Source: Sinisalibacter aestuarii (lineage in GTDB: Bacteria; Pseudomonadota; Alphaproteobacteria; Rhodobacterales; Rhodobacteraceae). From it: a stretch of 64,000 bases of DNA. Shown here in pieces: positions 1 to 64,000 of this stretch. The first letter of the stretch is position 1. Every line of letters begins with the position of its first letter. The position numbers and the translations under genes are program-made. The stretch lies in assembly GCF_027923545.1 (NCBI RefSeq), contig NZ_BROH01000003.1:1-64000 (forward strand). Direction: 5' to 3'. Under the pieces are notes generated by a model that was not told the DNA's origin, searched no databases, and saw only the letters and a list, made by a program, of their open reading frames with translations.

Positions 1-125
1 TCGCAGGCTTCGACCGTGACCGGATATCGCGCATCGTAGCCGCCTGCGTGCAACTGGTCGAAATCGGCGTTGGGCTGGCCGGCCACCATTGCGGCAACAA
101 CGGCGAAGATCTGTTCTGGGGTCAC
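1..125 (-). CDS. Partial hypothetical protein (N-terminal 41 residues)
   Basis: Only the start of this gene lies in the window. It runs off the left edge. The start is GTG at 125, preceded on the minus strand by a good ribosome binding site (GGGGAGG, about 8 bases upstream). The visible peptide begins VTPEQIFAVVAAMVAGQPNA and continues into a stretch rich in Asp, Gly and Tyr. I do not recognise the family, and no signal peptide or membrane segment is obvious. It could be cotranscribed with whatever lies further left. Confidence rests on the ribosome binding site and the open frame. Confidence 0.5.
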   Translation of the reverse strand, partial: MTPEQIFAVVAAMVAGQPNADFDQLHAGGYDARYPVTVEAC

Positions 126-321
126 GACGTTCAACCTCCCCTAGAACCTTCATGCTAGGTCACGGTCGGAAGTGCAGCTATCCGCGTTGCGAAGATTCGG
201 AGTCCGAAACGCGAAAGGCAGATCGTCCGGTTGCTGAATCAAGCGATGTCGCGGACCGACAAGTGAACTCAGGGGCGCAATTCAGCCCGAGTCATTGAGA
301 GAACTGAGAAAACCGACAACC

Positions 322-1260
322 CTAATGGCGTGGGGCGCGGGTCCGTTTCAGCGTCTCCGATGGCAACTCGCCAAACCGCAGCCGATAGGACTGGCTGGCG
401 CGGCCGATATGCACCAAGCCGACCGACATAGCAGCGGAAATGACGGAGTAGTCGCAAAGCGGAGATGAGAGCAGCCTGTGCATCTCGTCGATGCGAACAT
501 CGGTGATGTATTGCCGCGGCGACCGACCCAGACAACCGGCAAACGCGTATTGGAGAGTCCGCGGACATACCCCCATGGCATCTGCCACCATCTGAACCGA
601 AATCGGCTCGCTGAAGTTGGCACGGATGTATTCCTGAGCGAGCCGCACCAGACGTTGGCTCGAAGTCGATACGATCGCAGAGTGCGAAACATCCACATCG
701 TTCGACAGGATTTGCCAGTAGATCTCGTGGACCAGGTTTTCCACATGCGCCGCCATGTTGATCGGCAGGTCTTCGCGCCGCGCTGCCACGGAAAACACGA
801 ACCGGAGGAGTTCCCTGAGATCCTGCAACGCATTGGTGTTTTGCACCATCACCCACGACCGCTCCACCAAGGACAGATGCTCCTGCCCCGGCGGCGCAAT
901 CACCGCAACGCTCTGGTAGCGATGCCGGTCGCTGCTCGGAATAAGCTTACTGCACCGCACACTCGGCCGGATCGCCACAGCCGTTCCGGGATGCAGCCGG
1001 AAGCTCTCTTTGCCGACCGCAACCTCCGCCAGCCCATACAGAGGCATCGAAAGCGCAACGCGGGCCGTTTCTTCGATCTCGATCCGGTGGCCCGTGGTAT
1101 CGACGGAAACGACGCTGTACCCCATCGGGCCGCTTGGTATCGTATTGTGCACCAGTTTTCCGCGCTGGTTCAGAAACTCGAAATCGCGCGTCACCGAATA
1201 CAGCCGGGGCACCCGCAGCGGTTTCTTGTTCGAATAGCTCTCTTCGACCAGGGCAGGCAT
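322..1260 (-). CDS. AraC-family transcriptional regulator
   Basis: A 312-residue DNA-binding regulator. Residues about 20-190 look like the N-terminal ligand-sensing half of the AraC_binding_2 type (several beta strands, the motif PGTAVAIRPS near the middle). Residues about 205-310 are the double helix-turn-helix domain, with the family signatures ISVQMVADAMGVCPRTLQYAF and a C-terminal segment ending YRLRFGELPS, where the usual FG-P pattern is seen. The ATG at 1260 has GAGGG about 6 bases upstream. No divergent partner is adjacent; the 426 bases upstream are empty, so the target genes cannot be read from context. Confidence 0.9.
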   Translation of the reverse strand: MPALVEESYSNKKPLRVPRLYSVTRDFEFLNQRGKLVHNTIPSGPMGYSVVSVDTTGHRIEIEETARVALSMPLYGLAEVAVGKESFRLHPGTAVAIRPSVRCSKLIPSSDRHRYQSVAVIAPPGQEHLSLVERSWVMVQNTNALQDLRELLRFVFSVAARREDLPINMAAHVENLVHEIYWQILSNDVDVSHSAIVSTSSQRLVRLAQEYIRANFSEPISVQMVADAMGVCPRTLQYAFAGCLGRSPRQYITDVRIDEMHRLLSSPLCDYSVISAAMSVGLVHIGRASQSYRLRFGELPSETLKRTRAPRH

Positions 1261-1686
1261 TTATTCCCTCGCGTTTCGCCGAATACGTGGAAACTGGGAA
1301 TGCAAAAAATGTTGTCGAAGAATAACTACAAACCCCGTATCAAGGCAAGCCAGAGAAATCCGCGCCAGGAAAAGCTGCATTCCGGCCACCACGTGTCGCA
1401 GACAATACTGCTGCGTCGCGGCCATATTCCGGTCGCCAGCAGCAGGAAAGCCTGGCTGCGATGGCGGTAAATGGCGAATATGTCACACAAATTCGAACCA
1501 GCCTCTGCATGGTCCGCGGCACTGTCCCTCATACCGTGAGAAGAGCGCATAACTCGGCGAGAGCAGCGGTGCGGTCGAGAATAGCACGAAAGCGGTCCAC
1601 GGCCCAGTGGGGAGTATCACGCACTTTCATGACTTGGACAGGACGATGCGCCACTCACCCGGACGGAAGCGCATTGGCCTGGTGTG
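1261..1686. other. Intergenic stretch with no supported gene
   Basis: This 426-base stretch lies between the AraC-type regulator and the Tricorn-like protease, both on the minus strand. Short open frames exist on both strands but none has a convincing ribosome binding site, family motif or codon usage. Base composition is visibly less GC-rich than the right-hand part of the window. It must hold the promoter of the regulator gene and the 3' end region of the protease gene, but I cannot point to a clear promoter or terminator. Confidence 0.5.
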
Positions 1687-4600
1687 CTAGTTCCCGCCTT
1701 CACCGATGACGCTCAGAAGTGTATCGACGGCCGCCTCAAGCTGGAGATCCCGCCCGGCAGCGATGCTCTCCGGATCATTGTAAACCAAAACGTCGGGCTC
1801 CACCTCCAGGTTCTCAAGGAATCGTCCGTCAAGTAGACGAAAGCCCATTTCCGGGATGCCGTAGTGGAAGCGCGGGTCAATCAGCGGTGGCTGCACGACA
1901 GCCGTGCCGGTGCCCGGGATCGGTGCCCCGATGATCGGGCCAATGCCCTCAGCTTGATAGAGAGTCGGGAAAACACTTCCGTCAGAATAGCTCTGGGCGT
2001 TGCCAAGCACAGCACTGGGCTTGGTCCACCGTCCTTTTGGGTTGGTGTAGACGATATTGCCCTCGCGGCTGACCGCGTCGCTGGTATGGTTCCCGGTCAG
2101 CATGGCAATGAGTTGGTCGTGCAGGTTTCCGCCCCCATTCGCACGAACGTCGACTATCAGGCCCTCGGCCTCGGCATAGCGGCCGAACGTATCGCCGAAG
2201 GCCGCCTGGTAGCTGCTGAGGTTCATCATCTTGAGGTGGATGTAGCCCAGGCGCCCGCCCGAAAGCCTTTCGACAATGGCGCGGCGCTGTGAAACCCATT
2301 GGAGGTAAGCAAAATGGTTTTCTTCGATCTGGGTGATCGGGAAGATTGTTTCGAACACCGGGATGTCGCCTTCCATGGGCTGAACGCCGAGCAGAACCTC
2401 CTGGCCCGCTTTGCGGTTGAGCAAGCGATGGATGTCGATTTCGGGGGTGATTTCGGCGCCGTCGACTGAGACGATTACGGCACCTGCTTTCAGCGCGCTT
2501 CCCGGATGATCCGCCGGGCCACCCGGTATCACCTCAGAAATCTTCATTCCAGCGCCGCGCCAGTCGTCGTCGTAGTAGAGCGCGAGCGAACCCGTATTGT
2601 CAGAATTGGGGTTGTTTTCAAAGAAGATGACGCTTTGATGAGATGCGTTCAGTTCACCGACGGCCTCGGCGACCAGCTCAACAACGTCTTCCCACCATAT
2701 GATCTGCGGCAAGAACTTGCGATAGTGTGCGCCAATCGCCTCCCAGTCATGACCCTGCATGTTTGCATCGTAAAACGTCTCGCCGGTCATGCGATGGATA
2801 TGTTCGAAAAGAGCCGCTATCTCAGCGCGCGAATCCCGGGTCATCTCGGCCTTGAATGCGAGTGGGCTCGGCGTTCCGCTCGCAACGTCGTATTTTGTAA
2901 TGCTGCCGGCGGCATAGACGTAAACAAAATCCGAAATGCCGCTCATCGCGTAGATCGTCCCGGGAAGGGTCGGTCGGGTGAAAATGGTGCTTGCCGATCC
3001 CGAACCGGCGGTCAGCGCGTAGCCGACGCTGGTGCCGTTGGGCTGATCGACGACGAACGTCAGCGACCGGTTGTCGGCGCCCAAATGCGCGTAAGCGATC
3101 TTGGCCGAGAACGGCGTCAGGCGGGTGCTGCGGTATTCAAGTCCGGAGAGATCGGGATATGGGCTTGCCGTGCCGGCCTCGGTTGCGTCCACCGCAGCCG
3201 CGTCCTGATCTTCCGACTGCGCCACCGCGCCATCGGTCAACCCGTTGAAATCGGCGAAGGCTTCGGGGGTCAGAAAAGCGGCGAAGATATCCCCCGCTTC
3301 GATCCGGCGGGTTTCCGACCGCAACCCGAACCGGTCCGTCGTCCAGAGCACAATGTTTCCGTCGGCGCTGACCATGGGGTCAAAGTCGGAGAAACCATTT
3401 TGGCTGATATTGACGGGCCCGGCCTTCCCTTCGGCGTCGACCAGGCCGATCTCGGCGCTCGAACCATAGCCGAGCATGACCGCCAGCCATTTCCCGTCCG
3501 GGCCCCAGGCATAGGGATGGTCGCCATCGTAGTATGAGTAGGACGCGTCTGCGGGAAGAACCACGGCCGAAGTGCCGGTCGCGATGTCCAGGACACGCAG
3601 CTCAGTGCGATGGCGAATATAAGCCAAGTGGGTGCCGTCAGGCGAATAGGCCGGCTGGAAGTCGTCATCGCCGGTGCCGATCAGCACATGCTCCTTGAAC
3701 GGCGCGGCGCCGGCGAAGCCGGTGTCTTCATCGCGCGTCAGCTGCGCTTCGACGACATCCCAGGTGCCGTCGCGCTCGGACGCATAGGCAAGCCGACGTC
3801 CGTCCGGCCCCCAGGTCACGAACCTCTCGGCCGCCGGCGTGTCGGTGATACGTCGGGTCGCGCCCGAAGACGCGGAGGCGACGAACACCTCGCCGCGTGC
3901 GATCAGGGCAATCTCGCTGCCGTCGGGCGAGACGGCCATCTCGCTGACCTGGTCTTTCACGTTCACGACCGAGCGGCCGCCGACGAGGCTGGCCTGGCGG
4001 ATCCTGACGTCGATGCGTTCGGGTTCGCCGCCAGGAAGTAGGCGCCACAGACCACCGTCATAGGTGTAGGCCAGCGTTCCGTTATCGGCCGCGCTGAGGA
4101 AGCGCACGGGCCACGTCTCATGATGGGTGAGTTGCACCGCCTCTCCGCCCGCGACATCGCGGTGCCAGACATTGAAAGACCCGCTGTGTTCAGAGAGCCA
4201 GACCATGCTGCCATCTGGCATCCAGGATGGATCATGATCCTCTTCGCGCCATTCCGTAAGCTTCGTGTGACGGCCCGTTTCGTTATCGAACAGCCAGACA
4301 TTCTGCGCGGCCGAAGACGTCTGATGCTTACGCCTTGGGTCCTCGAACGGGGCCGGATCGTCGGCATAAAGGAATTGCTTTCCATCCGCGTTCGGCGAAA
4401 TCTCGATTGCAGCAGTTGGCCAGAGGCGGTGCACGCGCCCACCACCGACCGGCACCGAATGCGGAACAGCTATCTTTGGCAGAAGGCTCCGGATGCTGTC
4501 GTCGCCGGATGCAACCGGATCGCCGATGCGCGTCGAGGAGAAATAGACCTCTGCACCGTCCGGCGAGAACGCCATCGGCGTGTCGGTGTCGGAGTGATAC

Positions 4601-4926
4601 GTCAGCCGCGTTGCTTCGCCACCCTCGGCAGGCATCACAAACACATCCGAATTGCCGTGTTTTGTCGAGGCGAAGGCGATGCGCGATCCATCCGGTGACC
4701 ACACCGGCGCAAAGGCATACGCCGTTGTCGCCGTCAGAGGCACCGCTTCGCCACCTTCGGACGGAACGACCCAAATCTGTCCCTGATAGCTGAACGCTAC
4801 CTTGTTGCCGTCAGGGGAAATAGCAGGATAGCGCAACCAAAGTGGCGCATTTTGCGCCTGGCCCGTACCCGGAACCAGGATGAAAATCACCAGCAACAGC
4901 GATCGGTACATTGAAGCAAGCGTCAT
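1687..4926 (-). CDS. Secreted Tricorn-like protease (S41 family, beta-propeller plus PDZ)
   Basis: About 1079 residues from the ATG at 4926. The signal peptide is a hydrophobic run (SLLLVIFILVPGTGQAQ) near the N-terminus. Residues about 30-640 carry repeated PD40/WD40-like motifs of the form ISPDGNKVAF and WSPDGSRIAF, which form the Tricorn beta-propellers. A PDZ domain lies around 820-910 (PGSALKAGAVIVSVDG). The S41 protease domain follows, with VDVRANGGG and a serine-containing SYSDGS segment near the C-terminus, matching the order in Tricorn proteases. These enzymes degrade peptides; the signal peptide places this one outside the cytoplasm, unlike archaeal Tricorn. A TTG at 4950 or ATG at 4911 are alternative starts. 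Confidence 0.88.
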   Translation of the reverse strand: MTLASMYRSLLLVIFILVPGTGQAQNAPLWLRYPAISPDGNKVAFSYQGQIWVVPSEGGEAVPLTATTAYAFAPVWSPDGSRIAFASTKHGNSDVFVMPAEGGEATRLTYHSDTDTPMAFSPDGAEVYFSSTRIGDPVASGDDSIRSLLPKIAVPHSVPVGGGRVHRLWPTAAIEISPNADGKQFLYADDPAPFEDPRRKHQTSSAAQNVWLFDNETGRHTKLTEWREEDHDPSWMPDGSMVWLSEHSGSFNVWHRDVAGGEAVQLTHHETWPVRFLSAADNGTLAYTYDGGLWRLLPGGEPERIDVRIRQASLVGGRSVVNVKDQVSEMAVSPDGSEIALIARGEVFVASASSGATRRITDTPAAERFVTWGPDGRRLAYASERDGTWDVVEAQLTRDEDTGFAGAAPFKEHVLIGTGDDDFQPAYSPDGTHLAYIRHRTELRVLDIATGTSAVVLPADASYSYYDGDHPYAWGPDGKWLAVMLGYGSSAEIGLVDAEGKAGPVNISQNGFSDFDPMVSADGNIVLWTTDRFGLRSETRRIEAGDIFAAFLTPEAFADFNGLTDGAVAQSEDQDAAAVDATEAGTASPYPDLSGLEYRSTRLTPFSAKIAYAHLGADNRSLTFVVDQPNGTSVGYALTAGSGSASTIFTRPTLPGTIYAMSGISDFVYVYAAGSITKYDVASGTPSPLAFKAEMTRDSRAEIAALFEHIHRMTGETFYDANMQGHDWEAIGAHYRKFLPQIIWWEDVVELVAEAVGELNASHQSVIFFENNPNSDNTGSLALYYDDDWRGAGMKISEVIPGGPADHPGSALKAGAVIVSVDGAEITPEIDIHRLLNRKAGQEVLLGVQPMEGDIPVFETIFPITQIEENHFAYLQWVSQRRAIVERLSGGRLGYIHLKMMNLSSYQAAFGDTFGRYAEAEGLIVDVRANGGGNLHDQLIAMLTGNHTSDAVSREGNIVYTNPKGRWTKPSAVLGNAQSYSDGSVFPTLYQAEGIGPIIGAPIPGTGTAVVQPPLIDPRFHYGIPEMGFRLLDGRFLENLEVEPDVLVYNDPESIAAGRDLQLEAAVDTLLSVIGEGGN

Positions 4927-5577
4927 TTCGGCCCCCCGCTTTTCCGACAATTCACCGGATCGAGGATAACCACGCGATAGCCGGCAATCTATCCGCGACC
5001 CGAATGCTGTTGTCCGAATTGCGAAATGGCCTCAATCGAATGGGATTGCAGAGCGAAAGAACGGTGATAGCCGGCCAGCCTTCAACCAGAATCTGATCGA
5101 CGCTCGCTTTCTGTCCAAGACAGCCTTTCGAACGAACTTTGGAAGGCCCAGCCCCCGGAACCACCGCATCCAAGAGGTCAGCCCCATGCGGCAACTGACC
5201 CGCTTGGTTGTTGTGTCGACCGACACCTACGAAGAAACCGTGGACGTCGATGAGGTCTGCTTCCGCGTCGCGTGTGCCAATACACCATGCGCCGAGGCGG
5301 TCCTGAGGCCCCGATCGTTGACGGATCTTCACCGGACTTTCTAGCAGCGTCAAAAACCTAGCGGTCGGAACCCACTGGGAGCGGGAGTATATTGTCCTTA
5401 ATTCTGAACGAACACGATAACGAAGTCGGCGCGTTGAATATTTCGCAAAGTGGACTTTGATTGCTCTGAAATCGGATAGCAGAGACGAATTGACCAGCCT
5501 AGAATCCAGTTATCGGGGAGAAATTAGCCGGAGAAGCACTCAAACTTTTACCGCGAAACCAGATTTGGAGATCAATG
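4927..5577. other. Intergenic stretch, divergent promoters
   Basis: This 650-base stretch separates the divergent Tricorn-like and OmpA-family genes. It must contain both promoters. A 52-codon frame on the plus strand at 5186-5344 opens with MRQLTRLVVVSTDTYEETVD and has no recognisable homologue or strong ribosome binding site; I leave it unannotated. The last 200 bases before the OmpA gene are relatively AT-rich. No clear inverted repeat or operator was found. Confidence 0.45.
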
Positions 5578-7137
5578 ATGCGAAAGAACCTGAAAAGCAG
5601 CGTTGCAATACCGCTCATCATAGCCCTGGCCACGCCGGGTGCAGCGTTCTCGCAAGACATCGTCGTCGACTGCGATCCGGCTACCGACCCTGAGTGCATC
5701 GTGCCAGAGACCGGTGCGGAACCGACCGCGGAGACCTCTGACGAGGAGGCTCCCCCAGAAACCCAATCCGCTGAGGAGGCAACATCAGAGAGCGCCGAAG
5801 AGGTGCCGGACCCGGTTGAGCCCGAGGTGTCGGAACCGGCGACCGAAGATGACACATCTGGCATACCGGAAGCGGAGACCAGCGAGACTGAGGCAGAAGC
5901 TGCAAATGAGGCAGAACCCCAGACGCCCGAGCCGGATGCGACCAGCACCGAATTGGAAACGGTCGACACTCCCGAGGTTTCCGAGCCCACGGAACCTGCC
6001 GAAGATACGCTTCCGATCGAAGAGCCAGAGACAGTCCTGTCTGAGGACACCGGACTGACAGAGGAAGCGGCTGCTGCAGAAGCGGCCGCAGCAGAAGAAC
6101 TCACCGGAACTGCCCCCGTGGCCGCAGCAGCGGGTGGACAGGAAGCATCTCAAGCGGGGGCCGAGCCTGAAGTCGATGTCACCACGGTTACAGAGGAAAG
6201 CACCCGCACCAGCGAGCAAGAGTTCTCAGCGAAGTCTGAAGAAGCCGACGGGCTTTCGACTCTCGAGAAACTGCTGATCGTGGGCGTCGGGGCCGCAGTT
6301 GTTGGCGGATTGATTGAAAACAATCGGATCGTTCAAAACACGGGTGACCGGGTTGTCCTTCAGCGCGACGACGGCTCGCTTTATGTGTTGCGCGACGACG
6401 ACGTGCTTCTTCGCCGCCCTGGCTATGAAGTTGCTACCCGGACCTATTCGGATGGGTCCACCTTGAGTGAGATCACCAAGTCAGACGGATCGATCGTTCG
6501 CACGATGAGAGATCCACGCGGTCGGGTCCTGCAACGAACCCGGGTTCTCCCCTCGGGCCTTGAAATCATGTTGTTCGATGATACGGCTGCGTTCGACCCC
6601 GTCGTAGTTGAAGAGCTTCCTCTGAGGCGTTCGTCCAGTCTCGACTACGCGGAAGCGGACGCAACACTCACCGACGCATTGTCTGCAGACTTGATGGCCG
6701 ACGTCGGGCGTCGTTTCTCACTTAGCCAGATCCGGAACATTCGGGCGGTCAGGGAACTGGTATCTGTCATTGATCTCGAGGCAATCACGTTCGATACGAA
6801 CTCCGCAGCGATCAGAGCCTCAGAGGCCCGCAAGCTGGATCGCCTGGGGTCTGCCATGAACTCCGTCATCGATGAAAGGCCCTGGGAGGTTTTTCTGATT
6901 GAAGGGCACACCGATGCCGTGGGCAGCGCCGTCGCGAACCTGACGCTTTCCGATCGACGCGCTGAATCCCTGGCCTTGGCGTTGACGGAGTACTACGGCA
7001 TCCCATCGGAGAACCTTGTCGTCCAGGGCTACGGTGAGCGGTATCTGAAGGTGCCGGTTGAAACAGATGAGCGCGCGAACCGCCGTGTGACGGTTCGTAG
7101 GATCACGCAATTGCTTGGTATGGGACCGGCCAACTGA
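5578..7137 (+). CDS. OmpA-family outer-membrane/peptidoglycan-binding protein with long acidic linker
   Basis: A 519-residue exported protein. Residues 1-26 form a signal peptide ending GAAFSQ. Residues about 30-215 are a low-complexity Glu/Pro/Thr/Ala region. A hydrophobic segment LLIVGVGAAVVGGLI sits near residue 235. Residues about 395-505 are a typical OmpA C-terminal domain, with FDTNSAAI, EGHTDAVGS, LSDRRAESLA and the ERANRRV motif that includes the conserved Asn and Arg for peptidoglycan (diaminopimelate) binding. It should link the envelope to the cell wall. ATGs lie at 5575 and 5578; the GGAG at 5567-5570 favours 5578. It resembles the OmpA proteins with a polar linker found in many alphaproteobacteria. 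Confidence 0.9.
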   Translation: MRKNLKSSVAIPLIIALATPGAAFSQDIVVDCDPATDPECIVPETGAEPTAETSDEEAPPETQSAEEATSESAEEVPDPVEPEVSEPATEDDTSGIPEAETSETEAEAANEAEPQTPEPDATSTELETVDTPEVSEPTEPAEDTLPIEEPETVLSEDTGLTEEAAAAEAAAAEELTGTAPVAAAAGGQEASQAGAEPEVDVTTVTEESTRTSEQEFSAKSEEADGLSTLEKLLIVGVGAAVVGGLIENNRIVQNTGDRVVLQRDDGSLYVLRDDDVLLRRPGYEVATRTYSDGSTLSEITKSDGSIVRTMRDPRGRVLQRTRVLPSGLEIMLFDDTAAFDPVVVEELPLRRSSSLDYAEADATLTDALSADLMADVGRRFSLSQIRNIRAVRELVSVIDLEAITFDTNSAAIRASEARKLDRLGSAMNSVIDERPWEVFLIEGHTDAVGSAVANLTLSDRRAESLALALTEYYGIPSENLVVQGYGERYLKVPVETDERANRRVTVRRITQLLGMGPAN

Positions 7138-7222
7138 TCGGTTTTTTAACTCAGACGATGACGCTCAAGGAGATGCGAGAAGGAGCAGTATTTGCCAACC
7201 CGCGCCTTGCCCGCCATTAGGT

Positions 7223-7339
7223 TGGGCAAGCCGTTACGACTACAACCATCACCGCCCCCACTCGAGCCTCGACGGGCTCACCCCGTGGGAGTATCAGCAA
7301 CGGTCAAGAGAGGACCAAACCCTGAACAGAGCTAACTGA
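7223..7339 (+). pseudogene. C-terminal remnant of an IS3-type transposase
   Basis: About 38 codons without a start encode the very end of an IS3-family OrfB integrase, recognised from YNHHRPHSSLDGLTPWEY followed by a short charged tail ending LNRAN and a stop. No upstream catalytic DDE core exists in this window, so the element is dead. The 30 bases after the stop probably include the remnant of the right terminal repeat. It marks a past insertion between the OmpA gene and the small membrane protein gene and supports the accessory nature of the left end. Confidence 0.8.
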
Positions 7340-7501
7340 CAAACGCGGACTCTCAGGGGAGCAGGTCACGTGGGCTCTGTCCGCAGGACGCCCGCAGAAT
7401 AGCGGTGCGCCCTTGGTTGCGAGGGTTGCTTGGTGAGATATCGCAGCCACCGCCCGGACCGGAAATATGCGGCGATTCGCGCTGCGCCCCACGCGGCATA
7501 T

Positions 7502-7693
7502 CTACCGCTTGGTATTCTCGGCGATGGTCTCCAAGGCATCAACGATCCTGGCTAAGGCCATAAGTACGGCGAAGGCAACTATCCCTTGGATTGCCGCAGG
7601 CGTGAAATTCATCGGTTCGTCCGATTGGCTGGCCAGATATATGGAGGCGGCCGCTGCGATCAGCGCCCATACAGCTATTCCCCGCAAAAGCAT
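7502..7693 (-). CDS. Small membrane protein, function unknown
   Basis: A 63-residue protein from ATG at 7693, which is preceded by GGAG with 6-base spacing; a TTG upstream at 7705 is less likely. It has two hydrophobic segments, LLRGIAVWALIAAAASIYL and a second around IQGIVAFAVLMALARIV, then a short charged tail ENTKR. It looks like a two-pass inner-membrane protein. I do not recognise a family. It stands alone with an IS remnant to its left and a regulator divergent on its right. Confidence 0.6.
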   Translation of the reverse strand: MLLRGIAVWALIAAAASIYLASQSDEPMNFTPAAIQGIVAFAVLMALARIVDALETIAENTKR

Positions 7694-8002
7694 CCGTTTC
7701 TCCAATTCCCAGTGGACGAGCGGAGGTCACTATTTATGAAGCCGTCGACCGCCGCAATCAGCTTCCTCGAAAATCCGGGCGTCGGTGGTCCGGCGCGGCA
7801 AGGGCTTTCGGGACGGCTCAGAAGACATTGACCGATTTCGGCGCGCGGCATTCGACGGCAACGTGCGCACGGCGCCGTCGCTGATCTTGCGCTCAGCCCT
7901 CAACCTGGCAGGCGCTCTCCCGGATCATGTGCGGCGAGATGTGGCAATTGGGGTCACCCATCCGGGGCGGCGGCGTCTCGCCCTGTCGGCACGGTTCCGG
8001 CC
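7694..8002. other. Intergenic stretch, no supported gene
   Basis: Between the small membrane protein and the MarR-type regulator. A plus-strand frame at 7785-8006 is open but has no ribosome binding site, no recognisable motif and an Arg-rich composition typical of a shadow frame. It may be decayed coding sequence. Only the right end, adjacent to 8003, carries clear regulatory sequence. Confidence 0.4.
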
Positions 8003-8030
8003 TTGATTATAGTTAGGAATCCTATATAGT
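8003..8030 (+). promoter_or_regulatory. Promoter with embedded palindrome upstream of the MarR-type gene
   Basis: A -35-like TTGATT (8003-8008) and a -10-like TATAGT (8025-8030) are spaced by 16 bases. Between and overlapping them are nested inverted repeats: TAGGA (8014-8018) with TCCTA (8020-8024), and TATAG (8008-8012) with CTATA (8022-8026). A dimeric MarR-type repressor would be expected to bind here and block RNA polymerase, giving autoregulation. The AT-rich character stands out from the flanking DNA. Confidence 0.6.
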
Positions 8031-8049
8031 TTCTGGAAGGAGATGTGTA

Positions 8050-8670
8050 ATGTCCAATGAAACACGGCAAATCACCACGGCCTTTCAGAAACTTGCGCTG
8101 TTCTGGCGGGCGAGCCAGTGGCAGGCCGCCGGGGGGGCGGGGCTCAACCCGACCCAGGGCGAGGTGCTGCAGCGTATTTCCCGACGATCCGCCCGTCTGG
8201 GAGAGCTTGCTGCCATGCTCGGCATTTCCCAGGCCAGTCTGAGCGATACGGTCTCGTCGCTTGAGGCGAGAGGGCTGGCGGAGCGCCGGCCCGATCCCGA
8301 GGACGGGCGCGTTCGCCGGATCGAGGCAACGGCGGCCGGGCGCCGTGTAGCCGCGGATCTGCCGCAGGCGCCGGCGGCGCTGGAACGCGCGCTTGAAGAA
8401 ATGAGCGATACGGACCGCGCTGCTCTGGCGCGGTCACTGGTCGGGATCATCCGCGCCCTGCAGGAGGCCGATGCGATCCCGGTTCAGCGGATGTGCGTGA
8501 GCTGCCGCCACTTTCGCCCATTCGCACATGCCGACGCCGCGCGGCCGCACCATTGCGAATTTGTGGACGCCGCATTCGGGGATGCGAGCCTGCGCCTCGA
8601 CTGCGACGATCACGAAGCGGCTCCTGCCGGGGAGGCTGCCGCCATCTGGCGGCGGTTCGAGACGGCCTGA
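8050..8670 (+). CDS. MarR-family regulator with C-terminal Cys/His cluster
   Basis: A 206-residue regulator. Residues about 35-105 form the winged helix (LGELAAMLGISQASLSDTVS, then a wing with PDPEDGRVRR). The C-terminal 60 residues hold Cys149, Cys152, His154, His160, His167, His168, Cys169, Cys185 and His188, a pattern that suggests a bound metal or redox switch; I recall this tail from a recurrent proteobacterial MarR subfamily but cannot name its ligand. AAGGAG lies 8 bases before the ATG. The next gene starts 89 bases downstream and encodes a thioredoxin-like protein, so redox sensing is a reasonable inference. Confidence 0.85.
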   Translation: MSNETRQITTAFQKLALFWRASQWQAAGGAGLNPTQGEVLQRISRRSARLGELAAMLGISQASLSDTVSSLEARGLAERRPDPEDGRVRRIEATAAGRRVAADLPQAPAALERALEEMSDTDRAALARSLVGIIRALQEADAIPVQRMCVSCRHFRPFAHADAARPHHCEFVDAAFGDASLRLDCDDHEAAPAGEAAAIWRRFETA

Positions 8671-8759
8671 GCCGGAAAGCCGGACGCCCCGCCCGCGGCA
8701 ACGGGCGGGACGTCCTTGATGTCAACCACCTCTGCAACAAGACAGGAGACAAGACCACA

Positions 8760-9005
8760 ATGACACAGAAAGCCACATTCTACCATGCCGGCTGCGCCGT
8801 TTGCCTCGACGCGGAACGGCAGATCGCCCATGCGCTCGATCCCGCGCGCTTCGAGGTCGAGATTGTCGATCTCGGGAGTGACAGGGCCCGTATCGCCGAA
8901 GCCGAAGCCGCAGGCGTGATCTCGGTGCCTGCGATGGTTATCGCCGGCACGCCGCTTCACATCAATTTCGGCGCCTCGCTCGCCGATGTGCGGGGAGATG
9001 GCTGA
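8760..9005 (+). CDS. Thioredoxin-like small protein (CxxC)
   Basis: An 81-residue protein with a thioredoxin/glutaredoxin fold: beta strand TFYHAG, a CAVC redox motif, an amphipathic helix, and the cis-proline segment GVISVPAMVI. No signal peptide is present, so it should act in the cytoplasm. The ATG at 8760 follows AGGAG with about 10-base spacing. Its stop overlaps the next start (TGATG), pointing to translational coupling with the secreted protein at 9005. The partner proteins are unknown. Confidence 0.75.
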   Translation: MTQKATFYHAGCAVCLDAERQIAHALDPARFEVEIVDLGSDRARIAEAEAAGVISVPAMVIAGTPLHINFGASLADVRGDG

Positions 9006-9751
9006 TGCGCAAATTTTTTCTGGCACTGACAATCCCGGCTTTCCTGCCGGGCGCGACCCTCGCCGATGGCGAACACGATCATGCGGGGGGCATCCGCTCC
9101 GAGGCCGGCGCGGTTGCGCTGGCGCCGTTCGACATCGTGCATACGAAGATCGCCACCGAAGGCAATGTCGCCGTTTTCCACATGGCGTTGTCGGGGGTGG
9201 CGGGCGCGGCGCGGCCTGCGCCCAGTGGCGCTCTGGCCGGGTCCGAGGTCTTTGCCTATGTCTGGCCGACGAGCCTCGACGCCGCAACCGTGGGCTTCGA
9301 TCCGGGTGCGGGCATCCTTGCCATGACGGCAACCGCGCATCCCGATTTCGACGATACCCCATTGTTCGACGAGAACGGCGATGGCGACCGGGGCAATGAC
9401 GGCGATCTCTGGCACAGCCACTGGGTGGTGCTTGGCCCCGACGACGCCTGCGGGCCGGGTGCGCTGAAGGTGATCGACATACCCGAAGGCGCCACGCCGC
9501 GCCTGCCGCCGACCTGGCCGGGCCTGCCGCTGCTGATCGACAGCCCCGGATGGCAGCCGATCCTGACCGACGAGACGGTCGAGATCCGCGTGCCCTTTGC
9601 CGATATCGGCGCGGTCGAGGCGATGGGTTTCGACGGGGTTACGGCGGGGTTGCGGGTCAATGCCAATGTGCATGCGCCCTTGCTTTGCGTGACGGATCTG
9701 TTCGATCTCGCCTCTGGCGATCTGAGCCTGCCGGGGCGTGTCGGCGAATAA
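9005..9751 (+). CDS. Secreted protein of unknown function with Asp/Gly-rich loop
   Basis: A 248-residue protein with a clear signal peptide (RKFFLALTIPAFLPGATLAD). The mature N-terminus starts with a His-rich stretch (GEHDHAGG). A segment DENGDGDRGNDGD near the middle looks like a calcium-binding loop. Two Cys residues lie in the C-terminal half (one in DDACGPG, one in LLCVTD) and could form a disulfide or be handled by the adjacent thioredoxin-like proteins. I do not recognise a named family. Confidence 0.7.
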   Translation: MRKFFLALTIPAFLPGATLADGEHDHAGGIRSEAGAVALAPFDIVHTKIATEGNVAVFHMALSGVAGAARPAPSGALAGSEVFAYVWPTSLDAATVGFDPGAGILAMTATAHPDFDDTPLFDENGDGDRGNDGDLWHSHWVVLGPDDACGPGALKVIDIPEGATPRLPPTWPGLPLLIDSPGWQPILTDETVEIRVPFADIGAVEAMGFDGVTAGLRVNANVHAPLLCVTDLFDLASGDLSLPGRVGE

Positions 9752-9756
9752 CAAAC

Positions 9757-9784
9757 AGGGCGCGGCGGCTATCTGCCGCGCCCT
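9757..9784 (+). terminator. Intercistronic GC-rich hairpin
   Basis: AGGGCGCGGC (9757-9766) and GCCGCGCCCT (9775-9784) form a perfect 10-bp stem with an 8-base loop directly after the secreted protein gene. No T-run follows, so it is better read as an attenuator or a transcript-stabilising structure inside the operon than as a strong intrinsic terminator. Confidence 0.55.
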
Positions 9785-9793
9785 CCTGGATGG

Positions 9794-10264
9794 ATGAGAG
9801 CGATGGATCATTTCCTGTTCGCGACAGAGTGGCTGAATACCGACAGCGCGCCGACGCTTGCCGGTTTCCGGGGCCGGGTGCTTGCGGTCGAGGTGTTCCA
9901 GATGCTCTGTCCGGGCTGCGTGCTGCACGGGCTGCCGCAGGCGCAGCGGCTGGCGCAGACCTTCATGTCGGGGGACTTCGCTGTGATCGGCCTGCACAGC
10001 GTTTTTGAGCATCACGACGCCAACAGCCGCGAGAGCCTGGCCGCTTTTCTGCACGAATGGCGCATCCGCTTTCCGGTTGCCATCGACGCGCCGGGCGAGG
10101 GGGCGATGCCGCGCACGATGGAGGCCTGGGCGCTGCAAGGCACGCCGAGCCTCGTGCTGTTCGATCGGCAGGGGGAGATGCGCGCGCGGCATTTCGGTCA
10201 GGTGCCTGACCTAGCGCTCGGGGCGGAGATCATGAGCCTGATCCGGGAAGACCCCCCGTCATGA
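9794..10264 (+). CDS. TlpA/redoxin-like thioredoxin-fold protein
   Basis: About 156 residues with a redoxin fold: a typical strand VLAVEVFQMLCPGC carrying the CPGC active site, a central strand VIGLHSVFEHHD, and the cis-Pro region LQGTPSLVLFDRQGEM. No signal peptide is evident, unlike classic membrane-anchored TlpA. ATGs at 9794 and 9803 are both possible. It overlaps the downstream MOSC gene by 4 bases (ATGA). Together with the CAVC protein upstream it gives this operon two thiol-disulfide proteins. Confidence 0.8.
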   Translation: MRAMDHFLFATEWLNTDSAPTLAGFRGRVLAVEVFQMLCPGCVLHGLPQAQRLAQTFMSGDFAVIGLHSVFEHHDANSRESLAAFLHEWRIRFPVAIDAPGEGAMPRTMEAWALQGTPSLVLFDRQGEMRARHFGQVPDLALGAEIMSLIREDPPS

Positions 10265-10950
10265 CGCGGTTTGTCGTGGCCGGGGTGCGGACGGGCCGGA
10301 TCGCGCCGCTTGGGTCCGGGCAGGTACTGTCGGGGATCGACAAGCACTGTCGGACCGGTCGCGTCATGGCCCGGCAATCCGGTCTTGACGGGGACGAACA
10401 GGGCGATACCACGCGCCACGGTGGGCCGGACAAGGCGCTGCATGCCTATCCGGTGAGGCATTACCGGCTCTGGGCAGAGGAACTGCCCCTGCGCGCGGCG
10501 CGTTTCCGGCCCGGCGCTTTCGGCGAGAATCTGGTGATTGGCGGTGCGACCGAGGCGGATCTGTGCCTCTTCGACATATACCGTCTGGGCGGCGCGGTGG
10601 TGGAGGTCAGCCAGCTCCGCCAGCCCTGCTGGAAGCTCGATCTGCGCTTCGATCTGCCGGATATGGCGCGCCGCGTGCAGGATAGCGGGCGGACCGGGTG
10701 GTATTTCCGTGTGGTCACCGAAGGCGAAATCGCCTCTGGCGACACCGCCGAGCTGATCGCCCGGCCGCAGCCTGGCTGGCCGCTGGACCGGGTCTGGCGT
10801 CTGCTCTACCGCGAGACGCTCGATCGTGAGGCGCTGGCGGCTTTCGCGGCGCTTGCGGGCTTGCCGGACAATTGGCGGCGAATGGCCGCGAACCGGCTCA
10901 GGCGGGGCAGGGTGGAAGACTGGCGGCCAAGGCTGGACAGGCCGGGCTGA
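10261..10950 (+). CDS. MOSC-domain protein (YiiM-like)
   Basis: A 229-residue protein of the MOSC superfamily, with the typical HGGPDKALHAYPVRHY segment, the FGENL motif, and VSQLRQPCWKL carrying the conserved cysteine that binds sulfur or the molybdenum cofactor. The C-terminal part resembles the 3-alpha domain of YiiM, which acts on N-hydroxylated compounds in E. coli. It overlaps the preceding gene by 4 bases and closes the MarR-linked operon. The exact substrate is unknown. Confidence 0.88.
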   Translation: MTRFVVAGVRTGRIAPLGSGQVLSGIDKHCRTGRVMARQSGLDGDEQGDTTRHGGPDKALHAYPVRHYRLWAEELPLRAARFRPGAFGENLVIGGATEADLCLFDIYRLGGAVVEVSQLRQPCWKLDLRFDLPDMARRVQDSGRTGWYFRVVTEGEIASGDTAELIARPQPGWPLDRVWRLLYRETLDREALAAFAALAGLPDNWRRMAANRLRRGRVEDWRPRLDRPG

Positions 10951-11001
10951 TCTGGGCCGGATGGCCGCTGCTCCGGCATCCGGCAGCGACCAAGTCGGTG
11001 C

Positions 11002-12420
<1,419 letters not shown>

Positions 12421-12452
12421 TCATGCCCAATATTGAAGCAGTTATTTGATCC

Positions 12453-13142
12453 TCAGCCATTGCGCAAGCCGTTCTCGGTCAGGATGAGATCGAGTGGAAT
12501 GTCATGGGGTTGCGGGTAGATGGTTGCGAGCTGCGCCGCCTCGAAGCCGATGCCGATGACAAAGGGTTTCGGGGTCAGCTTCGCCAGCGTGCGGTCGAAA
12601 TAGCCACCGCCATAGCCCAGGCGATAGCCATCCGCCGTCCAGCCGACGAGGGGGGCCAGCGCGATGGCGGGGGTGAGGACGGGCGCGTCCGGCGGCGGGA
12701 CGGGAATGTTCCAGTCGCCGCGCACCAAGCGGGTTTCGGGTGTCCAGCGGCGGAAGATGAGCGGGGCGGCCCTGGTTTCGACCAGCGGCAGGGCGACGGT
12801 TACGCCGGCCTCGTGAAGCGCGGCCATCACAGGGCGCAGGTCGGGCTCGCCCTTGATCGGCCAGTAGGCGGAAAAGACCATGCCCCGCGCGCCACCGAAG
12901 CGCTCGTTCAGCACCTGTTGCAGATGCCCGGCCAGCGCCTCGCCGATCTTCTGGCGCTCGGCGACCGACAGCGCCAGCCGCGCGGCGCGCAGGCGGCTGC
13001 GTTCGGCCTTGCGCCAGCGGGCGACATCGCGCGCCTGTTGCGGATCGACCGCCAGTGGATCGACATATTCCGGCGCGACCTCGGCGGCGTAGCAGGGCGG
13101 CGAGGCAAAGCCGCCGCGGCCGTTCAGGATATCGTCGCTCAT
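12453..13142 (-). CDS. 5-formyltetrahydrofolate cyclo-ligase family protein
   Basis: A 229-residue enzyme converting 5-formyl-THF to 5,10-methenyl-THF with ATP. The family signatures are RLRAARLALSVAERQKIGEAL in the N-terminal half, FSAYWPIKGEPD, and the C-terminal phosphate loop GYRLGYGGGYFDRTLA. A 40-residue N-terminal extension precedes the usual start. Its ATG overlaps the stop of the nitronate monooxygenase gene upstream (4 bases, ATGA), so it belongs to the minus-strand operon that begins with the globin gene. Confidence 0.9.
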   Translation of the reverse strand: MSDDILNGRGGFASPPCYAAEVAPEYVDPLAVDPQQARDVARWRKAERSRLRAARLALSVAERQKIGEALAGHLQQVLNERFGGARGMVFSAYWPIKGEPDLRPVMAALHEAGVTVALPLVETRAAPLIFRRWTPETRLVRGDWNIPVPPPDAPVLTPAIALAPLVGWTADGYRLGYGGGYFDRTLAKLTPKPFVIGIGFEAAQLATIYPQPHDIPLDLILTENGLRNG

Positions 13143-14176
13143 GGCAGCGCCCCGAAATCGCGTCGGGCCGCGCTTTCCCGGATGCGTCGGGCCTGCGCGA
13201 CCATATCGGCCAGCCGTGCGGCGGCGGGCGGGATATCGGTGATGGCGCCCGCGCCCTGGCCGGCATAGAGCGCCATCGCCTCAAGGTCGCCGGTTGTGGT
13301 CCGCAGCGGAGAATCGGTGCTGAACCGCAGGCGCGGCTGATCGCCGTCGAAGGCGATGGTTACGTGCGGCAGGCTGTCGGGATCATGGCCCAGATACTCC
13401 CCTCCCAGTTCCCCGGTCACGCTGTTGGCGATCACCCGCACCGCCGCGCCCTTTGGCCAGTTCAGAACGAAGATATCGGTCAGCACCGTGTCGTCGCCGG
13501 TGGCCTCGACAATGCGGGATTTGTGATAGGGGTGGGCAAAGGATTCTTCGGTCGCCAGAAAGGCCGTTCCGCATTGCACCCCGTCAGCACCGAGCGCCAG
13601 CGCGGCGGCAAGACCTTCGCCCGTCGCGATCCCGCCCGAGACAACGACCGGCAGGTCGGTCTGCTGAAGGATCTGCCCGGCCAGCCTGAATGCCGGGCTA
13701 CGACCGTGAACATGGCCGCCTGCCTCGACGCCCTGCGCGATGATTACATCCGCCCCGGCCTCTTCGGCGATCCGCGCCGCCTCGACCGTGCCGACCTGGT
13801 GCAGGACGAGGCAGCCGGCGCGTTTCACGCGGGCCACCACATCCGGCATCACGTCCCAGAAAAAGCTGAAGGCCGGCACGCCGAGATCGAGGCAGCAGGC
13901 GATCTGCGCGTCAAGCAGCCCAGGCTCGGTCGCCGCCGGGATCAGGTTGACGGCAAAGGGCCGGTCGGTCGCTGCGCGCAGGGCGGCCACCTCGGCGGCG
14001 ATCAGGGCAGGGCTCTCGCGCACCATGCCCAGAATTCCGTAGCCCCCGGCATTGGCCACGGCGGCGGCCAGTTCCCAGCGAGACACGCCGCCCATGCCAG
14101 CGAGCAGCACCGGGTGGTCGCATCCCAGCAGCGCGCAAAGCGGGGTGCGCAGCGAGGTCTCGCGCCGGTCCGTCAT
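13139..14176 (-). CDS. Nitronate monooxygenase-like flavoenzyme
   Basis: A 345-residue TIM-barrel FMN enzyme of the 2-nitropropane dioxygenase family. Evidence is the N-terminal LLGCDHPVLLAGMGGVS, the central GADVIIAQGVEAGGH (catalytic histidine region) and the FMN phosphate-binding PVVVSGGIATGEGLAAALALGADGVQCGTAFL. It oxidises nitronates and related toxic nitro compounds. ATG at 14176 overlaps the end of the DUF488 gene by 4 bases. Its place behind NO-detoxifying genes suggests a role in clearing nitro by-products; that is inference. Confidence 0.88.
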   Translation of the reverse strand: MTDRRETSLRTPLCALLGCDHPVLLAGMGGVSRWELAAAVANAGGYGILGMVRESPALIAAEVAALRAATDRPFAVNLIPAATEPGLLDAQIACCLDLGVPAFSFFWDVMPDVVARVKRAGCLVLHQVGTVEAARIAEEAGADVIIAQGVEAGGHVHGRSPAFRLAGQILQQTDLPVVVSGGIATGEGLAAALALGADGVQCGTAFLATEESFAHPYHKSRIVEATGDDTVLTDIFVLNWPKGAAVRVIANSVTGELGGEYLGHDPDSLPHVTIAFDGDQPRLRFSTDSPLRTTTGDLEAMALYAGQGAGAITDIPPAAARLADMVAQARRIRESAARRDFGALP

Positions 14177-14580
14177 GTCGGGCTCTCCCGTTCCAGCCAC
14201 CCGCGCAGGTAATCGCGCAACACGATGGCGTTGTTATGCGCCTCGTCTTTCGAGGCATAAAGCAGTGTGACGACGCCGTCGCGCGCATATCCGGCAAGCT
14301 CACGAGCCAGATCGTCATGGGCGGCAAGCTCTGCCCGATAGCGCGTGCCGAACTCCTGCCACCGGTCGGGGTGGCCGTGGAACCAGTGCCGCAATTCGTC
14401 GCTCGGCGCGATCTCCCGGCACCAGCGAAACAGCCGGGCGCGGTCCTGCGCCACGCCGCGCGGCCAGAGACGGTCGATCAATATCCGCTTGCCATCCGAC
14501 ATCCGCGGCGCGCGATAGATCCGTTTGACGCGGATGCGCTCGGCGGGCGCGTCGGGAACGGGCGGTCTTGCCGGCGGCAT
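14173..14580 (-). CDS. DUF488-family protein
   Basis: A 135-residue protein of the DUF488 (YeaO-like) family, identified from VKRIYRAPRMSDGKRILIDRLWPRGV, the region SDELRHWFHGHPDRWQEF and the C-terminal VTLLYASKDEAHNNAIVL. The biochemical role is not established. The start ATG at 14580 overlaps the stop of the 36-residue gene upstream (TGATG), and the end overlaps the nitronate monooxygenase start, so translation is coupled on both sides. Confidence 0.9.
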   Translation of the reverse strand: MPPARPPVPDAPAERIRVKRIYRAPRMSDGKRILIDRLWPRGVAQDRARLFRWCREIAPSDELRHWFHGHPDRWQEFGTRYRAELAAHDDLARELAGYARDGVVTLLYASKDEAHNNAIVLRDYLRGWLERESPT

Positions 14581-14690
14581 CAACTGTCGCGCCTGTCCGC
14601 GCCGCCGATCACCTCCACGGCCTTCAGCGCATGGGCATGACCCCGCTCGACGAGGTGCCCGGTCGGCCTGGGAAGATGCAGCTCAGACAT
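14580..14690 (-). CDS. 36-residue microprotein, function unknown
   Basis: A short frame running from ATG 14690 to TGA 14580-14582. It starts inside the last 8 bases of the hemerythrin gene and its stop shares a base with the DUF488 start. Such coupling at both ends is typical of real genes in tight operons. The peptide begins MSELHLPRPTGHLVERGH and is soluble, with four His and several charged residues and no Cys. It may be a small partner of the hemerythrin protein or just a coupling cistron. Confidence 0.5.
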   Translation of the reverse strand: MSELHLPRPTGHLVERGHAHALKAVEVIGGADRRDS

Positions 14691-15168
14691 GACCCGCGCT
14701 ATGCGTTTCGAATTGTGGGAACAACACCTCGTTTTCCAGCCGGATATGGGCCGCGAGTTCATCAAGGAATTCGCCGACCCCGGCATAGAGCCGCGTCCAG
14801 CTTCCGCAGGCGCCGTCCGGCAAGGCCAGGCCGCCGGTCAGGTGACGGATCTGTTCGACCTCGGCCTCATGGTCGTCGTGATCCGCGCGCATCGCCGCGA
14901 TTGGCGCGTCGAGGCCGGATACGGCGTTGCGGATGGCGGGAAAGAGGATCAGCTCCTCCTTCTTCATATGCACCTCCAGTTCGCCGATCAGCCGGCGCAG
15001 CAATTCGGCCAGCCCGGCAGGAACATCCGCCTGCCCGGCATGGACGGTTTCCACCTTTTCCGACAGCGCGGCCAGTTCGGGCAGCTGGGCGCGGTGTTTG
15101 GCGTGATACTCCGCCTCGATGTAGCGGGTGAGGCTTGCGGGGTCTTGCGGAGGTGTCGGTCTGGTCAT
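14683..15168 (-). CDS. Hemerythrin-domain protein, RIC/YtfE-like without the N-terminal domain
   Basis: A 161-residue di-iron protein. It matches the C-terminal hemerythrin part of the iron-sulfur repair proteins YtfE/ScdA/DnrN: YHAKHRAQLPEL, LEVHMKKEELILFP, MRADHDDHEAEVE and AAHIRLENEVLFPQFE supply the His and Glu ligands in the family order. The usual N-terminal ScdA domain with its Cys pair, about 60 residues, is missing. These proteins repair or protect iron centres during NO and oxidative stress. It lies 15 bases after the globin gene in the operon divergent from nsrR. Confidence 0.88.
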   Translation of the reverse strand: MTRPTPPQDPASLTRYIEAEYHAKHRAQLPELAALSEKVETVHAGQADVPAGLAELLRRLIGELEVHMKKEELILFPAIRNAVSGLDAPIAAMRADHDDHEAEVEQIRHLTGGLALPDGACGSWTRLYAGVGEFLDELAAHIRLENEVLFPQFETHSAGHV

Positions 15169-15183
15169 GTGAATATCCTTCGG

Positions 15184-15627
15184 TCAGAGCAGAGACGGAA
15201 CGGTGCGGGGCTTCGCATCCTCGATTGCCATATGCAGCGAGCGCGCGATCCGTTCGGCGCGCTCGATGACATGCGCGGCGCCCTCGGGCGGGCAGGTCTC
15301 GGCGGCGGTTTCGCGAAACAGCATCAGCCAGCGTTCGAAATGCGCCCAGTCGACCGGCAGGGTTACATGGGCCGGCATCGGCGCGCCGTGATAGCGGCCG
15401 GTCATCAGGGCGACCGAGGACCAGAAATCCACCATGCGTTCAAGATGCGGGCCCCAATCCGCAATCCGGGCGGCGAAGACCGGGCCAAGGACAGGGTCGG
15501 CGCGCACCTTGTCATAGAAGCGGTGCACCAGTTCGGTCAGCTTGTCCTCGTCCAGCCCGGTTCGCGCCATGAGCTCGGCGGTCATTCGCGGGCGGGCGGA
15601 TACGATCTCGGCTTCGGTGGGTGACAT
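15184..15627 (-). CDS. Truncated haemoglobin, group III-like
   Basis: A 147-residue globin. The proximal-histidine region is WGPHLERMVDFWSSV, followed by HGAPMPAHVTLPVDWAHFERWLMLF; the short helix pattern RFYDKVRADPVLGPVFAARI at the N-terminus is typical of group III (Ctb-like) truncated globins. Such proteins bind oxygen and NO and are induced by nitrosative stress in several bacteria. It is the first gene of the minus-strand operon and faces the nsrR gene across an 86-base promoter region that holds an inverted repeat. Confidence 0.9.
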   Translation of the reverse strand: MSPTEAEIVSARPRMTAELMARTGLDEDKLTELVHRFYDKVRADPVLGPVFAARIADWGPHLERMVDFWSSVALMTGRYHGAPMPAHVTLPVDWAHFERWLMLFRETAAETCPPEGAAHVIERAERIARSLHMAIEDAKPRTVPSLL

Positions 15628-15671
15628 GGGATCCTCATGGATTTGAGCTTGAGTCTCATGCTATATCTGCT

Positions 15672-15696
15672 AAATAGGTATTGTAAATACCGATTT
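15672..15696. promoter_or_regulatory. Candidate NsrR operator between globin and nsrR genes
   Basis: An 11-base arm AAATAGGTATT (15672-15682), 3 spacer bases and AATACCGATTT (15686-15696) match as inverted repeats at 10 of 11 positions, with the core GGTATT/AATACC perfect. NsrR in E. coli binds a similar AT-rich 11-1-11 inverted repeat. The site sits just before nsrR and within the divergent promoter region, so it could control both the globin and the cbb3 operons. Confidence 0.6.
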
Positions 15697-15713
15697 GAAA
15701 AATGCGGGGCAAC

Positions 15714-16130
15714 ATGAACCTCACCTCCTTCACCGATTACGGACTTCGGATGCTCATGCGGATGTCCAGCGCCCCCGGTCGGGCTTTCTCGACCGCCGAT
15801 CTGGCCGAGGAATTCGGCCTGTCGCGCAACCACCTGACCAAGATCATGCAGAGGCTCGCACAGGGCGGCATCGTCGAGACCCGGCGCGGGGTGAATGGCG
15901 GGGCGGTGCTGCATCGCGACCCGGCCGAAATCCGGCTTGGAGAGGTCGTGCGGCTGCTTGAGCAGGGGCAGGCTCTGGTCGAGTGTTTCGGGCCGGAGGG
16001 CGGGGAGTGCACGATCGAGGGCTGTTGCCGCCTGAAGTCGCGGCTCAGGCAGGCGGAGAGCCGGTTCATCGACGATCTGAACCGATCCACGCTCGCCGAT
16101 ATCGCCCTTCCGCGACAGGCGGCGGCATGA
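15714..16130 (+). CDS. nsrR: NsrR-type Rrf2 regulator (NO-sensing Fe-S repressor)
   Basis: A 138-residue regulator. The opening MNLTSFTDYGLRMLMRM and the winged helix ADLAEEFGLSRNHLTKIMQRL, then RGVNGGAVL, are typical of NsrR. Cys91, Cys99, Cys104 and Cys105, in the context ECFGPEGGECTIEGCCRLK, match the cysteine loop that holds the NO-sensitive iron-sulfur cluster; the tail LADI also fits. An ATG 12 bases upstream is possible but the NsrR start is conserved at MNLT. It is followed after 19 bases by ccoN, so it heads the cbb3 operon. Confidence 0.9.
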   Translation: MNLTSFTDYGLRMLMRMSSAPGRAFSTADLAEEFGLSRNHLTKIMQRLAQGGIVETRRGVNGGAVLHRDPAEIRLGEVVRLLEQGQALVECFGPEGGECTIEGCCRLKSRLRQAESRFIDDLNRSTLADIALPRQAAA

Positions 16131-16149
16131 TGAGGAAAGGCCGGGCAAG

Positions 16150-17775
16150 ATGACCGCGACGCTGACCGTTTCCGAACGCCAGATTGGCTTGCTGCTGTCG
16201 GTGCTGCTGGCGCTGATGGGCCTTGTCATGGCGGCGGTCGCGCGTCACGGCGCCATGTCCGTGCATGGGGTCATGGCGGTCGGGCTCGGACTTGTTCTGG
16301 CGTTCCGGTTTGGCGGCGCGCTCTACGATCCCGCCCCGCCGGCCGATCGGCTGCGCCATTATTACGACGCGCCGACCCGGTTCGGCATCGTCATGACGCT
16401 GGTCTGGGCGATGATCGGCATGGGTGTCGGTGTCTGGGTGGCGGCGCTCCTGTACTGGCCGGAGGCAACGCCGCTCTGGCCCGCCACCAGCTTTGGCCGG
16501 CTTCGCCCCGTGCACACGACCGGCATCATCTTCGGCTTCGGCGGCAACGCGCTGATCGCCACGTCTTTTCACGTCCTGCAGCGCACCTCTCGTGCCCGTC
16601 TGGCGGATTCCGTCAGCCCCTGGGTGGTGCTCGTCGGCTATAATCTGTTCTGCGCCTGGGCGGTGACCGGCTATCTGATGGGGGCGACCCAATCCAAGGA
16701 ATATGCCGAGGCCGAATGGTATGCAGACCTGTGGCTGGTGGTGATCTGGGTGACGTATTTCGCGCTCTACCTGCGCACGCTTGCACGCCGCAACGAGCCG
16801 CATATCTACGTCGCCAACTGGTATTATCTGGCCTTCATTCTGGTCGTGGCGATGCTGCATATCGTCAACAACCTCGCGCTGCCGGTCCGGCTCACCGTGG
16901 CCGAGAGCTTTCCGGTCTGGTCCGGGGTGCAGGACGCGATGGTGCAATGGTGGTACGGCCACAACGCCGTGGCCTTCTTCCTGACCGCCGGGTTCCTGGG
17001 GATGCTCTACTATTTTCTGCCGGTGCGGTCCGGGCGGCCGATCTGGTCATATCGTCTGTCCATCGTCAGCTTCTGGGGCATCACCTTCTTCTATATCTGG
17101 GTGGGTTCGCACCACCTGCATTACACCGCGCTGCCCTATTGGGCGCAGACGCTGGGCATGACCTTTTCGGTGATGCTTCTGGTGCCAAGCTGGGCCTCGG
17201 CGGGCAACGCCATCGCCACGCTGAACGGCGCCTGGCACAAGGTGCGTGACGATGCGACGCTGCGCTTCATGTTCGTGGCCGCCGTATTCTACGGGCTGTC
17301 CACCTTCGAGGGCTCGTTCCTCGCGATCCGCCCGGTCAATTCGCTGTCGCATTACACCGACTGGACCGTGGGCCATGTGCATTCCGGCACGCTCGGCTGG
17401 GTGGCGATGATCGTCTTCGGCGCGATCTATACGCTGGTGCCGCAGCTTGGCGGCAAGGCCGAGATGGCCTCGCCCCGCGCGGTCGAATGGCACTTCTGGC
17501 TCGCGGTTGCGGGAACGCTGATCTACGTCGTGTCGATGTGGAACGCGGGCATCACGCAAGGGCTGATGTGGCGGGCCTATGACGAGAACGGCGCGCTGTC
17601 CTACAGCTTCGTTCAGTCGGTTGAGGCGATGGCGCCGTATTACCTGCTGCGCACCATCGGCGGCGGGCTGTTTCTGACCGGAGCGGTTGTCTGCGCCTGG
17701 AACTGCCGCGCCACGATGCGCGGGGCCACCGGCGAGGCCACCGACCGGCCGCTTGCCGCGCAGCCGGCGGAGTGA
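16150..17775 (+). CDS. ccoN: cbb3-type cytochrome oxidase subunit I
   Basis: A 541-residue catalytic subunit with about twelve membrane segments. It reduces oxygen to water at the haem b3-CuB centre. Visible ligands and signatures are RPVHTTGIIFGFGGNAL, WWYGHNAVAFFLTAGFLGM (CuB His and the active-site region), VGSHHLHYTALP (the CuB histidine pair) and HYTDWTVGHVHSGTLGW (haem-ligand His). GAGGAAAGG upstream acts as ribosome binding site. The gene is the second in the nsrR-led operon, unusual because cbb3 genes are normally under FNR-type control. Confidence 0.95.
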   Translation: MTATLTVSERQIGLLLSVLLALMGLVMAAVARHGAMSVHGVMAVGLGLVLAFRFGGALYDPAPPADRLRHYYDAPTRFGIVMTLVWAMIGMGVGVWVAALLYWPEATPLWPATSFGRLRPVHTTGIIFGFGGNALIATSFHVLQRTSRARLADSVSPWVVLVGYNLFCAWAVTGYLMGATQSKEYAEAEWYADLWLVVIWVTYFALYLRTLARRNEPHIYVANWYYLAFILVVAMLHIVNNLALPVRLTVAESFPVWSGVQDAMVQWWYGHNAVAFFLTAGFLGMLYYFLPVRSGRPIWSYRLSIVSFWGITFFYIWVGSHHLHYTALPYWAQTLGMTFSVMLLVPSWASAGNAIATLNGAWHKVRDDATLRFMFVAAVFYGLSTFEGSFLAIRPVNSLSHYTDWTVGHVHSGTLGWVAMIVFGAIYTLVPQLGGKAEMASPRAVEWHFWLAVAGTLIYVVSMWNAGITQGLMWRAYDENGALSYSFVQSVEAMAPYYLLRTIGGGLFLTGAVVCAWNCRATMRGATGEATDRPLAAQPAE

Positions 17776-17779
17776 AGCC

Positions 17780-18508
17780 ATGCTGAGACTGCACTACAAT
17801 CTTGAAAAGATCTCGATGGGGCTGGTTGCGGCGATCATCGTGGCGGCCTCGGTCGGCGGCCTCGTCGAAATCGCACCGCTCTTCACCATCGACGAAACCG
17901 TGGAACTGCCCGACGACCTGCGCCCGCATACCCCGCTGGAGCTGGCGGGCCGCGAGATTTACATTCGTGAAGGATGCTATGCCTGCCACAGCCAGATGGT
18001 GCGCAGCCTCGCCGATGAGCTGGACCGCTACGGCCCTTATTCCCTAGCGTCGGAAAGCGCCTACGATCACCCGATGCTCTGGGGGTCGAAGCGGACGGGG
18101 CCGGATCTGGCCCGTTTGGGCGAAAAGTATTCCGATGACTGGCATGTGGCGCACCTGACCGACCCGCGCAGCGTGGTGCCGGCCTCGATCATGCCAGCCT
18201 ATCCCTGGCTGGCGCGTCCGCTCGATACCGGGCTGTTGTCCGATGCGCTGGCTGCTCTGGCACGGCTGGGCGTGCCTTATGACGATGCCATGATTGCGGC
18301 GGCGGCGGCCGATGCGCTGGCGCAAAGCCGCCCCGACAGCGACGCGATGGAGGGATTTCTGGAGCGCTACGGCGAGCGGCCCGCGGCGCGCGCCTTCGAT
18401 GGCGACCCGTCGCGCCTGACGGAGCTGGATGCGCTGGTTGCCTATCTCCAGTCGCTCGGAACGCTGACCGACGCGCCCCATCGGATTCTGGCGGAGGGCA
18501 ACCGATGA
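17780..18508 (+). CDS. ccoO: cbb3-type cytochrome oxidase subunit II (monohaem cytochrome c)
   Basis: A 242-residue subunit from ATG 17780, four bases after ccoN. It has an N-terminal membrane anchor (MGLVAAIIVAASVGGLVEIAPLF) and a periplasmic cytochrome c domain with one haem motif CYACH followed by QMVRSLADELDRYGPYS, and the downstream methionine region VVPASIMPAYPWL. It passes electrons to CcoN. It overlaps ccoQ by 4 bases. Confidence 0.95.
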   Translation: MLRLHYNLEKISMGLVAAIIVAASVGGLVEIAPLFTIDETVELPDDLRPHTPLELAGREIYIREGCYACHSQMVRSLADELDRYGPYSLASESAYDHPMLWGSKRTGPDLARLGEKYSDDWHVAHLTDPRSVVPASIMPAYPWLARPLDTGLLSDALAALARLGVPYDDAMIAAAAADALAQSRPDSDAMEGFLERYGERPAARAFDGDPSRLTELDALVAYLQSLGTLTDAPHRILAEGNR

Positions 18509-18669
18509 CGCATGACATCCTCGTCTATCTTTCCAAGACCGTCGGCCTGATCTGGCTGATGGGGTTTTTCCTGATCGTCGTGATCCGCGCCTACAGCCCC
18601 TCGCGCCGCGAGGCGCATGAGGCGGCTGCCCGGTCCATTCTGCCACGGGGGCCGGACCGAGATGCCTAG
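18505..18669 (+). CDS. ccoQ: cbb3-type oxidase small subunit CcoQ
   Basis: A 54-residue single-span membrane protein (VGLIWLMGFFLIVVIRAYSP) with a charged cytoplasmic tail. Position between ccoO and ccoP, size and the tail SPSRREAHEAA match CcoQ, which stabilises the complex. It overlaps ccoO by 4 bases and ccoP by 8 bases. Confidence 0.9.
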   Translation: MTHDILVYLSKTVGLIWLMGFFLIVVIRAYSPSRREAHEAAARSILPRGPDRDA

Positions 18670-19573
18670 CCAGACCGATCCCAGACAGCTCGCAGGCGCC
18701 GATCCGCATACCGGCAACCGCAAGATCGACCCGGCCACCGGCTACGACACGACAGGCCACGACTGGGGCGGCATCACCGAGTTGAATACCGCCTTCCCGA
18801 AGATCGTGATCTGGGCGCTGGCGCTGACGTTTCTTTATTCCGTGGTCGCCTGGGTGCTGCTGCCGGCCTGGCCGACGGGCGGCGACTATACACGCGGCCT
18901 CCTGCGGCTGGATCAGGGGGAGCAGGCGGTCGACGGGTTTCGCGATCTGTCGGACGGGCGGCAGGGCTGGTTGTCGCGCTTTGAGGATGGAGATTTCGAT
19001 GCCTTGCGGTCCGACGCGGCGCTGATGGCCGCCGCGATGCCCGCCGCCGCGCGTCTGTTTGCGGACAATTGCGCCGCCTGTCATGGCACGAGCGGGCAGG
19101 GCGGGCCGGGCTTTCCGGTGCTGTCAGATGGCACATGGCTGTGGAGCGGCGACCCGGCCGAGATTGCCCTGACCATTCGCCATGGCATCAATGCCGACGA
19201 CCCCGACACCCGCTATGCCGAAATGCCCGCCTTCGACTGGATGGAGCGCTCGGAGCGAACCGCGCTCGCGCAATTCGTTGCCGATCTGCCGCTGGGCTCC
19301 GCCGATCCCGAAAGCCCTGCCGGGGTTCTCTTCGCCGAGAACTGCAGCGCCTGCCATGGCGAAACCGGCGCAGGCGGCCTCGAAATCGGCGCGCCGTCGC
19401 TCACCGACAGGGCGGTGATCTACGGACAGGATCCGGCAACCGTGATGGAGACCCTGCGGCATGGCCGTTCCGGCGTGATGCCCGCATGGTCGGCCCGCCT
19501 GTCAGCCCCCGAGGTCAACCTGCTTGCCCTTTATGTGGCCGAGCTTGACCGGCCTGCCGGGGGTGCACAATGA
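18662..19573 (+). CDS. ccoP: cbb3-type cytochrome oxidase subunit III (dihaem cytochrome c)
   Basis: A 303-residue subunit from ATG 18662. The N-terminal region NRKIDPATGYDTTGHDWGGI and ELNTAFPKIVIWALALTFLYSV is the family signature with its membrane span. Two cytochrome c domains follow, with haem motifs CAACHGTSGQGG and CSACHGETGAGG. It takes electrons from the bc1 complex or soluble cytochromes. It overlaps both the ccoQ gene and the next small gene. Confidence 0.95.
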   Translation: MPSQTDPRQLAGADPHTGNRKIDPATGYDTTGHDWGGITELNTAFPKIVIWALALTFLYSVVAWVLLPAWPTGGDYTRGLLRLDQGEQAVDGFRDLSDGRQGWLSRFEDGDFDALRSDAALMAAAMPAAARLFADNCAACHGTSGQGGPGFPVLSDGTWLWSGDPAEIALTIRHGINADDPDTRYAEMPAFDWMERSERTALAQFVADLPLGSADPESPAGVLFAENCSACHGETGAGGLEIGAPSLTDRAVIYGQDPATVMETLRHGRSGVMPAWSARLSAPEVNLLALYVAELDRPAGGAQ

Positions 19574-19728
19574 CGCCGCGTGCTCAGAAGCATCTGGCCA
19601 TCGGCGGTGCCCTGACCGCTGTCCTGCTGGTCCTCGGCGCGAATGCGCATCTGCTGAGTGTCGCCCTGCAATCGCAGCCGGAATGCCGCGAGGCCGCTGG
19701 CGTGATGCCGGCCAAGCGGGCCTGCTGA
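19570..19728 (+). CDS. 52-residue membrane protein in the cbb3 operon
   Basis: A small protein from ATG 19570, overlapping the ccoP stop by 4 bases. One membrane segment IGGALTAVLLVLGANAHLL is followed by a tail with Cys39 and a C-terminal Cys52. I do not recognise a named family; coupling to ccoP suggests an assembly or accessory role in the oxidase. Confidence 0.65.
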   Translation: MTPRAQKHLAIGGALTAVLLVLGANAHLLSVALQSQPECREAAGVMPAKRAC

Positions 19729-19741
19729 AAAGGAGAACGGG

Positions 19742-20539
19742 ATGCTGGAACCGCTACCGACCCTTCGCCATCCGGACCGCCCGATCTCACCCTATGCGCG
19801 TCATCTGCCGGCGTCTTCGGCGTTCGACTGGCTGCAGGCTGGCTGGCAGGATGTGCGAACGGCGCCCTGGTCCAGCCTGGCCTATGGGCTGTTCCTGACA
19901 CTGGTATCCTACGCCGTCTTGTGGGCGCTGCATGCGAGCCATCTGCTGTATCTCGCGCTTCCCGCCATCTCCGGGTTCCTGATTGTCGGCCCGTTCCTGG
20001 CGGTCGGGCTTTACGAGAAGAGCCACAGACAGGCGCGGGGAGAACGGGTGGCGTTTTCCGACATGCTGGTGTTTCGGCCAGCGGCCGGCGGGCAACTGGC
20101 CTATGCGGGATTGCTGCTCGGACTGCTCGTCCTGTTCTGGCTCAGGGCGGCGGATCTGCTCTATGCGCTGTTTTTCGGCCTTATTCCGTTCCCCGGCGCG
20201 GAGGAGGCGTTGACCAATGTGGTGACGACGCCCCGGGGATGGGCGCTGATCGCAACCGGCACGCTGGTGGGCGGGCTGTTCGCGGCCTTCGCCTTTGCGA
20301 TCAGCGTCTTCTCCATTCCGATGCTGGTCTCGCGCAAGACCGATGCGCTGACCGCCCTGGGGCTGAGCTTCATCATGACGGTGCGGAACCTGCGCCCGAT
20401 GCTGCTCTGGGGCATGATCGTCGCTGTCGCGCTGGGTGTGTCGGTCGCCACCGGCCTTGTTGGCCTGATCGTTCTCTTTCCGGTTCTCGGCCACGGCACC
20501 TGGCATGCCGGTCAGGCGATCGCCGGTGACCGGCAATGA
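19742..20539 (+). CDS. DUF2189-family membrane protein
   Basis: A 265-residue protein with about six hydrophobic segments. The opening LPASSAFDWLQAGWQDVRTAPWSSLAYGL and the central ISGFLIVGPFLAVGLYEKSH match DUF2189 proteins, which are often found next to respiratory genes. AAGGAG lies 9 bases upstream of the ATG. It overlaps ccoS by 4 bases. Biochemical function is unknown; the context implies oxidase assembly or membrane adaptation. Confidence 0.88.
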   Translation: MLEPLPTLRHPDRPISPYARHLPASSAFDWLQAGWQDVRTAPWSSLAYGLFLTLVSYAVLWALHASHLLYLALPAISGFLIVGPFLAVGLYEKSHRQARGERVAFSDMLVFRPAAGGQLAYAGLLLGLLVLFWLRAADLLYALFFGLIPFPGAEEALTNVVTTPRGWALIATGTLVGGLFAAFAFAISVFSIPMLVSRKTDALTALGLSFIMTVRNLRPMLLWGMIVAVALGVSVATGLVGLIVLFPVLGHGTWHAGQAIAGDRQ

Positions 20540-20748
20540 ATCTGCTGCTGCTCATGCCCCTCTCGATCGGGCTCGGTCTGCTGGGTCTGTGTGCCTTCTT
20601 CTGGGCGCTCCGCAACGGACAGTTCGACGACCCCGATGGCGCCGCGTGGCGCGTCATTCTCCCTGATGACCCATCTGAAACGGAAGGAAAGAACGATGAC
20701 AAGCTGGCTCCCCACGCTCAAGACCGCAACGCCCGAAGAGGGCTATGA
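20536..20748 (+). CDS. ccoS: cbb3 oxidase assembly protein CcoS-like
   Basis: A 70-residue protein with one membrane segment (LLLLMPLSIGLGLLGLCAFFWAL) followed by RNGQFDDPDGAAWRVI, a clear match to the CcoS signature of a short anchor and an RSGQYDDxxGAA-type motif. CcoS acts in cbb3 maturation. The remaining tail is longer than usual and overlaps the next gene by 53 bases. The usual partners ccoG, ccoH and ccoI are not nearby, so they must be elsewhere or supplied by another cbb3 locus. Confidence 0.88.
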   Translation: MNLLLLMPLSIGLGLLGLCAFFWALRNGQFDDPDGAAWRVILPDDPSETEGKNDDKLAPHAQDRNARRGL

Positions 20749-20929
20749 CCTTGCCGTCAAACTGGCACGGGTCGCCGTGAAGCTGACCCAGCCCGATGCC
20801 GGGCAGCGCGACCGGATGCGGCCGGAATACGCCGAGAATGCCGAGGCGCTGATCGCTGTCAGCCAGGTGGTCGCGACACATTTCGCCACCGTGGCCGCGG
20901 CGAATGATTATTGGTGGGATGCGACATGA
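20696..20929 (+). CDS. 77-residue soluble protein of unknown function
   Basis: A small protein from ATG 20696, with an excellent ribosome binding site (GGAAGGAAAG) upstream. It is mostly helical (GYDLAVKLARVAVKLTQPDAG and a second helix with ALIAVSQVVATHFA), with no Cys or membrane segment. It starts inside the ccoS frame, 53 bases before the ccoS stop. I cannot assign a family. It closes the nsrR-cco operon. Confidence 0.6.
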   Translation: MTSWLPTLKTATPEEGYDLAVKLARVAVKLTQPDAGQRDRMRPEYAENAEALIAVSQVVATHFATVAAANDYWWDAT

Positions 20930-21036
20930 GCGATTGCACCCCGCCGCGCCGGTGATGTGCAGGCTGGGTCATCCGTAAAATGCCTCACCCGGCAGGGGCC
21001 GCAGGCGCGGTCGTTGACAACGGGGGCAAAGAGTAT

Positions 21037-21062
21037 AGCTATCAGGCATGGTCAGCTATCAG
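21037..21062. repeat. Direct repeat pair upstream of the first Rnk-like gene
   Basis: AGCTATCAG occurs at 21037-21045 and again at 21054-21062, start-to-start 17 bases. It lies in the 268-base gap before the Rnk-like gene, so it could be a tandem regulator site. Two copies only; chance is possible. Confidence 0.35.
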
Positions 21063-21197
21063 AATCATTACCGGTTCCTGCTTCTGAACCGCCCTCATCC
21101 CCGGGCGGTCCGCGCATAATTGCGTCTACGGCCACCTGGGGCTTTCTCACATCCTTGACCTGAGATTTGCGGGCAACCTGCCCGGGGGAGTTATGAC

Positions 21198-21662
21198 ATG
21201 TCCATCACCAAGCTGGCCCGCCTGCCGGGCGGGGAAACAAATTCGACCATCGAGCACCATGTTTCCGGGGCAGACTGCTGTCTGATCGCGGAGGATCGCC
21301 GCGGCATCGAGCGATTGCTGCAAAACCGAAGCACGCGGCACGCGCCCAATCCGCCGCTCCTGAACGGTCTTCTGAGGCAGAAGCTCCGCGCCTCGCACGA
21401 TGCGCCTGTTCCAACGCCGCCGGATCTCGTCGTGGCGGGGAGCCATGTCACCTACATGATCAGCGGCGAAGGGTCTCGCTCGGGGACGCTCAGCATGGGG
21501 CCGACCCCCGTGCCCGGGCACATTCTCGTGGCCTCGTTGCTGGGGGCCACGCTGATCGGAATGCGGCGCATGCAGAAGGCTCCGCTGCTGAGAGAGACCG
21601 GGCAGACCGACATCGTCGTGGTGCTCGATGTGACCCCGCCACCGGAGCACGATGCGGCCTGA
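21198..21662 (+). CDS. Rnk/GreA-type C-terminal domain protein 1
   Basis: A 154-residue protein related to the nucleoside diphosphate kinase regulator family. Its C-terminal half (from LVVAGSHVTYM through PGHILVASLLGATLIGM) has the FKBP-like GreA/GreB C-terminal beta fold. The N-terminal half lacks the long coiled coil of true Gre factors. Rnk binds RNA polymerase in E. coli. It is more divergent than the paralogue immediately downstream, from which it is separated by 77 bases. Confidence 0.7.
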   Translation: MSITKLARLPGGETNSTIEHHVSGADCCLIAEDRRGIERLLQNRSTRHAPNPPLLNGLLRQKLRASHDAPVPTPPDLVVAGSHVTYMISGEGSRSGTLSMGPTPVPGHILVASLLGATLIGMRRMQKAPLLRETGQTDIVVVLDVTPPPEHDAA

Positions 21663-21739
21663 CGCCGTAAGCCGGCAAGCCGCGCACCGCCCACACCCGC
21701 ACAGGCGCCCGCATCAGGCGGGCCGAAGGAGATTTTACG

Positions 21740-22183
21740 ATGACCACGATGCAAATCGCCACCCGCACCGCCAGCCGGCGTCGCCCCAAAGTCGTTATCA
21801 GCGATGATTGCCTGGACCACCTCGAAGCGCTGGCGCAAGGGGCCTATCAGCGCAATCCGGACCTTGCGGAGCGTTTGCTCGAAGAATTGGGGCGTGCCCG
21901 GATCGTGCCGGCCGGAAAGCTGCCGGCGGATGTCGTCACGATCGGGCGGCGCGTGACCTATCGCGACGAGACGACCGGCGAAGAGGCGACGGTGATCCCG
22001 GTCTACCCGGAACAGGCCGACATCGCCCGCGGGCGGATCTCCGTTCTCACACCGATCGGCGTTGCGCTGATCGGACTGGCCGAGGGCGCATGTCTGCCCT
22101 GGCGGACACGCAGCGGTGAAACGCGGCAGCTCAGGGTGTTGCATGTGGTGGACGACGACACGGGTGCAACCGGCGGGGGCTGA
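21740..22183 (+). CDS. Nucleoside diphosphate kinase regulator (Rnk-like)
   Basis: A 147-residue protein with the Rnk pattern: RRRPKVVISDDCLDHLEALA at the N-terminus, VTIGRRVTYRDETTGEE, then VIPVYPEQADIARGRISVLTPIGVALIGL, the GreA/GreB C-terminal fold. GAAGGAG precedes the ATG. It is probably cotranscribed with the first Rnk-like gene. Rnk-type proteins modulate RNA polymerase and affect nucleotide pools. Confidence 0.85.
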   Translation: MTTMQIATRTASRRRPKVVISDDCLDHLEALAQGAYQRNPDLAERLLEELGRARIVPAGKLPADVVTIGRRVTYRDETTGEEATVIPVYPEQADIARGRISVLTPIGVALIGLAEGACLPWRTRSGETRQLRVLHVVDDDTGATGGG

Positions 22184-22378
22184 AAGGATCGCCGTCCTGC
22201 CAGGTTTCAACAGCGCCCGTGCCCGGCCCGGACAGTGCACTTCGCTGACATAAGACCGTGACAGCGCCCGGCGCGTTTTTCTGCCTGCACCGCATCGGCG
22301 CATTCTATTGTCCGGGGACGGCGACACTTTGCCGGTGTGGCCCTTTGCTTCGCCCCGTCTTGGCGATATTTCGGGCTT

Positions 22379-24892
22379 ATGGACATCGTTATCGTCACCA
22401 CAATCATCGCCTCGCTGTTCCTTGTGATCGGCGCGGCGGAGCCGTTGGCGGCGCGGTTGCGGTTGCCCTATAGCGTGATCCTGGCCGTGCTCGGTATCCT
22501 GATCGCGGTGGCGGCCACCTTCTTCCTGCGCACCGAGCTGACCGATGCGCTGAACCCGGTGGCCGAGGCGATCCTGTCGCTCCCGATCCGCTCGAACGTC
22601 TTCCTCTATGTCTTTCTGCCAACGTTGCTTTTTCAGGCCACGCTGGGGATGGATGCGCGCCGGATGCTCGACGACTGGGTGCCGGTTCTGGTGCTCGCCG
22701 TGGTGGCCGTGGTGGTGGCGACCCTGTCGGTGGGCTATGCGCTGGCGCTGGTCAGCCCGTTGCCGCTGGTGGCGGCGCTGCTGGTGGGCGCGATCGTGTC
22801 GACCACCGATCCCTCGGCGGTGATCTCGATTTTCCGCTCGCTCTCGGCGCCGCGCCGGCTGGCGCGGATCATCGAGGGCGAGAGCCTGCTGAACGACGCT
22901 GTTGCCATCGCCCTGTTCAGCTTCTTCGCCGCCTTCGTCATGCTCGGCCTGCCCAACCCGACGCTGGACGACACGCTGTCGCGGGTGCCGCTGCTGATCG
23001 GCGGCGGCGTGCTGACCGGCTGGATCGTGGCGCGCGCCGCTGTCTGGCTGATGGCCGCCTTCGCGCGGCACGAGCTTGCGCCGCTGTCGATCTCGGTGGC
23101 GCTGCCCTATCTCGCCTATATCGCCGCCGAGCAGCTTGTCGGCGCTTCGGGGGTGATCGCGGTGGTGGTGGCGGGGCTCACGCTCAGCATGGTCGGGCCG
23201 GGGCGCCTGCCGCCGCAGGCCTGGGGCAATCTGCGCGATATCTGGGACCTGCTGGCGCATTGGGCCGGGGCGCTGATCTTCATCCTCGCCGCGCTCCTGA
23301 TCCCGCGGCTGCTGGAAGAGGTGCGGTTTTCCGATTTTGCCCTGATCGGCGTGGTGGTTCTGGCCGCCACCGCCGCGCGGGTGGTGATCCTGTTCGGTGT
23401 GCTGCCGCTGCTGACGCGGCTGCGGCTCTCGCCGCCGGTCGAGCGGCCCTACCGGGTGGCGATCCTCTGGGGTGGGCTGCGCGGTGCGGTCACGCTGGCG
23501 CTGGCGCTGGCGGTGACCGAGAGCTTCCGCGTGCCGGTGGAAATCAAGCGCCTCGTCGCTATCCTCGCCACCGGCTACACGCTGTTCACCCTGATCGTGC
23601 AGGGCACGACCCTGCGCTGGGTGATCCGCCGGCTCGGGCTCGACCAGCTTGCCCCCGTCGATCAGGCATTGTCGAAACAGGTGATCGCCGTCGCGCTGCA
23701 GACGGTGCGCGAGGATCTGGCGAAGACCACGGCGAATTACGATCTTGGCCACGATACCGTGCGCACCGAGGCCAAGCGTTTTGGCGACCGGCTCGACCAG
23801 GCCGTGAAACAGGCCGAAGACAGCACCGAAATCCTCGACCGCGACCGGATCACGCTGGGGCTGATCGCCCTGGCGGGGGCGGAGCGCGACACGATCATCG
23901 CCCGCGTGCGCGAACACACGATCTCGCCGCGGCTGGCCGAACAGGTGCTCTCCGATGCCGACCGGCTGATCGAGGCGGCCCGTTCGGGCGGGCGTACCGG
24001 CTACCGCACCGCCGCGCGCAAGAGCCTTGGCTATGGCTGGGGCTTTCGGTTCGCGGTGATCCTGCATAACCGGCTGGGCATCTCCTACCTGCTCGCGCGG
24101 CTCACCGCCGACCGGTTCGAGCGGCTGCTGTCGCAACGGCTGATCCTGCGCGATCTGGACGGGTTCATTCATGGCCGCATCCGCCGGATCCACGGCCGCC
24201 GGGTCTCGGATTTGCTGCACGATCTGCTGGGGCGGCGGGTCGAGGCGGTGGAGACGGCGCTGGACGGGCTGCGGCTGCAATATCCGGGCTATGCCGAAGA
24301 GCTGGAACGCCGGTTCATCCGCCGTACAGCGCTGCGCCTCGAAGAGCGCGAATACGCGACGATGCGCGAGGACGGGCTGATCGGCGAGGAGTTGCTGACG
24401 GCGCTGATGCAGGATCTGGCTGCCCGCCGCGCCGCCGCCGAGCGCCGCCCGCCGCTCGATCTCGCCTTGCAGCGCACCGAGCTGGTGCGGCAGTTCGCTC
24501 TGTTCGAGGATCTCGACGAGGACGGGCTGAAGCGCCTCGCGCGGGGGCTTTCGACGCGCTATGTCAATGCCGGTGAGGTGGTGATGCGCCGCGACAGCGC
24601 GCCGAAGAGCGTCTATTTCATCGCCTCCGGTGCCGTCGAATTGCAGAATGCCGGCCAGACCTGGCGGCTGGGGCGGGGCGAGATGTTTGGTCAGATGGCC
24701 ATCCTCACCCATAAGCCCCGCCGGTTCGAGGCCCGCGCCATCGTGCCCAGCACGCTCCTGGTGCTTGACGAGGCCCGATTCCGCCGGCTGCTCCAGCGCA
24801 GCGAAACCTTGCGCGATGCGGTGCGCGCGAGCAGCGAAAAGCGCGGCCTCTCCGCCGATACGCTGCTGATGGACCAGCCCCGGAGCGGCTGA
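22379..24892 (+). CDS. CPA1-family Na+/H+ antiporter with C-terminal cyclic-nucleotide-binding domain
   Basis: About 837 residues. The first 420 residues hold around twelve membrane segments with the antiporter signature LVGAIVSTTDPSAVISIF and the segment LARIIEGESLLNDAVAIALF. Residues about 700-820 resemble a cNMP-binding (Crp-like) sensory domain: LFEDLDEDGLKRLARGLSTRYVNAGEVVMRR, IASGAVEL, and GRGEMFGQMAIL. It should exchange Na+ or K+ for H+ and may be gated by a nucleotide. ATG 22379 is chosen because it starts the membrane domain; an in-frame ATG lies at 22337. Confidence 0.9.
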   Translation: MDIVIVTTIIASLFLVIGAAEPLAARLRLPYSVILAVLGILIAVAATFFLRTELTDALNPVAEAILSLPIRSNVFLYVFLPTLLFQATLGMDARRMLDDWVPVLVLAVVAVVVATLSVGYALALVSPLPLVAALLVGAIVSTTDPSAVISIFRSLSAPRRLARIIEGESLLNDAVAIALFSFFAAFVMLGLPNPTLDDTLSRVPLLIGGGVLTGWIVARAAVWLMAAFARHELAPLSISVALPYLAYIAAEQLVGASGVIAVVVAGLTLSMVGPGRLPPQAWGNLRDIWDLLAHWAGALIFILAALLIPRLLEEVRFSDFALIGVVVLAATAARVVILFGVLPLLTRLRLSPPVERPYRVAILWGGLRGAVTLALALAVTESFRVPVEIKRLVAILATGYTLFTLIVQGTTLRWVIRRLGLDQLAPVDQALSKQVIAVALQTVREDLAKTTANYDLGHDTVRTEAKRFGDRLDQAVKQAEDSTEILDRDRITLGLIALAGAERDTIIARVREHTISPRLAEQVLSDADRLIEAARSGGRTGYRTAARKSLGYGWGFRFAVILHNRLGISYLLARLTADRFERLLSQRLILRDLDGFIHGRIRRIHGRRVSDLLHDLLGRRVEAVETALDGLRLQYPGYAEELERRFIRRTALRLEEREYATMREDGLIGEELLTALMQDLAARRAAAERRPPLDLALQRTELVRQFALFEDLDEDGLKRLARGLSTRYVNAGEVVMRRDSAPKSVYFIASGAVELQNAGQTWRLGRGEMFGQMAILTHKPRRFEARAIVPSTLLVLDEARFRRLLQRSETLRDAVRASSEKRGLSADTLLMDQPRSG

Positions 24893-25075
24893 ATCCCCGG
24901 GCAAACCCATTCTCACTTGCGAATTTTTCAGATTGTTTAAGTCTATGATGCAGCGTGGAATTTCGCAGATTTCTATGCCGGATCGGCCAATTCCGGCCAG
25001 GTTTGACTGCACAAATTTCTAGCGCGGATGGGGCTTTTCGGTTACGCCGGGGGCGTTTTCGCGTTGGGAGGCGCC

Positions 25076-25519
25076 ATGTATCGCAGGGCCACGAGCGGCG
25101 GTTTTATCGTCATCACCACCTTCCTCATCGTCGTCGTGATGGCGCTGTTCACCTGGGTGATGTGGGGCATGGCGCGGCAGGTCTACACCATGACCGATGT
25201 GATGCTTGAGGTGAACGAGAGCTTCAAGGCGATGGTGGTCGATATGCACGGGATGGCCGAGGACGTGCACGCGATGAACGGCAATATCGTCACCATGACG
25301 GCGGCGATGGACGAGATGACCGGCCATATCGGCGAGATGGACGTGACGATGGCGACGATGGCCGGCGAAATCTCGACGATGGACGAGGCGGTGGGGCTGA
25401 TGGCCGGCACGGTTCAGGCGATGAATGCCAATGTCAGCCGGATGTCGCTCGACCTCGGCCGCGCCTCCTATGCCTTCTCGAACCCGATGTCCTACATGTT
25501 CGGCGGCTTCCCGTTCTGA
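25076..25519 (+). CDS. Membrane-anchored coiled-coil protein with methionine heptads
   Basis: A 147-residue protein from ATG 25076, preceded by GGGAGG. One membrane span lies at about residues 10-32 (IVITTFLIVVVMALFTWVMW). After it, methionine occurs at residues 53, 60, 67, 74, 81, 88, 95, 102, 109, 116 and 123, exactly every seventh position, with extra Met at 57, 78 and 92. This is a long amphipathic helix or coiled coil with a methionine core. The C-terminus is FGGFPF. I do not recognise a family. It stands 274 bases before the RND operon. Confidence 0.75.
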   Translation: MYRRATSGGFIVITTFLIVVVMALFTWVMWGMARQVYTMTDVMLEVNESFKAMVVDMHGMAEDVHAMNGNIVTMTAAMDEMTGHIGEMDVTMATMAGEISTMDEAVGLMAGTVQAMNANVSRMSLDLGRASYAFSNPMSYMFGGFPF

Positions 25520-25793
25520 CCGGGCCGGGGCAGGGGCCCGCAAGTCATCCATGATTGGTGCGCTTCTGTGGCGCAAAGGGCTGTAACTGGGGCTATTGTT
25601 TCCGTGGCGGAAGCAAAGGCTGTCCGCATCTGCTTGTTATCTCACGCATTCTTCCAGACGAATACAATATTTTGCATGAGTCGCAAAGAACGTAATGAAA
25701 TTTCAAAAACACATCTTATAATAACTAAATATTACGATGTCTCGATGTGTTGGCGGGACGACTGACATTTGCCAACAAAATCAGGGAGGAGGC

Positions 25794-26951
25794 ATGGGAA
25801 ACCACGTGCGAATCGCTGTCGGCCTGTTTGCCGCATCTCTGCTGGGCGCTTTTTCCGGTGCCGCGCTTGCGCAATCCCACGCGCCGGCCAGTTCGGGCGG
25901 CTATCAGACCGCGCCGGTCATGATCACGCAGCTTGGCGGCTCGGCGATCGTTGGCGGCACGGTGATCCCGTTCAAGGAAGTCACGCTGTCGGCGCAGGTG
26001 CCCGGGCGGGTGATCTTTCTGGCCGGGGCCGAGGGGCACCGCGCGGCTGAGGGCGAGGTGCTGGTGCAGATCGACGATGCCGATCTTCAGGCCCGCCGCC
26101 GGGCGGCGGTGAGCCAGGTCTACCAGGCCGAGGCAGCGTTGCGGAATTCCTACATGCAGTACAACCGCGAGCTCTATTCGCCGCGGGTCAATTCGATCAG
26201 CGGCTTCCCCGGCATGGGCATTCCGGCCACCTTCGACCAGTTCTTCACCCGCGGCTTCTCATCGGCGATGGGCCAGTCCAGCCCGGGGCTTGAGCGGCAG
26301 GCGGATCTGTATGCGCAGGGTGTCGGTGTCGATCAGGCATCGAGCGGGCTGACCCAGGCGCAGGCCAATCTCGAAAGCATCGACGCGACGCTGAACGATT
26401 TCCGCGCCTCCGCCGCCTTCGACGGCATCGTCATGCGCAAGCATGTGGAGGTGGGCGATACCGTGCAGCCCGGCATGCCGCTGATCGACTTCGCCTTCAT
26501 CGACTATCTGCGGATCGAGGCCGATGTGCCGGTGCGGCTTGCGGCGGGGCTGTCGGAAGGGATGCTGGTGCCCGCGCGGCTCGATTCCGGTGGCGGGCCG
26601 GTCGAGGCGCGGGTGGCGCAGATCTACCCGGTGGCCGATCCGAAGCGCCACACGGTGACGGTCAAGTTCGACCTGCCGCTCGGCACGAGGGGCGGCCCCG
26701 GCATGTATGCCGAAGTGACGGTGCCCGACGCCTCGGTGCCGACGCAGGCGCAAACCAGCGTGCCGGCGGAAGCGCTGGTCTGGCGCGGCAGCCTGCCATC
26801 GGTCTTCGTGCTCGAAAACGGGGCGCCGTCGCTGCGCGTGGTCCGGGTGGGCTACCCGCTGGCGGATGGCTCGATCTCGGTCGTCTCCGGCCTGTCCGGC
26901 GGCGAAACGGTGATCCTGTCGCCGCCGTCATCGCTGGTCTCAGGTCACTGA
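25794..26951 (+). CDS. RND efflux periplasmic adaptor (membrane fusion protein)
   Basis: A 385-residue exported adaptor. Signal peptide VGLFAASLLGAFSGAALAQ. The biotinyl-lipoyl half motifs are GTVIPFKEVTLSAQVPGRVIFLAGAEGHRAAEGEVLVQIDD and, after a helical hairpin, FDGIVMRKHVEVGDTVQPG. Membrane-proximal domains follow. It should link an RND pump to an outer-membrane channel, though no TolC-type gene is in the window. The ATG at 25794 has a perfect GGGAGGAGG. It is the first gene of the long operon; the 100 bases upstream are strikingly AT-rich. Confidence 0.92.
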   Translation: MGNHVRIAVGLFAASLLGAFSGAALAQSHAPASSGGYQTAPVMITQLGGSAIVGGTVIPFKEVTLSAQVPGRVIFLAGAEGHRAAEGEVLVQIDDADLQARRRAAVSQVYQAEAALRNSYMQYNRELYSPRVNSISGFPGMGIPATFDQFFTRGFSSAMGQSSPGLERQADLYAQGVGVDQASSGLTQAQANLESIDATLNDFRASAAFDGIVMRKHVEVGDTVQPGMPLIDFAFIDYLRIEADVPVRLAAGLSEGMLVPARLDSGGGPVEARVAQIYPVADPKRHTVTVKFDLPLGTRGGPGMYAEVTVPDASVPTQAQTSVPAEALVWRGSLPSVFVLENGAPSLRVVRVGYPLADGSISVVSGLSGGETVILSPPSSLVSGH

Positions 26952-26979
26952 GCGCCGGTCGGAGGTCTGGGGAGAGACG

Positions 26980-29900
26980 ATGACGACAGAGCGGGAGGAA
27001 TTCGGAACCACGGCGCCGGGCGAAGGGCTCGGCCTTGCGGGGCGTCTGGCGAAGGCGTTCATCAATTCGCCGCTCTCGCCGCTCTTGCTGCTGGCCTGCC
27101 TTGGCCTCGGCATCATGGGGCTGATCCTCACCCCCCGGCAGGAAGACCCGCAGATCTCGGTGCCGATGGTCGATGTGTTCTTCTCCTATCCCGGCATTTC
27201 CGCCGAACAGGTGGCGGCGCTGGCGACCGATCCGCTTGAGCGGCTGATGAGCGAGATCCCCGGCGTCGAACACGTCTATTCCATCTCCGAACGCAACGGC
27301 GCGATGGTGACCGTGCAGTTCGAGGTGGGCGAGGAGATGGGCGACAGCCTCGTCAAGCTCAACGACAAGATCCAGTCCAATCTCGACCGTATCCCGCCCG
27401 GCGTGAGCCAGCCGCTGATCAAGCCCAAGGGCGTTGACGATGTGCCGGTGGTGACGCTCACCCTGTGGAGCCACGATGTCGACGAGGGCGCGCTGCGGGC
27501 GCTCGGCCTCGATGTGATGCAACGGCTGAAGGAAGTGCCCAATACCGCGCAGAGCTTCGTGGTCGGCGGCCGGTCCGACGCGATCAAGGTGGAAGTGTTC
27601 CCCGAGCGGCTTGCAGGCTTCGGCATCGGCCTCGACGAGATTGCCCAGACCATCCGGGCGGCCAATTCCGAGCGCGGGGTCGGCATGGTCGAGGCCGGGC
27701 AAAGCTCCTTCGCGCTCTATACCGGCTCGTTCCTGCGCAGCGCCCGAGACATCGAAAACCTGATGATCGGCGTGAGCCAGGGCCAGCCCACCTATATCCG
27801 CGACGTGGCGCTGGTGACCCAGGGAACCGACGATGCCTCGTCGATGGTGAGCTACTATACCGGCCCCGCCTATGGCGATCACGCCGAGGGCGAGGCCGCC
27901 CATGCCGGGCCGGTCGCCCCGCTCGGCGCCCCCGCCGTGACCATCGCCGTGGCCAAGAAATCGGGCGCCAACGGTGTGACCGTGGCCAATGCGGTGCTGG
28001 CCTATGTGGATCGGCTGCAGGGCAACCTGATCCCCGACAATGTGCATGTGGAAATCACCCGCAATTACGGCGAAACGGCCAATGAAAAGGTCAACGAGCT
28101 GATCTTCAAGCTCTTCGTCGTCACCGGGGCCGTCACCCTGCTGATCTGGTTCGCGCTGGGGATGCGCGCGGCAGGCGTGGTGCTGGTGGTGATCCCGATC
28201 GTGATCCTCGTCACCGTCTTCTCGGCCTGGCTGCTGGGCTACACGATCGACCGGGTGTCGCTGTTTGCGCTGATCTTCTCCATCGGCATCCTCGTGGACG
28301 ATGCCATCGTCGTGGTGGAAAACATCTACCGGCGCTGGCTCGAAGAGGGGCAATGCACCGAGGGCTGTTCGGTCGACGCGGTGCGCGAAGTGGGCAACCC
28401 GACGATCCTCGCCACCCTCACGGTGATCGCCGCGCTGCTGCCGATGGGCTTCGTGCGTGGGATGATGGGCCCCTATATGGAGCCGATCCCGGCGCTCGGC
28501 TCGGTGGCGATGCTGTTCTCGCTTTTCGCCGCCTTCATCTTCACGCCCTGGCTGGCGCAGCGCATCCGCCCGCCGATGCATCTGCTGGAGAAGTCGCAGG
28601 CCAAGGAGCACAGGCAGAGCCTCGCGCTCAACCGCTTCTACGTGCGCCTGCTGGTGCCGCTGATCACCCGCAGGCCGGTGGGCTGGGGCTTCGCCATCGG
28701 CCTCGTGGCGGTGTTCTTCCTGTCGCTCTTCCTGTTCTCGGCCCAGGCGGTGACGGTGAAGATGCTGCCCAAGGACAACAAGCCGGAATACAACGTCACG
28801 CTCAACATGCCCGAGGGCACGCCCCTGCCGGTGACCGCCAATGTGGTCGGCGCGCTGTCGGAGAGGCTTCTGACGATCCCCGAAGTGACGGCGCTGCAAA
28901 GCTATGTCGGCACCGCGTCGCCCTTCAATTTCAACGGCCTGGTGCGCCATTCCTACATGCGGGACAAACCCTGGCAGGCCGATATCCAGATCCAGCTTCT
29001 GCCCAAGCACCACCGCGACCGCTCGTCGGAAGAGCTGGCGGCGATGACCCGCGAGATGCTCACGCCGGTGGCGCGCGAGCTGGGCGCGCGCATCGAAGTG
29101 GTCGAGATGCCGCCGGGGCCGCCGGTGATGCAGACGATGGTGGCCGAAATCTACGGCCCCGATGACACCACCCGCCGCCAGGCCGCCGCCGATATCCGCG
29201 CGCTGTTCGAGCAGGCCGAGATCACCGTCGATGTCGACAGCTATTTGCAGGACCCGTACACCTCGTGGCGCTTCGTGGTCGACCGCGAGAAGGCAAGCCG
29301 CCGCGGCGTGTCGGTCGAGACGATCAACCGCCAGCTTGAAATGGTGATGGGCGGCTTCCGGCTGGGCGATGTGAAGAACGAGCGCGCCGTCGAGCCGATG
29401 TTCATCTACCTGCAGATGCCGCTGGCGCTGCGCGGCCAGTTCGGGCGGCTCGGGCAATTGCCGGTGCCCTCGACCACGGGCGCGATGATCCCGCTCACCG
29501 AGCTTGGCCATTTCGAGCAGTTCCAGCTTGACGATCCGGTTTACCACAAGGATCTGCGGGCGGTGGAATACGTGACCGGCGAGGTCGCGGGCAAGCTGGG
29601 CGCGCCGATCTACGCGATCTTCGAGCTGGAAGACATGCTCGACAGCTATGTCGCGCCCGATGGCGTGCGGGTCGACACCAACTATATCGGCCCGCCGGAA
29701 GACAGCCTGTCGTCCGGTCTCGAATGGACCGGGGAATGGACCGTTACCTACGAGACCTTCCGCGATATGGGGCTGGCCTTCGGCGTCGCGCTGATCCTGA
29801 TCTATATCCTCGTGGTCTGGGAATTCGGCAATTTCACGCTGCCCGCCATCGTCATGGCGCCGATCCCGCTGACGCTGATCGGCATCGTGCCGGGGCACTG

Positions 29901-30825
29901 GCTGTTCGGCGCCTCGTTCACCGCCACCTCGATGATCGGGTTCATCGCATTGGCGGGGATCATCGTGCGCAACTCGATCCTGCTCGTCGATTTCTCGCTC
30001 CACGCGGTCGAGGGCGGAATGCGGGTGCAGGATGCGGTGATCTATTCCTGCCAGACCCGGACGCGGCCCATCATCATCACCGCGCTGGCGCTGATCGCAG
30101 GCTCCTCGGTGATCCTGTCGGACCCGATCTTTCAGGGCATGGCCATTTCGCTGATGTTCGGCGGGCTGGTCTCGACGCTGCTCACGCTGGTGGTGATCCC
30201 GCTCGGTTGCGTGAGCTTCCGCAAATCCCTGCTCGCCGCCTGCGATATGCCGCTGCCCGCGAGCGTCACCGATGAGGGGCCGGGCTATGGTGTGATGTCA
30301 CCGGCTGCTGGTCCGGATGCGGCGGTGGCGGCGGCGCGGGCCGAACGGCGTGCCGGCGGCGGCATTGCGCGCACGGCTTCGGCGGCGGCCTCGGCCACGG
30401 CGCGGGGCCTGTCGCGGCTGGCCTCCGGGCTGGGCAGGATGGCGGACCGGCATGGGGATACCTCCGGGACAGTGGCGCAGGCCGCGCCGGCTCCGGTCAC
30501 CCCGGCACCGGCTGAGCCGGCGAAAGCGGCGGCGGTGCCCAATGCTACGGTGACTGCGCCGTCCGACACCGCCCCGGCGCAGGAGGCCAAGCCCAAGCGC
30601 GCGGCGAAACCCAAGGCGGCGGCCAAACCGGCAAAGGCGCAAGCGGCGGCCAAGCCGAAACCGGCGGCCAAGCCGAAGGCGGCCGCCAAACCGAAAGCGC
30701 CCGCGAAACCGAAAACCAGCACGAAACCCGCCGCGCCGGCAAAGCCGAAACGGGCCAGGCCCGCGACGCCGGGCGCGCGGCGGGGCATCCGGCTCAAGGG
30801 CATGGAGGATGGCGGCGATGAATAG
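26980..30825 (+). CDS. RND-family efflux permease with Lys/Ala/Pro-rich C-terminal tail
   Basis: A 1281-residue inner-membrane pump. About twelve membrane segments and two large periplasmic loops match AcrB-type permeases; signatures include SPLLLLACLGLGIMGL, the docking region and the TM4 motif FSIGILVDDAIVVVENI, with the paired Asp for proton transfer. Typical RND proteins end soon after the last span (about residue 1090). This one continues for about 190 residues with alternating KPKAAAKPK and PAKPK units, predicted to be cytoplasmic and strongly basic. The next gene overlaps its end by 8 bases. Confidence 0.92.
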   Translation: MTTEREEFGTTAPGEGLGLAGRLAKAFINSPLSPLLLLACLGLGIMGLILTPRQEDPQISVPMVDVFFSYPGISAEQVAALATDPLERLMSEIPGVEHVYSISERNGAMVTVQFEVGEEMGDSLVKLNDKIQSNLDRIPPGVSQPLIKPKGVDDVPVVTLTLWSHDVDEGALRALGLDVMQRLKEVPNTAQSFVVGGRSDAIKVEVFPERLAGFGIGLDEIAQTIRAANSERGVGMVEAGQSSFALYTGSFLRSARDIENLMIGVSQGQPTYIRDVALVTQGTDDASSMVSYYTGPAYGDHAEGEAAHAGPVAPLGAPAVTIAVAKKSGANGVTVANAVLAYVDRLQGNLIPDNVHVEITRNYGETANEKVNELIFKLFVVTGAVTLLIWFALGMRAAGVVLVVIPIVILVTVFSAWLLGYTIDRVSLFALIFSIGILVDDAIVVVENIYRRWLEEGQCTEGCSVDAVREVGNPTILATLTVIAALLPMGFVRGMMGPYMEPIPALGSVAMLFSLFAAFIFTPWLAQRIRPPMHLLEKSQAKEHRQSLALNRFYVRLLVPLITRRPVGWGFAIGLVAVFFLSLFLFSAQAVTVKMLPKDNKPEYNVTLNMPEGTPLPVTANVVGALSERLLTIPEVTALQSYVGTASPFNFNGLVRHSYMRDKPWQADIQIQLLPKHHRDRSSEELAAMTREMLTPVARELGARIEVVEMPPGPPVMQTMVAEIYGPDDTTRRQAAADIRALFEQAEITVDVDSYLQDPYTSWRFVVDREKASRRGVSVETINRQLEMVMGGFRLGDVKNERAVEPMFIYLQMPLALRGQFGRLGQLPVPSTTGAMIPLTELGHFEQFQLDDPVYHKDLRAVEYVTGEVAGKLGAPIYAIFELEDMLDSYVAPDGVRVDTNYIGPPEDSLSSGLEWTGEWTVTYETFRDMGLAFGVALILIYILVVWEFGNFTLPAIVMAPIPLTLIGIVPGHWLFGASFTATSMIGFIALAGIIVRNSILLVDFSLHAVEGGMRVQDAVIYSCQTRTRPIIITALALIAGSSVILSDPIFQGMAISLMFGGLVSTLLTLVVIPLGCVSFRKSLLAACDMPLPASVTDEGPGYGVMSPAAGPDAAVAAARAERRAGGGIARTASAAASATARGLSRLASGLGRMADRHGDTSGTVAQAAPAPVTPAPAEPAKAAAVPNATVTAPSDTAPAQEAKPKRAAKPKAAAKPAKAQAAAKPKPAAKPKAAAKPKAPAKPKTSTKPAAPAKPKRARPATPGARRGIRLKGMEDGGDE
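30590..30770 (+). repeat. Degenerate tandem repeat encoding K-P-K-A-A units
   Basis: Within the 3' end of the permease gene, short units built around aag/aaa-ccg-aag-gcg-gcg recur many times, encoding the basic tail. Unit length varies between about 9 and 18 bases. The arrangement resembles histone H1-like C-terminal domains and could vary in length between strains. Confidence 0.6.
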
Positions 30826-31342
30826 GGCGTATCCGGCAATCGCATTGGCGCTGGCGCTCGGTCTGACCGCGCCGGCGGCGGGGCAGGGGCAGGCGGGCTT
30901 TCCGCCGATCCCGGGGCCGTTCATGCCCGCCCCCGGTGCGCCGGGCATGGGGCCGGTGCCATTCGGCGCGCCGGGCTATGCCGCCGCGCCGGTGCGCCCG
31001 ATGTTCCAGCCGCCGGCAAATGCGATGCGGCTGCCCTATTGGATGCAGCAGGCTCCGGGAGGGCAGCCGGTGGCGGTGCCCGAGGGTATGGGTGGCGCGA
31101 CCGGCGAGAGCGTGGCCACCGGCTTTGGCCAGGCCACGGCGTCGGGCGCCTTGCCGACCTATCCGGCGCAGCCGGCCGCGCCCGGTTACGGCGCGGCAGC
31201 CCCGGCGCCGCCCGGCATGGCGCCGCCGCAGGGCTGGGTCTTTGGCGCACCGCCGGGTTGGAACAATGCACCCTATGTGCCGCAACCGGGCTGGGGCGGC
31301 GGCTGGGGCGGCGTGCAGCCCGGCGGCCCGGGCCGGAACTGA
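30818..31342 (+). CDS. Exported Pro/Gly/Ala-rich protein of unknown function
   Basis: A 174-residue protein from ATG 30818 (GGAGG 9 bases upstream). Signal peptide AIALALALGLTAPAAGQGQ. The mature part is dominated by Pro, Gly and Ala with few charged residues; it includes MRLPYWMQQAPGGQPVAV and ends in a Gly/Trp-rich stretch (GWGGGWGGVQPGG). It lacks catalytic motifs and looks structural. It shares composition with the next two gene products. Its start overlaps the permease stop. Confidence 0.75.
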   Translation: MNRAYPAIALALALGLTAPAAGQGQAGFPPIPGPFMPAPGAPGMGPVPFGAPGYAAAPVRPMFQPPANAMRLPYWMQQAPGGQPVAVPEGMGGATGESVATGFGQATASGALPTYPAQPAAPGYGAAAPAPPGMAPPQGWVFGAPPGWNNAPYVPQPGWGGGWGGVQPGGPGRN

Positions 31343-31356
31343 GGAGGAGAGGCGCG

Positions 31357-31983
31357 ATGCGACGGATATCGGATTGGCGGATGCCGGCAGGACGGGGGCG
31401 TGGCCCGGCGCTGGCCTGTGCCACGGTGCTGTGCCTTTCCGGCGCCGCCGGAGCGCAGACCGCCAATCCGTGGACACCTCCGGGCGCAGCGCCCGAGGCG
31501 CAATATCCCGGCGCGGCGGCTGGTGCCCAGCCCACATGGGCAGGGCAGGCCCCCGCGGCCAGCCGCTACGCGCCCGCCGATCTCGATGCGCGGCTTTCGG
31601 GCGCGGTGCGGGCCGCGCCAGTGCCGCCCGCGCCTGCGGCACCCGGCTATGTGCCGGGGCAATTGCAGGCGCCGAGCGCGGTGCCGCAGGCCGTGGCGCC
31701 GCAGGTGATGATGCCGCAGGCGGCACTGCCCTACACCGCGCTGCCGGGGCAGGCCGGGGTTCTGGGCTATGCGCCGGTCACCCCGGTGGTGCCGGGCGTC
31801 GCGACCTATCCCGGCGCGCTGCCCTATGGCGCGGGGATCGGGGCCTGGCCGGGCTATGGCGCAGGACTGCCCTATTATGGCGCGGGCGGCTGGCCCGGCG
31901 CGGGATATGGCGGCGGCTGGCCCGGCTCCGGCTGGGGCGGCGGCTGGCCGATGACAGGATTTTCGCCCTTCGGATTCTGGTGA
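31357..31983 (+). CDS. Exported Pro/Ala/Gly-rich structural-type protein
   Basis: A 208-residue protein with GAGGAGGAG before ATG 31357. The N-terminus has a basic run then LACATVLCLSGAAGAQ, a signal peptide. The middle is Pro/Ala-rich with PADLDARLSGAVRAAP as the only ordered-looking piece, and the last 60 residues are Gly/Tyr/Trp-rich (GAGLPYYGAGGWPGAGYGGG) ending FSPFGFW. No enzymatic motif. It appears to be a second member of the same low-complexity group in this operon. Confidence 0.75.
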   Translation: MRRISDWRMPAGRGRGPALACATVLCLSGAAGAQTANPWTPPGAAPEAQYPGAAAGAQPTWAGQAPAASRYAPADLDARLSGAVRAAPVPPAPAAPGYVPGQLQAPSAVPQAVAPQVMMPQAALPYTALPGQAGVLGYAPVTPVVPGVATYPGALPYGAGIGAWPGYGAGLPYYGAGGWPGAGYGGGWPGSGWGGGWPMTGFSPFGFW

Positions 31984-31998
31984 AAACGGGGTGGAGAC

Positions 31999-32017
31999 CC
32001 TCTTCCGACGGAAGAGG
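31999..32017 (+). promoter_or_regulatory. Hairpin in the leader of the sulfur-globule-like gene
   Basis: CCTCTTCC (31999-32006) and GGAAGAGG (32010-32017) form a perfect 8-bp stem with a 3-base loop, 78 bases before the start of the Gly/Trp-rich gene. There is no T-run. It may stabilise the transcript 3' end of the upstream gene or allow higher expression of the downstream gene through processing. Confidence 0.5.
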
Positions 32018-32094
32018 ACATACGGTGAATGGGTGCACGTCCCGGCGCCCGGGATCCGCGAGGAGGACGGGACAGAACTTGGGAGACTATTATT

Positions 32095-32607
32095 ATGCGT
32101 AAAGCACTTGTTACGGTTGCCCTCGCCGCCGGTCTGGCGGGTGGGCTCGCGGCTTCGGCCGAAGCTCAGGGCTGGGGTTATCCCGGCTATGGTTATGGCG
32201 CGCCCGGTTACGGGCCGGGCTATGGCGGTTGGGGGCCCGGCTGGGGCAACAACTGGGGTGGTCCGGGCTGGGGTGGCCCCGGCTGGGGCAATAACTGGAT
32301 GCCCTGGAACAATGGTTGGAACAACGGCTGGGGCAACAACTGGGGCCCGTTCAACAGCGACGGTTCCGGTAACGGCTCGTTCAACTTCGGCTTCTCCGGC
32401 AATGCCGAGGGCGCCGGGCGCGGCCAGGGCTACGGCAGCGGCTATGGCAGCGGCTACAACGCCCCCTATGGCTACTACCCCAACTACGGTGCGCCCGGCA
32501 TGATGCCGCCGGGCATGATGCCGAACCCCGATGGCACGATGCCGGCGGCGCCGGGCGATGCCGGTGGCGAGCCGCAGGCCCCGACCGCCGAGGGCGACGG
32601 CAACTGA
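32095..32607 (+). CDS. Sulfur-globule-protein-like Gly/Trp/Tyr/Asn-rich exported protein
   Basis: A 170-residue protein. Signal peptide RKALVTVALAAGLAGGLAAS ending AEAQ. The mature part is built of repeats such as GYGAPGYGPGYGG and PGWGNNW, very rich in Gly, Tyr, Trp and Asn, then a Ser/Gly region and a MMPPGMMP segment. Composition, signal peptide and repeats resemble the sulfur globule envelope proteins (SgpA/B/C) of purple sulfur bacteria, but low-complexity similarity can mislead. GGGAG lies 9 bases upstream. Its 111-base leader is the largest gap so far in the operon. Confidence 0.65.
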   Translation: MRKALVTVALAAGLAGGLAASAEAQGWGYPGYGYGAPGYGPGYGGWGPGWGNNWGGPGWGGPGWGNNWMPWNNGWNNGWGNNWGPFNSDGSGNGSFNFGFSGNAEGAGRGQGYGSGYGSGYNAPYGYYPNYGAPGMMPPGMMPNPDGTMPAAPGDAGGEPQAPTAEGDGN

Positions 32608-32693
32608 TCGCCGGAGCCAGTATACCGGCCTGTTCCCGCGACATGCGGGGGCAGGCCGCCCCCTGACAGATTTTCTGCAAACGGAGGCCCCCC

Positions 32694-33500
32694 ATGCGCC
32701 TGCGCCGCAATCCGACTGCCCGCCCCGCCATTGCGCGCGTATCTGCACGCCGCTGGCGAAGGCGCGCGCTGGCCGGGCTGGCGGCGGTCATGTTGCCCGC
32801 CCTTGCCCTCGCGCAATCCGCGCCGCCGGCCTATTCCGCCGATGCGGTCTACCGCGCGCCGGATGGCAGCCAGAGCACCGGCCGCGTCATCAAATCCGGG
32901 CCCGACATGCGGCTGGAATTCATCCAGGGCGACCGCCCGGTGGTGCAGATCATCCGCCGCGCCGTGGGCGTGATGTATGTGCTCGATCCGGCGAGCCAGA
33001 GCTATTACGAGATGCGCGGCACGCCCGAACCCGACGTGAACGAAACCGCCTATGCGCCGCCCTGCGATCAGGCCGCGCAGGCCGGGGCCTGCAGCTTCAT
33101 CGGCACCGAGACCACCTCCGGCATCACCGCCGAAATCTGGGAGATGGGCCAGCCCGGGCAGGCGATCCGCATCCTCTGGGATGGCGCGCGCAAACGGGCG
33201 CTCCGGCAGGAATTTCCCGACGGATCGGTCATGGCGATGCGCTTCGAGGCGATGGAGGAGATCGCCGGGCGTCAGGTCGAGCATTGGTCGATCACCGTTA
33301 CCGGCGCGGGGCAGGCCCCGATGGGCGGCCATTGGTATTACGATCCCGAATTGCGCGTCGAACTGCGTGAAGAGCTGCCCTCGGGCGAGCTGCGCAGCCT
33401 TGAGCATATCGCCGTCGGCGCTGTCGATCCGGCGCTGTTCACTGTGCCGGCGGGCTGGTCTCAGATCGCCCCGCCGCAGGCCGCGCCCTCGGGCAACTGA
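32694..33500 (+). CDS. Exported DUF4412-like protein
   Basis: A 268-residue protein. The N-terminus is strongly basic (RRNPTARPAIARVSARRWRR) before a hydrophobic segment and cleavage site ALAQS, a twin-Arg-like or plain Sec signal. The mature part (YSADAVYRAPDGSQSTGRVIKSGPDMRLEF and MYVLDPASQSYYEMRG) looks like DUF4412/LolA-like beta-sheet proteins that bind lipids or act in the envelope. Two Cys (DQAAQAGACS region) may pair. ACGGAGG precedes the ATG. Confidence 0.7.
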   Translation: MRLRRNPTARPAIARVSARRWRRRALAGLAAVMLPALALAQSAPPAYSADAVYRAPDGSQSTGRVIKSGPDMRLEFIQGDRPVVQIIRRAVGVMYVLDPASQSYYEMRGTPEPDVNETAYAPPCDQAAQAGACSFIGTETTSGITAEIWEMGQPGQAIRILWDGARKRALRQEFPDGSVMAMRFEAMEEIAGRQVEHWSITVTGAGQAPMGGHWYYDPELRVELREELPSGELRSLEHIAVGAVDPALFTVPAGWSQIAPPQAAPSGN

Positions 33501-33515
33501 CGAAAGGGGTGGGGG

Positions 33516-34127
33516 ATGCTGACGCTGATTGCCAATTTCAAGGGCGGCACCGGCAAGAGCACGGTGGTGTTCAACCTCGCCGTCTGGTGCCTGATGAACG
33601 GGCGCGAGGTGCAGGTCTACGATCTCGATCCGCAGCGCACGGTGACCGATACCGCCGATATCCGCGCCGAGATGGGCTATGAGCCGGGCTTTGGCGTGGC
33701 GCATGAGCTGCCCGCCCGTGCCCCGCGCGGCGAAGGGCTGATTGATGTCGGCCTGTCCGATACCGGGGCGATGCGCGCCGCCGTGCGCGCGGCGGGGCGG
33801 ATCGTGATCCCGGTATCTCCCTCGCAGGCCGATATCTGGGCCACCCAGCATTTTCTCGAAATCATCGGCGAGGAGCGCAAGGGCAAGCGCAAACCCGAGG
33901 TGCTCGCCTTCGTCAACCGCGCCGACCCGCATCCGCGCTCGCGCGAAAACGCCGAGACCTATGCCGCCTTCAAACTGCTGCCGGGCGTGACGGCGCTGAA
34001 GCCGCGCCTTGTCCAGCGGCTCGCCTTCCGCCGTTCGTTTTCCGAGGGTCTGGCGGCGTTCGAGCTGGAGCCGGGCGGCAAGGCGGCGAAGGAACTCGAC
34101 GCGCTCGCCCGCGCGATCTTTACGTAA
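33516..34127 (+). CDS. Short ParA/MinD-type ATPase
   Basis: A 203-residue P-loop ATPase. The deviant Walker A KGGTGKST (residues 9-16) with the signature first lysine marks the ParA/MinD group, and DLDPQ follows near residue 37. It lacks a DNA-binding N-terminus and any ParB partner nearby. Short orphan ParA proteins often position protein complexes, chemoreceptor arrays or organelles on membrane or nucleoid. It lies 15 bases after the DUF4412-like gene and 25 bases before the TPR protein. Confidence 0.9.
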   Translation: MLTLIANFKGGTGKSTVVFNLAVWCLMNGREVQVYDLDPQRTVTDTADIRAEMGYEPGFGVAHELPARAPRGEGLIDVGLSDTGAMRAAVRAAGRIVIPVSPSQADIWATQHFLEIIGEERKGKRKPEVLAFVNRADPHPRSRENAETYAAFKLLPGVTALKPRLVQRLAFRRSFSEGLAAFELEPGGKAAKELDALARAIFT

Positions 34128-34152
34128 CCCCGGTCGGGGAAGGAGTGTTGCC

Positions 34153-34788
34153 GTGATTGGTCCGATCCTGCGCCTTGTTGTGACCTACCTCGTGCTGATC
34201 GCCGCCGTGGTGGCGGTGTTCAACCGCGACAGGCTGGGGGCTGTGTTCGGCGGCGATGACGCGCCGCCGGTCGCCGTCGCCCCGACAGCCCCCGCGCCGG
34301 CGCCAGAGCCGGCCCAGCCCGCGCCGGTGACCGAGGCCCCGGCGCAAGCACCTGTGCCGCAAGAGCCGGTCTACGGCTCCGATCTGCAGATGCCGAGCGC
34401 CGCGCCCGCGCCGCAGGCCGCTGCACCGCAAGCGGCGGCTGAGCCGTCGCCAATGCAAGCGCCCGCCGCGCCCGCCACCGATGCCGCCGTGGCCGGCGCG
34501 ATCAACGCCGCCCGGCAAGCCTATTGGTCGGGCGATATCGAGGGCGCGCGGGCGCAGATGCAGGCGCTCGCCGCCGCCCATCCCGAGAGTATCGAGATCG
34601 CGGGCGAATTGGGCAACCTGCACTTCGCGCTGCAGGATTACCCCGCCGCCGCCGAGGCCTGGCACCGCGCCGGGCTGTTGATGATCGGGGCCGGGCAGGG
34701 GCCGCGGCTGATGAGCCTGCTGCCGGGGCTGCGGTCGATTGACCCGGACAAGGCGGCGGATCTCGCCGCGCGGTTGCAGGGGCGGTAG
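34153..34788 (+). CDS. Membrane-anchored Pro/Ala-rich protein with TPR-like C-terminus
   Basis: A 211-residue protein with a GTG start (AGGAG 7 bases upstream). One N-terminal membrane span (ILRLVVTYLVLIAAVVAVF), then an Ala/Pro/Gln-rich linker of about 90 residues, then a helical region (AARQAYWSGDIEGARAQMQAL, NLHFALQDYPAAAEAWHRAG) that fits two or three TPR-like repeats. It is probably a scaffold for partner binding in the cytoplasm or periplasm; orientation cannot be decided from sequence alone. Confidence 0.75.
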   Translation: MIGPILRLVVTYLVLIAAVVAVFNRDRLGAVFGGDDAPPVAVAPTAPAPAPEPAQPAPVTEAPAQAPVPQEPVYGSDLQMPSAAPAPQAAAPQAAAEPSPMQAPAAPATDAAVAGAINAARQAYWSGDIEGARAQMQALAAAHPESIEIAGELGNLHFALQDYPAAAEAWHRAGLLMIGAGQGPRLMSLLPGLRSIDPDKAADLAARLQGR

Positions 34789-34796
34789 GATCGGCC

Positions 34797-36272
34797 ATGA
34801 ACCAATCGCTCTCCACCCGACTCGGCCGGCTCGAAACCCATCTGAAGGCGGAAAATCCGGTGCTGCTGGAGGTGCTGCCGACCTATTACAAGGCCGACAA
34901 GCTGCTGCGCCGGATGGGGCTGATCGACAAGCAGACCTCGCTTGCCAGCCGCATCTCGTGGTGGCCGCTGATCGCGGTGATGGGCACGTTTTCCTCCGGC
35001 AAATCCACCTTCATCAACTCCTTCGTGGGCGAAAAGGTGCAGGATACCGGCAACCAGGCAGTGGATGACAAGTTTACCGTGATCTGCCATCGCTCCGGCG
35101 ATCAGGCGGGCAACCGCACCCTGCCGGGCACCGCGCTGGACGCCGATCCGCGCTTTCCCTTCTTCCGTATCTCCGGCGAGATCGAGAAGGTGGCGAAGGG
35201 CGAGGGCAAGCATATCGAGAGCTATCTGCAATTGCGCACCACGCAGACGCCGGCGATCGAGAACAAGATCATCATCGACAGCCCCGGCTTCGATGCCGAC
35301 GACCAGCGCCGCTCGACGCTGCGCATCACCGATCACATCATTGATCTCTCCGATCTGGTGCTGGTCTTCTTCGATGCCCGCCATCCCGAGCCGGGCGCGA
35401 TGCAGGATACGCTGGAACATCTGGTCAGCCGCATCGCGAAGCGCACCGATGCCTCGAAATTCCTCTATGTGCTGAACCAGATCGACACGGCGGCGGCGGA
35501 GGACAACCCCGAAGACATCACCGGCGCCTGGCAGCGGGCGCTGGCCCATGCCGGGCTGTCGGCGGGCCAGTTCTTCACCATCTACGACGAGAACGCGGCA
35601 GTGACGATCAAGGATCACGCCCGCGAAAAGCGTTTCCGCGAGAAGCGCGATACCGACATGGCCCGCATCCGCGCCCGGATCGACGAGGTGGAGTTGCACC
35701 GCAATTACCGGATCGTGAGCTTTCTCGAAACGATGGCCAAGGAACTGGAGCATGACGTGCTGCCCCGGCTGGAAACGGCGCGCGATCGCTGGCGGCGTGG
35801 GGTGGGGCTGATCGACCTTGCCGCCCTCGTCGCGGTGATCGCGGCCACCGGCGGGCTGGCCTATGCCTTCGGCTGGCCGCTTGCCGACATTCTCACGCTC
35901 GACTGGCTGGCCGGGCACCGGATCGAGGCGGTGGCGATCGGCGTGGCGGCGCTGGTGATGGCGGCGGCGGTGCATGTCTGGGCGCGCGCGGTGGTGGCGC
36001 GCCGGGTGGCGCGCTCGCTGCCCGAGGCCGATGGCGAGCTTGAGCTGAACCTGCGCGCCGCCTTCCTCAAGGGCACCGAGATCTGGCGCCCGATCCTGCG
36101 CGCGCGCCCGGTGGGCTGGGGCCGGCGCGCGGCGGCCCGGCTGCACGCGATCCGCGACACGGTGGCCGGGCATATCCAGAATCTGAACGACCGCTATGCC
36201 GACCCGTCGGTCAAGTCGCGCCCGCCCGAGCCGGTGGCGCAGGGTAACGAGGAGCCTGCCAAGGATGTATGA
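34797..36272 (+). CDS. Dynamin-like GTPase with two membrane segments
   Basis: A 491-residue GTPase. P-loop GTFSSGKST at residues 63-71, a candidate switch threonine near residue 94, G3 DSPGF at 161-165 and G4 NQID at 227-230 follow dynamin/EHD-type order. After a helical region two hydrophobic segments (about 341-365 and 384-405, the latter AVAIGVAALVMAAAVHVWA) anchor it in the membrane. Bacterial dynamin-like proteins bend or fuse membranes. Eight bases separate it from the TPR gene; its 3' end overlaps the next gene by 8 bases. Confidence 0.88.
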   Translation: MNQSLSTRLGRLETHLKAENPVLLEVLPTYYKADKLLRRMGLIDKQTSLASRISWWPLIAVMGTFSSGKSTFINSFVGEKVQDTGNQAVDDKFTVICHRSGDQAGNRTLPGTALDADPRFPFFRISGEIEKVAKGEGKHIESYLQLRTTQTPAIENKIIIDSPGFDADDQRRSTLRITDHIIDLSDLVLVFFDARHPEPGAMQDTLEHLVSRIAKRTDASKFLYVLNQIDTAAAEDNPEDITGAWQRALAHAGLSAGQFFTIYDENAAVTIKDHAREKRFREKRDTDMARIRARIDEVELHRNYRIVSFLETMAKELEHDVLPRLETARDRWRRGVGLIDLAALVAVIAATGGLAYAFGWPLADILTLDWLAGHRIEAVAIGVAALVMAAAVHVWARAVVARRVARSLPEADGELELNLRAAFLKGTEIWRPILRARPVGWGRRAAARLHAIRDTVAGHIQNLNDRYADPSVKSRPPEPVAQGNEEPAKDV

Positions 36273-36837
36273 AGAGAATTGCCCGATCCCCGAGGGCCGC
36301 TGCGCCGATCTCGGCTACCGGCTGGCAGTCTATGAGGCGGGCCATGCGCTGACCGCGCGGGCGATGGGGTTTGAGATCCTGTCGGTGACGATGTTGCCGC
36401 GCCCGCCGGTGCTGGAGAGCGACAAGGTGCTGCACGGCAACAGTCTGACGGCGCTCGCCTCGGTGCTGGAAAACCGCTGCATCGAGTTGTTTGGCGGCCA
36501 GATTGCCGAGCAGCATGCCTGTGCTTCGGCCTCCTGCTGCACCGGCGACGTGGCGCGGATCGACGAACTGACCCGCCTGATCGCCGGGATCGAGGGCGAC
36601 CGGAGCGCGGAAGAAATCTGGTTCGAGCTGGAAGACGTGGCCGAACGGGTGTTTGCCGACCAGCGCATTCGCGATGCGATCCTGCCGCTGGCGGAATTCC
36701 TGTACGGCGAGGTGGAAGCGGGCCGCCCGGTGGTGCCGGGCGCGCAGGTGGAAGCGATGCTCGACGATCTTGTCGGCCCGCGCCCCGACCGCTCGCGCAA
36801 GGGGTTGCGGCGGTTTTTGTCGCGCACGCGGGCCTGA
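36265..36837 (+). CDS. Free-standing M41 (FtsH-type) peptidase-like domain, active site altered
   Basis: A 190-residue protein from ATG 36265. It aligns by eye to the C-terminal peptidase domain of FtsH: RLAVYEAGHALTARAMGFEILSVTMLPR corresponds to the FtsH zinc-site helix and strand, and ELFGGQIAE and CTGDVARID correspond to the GG-AAE and GA-ND segments. The HExxH zinc motif reads Y-E-A-G-H (residues 23-27), so the first ligand is lost. No AAA ATPase domain is present. It is cysteine-rich around residues 86-92. It may be a pseudo-protease that binds substrates or regulates FtsH. Last gene of the operon. Confidence 0.65.
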   Translation: MYEENCPIPEGRCADLGYRLAVYEAGHALTARAMGFEILSVTMLPRPPVLESDKVLHGNSLTALASVLENRCIELFGGQIAEQHACASASCCTGDVARIDELTRLIAGIEGDRSAEEIWFELEDVAERVFADQRIRDAILPLAEFLYGEVEAGRPVVPGAQVEAMLDDLVGPRPDRSRKGLRRFLSRTRA

Positions 36838-36839
36838 AA

Positions 36840-39047
36840 TCAGTCGGGGTCGAGCCCTTCGAGCCGTTCCAGCATCGGCTGGATGTAATCGGCATAGCGC
36901 CGCCACGCCTCCGACGAGCCGGTATACATCTTCTGACGCACCTGCGTGGCCGAAACCGTGCGCACGGCCCGCTTGGTCTTGTGGAAGTCGAGGCAGGCAT
37001 CTTCCCAGTCCAGCCCGGCGGCTGCCACCAGCTTGCGGCTTTCTTCCTCCTGATGTTCGGTCAGCCGTTCGTAGGGCACGATGGTCACCCGGTCGGGGAA
37101 GTGCTTTTTCCAGAACGCCATCAGGTCGAGATGGATGCGGTACATCTCGGCGGTGTCGATCATGTCATGGCCGAAATTGTTGGCCCGCCCGAGGAAGCTG
37201 TTGGAATAGTTCGACCAGCAGGTCGCCCGGCTGTCGCGCCGCATGAACAACACCCGCGCCTCCGGCATCGCCGCGAGGGCGGGGCCGATATGGCGGAAGT
37301 TGAGCGGCGTCTTGTCGGTGACCACCGGCTTGTCGATGCCGTAGCGCACCACGCTGTCGAAATAGCTGCGCCGGAGCAGCATCAGATTTTCGCGGGTGAA
37401 GGGCTTGGGCGTGTCGCCGGGATACCAGCCGAGCTTGCCGCGCACCTCCGTCGCCAGCGCGTTGAGCTCGCCCGCGCCATGCACCTGGCTGTGGCTGGCG
37501 AGGATCTGCTCGACCAGCGAGGTGCCCGAGCGCGGCATCCCGACGATGAAGACGGGGCGGGCAGGCGCCGGAATCTCGGCCATCGCTTCGGCGTCGAGCG
37601 GGTCCACGCCGGCATCGAATGCTTCCTTCAGCCTGTTCAGCATCGCGCGGTGCTCTTCGATCTCATAGGGTTCCGACGCGCGGCGCAGGCGGTTGGCGCG
37701 GTGCAGATGCGCCATCGCCTCTTCCAGATCGTCCGCCTTGTCGAAGGCGTTGAACAGCGCGAGTTCGATCAGCGAGCGGTCGCCGCCGGGCAGGGTGTCA
37801 TCGGCGGCGAGGGCCTTGAGATGGGCCAGTTCGGGATGGTCGATGGGCAGGGTTTCCATCTGCCAGCGAATGCCAAGAGCCTGCAGGTTTGAGGGGTTGA
37901 TCTCCACCGCCTTGTCGATGGCCGCGATGGCGCCGGCCTTGTCGCCCAGCTCGCGCCGGCAGCTTCCAAGCAGGCCCCAGGCCTCGGCGCTGTTGGGATC
38001 GAGCGCAATCACCTGATCGCAGACCTCGATCGCTTCGCGCGAACGGCCGATATCGCGCAGCGACCGGGCGTAATTGTTGAGCAGCACGACGTTGCGCCTG
38101 TCGATCCGGGCGGCGCGGGCGAGATACTCCACCGCTTCGTCGATCCGGTGCAGCGTGACCAGTGCATTGCCGATATTGTTGAGCACGCCCGGGTTCTGCG
38201 GATCGAGCGCAAGCGCTGTGTGGAACGTATCGAGCGCGTCCTGGTGCTGTCCGGCGGCGGCATAGGCATTGCCGAGGCCGATATGGGTCTGGACCATTTT
38301 CGGCGCGAGCTTCACCGAGGTCCTGAACGGGCCGATCCCGTCTTCGGCGCGCCCGGTATTCACCAGCCCGTAGCCGAGCAGCATATGCGCCTGTGCGAGC
38401 TTCGCATCCAGCGCGAGGGCGGCGCGCGCCGAGGCTTCGACCGCGTCGAACTTGCCCATCAGCGCGTAGGCATTGGCCTTGTTCACATGCGCCCCGGCGA
38501 AACCGGGGTCGATCTCAAGCACACGCTCGTAACTCGCCAGCGCCTCATCGAGCTGTCCGGCGCGGGCCTGGGCCATGCCGAGCAGGTTGAGCAAGGCGGG
38601 CGAGCGGGGGAAGAGCAGGGCAAGGCGCTTGCCCTCGGTCACCGCCGCGCGCGGATCGCCCCGGTTGAGCATCCGCTCCAGCGCGGCCATCTGTTGCGGC
38701 GCGGGCGCGGGGCCGCCCTTTGCCGGCCGTGCGCCGCCGGAGCCGGATTTGGCGGCGGGCGCGGGGGCAGGGCGGCGGGGTTGAGCCGGGGCGGGGCCGC
38801 CGGCCAGGCCCGCCGGTGGTGCCACAGGCCGGGCGCCGGGGATCAGGCCCGCGCCGAGCGCGCCGCCGCCGGGCATGGCCGCCGGTCGCGGGCCGCCTGC
38901 GGGCGCCCCGAGCGAGGCCAGCCCCTTGCGCGCGGTCGCGTTGTTCGGAAACTGCGCGAGAATCTCGCGATAGAGCTTCGCCGCCCCGGCGCGGTTGCCG
39001 GATCTGGCGAGCTTCGCCGCCTTGCGCAATGTGCTGTCGATCGACAT
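36840..39047 (-). CDS. TPR-repeat sulfotransferase
   Basis: A 735-residue protein from ATG 39047 (GGGGGA 5 bases upstream). N-terminal residues 1-50 form helices (TLRKAAKLARSGNRAGAAKLYREIL), then a Pro/Ala/Gly-rich linker, then about eight TPR repeats (for example ALDPQNPGVLNNIGNALVTLHR). The C-terminal sulfotransferase domain has the PAPS-binding loop VGMPRSGTSLVEQIL near residue 500. It transfers sulfate to an unknown acceptor or acts as a tyrosylprotein-sulfotransferase-like enzyme. It converges with the M41-like gene with 2 bases between the stops. Confidence 0.88.
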   Translation of the reverse strand: MSIDSTLRKAAKLARSGNRAGAAKLYREILAQFPNNATARKGLASLGAPAGGPRPAAMPGGGALGAGLIPGARPVAPPAGLAGGPAPAQPRRPAPAPAAKSGSGGARPAKGGPAPAPQQMAALERMLNRGDPRAAVTEGKRLALLFPRSPALLNLLGMAQARAGQLDEALASYERVLEIDPGFAGAHVNKANAYALMGKFDAVEASARAALALDAKLAQAHMLLGYGLVNTGRAEDGIGPFRTSVKLAPKMVQTHIGLGNAYAAAGQHQDALDTFHTALALDPQNPGVLNNIGNALVTLHRIDEAVEYLARAARIDRRNVVLLNNYARSLRDIGRSREAIEVCDQVIALDPNSAEAWGLLGSCRRELGDKAGAIAAIDKAVEINPSNLQALGIRWQMETLPIDHPELAHLKALAADDTLPGGDRSLIELALFNAFDKADDLEEAMAHLHRANRLRRASEPYEIEEHRAMLNRLKEAFDAGVDPLDAEAMAEIPAPARPVFIVGMPRSGTSLVEQILASHSQVHGAGELNALATEVRGKLGWYPGDTPKPFTRENLMLLRRSYFDSVVRYGIDKPVVTDKTPLNFRHIGPALAAMPEARVLFMRRDSRATCWSNYSNSFLGRANNFGHDMIDTAEMYRIHLDLMAFWKKHFPDRVTIVPYERLTEHQEEESRKLVAAAGLDWEDACLDFHKTKRAVRTVSATQVRQKMYTGSSEAWRRYADYIQPMLERLEGLDPD

Positions 39048-39116
39048 GCATGTCCCCCAATCTGGTCCCGCGCGTGTTGTCTCACGTCGCGGGCGCAAAC
39101 GCCAGTGTCCGGCGGG

Positions 39117-39857
39117 TCAGCCGCCGTAGCGAGCCACGAAATTGCGCAGCACAAGCTCGGGAAAGCGCACGTCTTCGCCGCGCACCATCTCGATCAGCGC
39201 CTCCGCCGTTTCGGGCGGAAAATAGCCCTTGTGCCTGTAGATGCGAATGCGGGTTTCAAACCCGTCCGCATCGGCCTCGGGGTGAAACTGCGTTGCGTAG
39301 ACGTTCTGCCCGAAGCGCAGCATCTGAAACGGGGTGGGGCCGGAGCTGACGAGGTTGACCGTGCCGGGCGGCAGGGCCTGCACGGCCTCCTTGTGGCCGA
39401 CAAAGGCGTGGAACCGCCCCGGCATGCCTGCAAGCAGCGGATCGGCCCGGCCCGCCTCGGTGAGCGCGCAATCCACCGCGCTCACCGGCTCGCCGTATTT
39501 CTCTTTCGAGACGATCCCCGGTGCGAGGTGGTGGCCGAGAATGCCGATGCCGTAGCAGCAGCCGAGATAGGGTATGTCGCGCGCGCAGATCTCGGGCATC
39601 AGCCCCATGATCTCGTCTTCGATCTTCTTTTCCAGCGGGTCTTTCGTGGCCGGATCGTCGGAGACGCAGCCGGGACCGCCGCCGACGATCACCCCGGCAT
39701 GATCGTCGAGATCGAGATCGGCCGGCAGGTCTTCGAGATCGAGCCGGATCCGGCGCACCTGCGCCTCGTCGAGCCCGCCCTTGGCGAGAAACGCCTCGTA
39801 TTCATTGTCGGCGGCTTCGGTTTCGGGGCGGAGCTGAAGGATCAGGAAGGGCTTCAT
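39117..39857 (-). CDS. Class I glutamine amidotransferase-like protein
   Basis: A 246-residue GATase1 protein related to the GuaA glutaminase half. The nucleophile cysteine sits in LGCCYGIGILGHHL and the catalytic His-Glu in QFHPEAD near the C-terminus. No synthetase domain is fused, so it may be a gamma-glutamyl hydrolase or a stand-alone amidotransferase. It is the first gene of a minus-strand pair with the TPR-sulfotransferase, separated by 69 bases, and faces the multihaem cytochrome gene across 151 bases. Confidence 0.88.
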   Translation of the reverse strand: MKPFLILQLRPETEAADNEYEAFLAKGGLDEAQVRRIRLDLEDLPADLDLDDHAGVIVGGGPGCVSDDPATKDPLEKKIEDEIMGLMPEICARDIPYLGCCYGIGILGHHLAPGIVSKEKYGEPVSAVDCALTEAGRADPLLAGMPGRFHAFVGHKEAVQALPPGTVNLVSSGPTPFQMLRFGQNVYATQFHPEADADGFETRIRIYRHKGYFPPETAEALIEMVRGEDVRFPELVLRNFVARYGG

Positions 39858-40008
39858 GCCGATGCGCTACAGTCTTGGCCCGGTTCGGTCAAGCATGGGG
39901 GCGGTCCGATTGTCCCTGCGGCAATTCGTGCTCTCGATTCGACTCCCCGAAAAGTCACATACAGAATTCGGAATATTAACCGGCCGATCCGGGTGCGGAG
40001 GAGAAACG

Positions 40009-41676
40009 ATGAAAAACACGCTGCGTTGGGCCGCAATGGCGCTCGGCCTGGGTCTCTGGCTCGGGTTTGGCGGCGCCGGTCTGGCCCAGGACGAAGCCCC
40101 GTCCACCCCGACGCCGCCGCCTGCGCCGGTGAGCGCGGCGAATACGACCACGGCGGACCACTCGAAATTCGAAATCCTCCAGCAGCAATTCGCCTCCGGC
40201 CCCGAGGTGACGGCGGCCTGCCTGAGCTGCCATACCGAGGCGGACGATCAGGTGATGCACTCGATCCACTTCCAGTGGGAATATGAGAGCGAGTCCGGCC
40301 AGCTTCTGGGCAAAAGCAACGTGATCAACGCCTTCTGCGGCAACGTGGCGGGCAACGAGCCGCGCTGCACCTCCTGCCACGCGGGCTATGGCTGGGACGA
40401 CATGTCCTCTCCGCCGCCGCAGCAATCGACGGCGGTGGATTGCCTCGCCTGCCATGACCGGTCGGGGCAATATACCAAATCCGCCACCGGCGCGGGCCAT
40501 CCGCCGCTGGACCCGGTGAAGCCGGGGACGCAGACCATCACCGGCGCCCCCGCCTGGGCGGTGGACCTCACCAGTGCGGCGCAGAGCGTCGGAATGCCGG
40601 GCCGCGAGAATTGCGGCAATTGCCACTTCTATGGCGGTGGCGGCGATAACGTGAAGCATGGCGATCTGTCGTCGGTGCTGTTCAACCCGCCGCTCGCGGT
40701 TGACGTGCACATGTCGCCCGAAGGCGAGAACTTTACCTGCTCGACCTGCCATGTCTCCGATCAGCACCAATGGGCCGGGTCGCGCTACGATGTGGCGGCG
40801 ACCGATCATCCGGACATCAAACCTGGCGCGGGGCGCGATACGGCGAGCTGCGAGAGCTGCCACAGCGAAACGCCGCATCCCAACACGCTGATGGGGATGA
40901 AGATCAACGACCATGTCGACGTGGTCGCCTGCCAGACCTGCCACATCCCCGAATTCGCGCGCGGCGGCGTGGCGACCAAGACGGTGTGGGACTGGTCGAC
41001 CGCCGGGCGCCTCGACGCCGATGGCAAGCAGATCCACGAAGAGAATTTCATCCAGTCCGACGGCGCGGCGCTGCACACCTATCTTTCGACCAAGGGCGAT
41101 TTCGAATGGGGCGAGAATGTCGAGCCGATCTATGCCTGGTTCGATGGCCATGTCGAATACACGACCGGCGATCAGACGATCGACCCGGCCGCGGTGGTCG
41201 AGGTGAACCGCATCCATGGCGAGGCCGGGGATGGGGAAAGCCGGATCTGGCCGTTCAAGCGGATGGAAGGCCGCCAGGCTTATGACAGTGTCAACAACCG
41301 GCTGGCCTACAGCCATGTCTGGGGTCCGACCACCGACACCGCTTTCTGGACCAATTTCGACTGGTCCAAGGCGATCGAGGCGGGGATGAAGGCCGCCGGC
41401 GCCGAATATTCCGGCGAATTCGGCTTTGTCGACACCCATATGTACTGGCCGATCACCCACATGGTGGCCCCTGCCGAAGATGCGATGGATTGTGCCGAAT
41501 GCCACGCCGATGACAGCCGTCTGGCCGGGCTCGACGGGATCTACATGCCGGGCACGCAGTCGATGTCGGTGGTCGGGATGCTCGGGCGGCTGATGGTTCT
41601 GGCCGCGCTCGCGGGCGTGATCGGGCACGGGCTCATCCGCCTGGTGACCCGCAGGAAGGGAGGCTCTCATGAGTAA
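40009..41676 (+). CDS. Octahaem tetrathionate reductase-like cytochrome c
   Basis: A 555-residue exported multihaem protein. Signal peptide ALGLGLWLGFGGAGLAQ. Eight haem motifs are visible: CLSCH, CTSCH, CLACH, CGNCH, CSTCH, CESCH, CQTCH and CAECH. Number, spacing and the surrounding segments fit the octahaem tetrathionate reductase (Otr) family, which in vitro reduces tetrathionate, nitrite and hydroxylamine. A C-terminal membrane span (LMVLAALAGVIGHGLIRLV) anchors it. GGAGGAG precedes the ATG. Physiological direction and substrate are open. Confidence 0.88.
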   Translation: MKNTLRWAAMALGLGLWLGFGGAGLAQDEAPSTPTPPPAPVSAANTTTADHSKFEILQQQFASGPEVTAACLSCHTEADDQVMHSIHFQWEYESESGQLLGKSNVINAFCGNVAGNEPRCTSCHAGYGWDDMSSPPPQQSTAVDCLACHDRSGQYTKSATGAGHPPLDPVKPGTQTITGAPAWAVDLTSAAQSVGMPGRENCGNCHFYGGGGDNVKHGDLSSVLFNPPLAVDVHMSPEGENFTCSTCHVSDQHQWAGSRYDVAATDHPDIKPGAGRDTASCESCHSETPHPNTLMGMKINDHVDVVACQTCHIPEFARGGVATKTVWDWSTAGRLDADGKQIHEENFIQSDGAALHTYLSTKGDFEWGENVEPIYAWFDGHVEYTTGDQTIDPAAVVEVNRIHGEAGDGESRIWPFKRMEGRQAYDSVNNRLAYSHVWGPTTDTAFWTNFDWSKAIEAGMKAAGAEYSGEFGFVDTHMYWPITHMVAPAEDAMDCAECHADDSRLAGLDGIYMPGTQSMSVVGMLGRLMVLAALAGVIGHGLIRLVTRRKGGSHE

Positions 41677-42325
41677 GCGGCAAGTCAAGGTCTATCCGCG
41701 GTTCGAACGGCTGTGGCACTGGATGCAGGTGGTGCTGATCACCACGCTCGCCATCACCGGCTTCGGCATGAACGGGGTGCACGGGCTCTTGCCGTTCGGC
41801 GCCACGGTGATGCTGCACACGATGGCCGCGCTCGTGCTGATCGGTTTGTGGATCTTCGCCACCTTCTGGCTGTTCACCACCGGCACCTGGAAGCAGTTCA
41901 TCCCGCGCATCGAGGGCATGTTCGCGGTGGCGCGCTTTTATGCGTTCGGCGTGTTCAAGGGTGAGGAGCACCCTTACGAGAAGAAGTTCTGGCGCAAGCA
42001 CAACCCGCTGCAGGCGGCGACCTATTTCGTCATCAAATGGACGGTGTTCCCGGCGGTCTGGATCACCGGGCTGCTCTATCTGAGCTATAATTTCTGGGAA
42101 CCGATGCCGAATTCGGGCTTCTGGCTGCCGATCGTCGCCAACCTGCACCTGATCGCGGCCTATGTGGTGGTGACCTTCGTCATCGTCCATGTCTATCTGC
42201 TGACGGTCGGCCACGGCTTCCGCCACCACGTCAAACCGATGCTGTCGGGCTTCGACGAGGTCGATCTGACGCCGGAGCAGGAAGCCTATCTGGAACAGAA
42301 TGAGCCCTGGCGGCTCAAGGGCTGA
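41669..42325 (+). CDS. Membrane cytochrome b subunit, partner of the octahaem protein
   Basis: A 218-residue protein with four membrane segments. It belongs to the cytochrome b561/Ni-hydrogenase-type family: YPRFERLWHWMQVVLITTLAITGF, TVMLHTMAALVLIG and NLHLIAAYVVVTFVIVHVYLLTVGH supply histidines for two b haems. It should connect the quinone pool to the periplasmic octahaem cytochrome. The start overlaps that gene by 8 bases, so the two form a functional unit. Confidence 0.9.
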   Translation: MSKRQVKVYPRFERLWHWMQVVLITTLAITGFGMNGVHGLLPFGATVMLHTMAALVLIGLWIFATFWLFTTGTWKQFIPRIEGMFAVARFYAFGVFKGEEHPYEKKFWRKHNPLQAATYFVIKWTVFPAVWITGLLYLSYNFWEPMPNSGFWLPIVANLHLIAAYVVVTFVIVHVYLLTVGHGFRHHVKPMLSGFDEVDLTPEQEAYLEQNEPWRLKG

Positions 42326-42346
42326 GAGATACGGAGCGGAAAGAGG

Positions 42347-42374
42347 GGCCGGCGCCGCAAGGGGCCGGCCTTTT
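42347..42374 (+). terminator. Intrinsic terminator after the cytochrome b gene
   Basis: GGCCGGC (42347-42353) and GCCGGCC (42364-42370) form a GC-rich stem followed by TTTT. It lies 22 bases after the stop and would end the octahaem/cytochrome b transcript. Confidence 0.75.
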
Positions 42375-42403
42375 CATGTCGGCCGGACCCGCCGGGTCCG
42401 ATG

Positions 42404-42434
42404 CAAACAAAAACCCCCGGCACCGGGCCGGGGG
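42404..42434 (-). terminator. Intrinsic terminator after the DUF882 gene
   Basis: CCCCCGG (42414-42420) and CCGGGGG (42428-42434) form a strong stem. On the minus strand it is followed by a T-run (A-run 42404-42413 on the plus strand). It terminates the DUF882 transcript and faces the terminator of the cytochrome operon. Confidence 0.8.
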
Positions 42435-42456
42435 CGACATGCTGGAGATTTGAGGT

Positions 42457-43026
42457 TCAGCTCCCCCAGGTGCGGACCACGCCGCAATCCATGTGAACGA
42501 AGTTCGATCCGGAATACTTGCCGACGCCGCCGGCATGGCAGGCGCTGGCGGCCTTGAACATCTGGCTGACCGAGCGGTTCTTCAGCCGCAGATCGGCGGC
42601 CTGACCCTTCATATGCAGCGAATTACGCGCCACGCCGCTGGAGCGGGACCGCAACATCGCATTGGTCGCGGGCGAGCGGTAGCCGGACAGAAGCATGTAG
42701 GGTTCGTTGACATCGAGCAGCGAATGGGCTGCGGCCATGATGTCGATGGTGCGGGTGTCGACGGTGATGCTTTCGTCCACCCGCCAGTCGCGCATGAAGT
42801 AGTTGATCTCCTTCAGCGCCTCTTTGATGTACTGGCCTTCGATCCAGTAGATCGTGTCGATGGATTCGCCGGTCCGGCCCGAATACATGGCAATGCGGCG
42901 AATGTCGCCGCCACCGCGAAGGAAACCGGCTGCGTTGGCGAAGGTTGGGGCGGCACTGACGGCGGTCGCGGCGAAAGCGCCCAGCAAAGCACGACGGCTC
43001 AGCCCGTTGGAGCTAGAGTTGTTCAT
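42457..43026 (-). CDS. DUF882/YcbK-family exported peptidase-like protein
   Basis: A 189-residue protein from ATG 43026. The N-terminus has a twin-arginine-like signal (GLSRRALLGAFAATAVSAAPTFANA). The core (MLLSGYRSPATNAML, SLHMKGQAADLRL and NFVHMDCGVVRTW) matches the peptidase M15-like YcbK family, including His, Asp and His zinc ligands. It should cut or bind peptidoglycan peptides in the periplasm. It is divergent from the L,D-transpeptidase gene, as is common in Rhodobacteraceae. Confidence 0.92.
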   Translation of the reverse strand: MNNSSSNGLSRRALLGAFAATAVSAAPTFANAAGFLRGGGDIRRIAMYSGRTGESIDTIYWIEGQYIKEALKEINYFMRDWRVDESITVDTRTIDIMAAAHSLLDVNEPYMLLSGYRSPATNAMLRSRSSGVARNSLHMKGQAADLRLKNRSVSQMFKAASACHAGGVGKYSGSNFVHMDCGVVRTWGS

Positions 43027-43375
43027 CTGTCCCAATTCGTCCCGTTTTTACCGATCCGTCCCGCGCGGGTGCTGTCGCAGGGCGGCCGTGTTGCACCTCA
43101 TCCCCAGGCGCAGGGACGTTATTACATACAACGAATCGTGGGCCAAGTCCGTTTTGGTCGCAGGGGCCACGGCCAAGAGAAATCGGCAAAATCTCGCTGA
43201 AAATCCTGAACGCCCGGTTAAATGTGGCGCGATTGCCGCAGCCATGCCGGGCGGGGCGCGAATGGCGCCGTCTGGCGTCTTTGTGAGTGGACAGCGCCCG
43301 CCGCCGTGGCAAAATCGCGCAAAACAGGGAATCTTGCTCTATTTCGAGCCAGATAGATTGACGGGACTGAACCTA
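43027..43375. other. Divergent promoter region of the cell-wall gene pair
   Basis: This 349-base stretch holds the promoters of the DUF882 and L,D-transpeptidase genes. Frames open through it on the plus strand but coding character begins only at the transpeptidase signal peptide. I see no clear operator or RNA gene in it. Confidence 0.45.
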
Positions 43376-45001
43376 ATGCTGCCGCTGACGTGTATTCGTA
43401 AACCTTTTGTCTATTCCATTGCCGCCGCGGCCATGTTCGCCTTCGCGCAGCCGGTCCAGGCGGAGAACACCGATCTGAAATTTCCCGCCTTTGCCCAGGC
43501 TGTCGCCGAGGCGGCGCTGGGTGACAGCGAGGTGGCCGCCTATTACCGCGCCAACGGCTATGCGCCGATCTGGACCGGCGCGACCGAGGCCGAGCGGGCG
43601 CGGCTGCAGGCGCTCCTGAAGGCGATCCTTTCGGCCAGCGATCATGGCCTGCCGGTGGCGGCCTATGACACCACCGAGCTGACCCGGATGATGCGCGACA
43701 TTTCGAGCCCGCGCGCGCAGGGCGAGGTCGAGGTGGCGCTGACGCATCTGTTCCTGACCTATGCCCACCAGATCCAGACCGGCATCCTCACCCCGAGCGA
43801 CATCGACCCGGGCATGACCCGCGATCCGCACCGGCGCGACGGCACCGAGATCCTCAACGCCTTCACGGCGGCGGAAAATCCCGAAGCCTTCATGCATTCG
43901 CTGGTGCCGGGCTCGGATGAATATGCGCGCCTGATGCACAAGAAATTCGAGCTTGAACGCCTGATCGAACGCGGCGGCTGGGGCCAGCAGGTTCAGGCGG
44001 GCGCGCTCAAGCCGGGCGAGAGCGGCCTGGCCGTGGTGCAGCTGCGCAACCGTCTGATCGCAATGGGTTATCTCAGCCGGTCGGCGACCATCACCTATGA
44101 TGCCGCCATTCAGGGCGCAGTGCAGCGGTTCCAGGAAGATGCCGGGCTGAACGCCGACGGCGTGGCCGGCCCCGCGACCATCGACGCGATCAACGTGCCG
44201 ATGGAAGAGCGGCTCAGATCGGTCATCGTCGCGATGGAGCGCGAACGCTGGCTCTCGATCGACCGCTCCAAACGTTACATCTGGGTCAACCTCACCGATT
44301 TCACCGCCCGCGTGGTCGATGCGGGCAGCATCACCTTCGAGACCCGTTCGGTGGTGGGGCAGAATCGCAGCGATACCCGCACGCCGGAATTTTCCGATGT
44401 GATGGAGCACCTGATCATCAACCCGAGCTGGTATGTGCCGCGCTCGATCTCGGTGGGGGAATACCTGCCGGGCATGATCGCCTCGGGCGGCAGCGGCTCG
44501 GGGCATCTGCAACTGATCGACGGCGCCGGACGGGTGGTGCCGCGCAGCGCGGTGAACTGGGAAGCCTACACGCCTGCGAGCTTCCCCTACGACCTCAAAC
44601 AGCCGCCCTCGCGTGGCAATGCGCTGGGGCTGGTCAAGTTCATGTTCCCCAACCAGCACAACGTCTATCTGCATGATACGCCGACGAAATATCTGTTCGA
44701 CCATGAAACGCGCGCCTATTCGCACGGCTGCATCCGGCTGCAGAAACCCTTCGACTTCGCCTATGTGCTGCTGGCCGCGCAGGAGAGCGACCCGAAGACC
44801 TTCTTCCAGGACATCCTCGTCACCGGGCGCGAGACGCAGGTGAACCTTGTCGATCCGGTGCCGGTGCATCTGGTCTACCGCACCGCCTTCTCGGATCTGC
44901 GCGGGCATATGAGCTACCGCGCCGACGTCTACGGGCGCGATGCGAAGGTCTGGGCGGCGCTGGAAGCCGCGGGCGTGCACCTGCCCGGATACGAGAGCTG
45001 A
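43376..45001 (+). CDS. L,D-transpeptidase (YcbB-like)
   Basis: A 541-residue exported enzyme from ATG 43376, the start of a clear signal peptide (PFVYSIAAAAMFAFAQPVQA). An N-terminal scaffolding domain is followed by a peptidoglycan-binding domain (VVQLRNRLIAMGYL, FQEDAGLNADGVAGPATI) and the YkuD catalytic domain with the motif SHGCIRLQKPFDFA carrying the nucleophile Cys. It forms 3-3 crosslinks or attaches proteins to peptidoglycan. The size matches YcbB-type rather than short Ldt enzymes. Confidence 0.92.
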   Translation: MLPLTCIRKPFVYSIAAAAMFAFAQPVQAENTDLKFPAFAQAVAEAALGDSEVAAYYRANGYAPIWTGATEAERARLQALLKAILSASDHGLPVAAYDTTELTRMMRDISSPRAQGEVEVALTHLFLTYAHQIQTGILTPSDIDPGMTRDPHRRDGTEILNAFTAAENPEAFMHSLVPGSDEYARLMHKKFELERLIERGGWGQQVQAGALKPGESGLAVVQLRNRLIAMGYLSRSATITYDAAIQGAVQRFQEDAGLNADGVAGPATIDAINVPMEERLRSVIVAMERERWLSIDRSKRYIWVNLTDFTARVVDAGSITFETRSVVGQNRSDTRTPEFSDVMEHLIINPSWYVPRSISVGEYLPGMIASGGSGSGHLQLIDGAGRVVPRSAVNWEAYTPASFPYDLKQPPSRGNALGLVKFMFPNQHNVYLHDTPTKYLFDHETRAYSHGCIRLQKPFDFAYVLLAAQESDPKTFFQDILVTGRETQVNLVDPVPVHLVYRTAFSDLRGHMSYRADVYGRDAKVWAALEAAGVHLPGYES

Positions 45002-45114
45002 CCCCAGCGGCGGCAGCGCGGACCGGCCCGCGCCGCCATCGTCATTATTCTGTTTCCTTGAGCGGCCAAAACGACTAAACGGGCCTCGCCCGTGGATAAG
45101 CGTGGGGAGCGAGG

Positions 45115-45381
45115 ATGGCGCAGGATATCGAGGCCAGGATTATCGGGATCATTGCCGAACAGGCGGTGCTGGAGCCGGGCGACGTGTCGGGCGACCAGAC
45201 GCTGGAGGATCTCGGAATCGACAGCCTCGGCCTGGTCGAAGTGATCTTTGCGATCGAAGAAGCCTTTGATATCTCGGTGCCTTTCAACGCCAACGACCCC
45301 ACCGAAAGCGAGTTTGATATCTCGTCCGTGCGCGCCATCATCGACGCGGTCACCGGGCTGGTCGCCGAGCAGAAAGGGTGA
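45115..45381 (+). CDS. Acyl carrier protein
   Basis: An 88-residue carrier. The phosphopantetheine attachment serine is in LEDLGIDSLGLVEVIFAIEE. The protein is shorter in acidic residues and more divergent than the housekeeping AcpP, so it serves a dedicated pathway. Its stop overlaps the start of a ketosynthase gene (GTGA), suggesting that both act together in a specialised acyl chain synthesis, possibly for lipid or signal molecules. Confidence 0.88.
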   Translation: MAQDIEARIIGIIAEQAVLEPGDVSGDQTLEDLGIDSLGLVEVIFAIEEAFDISVPFNANDPTESEFDISSVRAIIDAVTGLVAEQKG

Positions 45382-46598
45382 GCCACGTGCGGCGTGTGGT
45401 GATCACCGGCGCGGGCACGGTCAACGCGCTCGGGGCCAGTGTGGCCGAGACGATGGCCGCGATGAAGGAGGGGCGCTGCGGCATCGGGCCGCTCGACTTT
45501 CCCGATGTCGACCGCCTCACCATCCGCATCGGCGCCCAGATCCGCGACTACGATCCGGAGGCGCATTTCAACCGCCAGCAGATCGCGCTCTATGATCGCT
45601 TCACCCAGTTCGCCCTGCTGTCCGCCCGCGAGGCGCTGGGGCAATCGGGGCTGAGCTTTTCGGGGGCGCTGGCCGACCGGTCGGGGGTGATCCTCGGCAA
45701 TTCCGGCGGCGGGCTGGGCACGCTCGACGACAATTACCGCACCGTTTACGAAGAGGGGAAGAACCGGGTTCACCCCTTCGTCGTGCCGAAGCTGATGAAC
45801 AATGCCGCCGCTTCGCAGGTGTCGATGGAATGGAACCTGCGCGGGCCGTCCTTCACGGTGGCTTCGGCCTGTGCCTCATCGAACCACGCGATGGGGCAGG
45901 CGCTGCTGATGATCCGCTCGGGGCTTGCCGATGTGATGGTCACCGGTGGCTCCGAGGCGATGCTGTGCTTCGGCGGGATCAAGGCGTGGGAAGGGCTGCG
46001 GGTGATGTCGAAAGATGCCTGCCGCCCGTTCTCGGCCAACCGCAACGGCATGGTGCAGGGCGAGGGCGCGGCGGTCTATGTGTTCGAGGATTATGAGCAC
46101 GCCAGGGCGCGGGGAGCCGAGATTCTTGCCGAAGTCGCCGGGTTCTCGATGACGGCGGATGCGGCGGATATCGTCATGCCCAGCCGTCAGGGCGCGGCGC
46201 GGGCCATTTCCGGCGCGATGAAGGATGCGGGGCTGAACCCTGAAGATGTGGGCTATATCAACGCCCATGGCACCGGCACGGCGGCGAACGACAAGGTCGA
46301 AAGCGCGGCGGTGGCCGACGCCTTCGGCCATCATGCCGACCGGGTGATGATATCGTCCACCAAGTCGATGCACGGCCATATTATCGGCGGCACCGGCGCG
46401 GTGGAACTGGTGGCGGCGCTGATGGCGCTGAACGAGGGCGTGATCGCGCCCACCATCGGCTATGAAGAGCCGGACCCGGAATGCGCGCTCGACGTGGTGC
46501 CCAATGTGGCGCGCGAGGCCGAGGTGAGCGCGGTGCTCTCCAATGCCTTCGCCTTCGGCGGGCTGAACGCGGTGATCGCGCTGAAAAAGGCGCCCTGA
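45378..46598 (+). CDS. 3-oxoacyl-ACP synthase (FabF-like)
   Basis: A 406-residue ketosynthase with a GTG start overlapping the ACP stop. The catalytic cysteine lies in TVASACASSNHAMGQAL, the first histidine in NAHGTGTAANDK and the second in STKSMHGHIIGGTGAVE. The fold and length match FabF-type condensing enzymes. The dedicated ACP next door implies a secondary or envelope lipid role. No further pathway genes (reductases, transferases) accompany the pair. Confidence 0.92.
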   Translation: MSHVRRVVITGAGTVNALGASVAETMAAMKEGRCGIGPLDFPDVDRLTIRIGAQIRDYDPEAHFNRQQIALYDRFTQFALLSAREALGQSGLSFSGALADRSGVILGNSGGGLGTLDDNYRTVYEEGKNRVHPFVVPKLMNNAAASQVSMEWNLRGPSFTVASACASSNHAMGQALLMIRSGLADVMVTGGSEAMLCFGGIKAWEGLRVMSKDACRPFSANRNGMVQGEGAAVYVFEDYEHARARGAEILAEVAGFSMTADAADIVMPSRQGAARAISGAMKDAGLNPEDVGYINAHGTGTAANDKVESAAVADAFGHHADRVMISSTKSMHGHIIGGTGAVELVAALMALNEGVIAPTIGYEEPDPECALDVVPNVAREAEVSAVLSNAFAFGGLNAVIALKKAP

Positions 46599-46654
46599 CC
46601 GCCGCTTCCATGCGCGTTGGTGGCCCCAAAGCTGACCCGTAACACAAAAGAAAA

Positions 46655-46682
46655 CCGCCGCGCAGGTGGCCCTGCGCGGCGG
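46655..46682 (-). terminator. Strong hairpin terminator between ketosynthase and IalB-like genes
   Basis: CCGCCGCGCAGG (46655-46666) and CCTGCGCGGCGG (46671-46682) form a perfect 12-bp stem with a 4-base loop. On the minus strand a TTTTCTTTT run follows, so it ends the IalB-like gene transcript; it may also stop the converging ketosynthase transcript. Confidence 0.8.
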
Positions 46683-46705
46683 TGTGGTCTTTCTGCGCCG
46701 GCGCC

Positions 46706-47389
46706 TTACTCGGCGGCGGCGGGCGCTTCGGCGGGCGCTTCCGGCGCGGTCAGGCTTTCATAGGCTTTGGTGAAGCCCTTGAGCGAAACCGGGATCGCGA
46801 TCCGCGTCGCCTGACGTTCCGGCGGCAGGAAGGCGATCATCCCGAGCGACAGCACCGTGCCGGCCTTGAACGCCTGAATGTCGTCGGTGTTGAACAGAAG
46901 CCGCGCGGTGCAGCCATTGGCCAGGCAGAGATAGAAGTCGTATTGCTTGCTCAGACCCTCGTCGACGCCCACCGACAGGCCCTGCGACAGCAGGATGCCG
47001 AGATCGAGCGGCAGCGCCACCTCGGCGGAGGCGACAGCCGGGCTGCCGGCGGGCTGAAGCCCGAGCGCGATCTTGCCAATCGGCTTGCCCTCGGCGTCTG
47101 TCACGATCTGGACCATGCGGCAGGGATCGGTGCCCTCGACGCCTTCGGGAAGACGCAGGCATTCACGCTGCCAATCGTCGAACTGCTCGTCGATATAGGT
47201 TTCCACCTCGGCGCCGGTGGCCGATGCCGGCGCTTCGGCGAGCGGCGCTTCCGTTGCCGGGGCCTCCGCCGCCGGCGCCTCGGCCGCCGGGGCGTCAGCC
47301 GCAGGCGCTTCGGTGCTGTCCTGGGCGAAGGCGGGGCCGGCAACCGCGAGCAGAGCCGCGAGGCTGAGCGATTTGAGGAGATCTTGCAT
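46706..47389 (-). CDS. IalB-family (invasion-associated locus B) exported protein
   Basis: A 227-residue protein from ATG 47389. Signal peptide LLKSLSLAALLAVAGPAFAQ. Then a repeated Glu-Ala-Pro-Ala linker (about 30 residues), and the IalB core: IDEQFDDWQRECLRL, CRMVQIVTDAEGKPIG, VDEGLSKQYDFYLCLANGCTARLLF and LGMIAFLPPERQ. Three conserved Cys pairs are expected. IalB proteins are widespread alphaproteobacterial periplasmic proteins of uncertain role. A second short EAPA tail ends the protein. Confidence 0.9.
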   Translation of the reverse strand: MQDLLKSLSLAALLAVAGPAFAQDSTEAPAADAPAAEAPAAEAPATEAPLAEAPASATGAEVETYIDEQFDDWQRECLRLPEGVEGTDPCRMVQIVTDAEGKPIGKIALGLQPAGSPAVASAEVALPLDLGILLSQGLSVGVDEGLSKQYDFYLCLANGCTARLLFNTDDIQAFKAGTVLSLGMIAFLPPERQATRIAIPVSLKGFTKAYESLTAPEAPAEAPAAAE

Positions 47390-47843
47390 GATCCGTATCC
47401 CGTGTTTGTTGTCCGTTGCCGGCTGCTTAACATGCAGGGGCGGGGCTGTCAGGGCGAAATCGCGCGCCGCGCCGCGGGGCCGGGGAATATCGCCGATCGG
47501 GTAAGGTCGTGGCCGGCGATGAAAAAAGGGCCCGCCGTGCGGACCCTTTCCCGGGGTTTCCCCGTTGAATTTTTCACTCCCTGTCGGACCAGCCGACATA
47601 TGGCCGGGACGCTACGACAGAAGGTCGCAGCGGTCAACAGGGCAGGATTGACGTAGCGGCATTTTTTGCGGCTCACCGGCGCAGGCCCCTGCTATGACGG
47701 AAAAAGCCGCGCCCGGAAGGCGCGGCCAGTCTGACAGGGAGGGTTGCCCGGACCGGAGCGGAACATCCGTCCGGGCCATTTCACTCTGGCACCAAAACGT
47801 TAAATTTGTATTGTCGGTGCAAAGTTATCGAGGGGGAGCGGCT
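47390..47843. other. Divergent intergenic region upstream of the HerA-like gene
   Basis: A 454-base gap between the IalB-like gene and the HerA-like ATPase. A hairpin-like stretch (GGGCCCGC with CGGACCC, around 47529-47547) sits in the middle. An open frame precedes the ATPase start but lacks coding features; the ribosome binding site GGGGGAG fixes that start at 47844. No RNA gene recognised. Confidence 0.45.
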
Positions 47844-49397
47844 ATGGACGACCGGGTATTCATCGGCGGCGGCGGCGAAGATTACGGCGTCAAACAGGGG
47901 CTGCTTCTGAAATACGCCAACCGTCACGGCCTCGTGGCCGGCGCCACCGGCACCGGCAAGTCGGTCACGCTGCAGATCATGGCGGAGGGCTTTTCGAAAG
48001 CCGGTGTGCCGGTGTTCCTCTCGGATGTGAAGGGCGATCTCTCCGGGCTTGCGGCTGCGGGCAGCGAGAGCGTCAAGCTGCATGGGGCCTTCATGGAGCG
48101 CGCCGGCAAGATCGGGTTCGACGATTATGCCTATGAGGCCTTCCCGGTCACCTTCTGGGATCTTTACGGCGACCAGGGCCACCCGATCCGCACCACCGTG
48201 GCCGAGATGGGGCCGCTGCTGCTCTCGCGCCTGCTGGAGCTTACCGAGGCGCAGGAGGGTGTGCTCAACATCGCCTTCCGGGTTGCCGACGAACAGGGCC
48301 TGCCGTTGCTCGACCTTGCCGATCTGCGAGCGCTGCTGCTCTGGGTGGGGCAGAATGCCGACGAGCTCAGCCTGAAATACGGCAATGTCGCCACCTCGTC
48401 GGTGGGGGCGATCCAGCGCGCGCTTCTGGTGCTGGAAAACCAGGGCGGGGAGAACCTGTTTGGCGAGCCGGCGCTGGAACTGGCCGACCTGATGCGCACC
48501 GATATCGACGGGCGCGGGCGGATCTCGATCCTGTCGTCCGACAAGCTGATGGCCTCGCCCCGGCTCTATGCCACCTTCCTGCTCTGGCTGCTCTCGGAGC
48601 TGTTCGAGGAACTGCCCGAGGTGGGCGACCCCGACAAGCCGAAGCTCGTCTTCTTCTTCGACGAGGCACATCTGCTTTTTGACGACGCGCCGAAAGCGCT
48701 GGTCGACAAGGTGGAGCAGGTGGCGCGGCTCATTCGCTCGAAGGGGGTGGGCGTCTATTTCATCACTCAGAACCCGGCGGACGTGCCGGAAGACATTCTC
48801 GGCCAGCTCGGCAACCGGGTGCAGCACGCCCTGCGCGCCTTCACCGCGCGCGACCGCAAGGCGCTGAAACAGGCGGCCGAGACCTACCGCGACAATCCCC
48901 GCCTCAACATCGAAGACGCGATCCGCGAAGTTGGCGTGGGCGAGGCGGTGACCTCGATGCTGGAGGCAAAGGGCGCGCCGGGCATGGCCGAGCAGACGCT
49001 GATCCGCCCGCCCGCGTCGCATCTCGGCCCGGTCGACCCGGAGGTGCGCCGCGCGGCGATGCTTACCTCGCCGGTGGCGGGAAAATACGATACCCGGATC
49101 GACCGTGAGAGCGCGCAGGAAATTCTCGCCAGGCGGGCGGAACAGGCCGCCGCCGAGGCGGAGGCTGCCGAAAAGCGCGAAGCGGAGGGAGACGCCGCCG
49201 CGCGCGAATTCAACTCCGCCCGGCGCTATGCGCCGCGCGAGCGCGGCAGCGGCACGAGCCGCGGCGGGGCGCGCAGGCCGAAACCGGAAGACACCTTCGG
49301 CAGCGCCATGACCACTGCGGTGATCAAGGAACTGAAAGGCACCACCGGCCGACGCATCGTGCGCGGTATCCTCGGCACGATTTTCAAAGCGCGCTGA
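47844..49397 (+). CDS. HerA-like ATPase (DUF853)
   Basis: A 517-residue ATPase. Walker A is GATGTGKSVTLQ near residue 40 and the DEAH-like Walker B is KLVFFFDEAHLLF. The GLAAAGSE, ADEQGLPLLDLADLR and SKGVGVYFITQNPADVPEDIL segments are typical of DUF853 proteins in the HerA/FtsK superfamily. Its C-terminus is an Ala/Glu-rich coiled coil and a basic tail. Related proteins translocate or remodel DNA or proteins; no nuclease partner (NurA) is adjacent. GGGGGAG precedes the ATG at 47844. Confidence 0.9.
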   Translation: MDDRVFIGGGGEDYGVKQGLLLKYANRHGLVAGATGTGKSVTLQIMAEGFSKAGVPVFLSDVKGDLSGLAAAGSESVKLHGAFMERAGKIGFDDYAYEAFPVTFWDLYGDQGHPIRTTVAEMGPLLLSRLLELTEAQEGVLNIAFRVADEQGLPLLDLADLRALLLWVGQNADELSLKYGNVATSSVGAIQRALLVLENQGGENLFGEPALELADLMRTDIDGRGRISILSSDKLMASPRLYATFLLWLLSELFEELPEVGDPDKPKLVFFFDEAHLLFDDAPKALVDKVEQVARLIRSKGVGVYFITQNPADVPEDILGQLGNRVQHALRAFTARDRKALKQAAETYRDNPRLNIEDAIREVGVGEAVTSMLEAKGAPGMAEQTLIRPPASHLGPVDPEVRRAAMLTSPVAGKYDTRIDRESAQEILARRAEQAAAEAEAAEKREAEGDAAAREFNSARRYAPRERGSGTSRGGARRPKPEDTFGSAMTTAVIKELKGTTGRRIVRGILGTIFKAR

Positions 49398-49511
49398 CGC
49401 CGGGCCGGGTGGCGGTGTGATGCGCCGCTGGGCGCAGTGCGGGCCGCGGTGGCGGTATGTGCTTGTCCTTAAAAAGTCGTTGACAAACAAGAGGCTGTGA
49501 GGCGCCCTTCA

Positions 49512-49559
49512 CCGGAAAACCGGAAAACCGGAAAACCGGAAAACCGGAAAACCGGAAAA
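49512..49559. repeat. Six perfect tandem copies of an 8-bp unit
   Basis: CCGGAAAA is repeated six times without mismatch (49512-49519 through 49552-49559). It is followed by an AT-rich run with TATATAT and TACTATATATTGA, then the start region of the lysis cassette. Such a short perfect array can vary in copy number by slippage and could tune the downstream promoter. Confidence 0.9.
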
Positions 49560-49611
49560 TATATATATTTCAGTACTATATATTGATACCCATATCGCCC
49601 GGTCGCGCGCT

Positions 49612-49632
49612 TTAAGCGATCTTAACCGTTAA
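49612..49632 (+). promoter_or_regulatory. Cluster of TTAA half-sites before the muramidase gene
   Basis: TTAA occurs at 49612-49615, 49622-49625 and 49629-49632. The last two form a perfect inverted repeat CTTAAC-C-GTTAAG. CtrA in alphaproteobacteria recognises TTAA pairs, normally 7 bases apart; here the gaps are 6 and 3. CtrA controls gene-transfer-agent lysis genes in Rhodobacter capsulatus, so this is a candidate site with unusual spacing. Confidence 0.4.
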
Positions 49633-49671
49633 GGCACAGCCTTTCCCCGTCATTGATAAACGGGGCCTGCC

Positions 49672-50283
49672 ATGCTTTCGGTGCACGATATTGCCGATCA
49701 GATTCTCGACCGCGAAGGCGGTTATGTGAACGATCCTGACGATCCCGGCGGGGCGACCAATCACGGCGTGACGATCCACACCATGCGCCGTCTCGGGCTG
49801 GATCTCGATGGTGACGGGGTGGTGACGGCTGAGGATGTGCGCCGGCTGACGCGCGATCAGGCGCGGGATATCTTCATCCGCCATTACTTCGACGTGCCGG
49901 GGATCGGCCGGTTGCCGGAAGTGCTGCAGCCCCCGGTTTTCGACATGTATGTGAATGCCGGGGCGCAGGCGGTGCGCATTCTGCAGCGGCTGCTCGGCCA
50001 GATGGGCCAGCCGGTGACCGTCGACGGCGCGATCGGGCCCGAGACCGAGGCGGCGGCACGGGCCGTGGCGCAGGCGGCGCCGGACCATGTGGCCGATGCC
50101 TACGGCATCGAGCGGCGCAACTACTATTACCGCCTGGCCGACAACCGCCCCGCCAGCCGCAAATACGCCCGCCGCCGCGACGGCGGCAAGGGCGGCTGGA
50201 TTTTGCGCGCCGAGGCATTTATCTCGCCGCGTTTCCATCTGACGGAGGCCGAGCACCGCGCCCGGGTGGCGGCATGGGGGTGA
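49672..50283 (+). CDS. GH108 N-acetylmuramidase (holin-associated endolysin)
   Basis: A 203-residue lysozyme-like protein. The catalytic Glu15 is in LDREGGYVNDPDDPGGATNHG, the GH108 signature, and the C-terminal domain (VFDMYVNAGAQAVRILQRLL, VDGAIGPETEAAA) is the peptidoglycan-binding part. It has no signal peptide, so it needs the holin. In Rhodobacter capsulatus a similar endolysin/holin pair releases gene transfer agents. Its end overlaps the holin gene by 10 bases. Confidence 0.92.
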   Translation: MLSVHDIADQILDREGGYVNDPDDPGGATNHGVTIHTMRRLGLDLDGDGVVTAEDVRRLTRDQARDIFIRHYFDVPGIGRLPEVLQPPVFDMYVNAGAQAVRILQRLLGQMGQPVTVDGAIGPETEAAARAVAQAAPDHVADAYGIERRNYYYRLADNRPASRKYARRRDGGKGGWILRAEAFISPRFHLTEAEHRARVAAWG

Positions 50284-50798
50284 TCGACGGGCTGGCCGCG
50301 ATCCTGTTCGGCAATGGCGGCAATGTCATCAAGGACACCGCCGGGATCTTCATGGAAAACACCGAGGCCGGTGCGGTGCGCGAGGCCGAGCGCCACGCGG
50401 CGGCGCTGAAGCAGTTCGGCCAGGAATTCGCCCTGCCGCGCCGGGGCCTGTTCGACCGGATCGTCGACGGGCTGAACCGGCTGCCGCGCCCGGCGCTGGC
50501 GATCGGAACGCTGGGGCTGTTCACCGCGGCGATGGTGGACCCGATCTGGTTTGCCGCGCGGATGCAGGGCATCGCGCTGGTGCCCGAGCCGCTATGGTGG
50601 CTGATGGGGGCGGTGGTGAGCTTCTATTTCGGCGCGCGCCAGCAGCTCAAGGGGCAGGAATTCCAACGGTCTCTGGCCGAGACCATGCTGCGCACCGGCA
50701 CGGTGATGCGCAATCTCGGCGCGCTGGAGGCGCTGGAGGCGGGCGCGGCGCGGAGCGATGCCAATCCGGCGCTCGACGATTGGCGGGCCGATGGATGA
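50274..50798 (+). CDS. Holin-family protein
   Basis: A 174-residue protein with hydrophobic segments LPRPALAIGTLGLFTAAMVDPIWF and EPLWWLMGAVVSFYFG flanked by charged helices, typical of the 3TMs-type holin found beside GH108 muramidases in Rhodobacteraceae. It should open the inner membrane so that the muramidase reaches the wall. It overlaps both the muramidase gene and the following small gene. Confidence 0.9.
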   Translation: MGVIDGLAAILFGNGGNVIKDTAGIFMENTEAGAVREAERHAAALKQFGQEFALPRRGLFDRIVDGLNRLPRPALAIGTLGLFTAAMVDPIWFAARMQGIALVPEPLWWLMGAVVSFYFGARQQLKGQEFQRSLAETMLRTGTVMRNLGALEALEAGAARSDANPALDDWRADG

Positions 50799-50986
50799 GC
50801 GCGGAGGTTTTCCTCGCCCTGCTGTCGGATCACGGGCCATGGGCGCTGCTCGTTTTCTATTTGTTGTGGCGCGATCTGCAGAAGGATCAGGCCACCCGTG
50901 CCGTGCTCGACAAGAACGCGGCGATCCTGATCGAGATCACCACGATCATCCGCGAGCGGTTGCCGCATGGGCGGGGGCAGCCATGA
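50795..50986 (+). CDS. Small membrane protein of the lysis cassette
   Basis: A 63-residue protein from ATG 50795, overlapping the holin stop by 4 bases. One membrane span (VFLALLSDHGPWALLVFYLLW) and a charged helix (KDQATRAVLDKNAAILIEITTI) follow the layout of small phage lysis regulators such as antiholins, though no family is certain. Confidence 0.65.
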   Translation: MSAEVFLALLSDHGPWALLVFYLLWRDLQKDQATRAVLDKNAAILIEITTIIRERLPHGRGQP

Positions 50987-51108
50987 CGCGGGCGGCGGCC
51001 CGGCTGCGCCGCTGGCTCGGCGGCGTGCGCTTCTTCCGCTCGGTCGAGCGGTTCGAGCGCGCCGCCGACGAACTGGACCGCGCGGTGCGTGAGGTGTTGT
51101 CGGCATGA
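50983..51108 (+). CDS. 41-residue basic protein of the lysis cassette
   Basis: A tiny frame from ATG 50983 to 51108. It overlaps the genes on both sides by 4 bases. The peptide is Arg-rich with an amphipathic helix (SVERFERAADELDRAVREVL). Function unknown; double coupling supports that it is translated. Confidence 0.5.
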   Translation: MTRAAARLRRWLGGVRFFRSVERFERAADELDRAVREVLSA

Positions 51109-51521
51109 AGCAATCGGTTTTTCTCACTGCGCTGATCTGGGCGGCGCTCGAAGCGGGCCGGCTGGTGGTGGGCGACGGGGCGGTGCGGCTGATCGCCTAT
51201 GGCGCGATTGCGTTGATGGCGCTGATGATCGCCGGCACCTTCCTGTGGCTCTGGCGCGAACGCGCAACGCCGCTCGCGCTCGGCATGGCATGGGCCTGGC
51301 TGGGCGCGGGGGTGCTGGCCGGCTGGTGGTGGCGGGCGAGCCTGATCGGGCAGGGCGCAGCGCCGGAGGCGGGCCTGCATCTGGTTCTGGCGATCTCCCT
51401 GACCGGGGCGCTTCTGCATTTCGCGGTGATCCAGCGTTCTTTCGGGCGGCATGGGGCCAGCTTTCTCTGGCCGGTGGCGCTGGCTCTGGCGCTTTCCGGC
51501 CTTGCCTGGCTCGTCGCGTAG
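51105..51521 (+). CDS. Multispan membrane protein of unknown function
   Basis: A 138-residue protein with four hydrophobic segments (for example VRLIAYGAIALMALMIAGTFLWLW and a last segment ending ALALSGLAWLVA). It overlaps the 41-residue gene by 4 bases and ends the lysis cassette. I do not recognise the family. Confidence 0.7.
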   Translation: MKQSVFLTALIWAALEAGRLVVGDGAVRLIAYGAIALMALMIAGTFLWLWRERATPLALGMAWAWLGAGVLAGWWWRASLIGQGAAPEAGLHLVLAISLTGALLHFAVIQRSFGRHGASFLWPVALALALSGLAWLVA

Positions 51522-51525
51522 CGGC

Positions 51526-51819
51526 TCAGAACAGCGCCCCGACCCCGATATAGGCCTGGCCGCTGAAGGTGAAGCTGGTGTCGGGGGCCGCCGGGGCGGA
51601 ATCGCCGCTCCCGGCCACCGGGCCGGGGCGTGGTGCGGCCGGTGGAACGGGTATTGCCGGAGCCGGGCTGGCTCCGTCACGGCAAGCGGTGGACGGGGAC
51701 TGGTTCCAGTCGAACAATCCCGGTGCGGCGCCGTAGTGCCAACAGGGCTGGGCCTCATCGGCCCAGCCCGGCAGCGCCAGCATGATCGCCATGGCGCTTG
51801 CAACTCCCCGTCCGATCAT
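51526..51819 (-). CDS. Small exported protein with C-terminal beta-strand motif
   Basis: About 97 residues from ATG 51819 (a GTG at 51828 is possible). A signal peptide (GVASAMAIMLALPGWADE), two Cys (PCWHYG and TACRDG), a Pro/Ala-rich linker, and the C-terminal end FTFSGQAYIGVGALF, which ends in Phe like the last strand of outer-membrane barrel proteins. It lies 71 bases after the barrel protein gene on the same strand. Function unknown. Confidence 0.55.
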   Translation of the reverse strand: MIGRGVASAMAIMLALPGWADEAQPCWHYGAAPGLFDWNQSPSTACRDGASPAPAIPVPPAAPRPGPVAGSGDSAPAAPDTSFTFSGQAYIGVGALF

Positions 51820-51890
51820 GGCGTGCACATCTCCTCTGGCCCGCCGGTCGGACGGGGCTTTCTCTCACATCGCTCCGGCGCCATGCGGCG

Positions 51891-52352
51891 TCAGAAGCCG
51901 TAAACCAGGCCGGCTTTCGCCACCCAGTTGCTGGTGCCGCCGCCGAAGGTCTCGTAGCGGTCCACGCCTGCACGCAGCGACAGCTCGTCGGTAAAGGCGT
52001 ATTGCGCGCCGGCGCCCACGAGCCACCAGTTGGTGGAATTCGAGGCGCGGGCCACGCCGCCCTGGCCGTAGATCAGCGCGTCGGGCATCACTTCATAGGC
52101 GAAGCGCAGCGTGCCGGCGGCCACGTAATCGACGCCCGTGTTCGGGAAGAGCACGTCGATCTCGCCGCCGACAAAGGCGCCGTTGCCGAGGTCGTACATA
52201 TAACCCGCCTGTCCGCCGAATGCGAAGCTGTTGCCGTTCACCGTTGCGCCATAGGCGCCAACATAGGGGCCTTCCCAGTCGGCGGCGATCACGGCCGGCG
52301 CTGCGAGCGCCAGCGCGGCGCTCAGAAGAAGGGTTTTTGTCATCCGTGTCAT
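51891..52352 (-). CDS. Small outer-membrane beta-barrel protein
   Basis: A 153-residue protein. Signal peptide MTKTLLLSAALALAAPAVIAAD. The rest alternates short strands of hydrophobic and polar residues (FAFGGQAGYMYDLGNGAFVGGEIDVLF, WWLVGAGAQYAFTDELSLRAGVDRYE) and ends WVAKAGLVYGF, a typical barrel assembly signal. GGAGGAAG precedes the ATG at 52352. It resembles eight-stranded OmpA/Opa-type barrels. Confidence 0.85.
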   Translation of the reverse strand: MTRMTKTLLLSAALALAAPAVIAADWEGPYVGAYGATVNGNSFAFGGQAGYMYDLGNGAFVGGEIDVLFPNTGVDYVAAGTLRFAYEVMPDALIYGQGGVARASNSTNWWLVGAGAQYAFTDELSLRAGVDRYETFGGGTSNWVAKAGLVYGF

Positions 52353-52546
52353 CGCTTCCTCCGTTGGATACAGAATTGGACAACATAGGAAGTATAGCAC
52401 CAAATGGCGCGGGGTGCTTTGCGCTGGCGCATCTCGGCTGTTTCCTGCCGCCCGCCGGCCCGCCCCGGACCCGGCCGGATGACAAAACCGCGACATGCGC
52501 GCGCATGGGATTGGCGGCGCGCAGGATTGTGAATATGGTCGCGCGC

Positions 52547-54526
52547 ATGATTACCGAACTCGGACATTTCGCGCTGATCCTGGCGCTTGGCGTGGCCATC
52601 GTGCAGATGATCGTGCCGTTCGTCGGCGCGCAGAAAGGCTGGACCGGCTGGATGGCCGTGGCCGCCCCTGCCGCCACCCTGCAATTCGTCTTCGTCGCCA
52701 TCGCGTTCGGGGCGCTGACATGGGCCTTCGTCACTTCCGACTTCTCGCTTCATCTGGTCTGGGCGAACTCCCATTCGGCCAAGCCGATGCTCTACAAGAT
52801 CTCGGGCGTCTGGGGGAACCATGAAGGCTCGATGCTGCTCTGGGTGCTGATCGTCGCGTTGTTCGGCGCCGCCGCGGCCTGGTTCGGCGGCGGGCTGCCG
52901 CCCAGGCTGAAGGCGCTGGTTCTGTCGGTGCAATCGGCGATCGGCGTGGCCTTTCTCGGTTTCATCATCTTCACCTCGAACCCGTTCCTGCGCATCGCCG
53001 TGCCGCCCTTCGACGGGCAGGACCTCAACCCGCTGTTGCAGGATCCGGGCCTCGCCTTCCACCCGCCCTTCCTCTATCTCGGCTATGTCGGCCTCTCGAT
53101 GGCCTTCTCCTTCGCCGTCGCGGCGCTGATCGAGGGCCGGGTCGATGCCGCCTGGGCGCGCTGGGTGCGGCCCTGGACGCTGGCGGCCTGGGTCTTCCTC
53201 ACCATCGGTATCGGGCTCGGCTCCTGGTGGGCCTATTACGAGCTTGGTTGGGGCGGCTTCTGGTTCTGGGATCCGGTCGAGAACGCCTCGTTCATGCCCT
53301 GGCTCTTCGCCGCAGCACTGTTGCATTCGGCCATCGTGGTCGAGAAGCGCGAGGCGCTGAAAAGCTGGACGATTCTGCTGGCCATCCTCGCTTTCGGCTT
53401 CTCGCTGATCGGCACCTTCATCGTGCGCTCCGGCATCATCACCTCGGTCCACACCTTCGCCTCCGACCCGACGCGCGGCGTGTTCATCCTGCTCATCCTC
53501 GCGCTGTTCACCGGTGGAGCGCTCACCCTCTTTGCCGCGCGCGCCAGCGCGATGGAGGCCAAGGGCGTGTTTGCGATGGTCAGCCGGGAATCGGGGCTGG
53601 TGGTCAACAATATCCTGCTTGCCGTCTCGTCCTTCGTGGTCTTCATCGGCACGATCTGGCCGCTGGTGGCCGAGATGTTCTTCGACCGCAAGCTCTCGGT
53701 CGGCGCGCCCTTCTTCGAGGCGGCCTTCACGCCGTTCATGGTGGCGCTCGCCGTCGTCCTGCCGGTGGGTGCGATGTTGCCGTGGAAGCGGGCGCGGCTT
53801 GGCCGTGCGATCAGGCCGCTGATCCCGGCGGCGATTCTGGCCGTGCTGATCGCGCTCCTGGCCTGGACGCTGCAGACCCAGCGCACGATCCTTGGCCCTG
53901 TCGGCTTCCTGCTCGGCACCTGGCTCGTTTCGGGCGCGGTGGTCGATCTGATGTCGCGCACCGGGCGCGGGCCCTGGGGCCAGCGGCTTTCCCGTCTCAC
54001 CCGGCTGCCGCGCGCCGACTGGGGCAAGGCCACGGCGCATTCCGGGCTTGGCATCACGATCGCGGGGATTGCCGGGCTGATGGCCTGGCAGGTGGAAGAT
54101 ATCCGCGTTGCCCAGGTGGGCGAGCCGTTCGAGGTGTCGGGCTATGAGGTGGTGCTGACGGACGTGACCCGCCAGCCGGGGCCAAACTATGTCTCGACAG
54201 TCGGCCATATGCAGGTGCACAGGGATGGCCGGCTGATCGCCACGCTGGAGCCCGAAAAGCGCGTCTACCCGGTGCAGGCGATGCCCACCACCGAGGCGGC
54301 CATCGCCAATGGCTTCTGGCGCGATCTCTACCTTGTCATCGGCGATCCGCAGGCGGGCGGCGGCTGGGCCGTGCGCACCTTCATCAAGCCCTTTGCCAAC
54401 TGGATCTGGGGCGGCACGATCATCATGGCGCTCGGCGGGGTTCTGAGCCTCAGCGACCGGCGCTACCGCGTCGCCGCCGGGGCCAGCAAGGCGCGGATTG
54501 CGCCGCAGGGAGTGCCGGCGGAATGA
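52547..54526 (+). CDS. ccmF: Haem lyase CcmF (cytochrome c maturation)
   Basis: A 659-residue membrane protein from ATG 52547 (ATG 52535 is an alternative). About fourteen segments; the tryptophan-rich WWD motif is seen at WGGFWFWDPVENASFMPW, and the segment VWGNHEGSMLLW also matches. With CcmH it attaches haem to apocytochrome c cysteines in the periplasm. This is needed for the cbb3 subunits and the octahaem protein in this window. The stop overlaps ccmH by 4 bases. Confidence 0.95.
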   Translation: MITELGHFALILALGVAIVQMIVPFVGAQKGWTGWMAVAAPAATLQFVFVAIAFGALTWAFVTSDFSLHLVWANSHSAKPMLYKISGVWGNHEGSMLLWVLIVALFGAAAAWFGGGLPPRLKALVLSVQSAIGVAFLGFIIFTSNPFLRIAVPPFDGQDLNPLLQDPGLAFHPPFLYLGYVGLSMAFSFAVAALIEGRVDAAWARWVRPWTLAAWVFLTIGIGLGSWWAYYELGWGGFWFWDPVENASFMPWLFAAALLHSAIVVEKREALKSWTILLAILAFGFSLIGTFIVRSGIITSVHTFASDPTRGVFILLILALFTGGALTLFAARASAMEAKGVFAMVSRESGLVVNNILLAVSSFVVFIGTIWPLVAEMFFDRKLSVGAPFFEAAFTPFMVALAVVLPVGAMLPWKRARLGRAIRPLIPAAILAVLIALLAWTLQTQRTILGPVGFLLGTWLVSGAVVDLMSRTGRGPWGQRLSRLTRLPRADWGKATAHSGLGITIAGIAGLMAWQVEDIRVAQVGEPFEVSGYEVVLTDVTRQPGPNYVSTVGHMQVHRDGRLIATLEPEKRVYPVQAMPTTEAAIANGFWRDLYLVIGDPQAGGGWAVRTFIKPFANWIWGGTIIMALGGVLSLSDRRYRVAAGASKARIAPQGVPAE

Positions 54527-54972
54527 AGAAGCTCATGCTCGTGCTGGCGCTCATCGCCAGCCCCGCCTTCGCGGTGAACCCCGACGAGGTGCTGGACGAC
54601 CCGGCGCTTGAGGCGCGGGCGCGCGATATTTCGGCGGGGCTGCGCTGCGTGGTTTGCCGTGGCGAGAATATCGACGAGAGCAATGCCGCCATCGCCCGCG
54701 ATCTGCGCCTGCTCGTGCGTGAGCGGCTGCTGGCGGGCGACAGCAATGACGAGGCCGTCGCCTTCATCGTCGACCGTTACGGCGAATACGTGCTGATGAA
54801 GCCCACCGCGAGCGGGGCCAATGTGCTGCTGTGGTGGGCCGGACCGGCGCTGTTTCTCACCGCCGCGATCGGGGCGGGCTTCTATCTGCGCCGCCGCTCG
54901 CGCAGCGCCGAGCCGGCGGAAGCGCTGACGGAAGACGAGAAAAGCCGGCTCGACGAGCTTCTGAACGGCTGA
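54523..54972 (+). CDS. ccmH: Cytochrome c maturation protein CcmH/CycL
   Basis: A 149-residue periplasmic protein with signal peptide (KKLMLVLALIASPAFAV), the thiol motif LRCVVCRGENIDESNAAIARDLR that reduces apocytochrome c cysteines, and a C-terminal membrane anchor (VLLWWAGPALFLTAAIGAGFYL). The common LRCxVCQNQ form is here CRGEN. It overlaps ccmF by 4 bases. Confidence 0.93.
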   Translation: MKKLMLVLALIASPAFAVNPDEVLDDPALEARARDISAGLRCVVCRGENIDESNAAIARDLRLLVRERLLAGDSNDEAVAFIVDRYGEYVLMKPTASGANVLLWWAGPALFLTAAIGAGFYLRRRSRSAEPAEALTEDEKSRLDELLNG

Positions 54973-55098
54973 ACCCTGCGCCGCGCCTGTATGTCCGGCA
55001 GCGCGGAGCACAGGTAAACTCGACCCTTCGGTCGGTTTTGCTGCTTCCCATGGTCGCGCCCCTTCGCTAGTCTCGCCGCCACCAACAGGGAGGCTTCG

Positions 55099-55875
55099 AT
55101 GGATTACGAGACGATCCGGCTGGACATCGACAACGGGCTCGCGCTGATGACGCTGAACCGGCCCGAAAAGATGAACGCGCTCAACACCCAGATGCGGGCC
55201 GAGATGGCCCATGCGGTGAGACATGCCGACGAGGTGGCGCGGGTGCTGGCGATCACCGGCGAGGGCCGCGCTTTTTGCACAGGGCAGGATCTGGGCGACC
55301 GCGCCAGTGCCGGCGAAGTCGATCTCGAACGCACGCTGCGCGACGAATACGAGCCGGTGCTGCGCGCGATCACCGGCGCCGGTATTCCGGTGATCGCGGC
55401 GGTGAACGGCCCGGCGGCGGGGGCAGGGGCCAACCTCGCCCTTGCGGCGGATGTGGTGATCGCCAGCCAGTCGGCCTATTTTCTGCAAGCCTTCTCGCGC
55501 ATCGGCCTTATTCCCGATGCCGGCGGCACCTACACGATGCCGCGTGCCATGGGGCTCGCCAAGGCGATGGGGGCGGCGCTGTTTGCCGAAAAGATCAGCG
55601 CCGACGAGGCCAGCGCGATGGGCCTGATCTGGGAATCGGTGCCCGATGATGATTTCGACAGCCACTGGCGTGCCCGCGCCCGACAGCTCGCCGAAGGGCC
55701 GACGCTGTCCTACAAGAGCATCAAGAGGCTGATGCGTGCCTCGCTCGGCAATTCCTTCGACGATCAGATCGCGCTGGAGGCCCGGATGCAGGGGCAATGC
55801 GGCCGCTCGCGCGATTTCAGGGAAGGGGTGATGGCCTTCCTCGAAAAGCGCGCGCCCAAATTCGAGGGCCGTTGA
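55099..55875 (+). CDS. Enoyl-CoA hydratase/isomerase family protein
   Basis: A 258-residue crotonase-fold enzyme. ITGEGRAFCTGQDLGDR and the oxyanion-hole region AGAGANLALAADVVIASQSAYFLQAF, then IGLIPDAGGTYTMPRAMGLAKAMG, match enoyl-CoA hydratases and PaaG-type isomerases. GGGAGG precedes the ATG. It is 126 bases downstream of ccmH; the two are commonly neighbours in this family of bacteria without a known functional link. Confidence 0.92.
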   Translation: MDYETIRLDIDNGLALMTLNRPEKMNALNTQMRAEMAHAVRHADEVARVLAITGEGRAFCTGQDLGDRASAGEVDLERTLRDEYEPVLRAITGAGIPVIAAVNGPAAGAGANLALAADVVIASQSAYFLQAFSRIGLIPDAGGTYTMPRAMGLAKAMGAALFAEKISADEASAMGLIWESVPDDDFDSHWRARARQLAEGPTLSYKSIKRLMRASLGNSFDDQIALEARMQGQCGRSRDFREGVMAFLEKRAPKFEGR

Positions 55876-55903
55876 GCCGGGCCGGCCGCCTGACACAGAC
55901 AAA

Positions 55904-55927
55904 GGGCCGCCCCGAGGGGCGGCCCTT
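55904..55927. terminator. Bidirectional terminator between enoyl-CoA hydratase and gltA
   Basis: GGGCCGCCCC (55904-55913) and GGGGCGGCCC (55916-55925) form a very stable stem, flanked by AAA on the left and TT on the right. It separates two converging genes and should stop both transcripts. Confidence 0.75.
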
Positions 55928-55948
55928 CTGCATTCAGGCAGGTGCGGC

Positions 55949-57244
55949 TCAGCGCTTTTCCACGTCCACGTAATCGCGGCGGGCTTCGCCGGTATAAAGC
56001 TGGCGCGGGCGGCCGATCTTCTGGTTCGGATCGCTCAGCATCTCTTTCCACTGCGAAATCCAGCCCACGGTGCGCGAAAGCGCGAAGATCGGGGTGAACA
56101 TCGAGGTGGGGAAGCCCATCGCCTCAAGGATGATGCCGGAGTAGAAATCGACGTTCGGATAGAGCTTTTTCTCGACGAAATAAGGATCTTCCAACGCGAT
56201 CCGCTCAAGTTCCTTGGCGACTTTCAGCGTTTCGTTGTTTTCGACGCCGAGCAGTTCCAGCACCTCGTCGGCGCTTTCCTTCATCACCTTCGCGCGCGGG
56301 TCGAAATTCTTGTAGACCCGGTGGCCGAAGCCCATCAGGCGGAACGGATCGCTCTTGTCCTTCGCGCGTTCGATATATTCGGGGATACGGTCGACCGTGC
56401 CGATCTCTTTCAGCATTTCCAGGCAGGCCTGGTTGGCGCCGCCATGGGCCGGACCCCAGAGGCAGGCAATGCCGGCGGCGATACAGGCAAACGGGTTGGC
56501 CCCCGAAGAGCCGGCCAGACGCACCGTCGAGGTCGAGGCATTCTGCTCGTGGTCGGCATGGAGGGTGAAGATCCGGTCCATCGCGCGCGAGAGGATCGGG
56601 TTCACCTCATATTCCTCGGCGGGAACCGAGAAGCACATATGCAGGAAGTTCGAGGCGTAATCGAGCGAGTTCTTCGGATACACGAAGGGCTGGCCGATCG
56701 AATATTTGTAGGCCATCGCCGCAATCGTCGGGATCTTGGCGATCATCCGCACGGCGGCGATTTCGCGTTGCCAGTAGTCGGAAATGTCGAGGCTGTCGTG
56801 ATAGAACGCCGAGAGCGCGCCGACCACGCCCACCATCGTCGCCATCGGGTGCGCGTCGCGGCGGTAACCCGAGAAGAACTTGGTGAGCTGCTCATGCACC
56901 ATCGTGTGGCGGGTGACGCGGCCTTCGAAATCTTCGAGCTGCACCGCCGTCGGCAACTCGCCGTAGAGCAAAAGGAAGCAGACTTCGAGGTAATGGCTTT
57001 TTTCGGCCAGTTGCTCGATGGGGAAACCGCGGTAGAGAAGCTCGCCCTTGTCGCCGTCGATATAGGTGATGGCGCTTTCGCAGGACGAGGTCGATGTGAA
57101 GCCCGGATCGTGGGTGAACACGCCACCCTGGGCATAGAGCTTGCCGATGTCGATCACGTCGGGGCCAACGGTCGGGGAGTACATCGGGAGCTCAAGCTCC
57201 GTGTCGCCATATGTGAGCTTTGCGGTTCCCGTCTGATCTACCAT
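55949..57244 (-). CDS. gltA: Citrate synthase
   Basis: A 431-residue type I/II citrate synthase from ATG 57244 that condenses acetyl-CoA and oxaloacetate in the TCA cycle. Catalytic segments: [35 protein letters not shown], and [18 protein letters not shown] with the active-site His and the Asp region downstream. The N-terminal beta domain ([19 protein letters not shown]) is typical of the Gram-negative hexameric NADH-sensitive type. It lies 37 bases after gltX, probably in one operon. Confidence 0.95.
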
Positions 57245-57281
57245 GCACGTCCCTTTCAAAAGGCCCGCCGGGGCGGGCGTG

Positions 57282-58685
57282 TCAGCGTGCCGCCTCATCA
57301 AGACGCGCGATGGTTTCGTCGCGCCCGAGAAGCAGCATCATATCGAAAACGCTGGGGGTAACGGCCCGGCCTGCAAGTGCGGCGCGCAACGGGGCCGCCA
57401 GCTTTCCGAACTTGGTGTCCTGCGCTTCGGCAAAGGCGTTCAGCGTGGTTTCCAGCGTGTCGCGCTCCCAGCTAGCATTTTGCAGATGCGGCGTCAATTC
57501 TCTCAGTATACCACGGGATACATCATCGAGCGATTTTGCCGCTTTCTCGTCTGGCTCGATCGGGCGCATCGTGAGAAGAAAATGCGCTTTTTCAAGTATT
57601 TGCGGCAAGGTTTTCGCGCCGGCTTTGAACAGCGGCATCGAGGCGGCGAGGGCGCGCGCCTCGGGGGCGGTCAGGGGTTTGCCGCCAACCGCATCGAGGT
57701 AATCCTGCAGTTGCAGCACAAGGTCCTCGCCATCCTCCGCCGCGATGTGCTGGCCGGAGATGTGATCGAGCTTCTTGAAGTCGAACCGCGCGGCCCCCTT
57801 GCCGATGCCCGACAGATCGAACCAGGCCTGCGCCTGTTCGTCGGTAAACACCTCGTCATCGCCGTGGCTCCAGCCCAGCCGGGCGAGGTAATTGCGCATT
57901 GCCGAGGCCGGATAGCCCATCGCGCGGTATTCCTCGACCCCGAGCGCGCCATGGCGCTTGGAGAGCTTCTTGCCGTCCGGCCCGTGGATCAGCGGGATAT
58001 GCGCGAAGACCGGCACATCCCACCCCATCGCGGCATAAACCTGCATCTGGCGCGCGGCGTTGTTGAGGTGGTCGTCGCCCCGGATCACATGCGTCACCCC
58101 CATGTCATGGTCGTCGACGACGACGGCCAGCATGTAGGTGGGTGTGCCATCCGACCGTAAACAAATCATGTCGTCGAGCTGGTCGTTACGGATGGTGACC
58201 TGGCCCTGCACCTGATCGTCGATCACCGTCGCCCCGTCGCGCGGGGCTTTCAGGCGGATCACATAGGGCGCGTCGGGGTGGGTGGCAGGATCGGCATCGC
58301 GCCAGGGCGATTGAAACAGCGTCGATGTGCCCGCCGCCTTCGCCGCGTCGCGAAAGGCGGCAATCTCGTCCTGCGTGGCGAAGCATTTATAGGCATGGCC
58401 GCTGGCCAGCATCTCGTGGGCCACCTCGGCATGGCGCCCGGCGCGTTCGAACTGGCTGATCGGCTCGCCATCGTAATCGAGCCCGAGCCAGCGCATCCCT
58501 TCAAGGATCGCCGCCGTCGCTTCCGGGGTGGAACGGGCGCGGTCGGTATCTTCGATCCGGAGCAGGAACCTGCCGCCCCGGCCACGGGCATAGAGCCAGT
58601 TGAACAGCGCGGTGCGGGCGCCGCCGATATGCAGATAGCCCGTGGGCGAGGGGGCGAAACGGGTGACGACTTGCGGGTCGGACAT
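57282..58685 (-). CDS. gltX: Glutamyl-tRNA synthetase
   Basis: A 467-residue class I synthetase from ATG 58685. The HIGH-type motif is [19 protein letters not shown] and the KMSKS-type motif is KKLSKRHG near residue 245. It charges tRNA-Glu (and possibly tRNA-Gln in organisms that use the amidotransferase route). It precedes gltA and is divergent from comEC across 64 bases. Confidence 0.95.
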
Positions 58686-58749
58686 CGGCGTTAACCTTTT
58701 GGAAACCATGATCGCGCTAGCTTTCACGGGTGTTTAGGCGCTCGGGAGG

Positions 58750-60825
58750 GTGAGAACAAGGGTGACGCCGCTCGCGCGGATATCGGGCCGGCTGGAGCGG
58801 CTCGCGGGGCGGCTCCTGCTGTTTGCGCCGGTTTGCCTTGGCGGCGGCGTGGGCGGCTATTTCGCCCTGCCGGCGGAGCCGGGCTGGACCGGCTGGGCCG
58901 CGATCCTGCTGGCGGCGGCCCTGGCCGCGCTGCTCGGGCTTCGGCTGGCGCGCGGGCGCCATGCCGGGCTGGGCTTTCTCGCACTGGGGCTGGCGCTCGT
59001 GCTGGCCGGGTTTCTGGTGGCGGGGCTGCGCACCGAGACCATGCGCGCGCCGGTGCTCGGCTTTCGCTACTACGGCCCGGTCGAGGGCCGGGTGATCAGG
59101 ATCGACCGTTCGGCCTCCGACGCGGTGCGCCTCACCCTCGACCGGATGCGGCTGGAGCGTGTCGCCCCCGGAGCGTTGCCGGAGCGGGTGCGCGTCTCGC
59201 TGCACGGGGCGCAGGGCTATCTCGACCCGGTGCCGGGCAACCGGGTGGCGATGACGGCCTTCCTCTCCGCCCCCGAAGGGCCGGTGGAGCCGGGAGGCTT
59301 TGATTTCCGGCGCATGGCCTGGTTCGACCGGATCGGCGCGGTGGGCTATACCCGTGCGCCCGCGCTGCTTATGGAACCGGGCGAGCGCGGCTTTGGCGGC
59401 ATCGCCGTCAACCGGCTGCGCCAGCGCATCGCGGTGGCGGTGCGCGGGGCGATCCCCGGCGAGGCGGGGGCCTTTGCCGCCGCGATCACCACCGGCGACC
59501 GGGCCCAGATGAGCGCCGAAGCGCTGACCGCTCTGCGCGGATCGAACCTCGCGCATCTGCTGGCGATCTCGGGGCTGCATATGGGGCTGCTGACCGGCTT
59601 CGTCTTCACCGCCCTGCGCTATGCGCTGGCGCTGGTGCCGGGGCTGGCCGACCGGGTGGCGATCCGCAAGATCGCCGCCGTGGTGGCGTTGCAGGCGGGC
59701 GCCTTCTACCTCGCGCTGTCGGGTGGCAACGTGGCCACCGAGCGCGCCTTCATCATGGTGAGCGTGATGTTCGGCGCGGTGCTGATCGACCGGCGGGCGC
59801 TCACCCTGCGCGCCGTCGCCATTGCCGCCCTGGCGATCCTGCTGGTGCAGCCCGAGGCGCTGACCGAGCCGGGCTTTCAGATGTCCTTCGCCGCCACCAC
59901 CGCGCTGGTGGCCGCCTTTGGCGCCTTGCGCGACTGGCGGGGCTGGCAGCCGCCGCGCTGGCTGCAGGGGCCGGTTGGCCTCTTTGTCTCGTCCAGCGTG
60001 GCAGGGCTGGCCACCGCGCCCTTCGCGGCGGCGCATTTCAACCAGGTCTCGCATTACGGGCTGCTGGCCAATCTGCTGGCGGTGCCGGTCATGGGCTCGC
60101 TGGTGATGCCGCTGGCGGTGCTGGCGGCGCTGCTGGCGCCGCTGGGACTTTCGGGCCTCGCGCTCGGGCTGATGCGCTACCCGATCGAGTGGATCCTCTG
60201 GGTGGCGCATCGGGTCTCGGGCCTCGACGGGGCGCTTGGCCATGTGCCCGCGCCCGGCCCGTGGGTGCTGCCGCTGATCGCGGTGGGCGGGCTGATGGCG
60301 GTGCTTTTCGCCGGGCGGGCGCGGGCGCTGGGGCTGGTGCCGCTCCTCTTCGGCTTCGCGCTCTGGGCCGAGGTCGAGCGCCCGCTGGCCCTGGTGGCCG
60401 GGTCCGGCGGGCTGGTGGGCGTGCGCGGGCCGGAGGGGCGGGCGCTGTCGAAGCCTTCGGGCGATGGCTTCGCGGCGACGGTCTGGCTGGAAAACGACGG
60501 CGACCCGGTGGCGCAGGAGGTGGCCGCCGCGCGGCGCGGCTTTACTGGCGCGCGGGGCGACCGGCGGGCGCGGATCGGGCCGCATCTTCTGGCGCATCTG
60601 ACCGGGCAAGGGGCTGCGGCGCGTGCGCTGGCAGCCTGCGGCGAGGCCGATCTGGTGATTGCCTCGGTGACGGTGGAGGCGGCGCCGGAGGGTTGCCGGA
60701 TCTACGATGCGGCGCGGTTGGCGGAAACCGGGGCGTTGGCGCTTATCCTCCAGGACGGCATGTTGCACGTGGTGAGCGTGGCCGCGACGAGCGGCGCGCG
60801 GCCCTGGACGGGCGTGGCGCGATAG
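58750..60825 (+). CDS. comEC: ComEC/Rec2-family DNA uptake channel protein
   Basis: A 691-residue inner-membrane protein (GTG start; a second GTG at 58762 is possible). It has the ComEC core: LAHLLAISGLHMGLLTGFVF, LSGGNVATERAFIMVSVMFGAVL and many membrane segments. The metallo-beta-lactamase domain at the C-terminus of Gram-positive ComEC is absent, as in many alphaproteobacterial proteins; the tail (residues about 540-691) is a shorter soluble part. It would move single-stranded DNA into the cytoplasm. In Rhodobacter capsulatus ComEC also serves uptake of gene-transfer-agent DNA. Confidence 0.9.
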   Translation: MRTRVTPLARISGRLERLAGRLLLFAPVCLGGGVGGYFALPAEPGWTGWAAILLAAALAALLGLRLARGRHAGLGFLALGLALVLAGFLVAGLRTETMRAPVLGFRYYGPVEGRVIRIDRSASDAVRLTLDRMRLERVAPGALPERVRVSLHGAQGYLDPVPGNRVAMTAFLSAPEGPVEPGGFDFRRMAWFDRIGAVGYTRAPALLMEPGERGFGGIAVNRLRQRIAVAVRGAIPGEAGAFAAAITTGDRAQMSAEALTALRGSNLAHLLAISGLHMGLLTGFVFTALRYALALVPGLADRVAIRKIAAVVALQAGAFYLALSGGNVATERAFIMVSVMFGAVLIDRRALTLRAVAIAALAILLVQPEALTEPGFQMSFAATTALVAAFGALRDWRGWQPPRWLQGPVGLFVSSSVAGLATAPFAAAHFNQVSHYGLLANLLAVPVMGSLVMPLAVLAALLAPLGLSGLALGLMRYPIEWILWVAHRVSGLDGALGHVPAPGPWVLPLIAVGGLMAVLFAGRARALGLVPLLFGFALWAEVERPLALVAGSGGLVGVRGPEGRALSKPSGDGFAATVWLENDGDPVAQEVAAARRGFTGARGDRRARIGPHLLAHLTGQGAAARALAACGEADLVIASVTVEAAPEGCRIYDAARLAETGALALILQDGMLHVVSVAATSGARPWTGVAR

Positions 60826-60831
60826 GGGGAA

Positions 60832-60881
60832 GGCGGACTTTTTCTAAAAGTCCGCCCCGTTTTCTTAGAAAGAAAACGGGG
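60832..60881. repeat. Two adjoining perfect inverted repeats after comEC
   Basis: The first is GGCGGACTTTT (60832-60842) with AAAAGTCCGCC (60846-60856), loop 3. The second is CCCCGTTTTCTT (60855-60866) with AAGAAAACGGGG (60870-60881), loop 3, sharing two bases with the first. They may serve as terminators for comEC or represent a small dispersed palindromic repeat. Confidence 0.85.
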
Positions 60882-60911
60882 CCGCCAAGGCGAAGGGGGT
60901 TTCCAGACAGG

Positions 60912-60942
60912 AAAACGCCCCGCGCTCGGTCGAGGCAGGGCG
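60912..60942 (-). terminator. Terminator after lexA
   Basis: On the minus strand CGCCC (60938-60942) and GGGCG (60916-60920) pair across a loop, followed by TTTTCC. It lies 24 bases past the lexA stop and would end the trpC-moaC-moeA-lexA transcript or lexA alone. Confidence 0.55.
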
Positions 60943-60965
60943 GTCCGCTGTTCTGTCGCGCTGGC

Positions 60966-61664
60966 TCAATAGGTGCGGATCAGCCCCACCAGTTTGCCCT
61001 GCACCTCGACCTGATCTTCGCGCAGCAGCCGGGTCTCGAAGGCCGGGTTGGCGGCTTCCAGCATCACCATATCGCCGGATTTGCGATAGCGCTTCAGCGT
61101 CGCCTCATAGCCTTCCACCTGCGCCACCACGATATCGCCGTTCTCGGCCACCGAGGTTTCGCGGATGATCACCACATCGCCGGAATTGATCCCGGCGTCG
61201 ATCATGGATTCGCCTTTGACTTCCAGCGCGTAATGCTTGCCGGAGCCCGCCACCATCGCGCCGGGCACGGCCACGCTGGCGGAGCCGTCATGGATTGCCT
61301 CGATCGGCGTGCCGGCGGCGATGCGGCCCAGCAGCGGCAGGTCCAACGCGGGTGCGTCGCCCAGTGCCATCGCGGCGGCGGGGCGGTGATCGGGGCGGTC
61401 GCCGTCGATCACCCGGGGCTCGAACCCGGCGCGGCCCGACCGCTCCAGCGCCTCGGGCAGCTTCACGATCTCGATGGCCCGCGCCCGGTGCGGCAACCGG
61501 CGGATGAAGCCGCGCTCTTCCAGCGCTGTGATCAGCCGGTGAATCCCCGATTTCGAGCGCAGATCCAGCGCTTCCTTCATCTCGTCGAACGACGGCGGCA
61601 CACCGTCGCGCAGCAGGCGCTTGTTGATGAAATCGAGAAGATCAAGTTGCTTGCGGGTCAACAT
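60966..61664 (-). CDS. lexA: LexA repressor of the SOS response
   Basis: A 232-residue self-cleaving repressor. Residues 1-65 form the winged helix ([39 protein letters not shown]). The autocleavage site is Ala117-Gly118 in GRIAAGTP, the serine nucleophile is Ser153 in GESMIDAG and the general-base lysine is Lys191 in EATLKRY. It represses DNA-repair genes until RecA triggers cleavage. Its promoter region contains three GTTC repeats at 61736-61761. Confidence 0.97.
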
Positions 61665-61735
61665 ATGCTCGCACCTCCATTGCGCCGCTTTCGGTGAGAG
61701 TCAGCGCGGCTGTTGTGGGGCGCCCTTGACGGGCT

Positions 61736-61761
61736 GTTCAAGCAATGTTCTACCCGCGTTC
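61736..61761. promoter_or_regulatory. Triple GTTC direct repeat, LexA operator (SOS box)
   Basis: GTTC occurs at 61736-61739, 61747-61750 and 61758-61761, each separated by exactly 7 bases. GTTC-N7-GTTC is the known LexA-binding box of alphaproteobacteria. Three half-sites give two overlapping boxes in front of lexA, 72 bases upstream of its start codon, so lexA is autoregulated. Confidence 0.85.
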
Positions 61762-61781
61762 CCGTTTCGTGTCAACAAATG

Positions 61782-62954
61782 CTACAATTCGACGATGTCG
61801 ACGAGATCGCCCGCCTTGCGCGCCGGGTCGCCCATGGGGCGCACCAGAAGCGCGTTTGCGCGTTGCAGGATGGTCAGCAGGGCGCTGTCTTGCCGGGGCA
61901 GGGGGCGCACGCCGCTCTCGTCCAGCACGGCGCGCATATAATGCTCGCGCGGGCCGTTTTCGGGCAGGTCTTCGCCCAGCACGGCGCGGCGGCGGGGCGC
62001 GGGGGCGGGGCCGAGGCCCAGCATGGCGCGGACCATCGGCACCAGGAAGATATGGCCGCAGACCAGCGACGAGACCGGGTTGCCGGGCAGGCCCACCATC
62101 GCCGCCGGTCCGAGCCGGCCCGCCATCAGCGGTTTGCCCGGCCGCATGGCGACCTTGTAGAAGCTCTGCTCCATGCCCAGCTCGGCGGCCACCGGGCCGA
62201 CAAGATCGTGATCGCCCACCGAGGCGCCGCCGATGGTGACCACGAGGTCGGCCCCGTCGGCAAGATCGAACACCGTGCGCAGGCTGTCTTCATTGTCGCG
62301 CGCGATCGGCAGCAGCCGCACCTGCGCGCCCGCCGCCTCCAGCATCGCCTTGAGGCCGAAGGAATTGGAGGCGATGATCTGGTCCGGCCCCGGCTCTTCG
62401 CCCGGCATCACCAGCTCGTCGCCGGTGGCGATCAGCGCCACGTCGGGGCGGCGTGCCACGGTGACGTCGCCCGCATTCATCGCCGCGATCAGCGCCAGAT
62501 CGCGCGGGCCGAGCACGCGCGGCGCCTCCACCCTGTCGCCAATGGCGAAATCCATGCCGGCGGGGCGTACATATGGCCCCCGGTCGAGGTCGCGCCCGAG
62601 GGTGATCAGGTTGCCGTCGCGGCTCACATCCTCCTGGATGATCACCCGGTCGGCCCCCACCGGCACCGGCGCGCCGGTGAAGATACGCACCGCCTGTCCG
62701 GGGCCGACATTGCCCTCGAACCGCGCGCCTGCAGCACTTGTGCCGATCACCTTGAACATCGCATCCGGCTCGGCCTCGACGCCCTTGAGCGCATAGCCGT
62801 CCATCGCCGAGGCGGCGAAAGGCGGCTGGTTGCGGCTGGCGATGACCGGCTCGGCCAGAACTCGCCCCGCCGCCTGCGCCAGCGGCACGGTTTCGGTGCC
62901 CGTGGGCCGGGCCAGCGCGAAGAGCGCGTCGAGGGCTTCGGCAACGGTGATCAT
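61782..62954 (-). CDS. moeA: Molybdopterin molybdotransferase MoeA
   Basis: A 390-residue enzyme that inserts molybdate into adenylylated molybdopterin. The signatures are [15 protein letters not shown] at the N-terminus, [30 protein letters not shown]-like [12 protein letters not shown], and [14 protein letters not shown] followed by [28 protein letters not shown]. It overlaps moaC by 4 bases. Confidence 0.96.
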
Positions 62955-63433
62955 GTGCCGGCCTCCCAGTCGCCCGATTTGCCGCCGGTCTTGGTCAGCA
63001 GCCGCACGCCCTCGATCCGCATTCCCTTTTCGGCGGCCTTGAGCATGTCGTAGACGGTGAGCGCGGCGGTGGTGACGGCGGTGAGCGCCTCCATCTCCAC
63101 CCCGGTCTGGCCGGAGGTCCTGACGGTCGCCGTGATCCGAACGCCGGGCAGGGCGGGTTCGGCCACGAGATCGAGCGCCACCTTTGTGATCGGCAGCGGG
63201 TGGCAGAGCGGGATAAGCTCGGCGGTTTTCTTGGCCCCCATGATGCCCGCGAGCCGCGCCACGCCGAGCACGTCGCCCTTCTTCGCGTCGCCCGCCTCGA
63301 CCAGCGCCAGCGTTTCGGGCGCCATCAGCACCAGCGCCTCGGCCTGCGCCGTGCGGTCGGTCACTGCCTTGCCGGAAACGTCGACCATATGGGCCTGCCC
63401 GGCGCCGTCGAAATGGGTGAGCTTGCCGCTCAT
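62951..63433 (-). CDS. moaC: Cyclic pyranopterin monophosphate synthase MoaC
   Basis: A 160-residue enzyme that forms cPMP in molybdenum cofactor synthesis. The signatures are [37 protein letters not shown] with the catalytic lysine region, and [20 protein letters not shown], ending with the flexible GGKSGDW loop. It overlaps moeA by 4 bases and trpC by 4 bases. Confidence 0.96.
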
Positions 63434-64000
63434 GGCATCACCGGATCGGCAAGCAGGGCGCGGGTGGCGGCTTCCACATCGCCCTGCCGCATCAGGCTCT
63501 CGCCGATCAGGAAGGCGCGCGCGCCCACGGCGGCCATGTCGGCCAGATCGGCGGGCGTGACAAGGCCGCTCTCGCAGACCAGCAGCCTGTCGTCCGGCGC
63601 CAGCTTCGACAGCTCCCGCGTGGTGTCGAGGCTGGTTTCGAAGGTTTTCAGGTTGCGGTTGTTGATGCCGAGCAGGGGCGATTTCAGCAAGGTGGCGCGC
63701 TCCAGTTCGTCCGCGTCATGCACCTCCACCAGCACATCCATGCCCCAGCCGAAGGCGGCATCTTCAAGCTCCGCCGCCTGCCCGTCTTCCACGCTCGCCA
63801 TGATGATCAGGATGCAATCGGCCCCGAGCGCGCGCGCTTCCGCCACCTGATAGGGATCGTAGATGAAATCCTTGCGCAGCGCCGGCAGCGTGGTGGCGGC
63901 GCGGGCGGCGACGAGGAACTCGTCGGCCCCCTGAAAGCTGGGCGTATCGGTCAGCACCGAGAGGCAGGTGGCGCCGCCGGCCTCATAGGCGCGGGCAATC
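63430..64000 (-). CDS. trpC: Indole-3-glycerol phosphate synthase, partial (3' part)
   Basis: The frame continues past the right edge. About 189 C-terminal residues of a TIM-barrel enzyme of tryptophan synthesis are visible. [69 protein letters not shown] and [13 protein letters not shown] include the catalytic Lys and Glu. The stop overlaps the moaC start (ATGA), giving the common order trpC-moaC-moeA-lexA. Confidence 0.95.

Follow-up and report, generated by a model that had tools for sequence, protein, structure and literature searches.

We propose, with a probability of roughly 0.7, that a cluster of genes in Sinisalibacter aestuarii encodes the machinery with which sulfur-oxidising bacteria assemble their periplasmic sulfur globules and place them in the cell. 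Conserved synteny, the family identities of the encoded proteins and an association with dsrA are what we observe; the steps of the mechanism are ones that we infer. Sulfur globules have long been known, as have some of the proteins that coat them, yet in the open-access literature we found no description of how sulfur is delivered to globules or how they are enclosed, placed and inherited. The cluster joins a coat-like protein, a pump, a carrier-like protein, a ParA and a dynamin, and so makes these questions testable in cultured bacteria. If the reading is correct, it would add a further kind of cargo to those positioned by ParA and give a bacterial dynamin a concrete role.

The cluster lies in the window that we analysed, 64,000 nt corresponding to positions 1-64,000 of contig NZ_BROH01000003.1 (assembly GCF_027923545.1), and all locus coordinates are window positions (Table 1). 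The ten co-directional genes reported in an initial annotation are all present as open reading frames on the + strand and are tightly packed, with intergenic distances from -17 to 111 bases, of which the leader it had described is indeed the largest. Ten genes do not make up the whole set, however: the conserved set has an eleventh member upstream of the adaptor gene. This gene and the leader RNA had gone unnoted and are new here; the annotation had likewise proposed neither sulfur globules as the cargo nor a connection with dsr genes.

Table 1. Genes and leader RNA of the cluster, in window coordinates
Feature	Coordinates	Strand	Basis or characteristics
C29, Met-heptad membrane protein	25076..25519	+	Hydrophobic segment and coiled coil
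RND periplasmic adaptor (membrane-fusion protein)	25794..26951	+	HlyD_D23 and TIGR01730
RND permease	26980..30825	+	ACR_tran; tail rich in Ala/Lys/Pro
Pro/Gly/Ala-rich protein, first of three low-complexity proteins	30809..31342	+	Composition
Gly/Pro/Ala-rich protein, second of three low-complexity proteins	31357..31983	+	Composition
Leader RNA, predicted H-type pseudoknot	32024..32095	+	Alignment of 22 loci
Sgp-like (sulphur globule protein-like) exported Gly/Trp/Asn-rich protein	32095..32607	+	PF17228, below cut-off
LolA-like periplasmic protein	32694..33500	+	Predicted fold; candidate carrier of hydrophobic ligand
ParA-family ATPase	33516..34127	+	CbiA and Walker A KGGTGKS
Membrane-anchored TPR protein	34153..34788	+	N-terminal hydrophobic segment; TPR profiles below threshold
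Dynamin-like GTPase	34797..36272	+	Dynamin_N and G1/G3/G4 motifs; two hydrophobic segments
Stand-alone degenerate FtsH-type (M41) peptidase domain	36265..36837	+	YEAGH replaces HEAGH

Association with sulfur oxidation

Among 295 genomes of the family, one per genus, dsrA scored over the cut-off in 19 (model TIGR02064, which alone cannot separate reverse from reductive dsrA, so that we infer the type here). These 19 include all five genomes that carry the cluster GTPase at E ≤ 1e-200 (hypergeometric 6.5e-7), and the other 14 are without the cluster. The gene was found in 13 of 15 Rhodobacteraceae carriers and in 3 of 31 non-carriers (Fisher 4.8e-7), the latter being low-numbered, soxB-positive genomes picked by hand and not at random. 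In a sample of the phylum, the LolA-like gene occurs in 48 of 398 genomes, 46 of which have the GTPase and 44 dsrA, against 0 and 0 among 32 negatives that were simply the first non-matching genomes, unmatched by class; because the positives cluster in few families, these counts are not independent. At one locus (L017), the stretch from 1.3 to 8.4 kb past the last cluster gene contains a siroheme synthase gene together with dsrA, a dsrB-like gene, dsrH and dsrC, the dsr genes lying 4-8 kb downstream.

The S. aestuarii genome contains soxB and dsrA, and its best soxC match has an E value of 1.2e-7. For 13 selected carriers from outside the Rhodobacteraceae, dsrA was over the cut-off in six, partial or split and below the cut-off in two (L084 and L086), and neither full nor partial in five (L056, L062, L076, L083 and L087). 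The carriers tested for soxB, soxC and dsrA are a selection, and of 126 GTPase loci the analysis retained 80. As a marker soxB did not discriminate, being over the cut-off in 183 of the 295 family genomes, all five carriers included; it was found in 18 of 30 wider GTPase carriers. Loss of soxC likewise failed as a rule, with no full match in S. aestuarii yet scores over the cut-off in the other four family carriers.

The adaptor matched HlyD_D23 with 56 bits against 30 (Pfam) and TIGR01730 with 144.9 bits against a cut-off of 94.9, and the permease matched ACR_tran with 464.9 bits against 28 (Pfam). Against none of the 16 NCBIfam models listed did the permease reach the cut-off (best 428.7 against 1250 bits), and by that measure it would not be assigned to a multidrug RND subfamily. 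With a pump and adaptor at its centre, the cluster might export elemental sulfur or polysulfide from the cell and coat it outside, as a means of disposal and not of periplasmic storage, and three of the loci without dsrA over the cut-off (L062 from Sulfurivirga, L076 from Thiomicrospira, and L083) do have soxC over the cut-off. The available part of a study of Azospira suillum describes an adaptor/SQR/RND operon that is highly expressed during sulfide oxidation yielding both intra- and extracellular sulfur, but whose deletion did not slow sulfide oxidation (PMC5358917). We nevertheless consider disposal unlikely. Among the gene families that recur across loci, part of which were identified, we noticed no outer-membrane channel; it is not obvious what ParA, the TPR protein and the dynamin would contribute to secretion; and the dsrA association in Rhodobacteraceae points to re-oxidation of stored sulfur.

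Coat-like and carrier-like proteins and the leader RNA

The third low-complexity protein scored 18.8 bits against PF17228, below the Pfam gathering cut-off of 26.7, and is therefore named Sgp-like. Of seven same-position proteins tested in other loci, four exceeded this cut-off (L017 34.5, L087 38.7, L091 62.7 and L114 64.9 bits) and three did not (L056 26.6, L083 16.6 and a second L114 protein 20.7). PF17228 matched at E ≤ 0.1 in 25 of 31 low-complexity proteins of this third type; the 31, the window's included, were chosen by hand from that protein and 89 others called in loci of alpha- and gammaproteobacteria. When three Sgp-like proteins were shuffled at constant composition, 0 of 9 resulting sequences matched, and the similarity to PF17228 thus appears to go beyond composition alone. 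The first and second low-complexity proteins had no Pfam match. Their N-termini resemble signal peptides by eye only, without reaching the 19-residue hydrophobicity cut-off; Pro-rich genes with signal-like N-termini occupy the slot of the first in relatives, and the second has matches in the corresponding slot of some relatives.

The LolA-like protein likewise had no Pfam match, and an alignment of 32 sequences contains two invariant Cys. Its AlphaFold model (pLDDT 87.2) gave LolA3 as the best Foldseek match (E 4e-7), at a low TM-score of 0.34-0.37. With VIA-align, LolA chains reached Z values of up to 10.4, ependymin, VioE and RseB 10.8-11.1, and an uncharacterised Thermus protein 12.4. The modelled fold is consistent with a LolA-like protein, a candidate carrier of a hydrophobic ligand.

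RND pumps and the LolA-like fold often handle lipids or lipoproteins, and the cluster could accordingly serve lipids, vesicles or a surface layer in bacteria from sulfidic habitats, its tie to dsrA being ecological and its match to Sgp compositional. The Sgp family is itself low in complexity and the Gly-rich protein of the window falls short of its cut-off, as this reading would have it, but the shuffles and the two orthologues above 60 bits argue against a purely compositional match. The dsr genes that adjoin the cluster in L017, and an association with dsrA that holds within one family sampled at one genome per genus, speak against a purely ecological tie. We regard this reading as less probable still than disposal.

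The predicted pseudoknot of the leader RNA ends beside the Sgp-like gene's ribosome-binding site. In the alignment, 91.5% of cells are paired, compared with at most 54.8% when the structure is slid along the sequences, and five pairs are altered on both sides, a number that was equally high in 2 of 500 shuffles. A model of the element (R1) detected four loci beyond its training set. Rfam gave no relevant match to the leader (mir-598 matched by chance, at 22.6 bits where the gathering score is 69). The model had no match at E ≤ 1 among the non-Rhodobacteraceae loci supplied, so the element is not established as ancestral to the system. When leaders of relatives were folded and compared with mononucleotide shuffles, z ranged from -5.1 to 0.4, with most values between -2.5 and 0.4 (29 tried, one skipped); the alignment test was more informative than these folding z-scores.

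Conserved gene order and the positioning proteins

In all 20 long Rhodobacteraceae loci (those with at least 7.8 kb of DNA upstream of the GTPase gene), the RND, LolA-like, ParA and TPR genes precede the GTPase gene in this order, and the adaptor gene is present in 19. The full-length GTPase and the LolA-like gene, searched for independently, occur in the identical 5 of the 295 family genomes. The initial annotation had called for such a search across Rhodobacteraceae and had allowed that the GTPase, ParA and M41 genes might mostly occur without the RND and Gly-rich genes; inside this family they do not. Eight GTPase matches became five carriers once three were set aside, those in G025 and G083 (34% and 32% identity) being taken as unrelated paralogues and that in G206 as a decayed remnant.

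The core of the cluster recurs in gammaproteobacteria and in a Magnetococcus-like genome. Among 19 long non-Rhodobacteraceae loci, ten, Azospirillum included, have the GTPase without RND, ParA or LolA-like genes; the GTPase lies apart from the LolA-like gene in G338 and G334, and several LolA-positive loci of the phylum sample (e.g. L116, L118 and L119) have the LolA-like gene without other cluster genes. The compartment-building idea of the initial annotation, in which the cluster proteins would export, coat and place a substrate, is partly supported: it stands in outline and is backed by synteny, but the GTPase alone is not specific to it. That the cluster consists of two unrelated units, one a drug pump and the other a cell-division module of ParA and dynamin, which are neighbours by chance, is scarcely credible given this synteny: although lone dynamin-like orthologues exist in Azospirillum, NaphS2 and others, the order is also kept in the other long loci wherever the genes are present (the ten without them being uninformative), and the pump scores far under drug-pump cut-offs.

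The GTPase matched Dynamin_N with 59.9 bits against 27 (Pfam) and contains the motifs G1 GTFSSGKS, G3 DSPG and G4 NQID. By domain and motifs it would be a bacterial dynamin-like protein, with membrane remodelling as its predicted activity. In the GTPase tree the cluster-linked copies did not form one clade, 14 label changes being needed with labels that were limited by short contigs. ParA matched CbiA (44.6 bits against 25.4, Pfam) and its KGGTGKS fits the deviant Walker A motif KGG.GKS, while the NCBIfam model ParA_partition (NF041546) stayed under its cut-off (122.6 against 180 bits). The TPR profile scored 20.7 against 32.7 bits (Pfam).

C29 has a single N-terminal hydrophobic segment followed by a coiled coil, in which 11 Met occur at an exact spacing of seven residues (residues 53 to 123). 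It is present in 15 of the 20 long Rhodobacteraceae loci and is placed after the M41-like gene in L021 and L022. A profile comparison with gammaproteobacterial C25 gave an hhalign probability of 96.8% (E 2.5e-10), which may be biased by low complexity. Its position and its N-terminus, MYRR in four of four aligned relatives, make C29 a candidate partner of ParA.

The M41-like protein was below threshold in Pfam (16.8 against 29.9 bits), but the highest-ranked Foldseek matches of its AlphaFold model are FtsH-family structures (best E 3.9e-4), which suggests an M41 fold. HExxH is found in none of 27 aligned relatives, Tyr replacing the first His in all 27, and this Tyr is invariant in a 26-row alignment that includes the window. 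The gene occurs in 24 of 29 Rhodobacteraceae loci and in 0 of 36 others (each with at least 1.5 kb of downstream DNA). The pseudo-FtsH domain that had been counted as part of the system is thus present with a probable M41 fold, but is specific to Rhodobacteraceae among the loci examined.

Proposed mechanism and comparison with known systems

If the cluster does build sulfur globules, a site of globule growth at the inner membrane might be supplied, through the RND pump with its adaptor and through the LolA-like carrier, either with sulfur chains or with the lipid or protein that keeps them in solution. The globule coat would consist of the low-complexity proteins, including the Sgp-like one, and the leader RNA could tune output of the Sgp-like gene. 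ParA, together with the membrane proteins C29 and TPR, may tether the globule to the nucleoid or the cell axis and share globules between daughter cells, while the dynamin-like GTPase, acting from the cytoplasm, would mould the inner membrane about the globule. For the degenerate FtsH domain we propose the role of a family-specific accessory. The complete version of this scheme, a sulfur organelle built across the envelope with pump and LolA-like loading, an Sgp-like coat under pseudoknot control, segregation by C29 and ParA and moulding by dynamin, is a tentative one that we hold to be possible rather than probable; if true, it would be a case of a ParA system positioning cargo across a membrane. 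Several observations count against globules as the product: most dsrA-positive family genomes are without the cluster, some carriers are without dsrA, the Sgp-like protein of the window is below its Pfam cut-off, and the GTPase and the LolA-like gene can each stand apart from the other cluster genes. In addition, SUP05 bacteria form globules and are reported, in the accessible part of that study, without dynamin (PMC6509183).

The initial annotation knew of no described system with this gene set, and we likewise found none in the open-access full-text literature, although a description in a subscription paper is possible. A search of this literature on ParA together with sulfur globules yielded magnetotactic and unrelated studies, and the consulted part of a paper on Halothiobacillus ParA names no sulfur-globule cargo. 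Several known systems share parts of the cluster. As in HAE1-type RND efflux pumps (AcrB family), ACR_tran and the adaptor are over their cut-offs, but the permease lies below all listed NCBIfam RND models, no outer-membrane channel was noticed and the neighbour is LolA-like. The Azospira suillum operon Dsui_3440-3443 also ties an RND pump and adaptor to sulfide oxidation; its other two genes are SQR and one unknown gene, and none of the four named genes encodes a ParA, a dynamin or a coat protein (PMC5358917, in the part available). The GTPase has the Dynamin_N domain, G motifs and two hydrophobic segments of bacterial dynamin-like proteins but is set among coat-like and pump genes in an operon-like array, its orthologues also occurring alone.

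The low-complexity envelope proteins resemble the exported SgpA-D of Allochromatium vinosum (Pfam SGP family), differing from the family proper in that the window protein is under the Pfam cut-off. There, sgpD adjoins a gene for a hydrophobic/amphiphilic exporter, and mCherry is functional in the A. vinosum periplasm (PMC10386293); the section of that paper to hand, compared by description only, mentions no ParA, TPR, LolA-like or dynamin gene. Finally, the cluster resembles the McdAB system for positioning carboxysomes, in which, according to the part of the source consulted, a ParA-family ATPase serves a protein-coated inclusion (PMC10241942). Unlike that of McdAB, the cargo here would be periplasmic and a membrane-spanning partner would therefore be needed, for which C29 is a candidate as a putative envelope-spanning link.

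Conservation of the cluster

All ten genes that the initial annotation had read as one run are present on the plus strand, with intergenic gaps of −17 to 111 bases, in a genome of 4.1 Mb (50 contigs). A comparison of the GTPase across named genomes places its closest named relatives in Rhodobacteraceae; identity is 76-78% to Maritimibacter, 85% to one MAG locus (L013) and 93% over 271 residues to another, partial MAG locus (L046). The adaptor, RND, ParA and dynamin proteins scored above Pfam cut-offs and the TPR and M41-like proteins below them, and the Pfam search returned no match for the LolA-like protein or for two of the three low-complexity proteins.

We took 80 of the 126 loci found in a GTPase scan of named genomes into the comparison and considered as long those with at least 7.8 kb upstream of the GTPase (20 in Rhodobacteraceae, 19 outside the family). 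The RND, LolA-like, ParA and TPR genes were present in all 20 long Rhodobacteraceae loci, in the same order in all 20, and the adaptor in 19, the exception being L013, where the available stretch stops short of the adaptor position. Each of these loci also had one to three low-complexity genes called between RND and LolA-like genes, with signal-like N-termini. Outside the family, RND and ParA genes accompanied the GTPase at eight long loci and RND without ParA at one, while at 10 of the 19, including those of Azospirillum, Rhodospira, Leucothrix and NaphS2, the RND, ParA and LolA-like genes were all missing. The GTPase family is thus wider than the system, whereas the set is module-like in Rhodobacteraceae. 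Orthologues of the dynamin-like GTPase stand alone at L047-L050, L085 and L088 (Azospirillum, Rhodospira, a Binatia MAG and NaphS2). A DUF302-type protein (C33) is encoded beside or within several gammaproteobacterial clusters (L051, L056, L058, L071, L084, L086) and near a few Rhodobacteraceae clusters.

Where 1.5 kb or more of downstream sequence was available, the M41-like gene was found in 24 of 29 Rhodobacteraceae loci and in none of the 36 other loci examined. Its predicted model (pLDDT 87.8) matches FtsH-family peptidase structures, FtsHi complexes included. In all 27 aligned relatives the zinc motif begins with Tyr instead of His, which makes conventional zinc-dependent proteolysis unlikely. 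C29 occurs in 15 of the 20 long Rhodobacteraceae loci; in L021 and L022 its position is downstream of the M41-like gene. Its coiled coil has 11 Met spaced at exactly seven residues. A similar protein, C25, is encoded between the TPR and GTPase genes in several gammaproteobacterial loci; comparing the two profiles gave a probability of 96.8% (E 2.5e-10), values of a kind that Met-rich coiled coils can inflate.

Features in and around the cluster
Feature	Sequence	Positions	Strand	Description
C29	window	25076-25519		eleventh gene, upstream of adaptor; a single hydrophobic segment plus a coiled coil
Leader RNA	window	32024-32095		pseudoknot-like; within the 111 bases that precede the Sgp-like gene; conserved in an alignment of 22 Rhodobacteraceae loci
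TPR-sulfotransferase gene	window	36843-39098	minus	convergent with the M41-like gene
Multihaem cytochrome (PF11783), then cytochrome b561	window	39856-42325		likely a redox pair
Cluster remnant of G206	L124	6342-9398		decayed: C29, adaptor, GTPase fragment, broken M41 pieces

Proposed association with sulfur globules

We consider a role of the cluster as a whole in sulfur globules to be probable (about 0.7). The third low-complexity protein of the window scored 18.8 bits against PF17228 (Sulphur globule protein), below the cut-off of 26.7. Judged from sequence, its identity is better settled by its relatives than by its own score. We picked 31 proteins of this third type, the window's own among them and the others from 89 called low-complexity genes; 25 of the 31 matched PF17228 at E ≤ 0.1. 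Of seven relatives tested singly, four scored 34.5 to 64.9 bits, above the cut-off, and the others fell short of it (26.6, 20.7 and 16.6 bits); none of nine shuffled sequences matched. We therefore name the protein Sgp-like rather than a confirmed PF17228 member.

In a sample of 295 Rhodobacteraceae genomes, one per genus, a full-length GTPase gene occurred in five, the LolA-like gene in the identical five, and dsrA in 19 that included all five (hypergeometric 6.5e-7). Because soxB was too common to be informative (183 of 295), it was rejected as a discriminating marker. The window's genome has soxB and dsrA, and its best soxC match reaches only E 1.2e-7, in contrast to the other four family carriers. 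At L017, a siroheme synthase gene, dsrA, a dsrB-like gene, dsrH and dsrC lie within 8.4 kb beyond the cluster. The dsrA model alone cannot separate reductive from reverse enzymes, for which dsrEFH and dsrL are markers of the reverse type according to the accessible part of PMC6783814; for genomes other than that of L017 we thus infer the reverse type.

In a phylum sample ascertained by the LolA-like gene (48 of 398 genomes positive), the GTPase occurred in 46 and dsrA in 44 of the 48 positives and neither in 32 negatives, the positives not being independent because most belong to few families. At seven phylum-sample loci (L113, L116, L118, L119, L121, L122, L123), the LolA-like gene is unaccompanied by the rest of the cluster, and such genomes therefore back co-occurrence, not synteny. 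Often close to these isolated genes are two others whose N-termini, judged by eye, resemble those of an rRNA methylase and a nucleoside diphosphate kinase. The isolated LolA-like genes may represent a second and perhaps different use of the family. In a Magnetococcus-like genome (G338), the neighbourhood of the second LolA-like gene runs adaptor, RND, two Gly-rich genes, LolA-like gene, Pro/Gly gene, two PF17228-matching genes (20.7 and 64.9 bits), ParA and C25, with the GTPase located elsewhere. Many magnetotactic cocci hold sulfur globules, as stated in the portion of PMC6783814 available.

Against this association, the cluster is absent from 14 of the 19 dsrA-positive family genomes, and among 13 selected carriers outside Rhodobacteraceae, dsrA was over the cut-off in six, partial or split in two and neither in five. 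The decayed cluster of G206 lacks the genes from RND to TPR, and that genome keeps dsrA. SUP05 bacteria are a further counter-example, as globule formers that reportedly lack dynamin. The presence of dsrA thus does not depend on the module, and some kinds of globule may not need it either.

A leader RNA upstream of the Sgp-like gene

The leader is predicted to form an H-type pseudoknot: GGA..GGCA and TGCC..TCC make up stem 1, and GTCCCG in the stem 1 loop pairs with CGGGAC immediately 5' of the ribosome-binding site to give stem 2. Pairing held in 91.5% of cells of the 22-locus alignment, against at most 54.8% when slid, and five pairs showed two-sided changes, a number reached in 2 of 500 shuffles. 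Against the pseudoknot, the final base pair of stem 2 cannot form at 11 of the 22 loci, and further pair types were no more numerous than in shuffles (267 of 500). A search of 54 sources with a model of stem 1 only gave 29 strong matches: the 22 training loci, three second copies of such loci (L009, L010, L012) and four new loci (L011, L024, L031, L037). At three of these four the element ends where an exported Gly-rich frame begins; at L037 the start ATGCGTAAA is visible, the automated reading having taken another frame. Searched genome by genome, nine Rhodobacteraceae carriers had a single strong match each, and nine other genomes had none or weak ones only. Rfam held no relevant match.

Possible mechanism and known systems

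The pump, adaptor and LolA-like carrier might supply a hydrophobic cargo that the exported proteins would coat and that ParA, with membrane partners, would place, while the GTPase may shape membrane from the cytoplasm. We consider the full trans-envelope positioning model less likely than not. For the LolA-like protein, the predicted model (pLDDT 87.2) has LolA3 as its best Foldseek match (E 4e-7, TM-score just 0.34-0.37); VIA-align ranks an uncharacterised Thermus protein highest (Z 12.4), with ependymin, VioE and RseB at 10.8 to 11.1 and LolA chains up to 10.4. These matches to a predicted structure are compatible with a binder of a hydrophobic ligand and do not indicate which.

No description of this gene set was found in searches of one open-access full-text library, nor in the accessible parts of PMC11267869, PMC10278575, PMC10241942 and PMC7580541. 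Among the papers listed from that library, 'sulfur globule' and 'dynamin' occur together only in PMC6509183, the available text of which reports that SUP05 bacteria form globules and that dynamin is absent. An adaptor-SQR-RND operon is highly expressed during sulfide oxidation and its deletion causes no oxidation defect, according to the available sections of PMC5358917, and sgpD adjoins an exporter in the excerpted account of PMC10386293.
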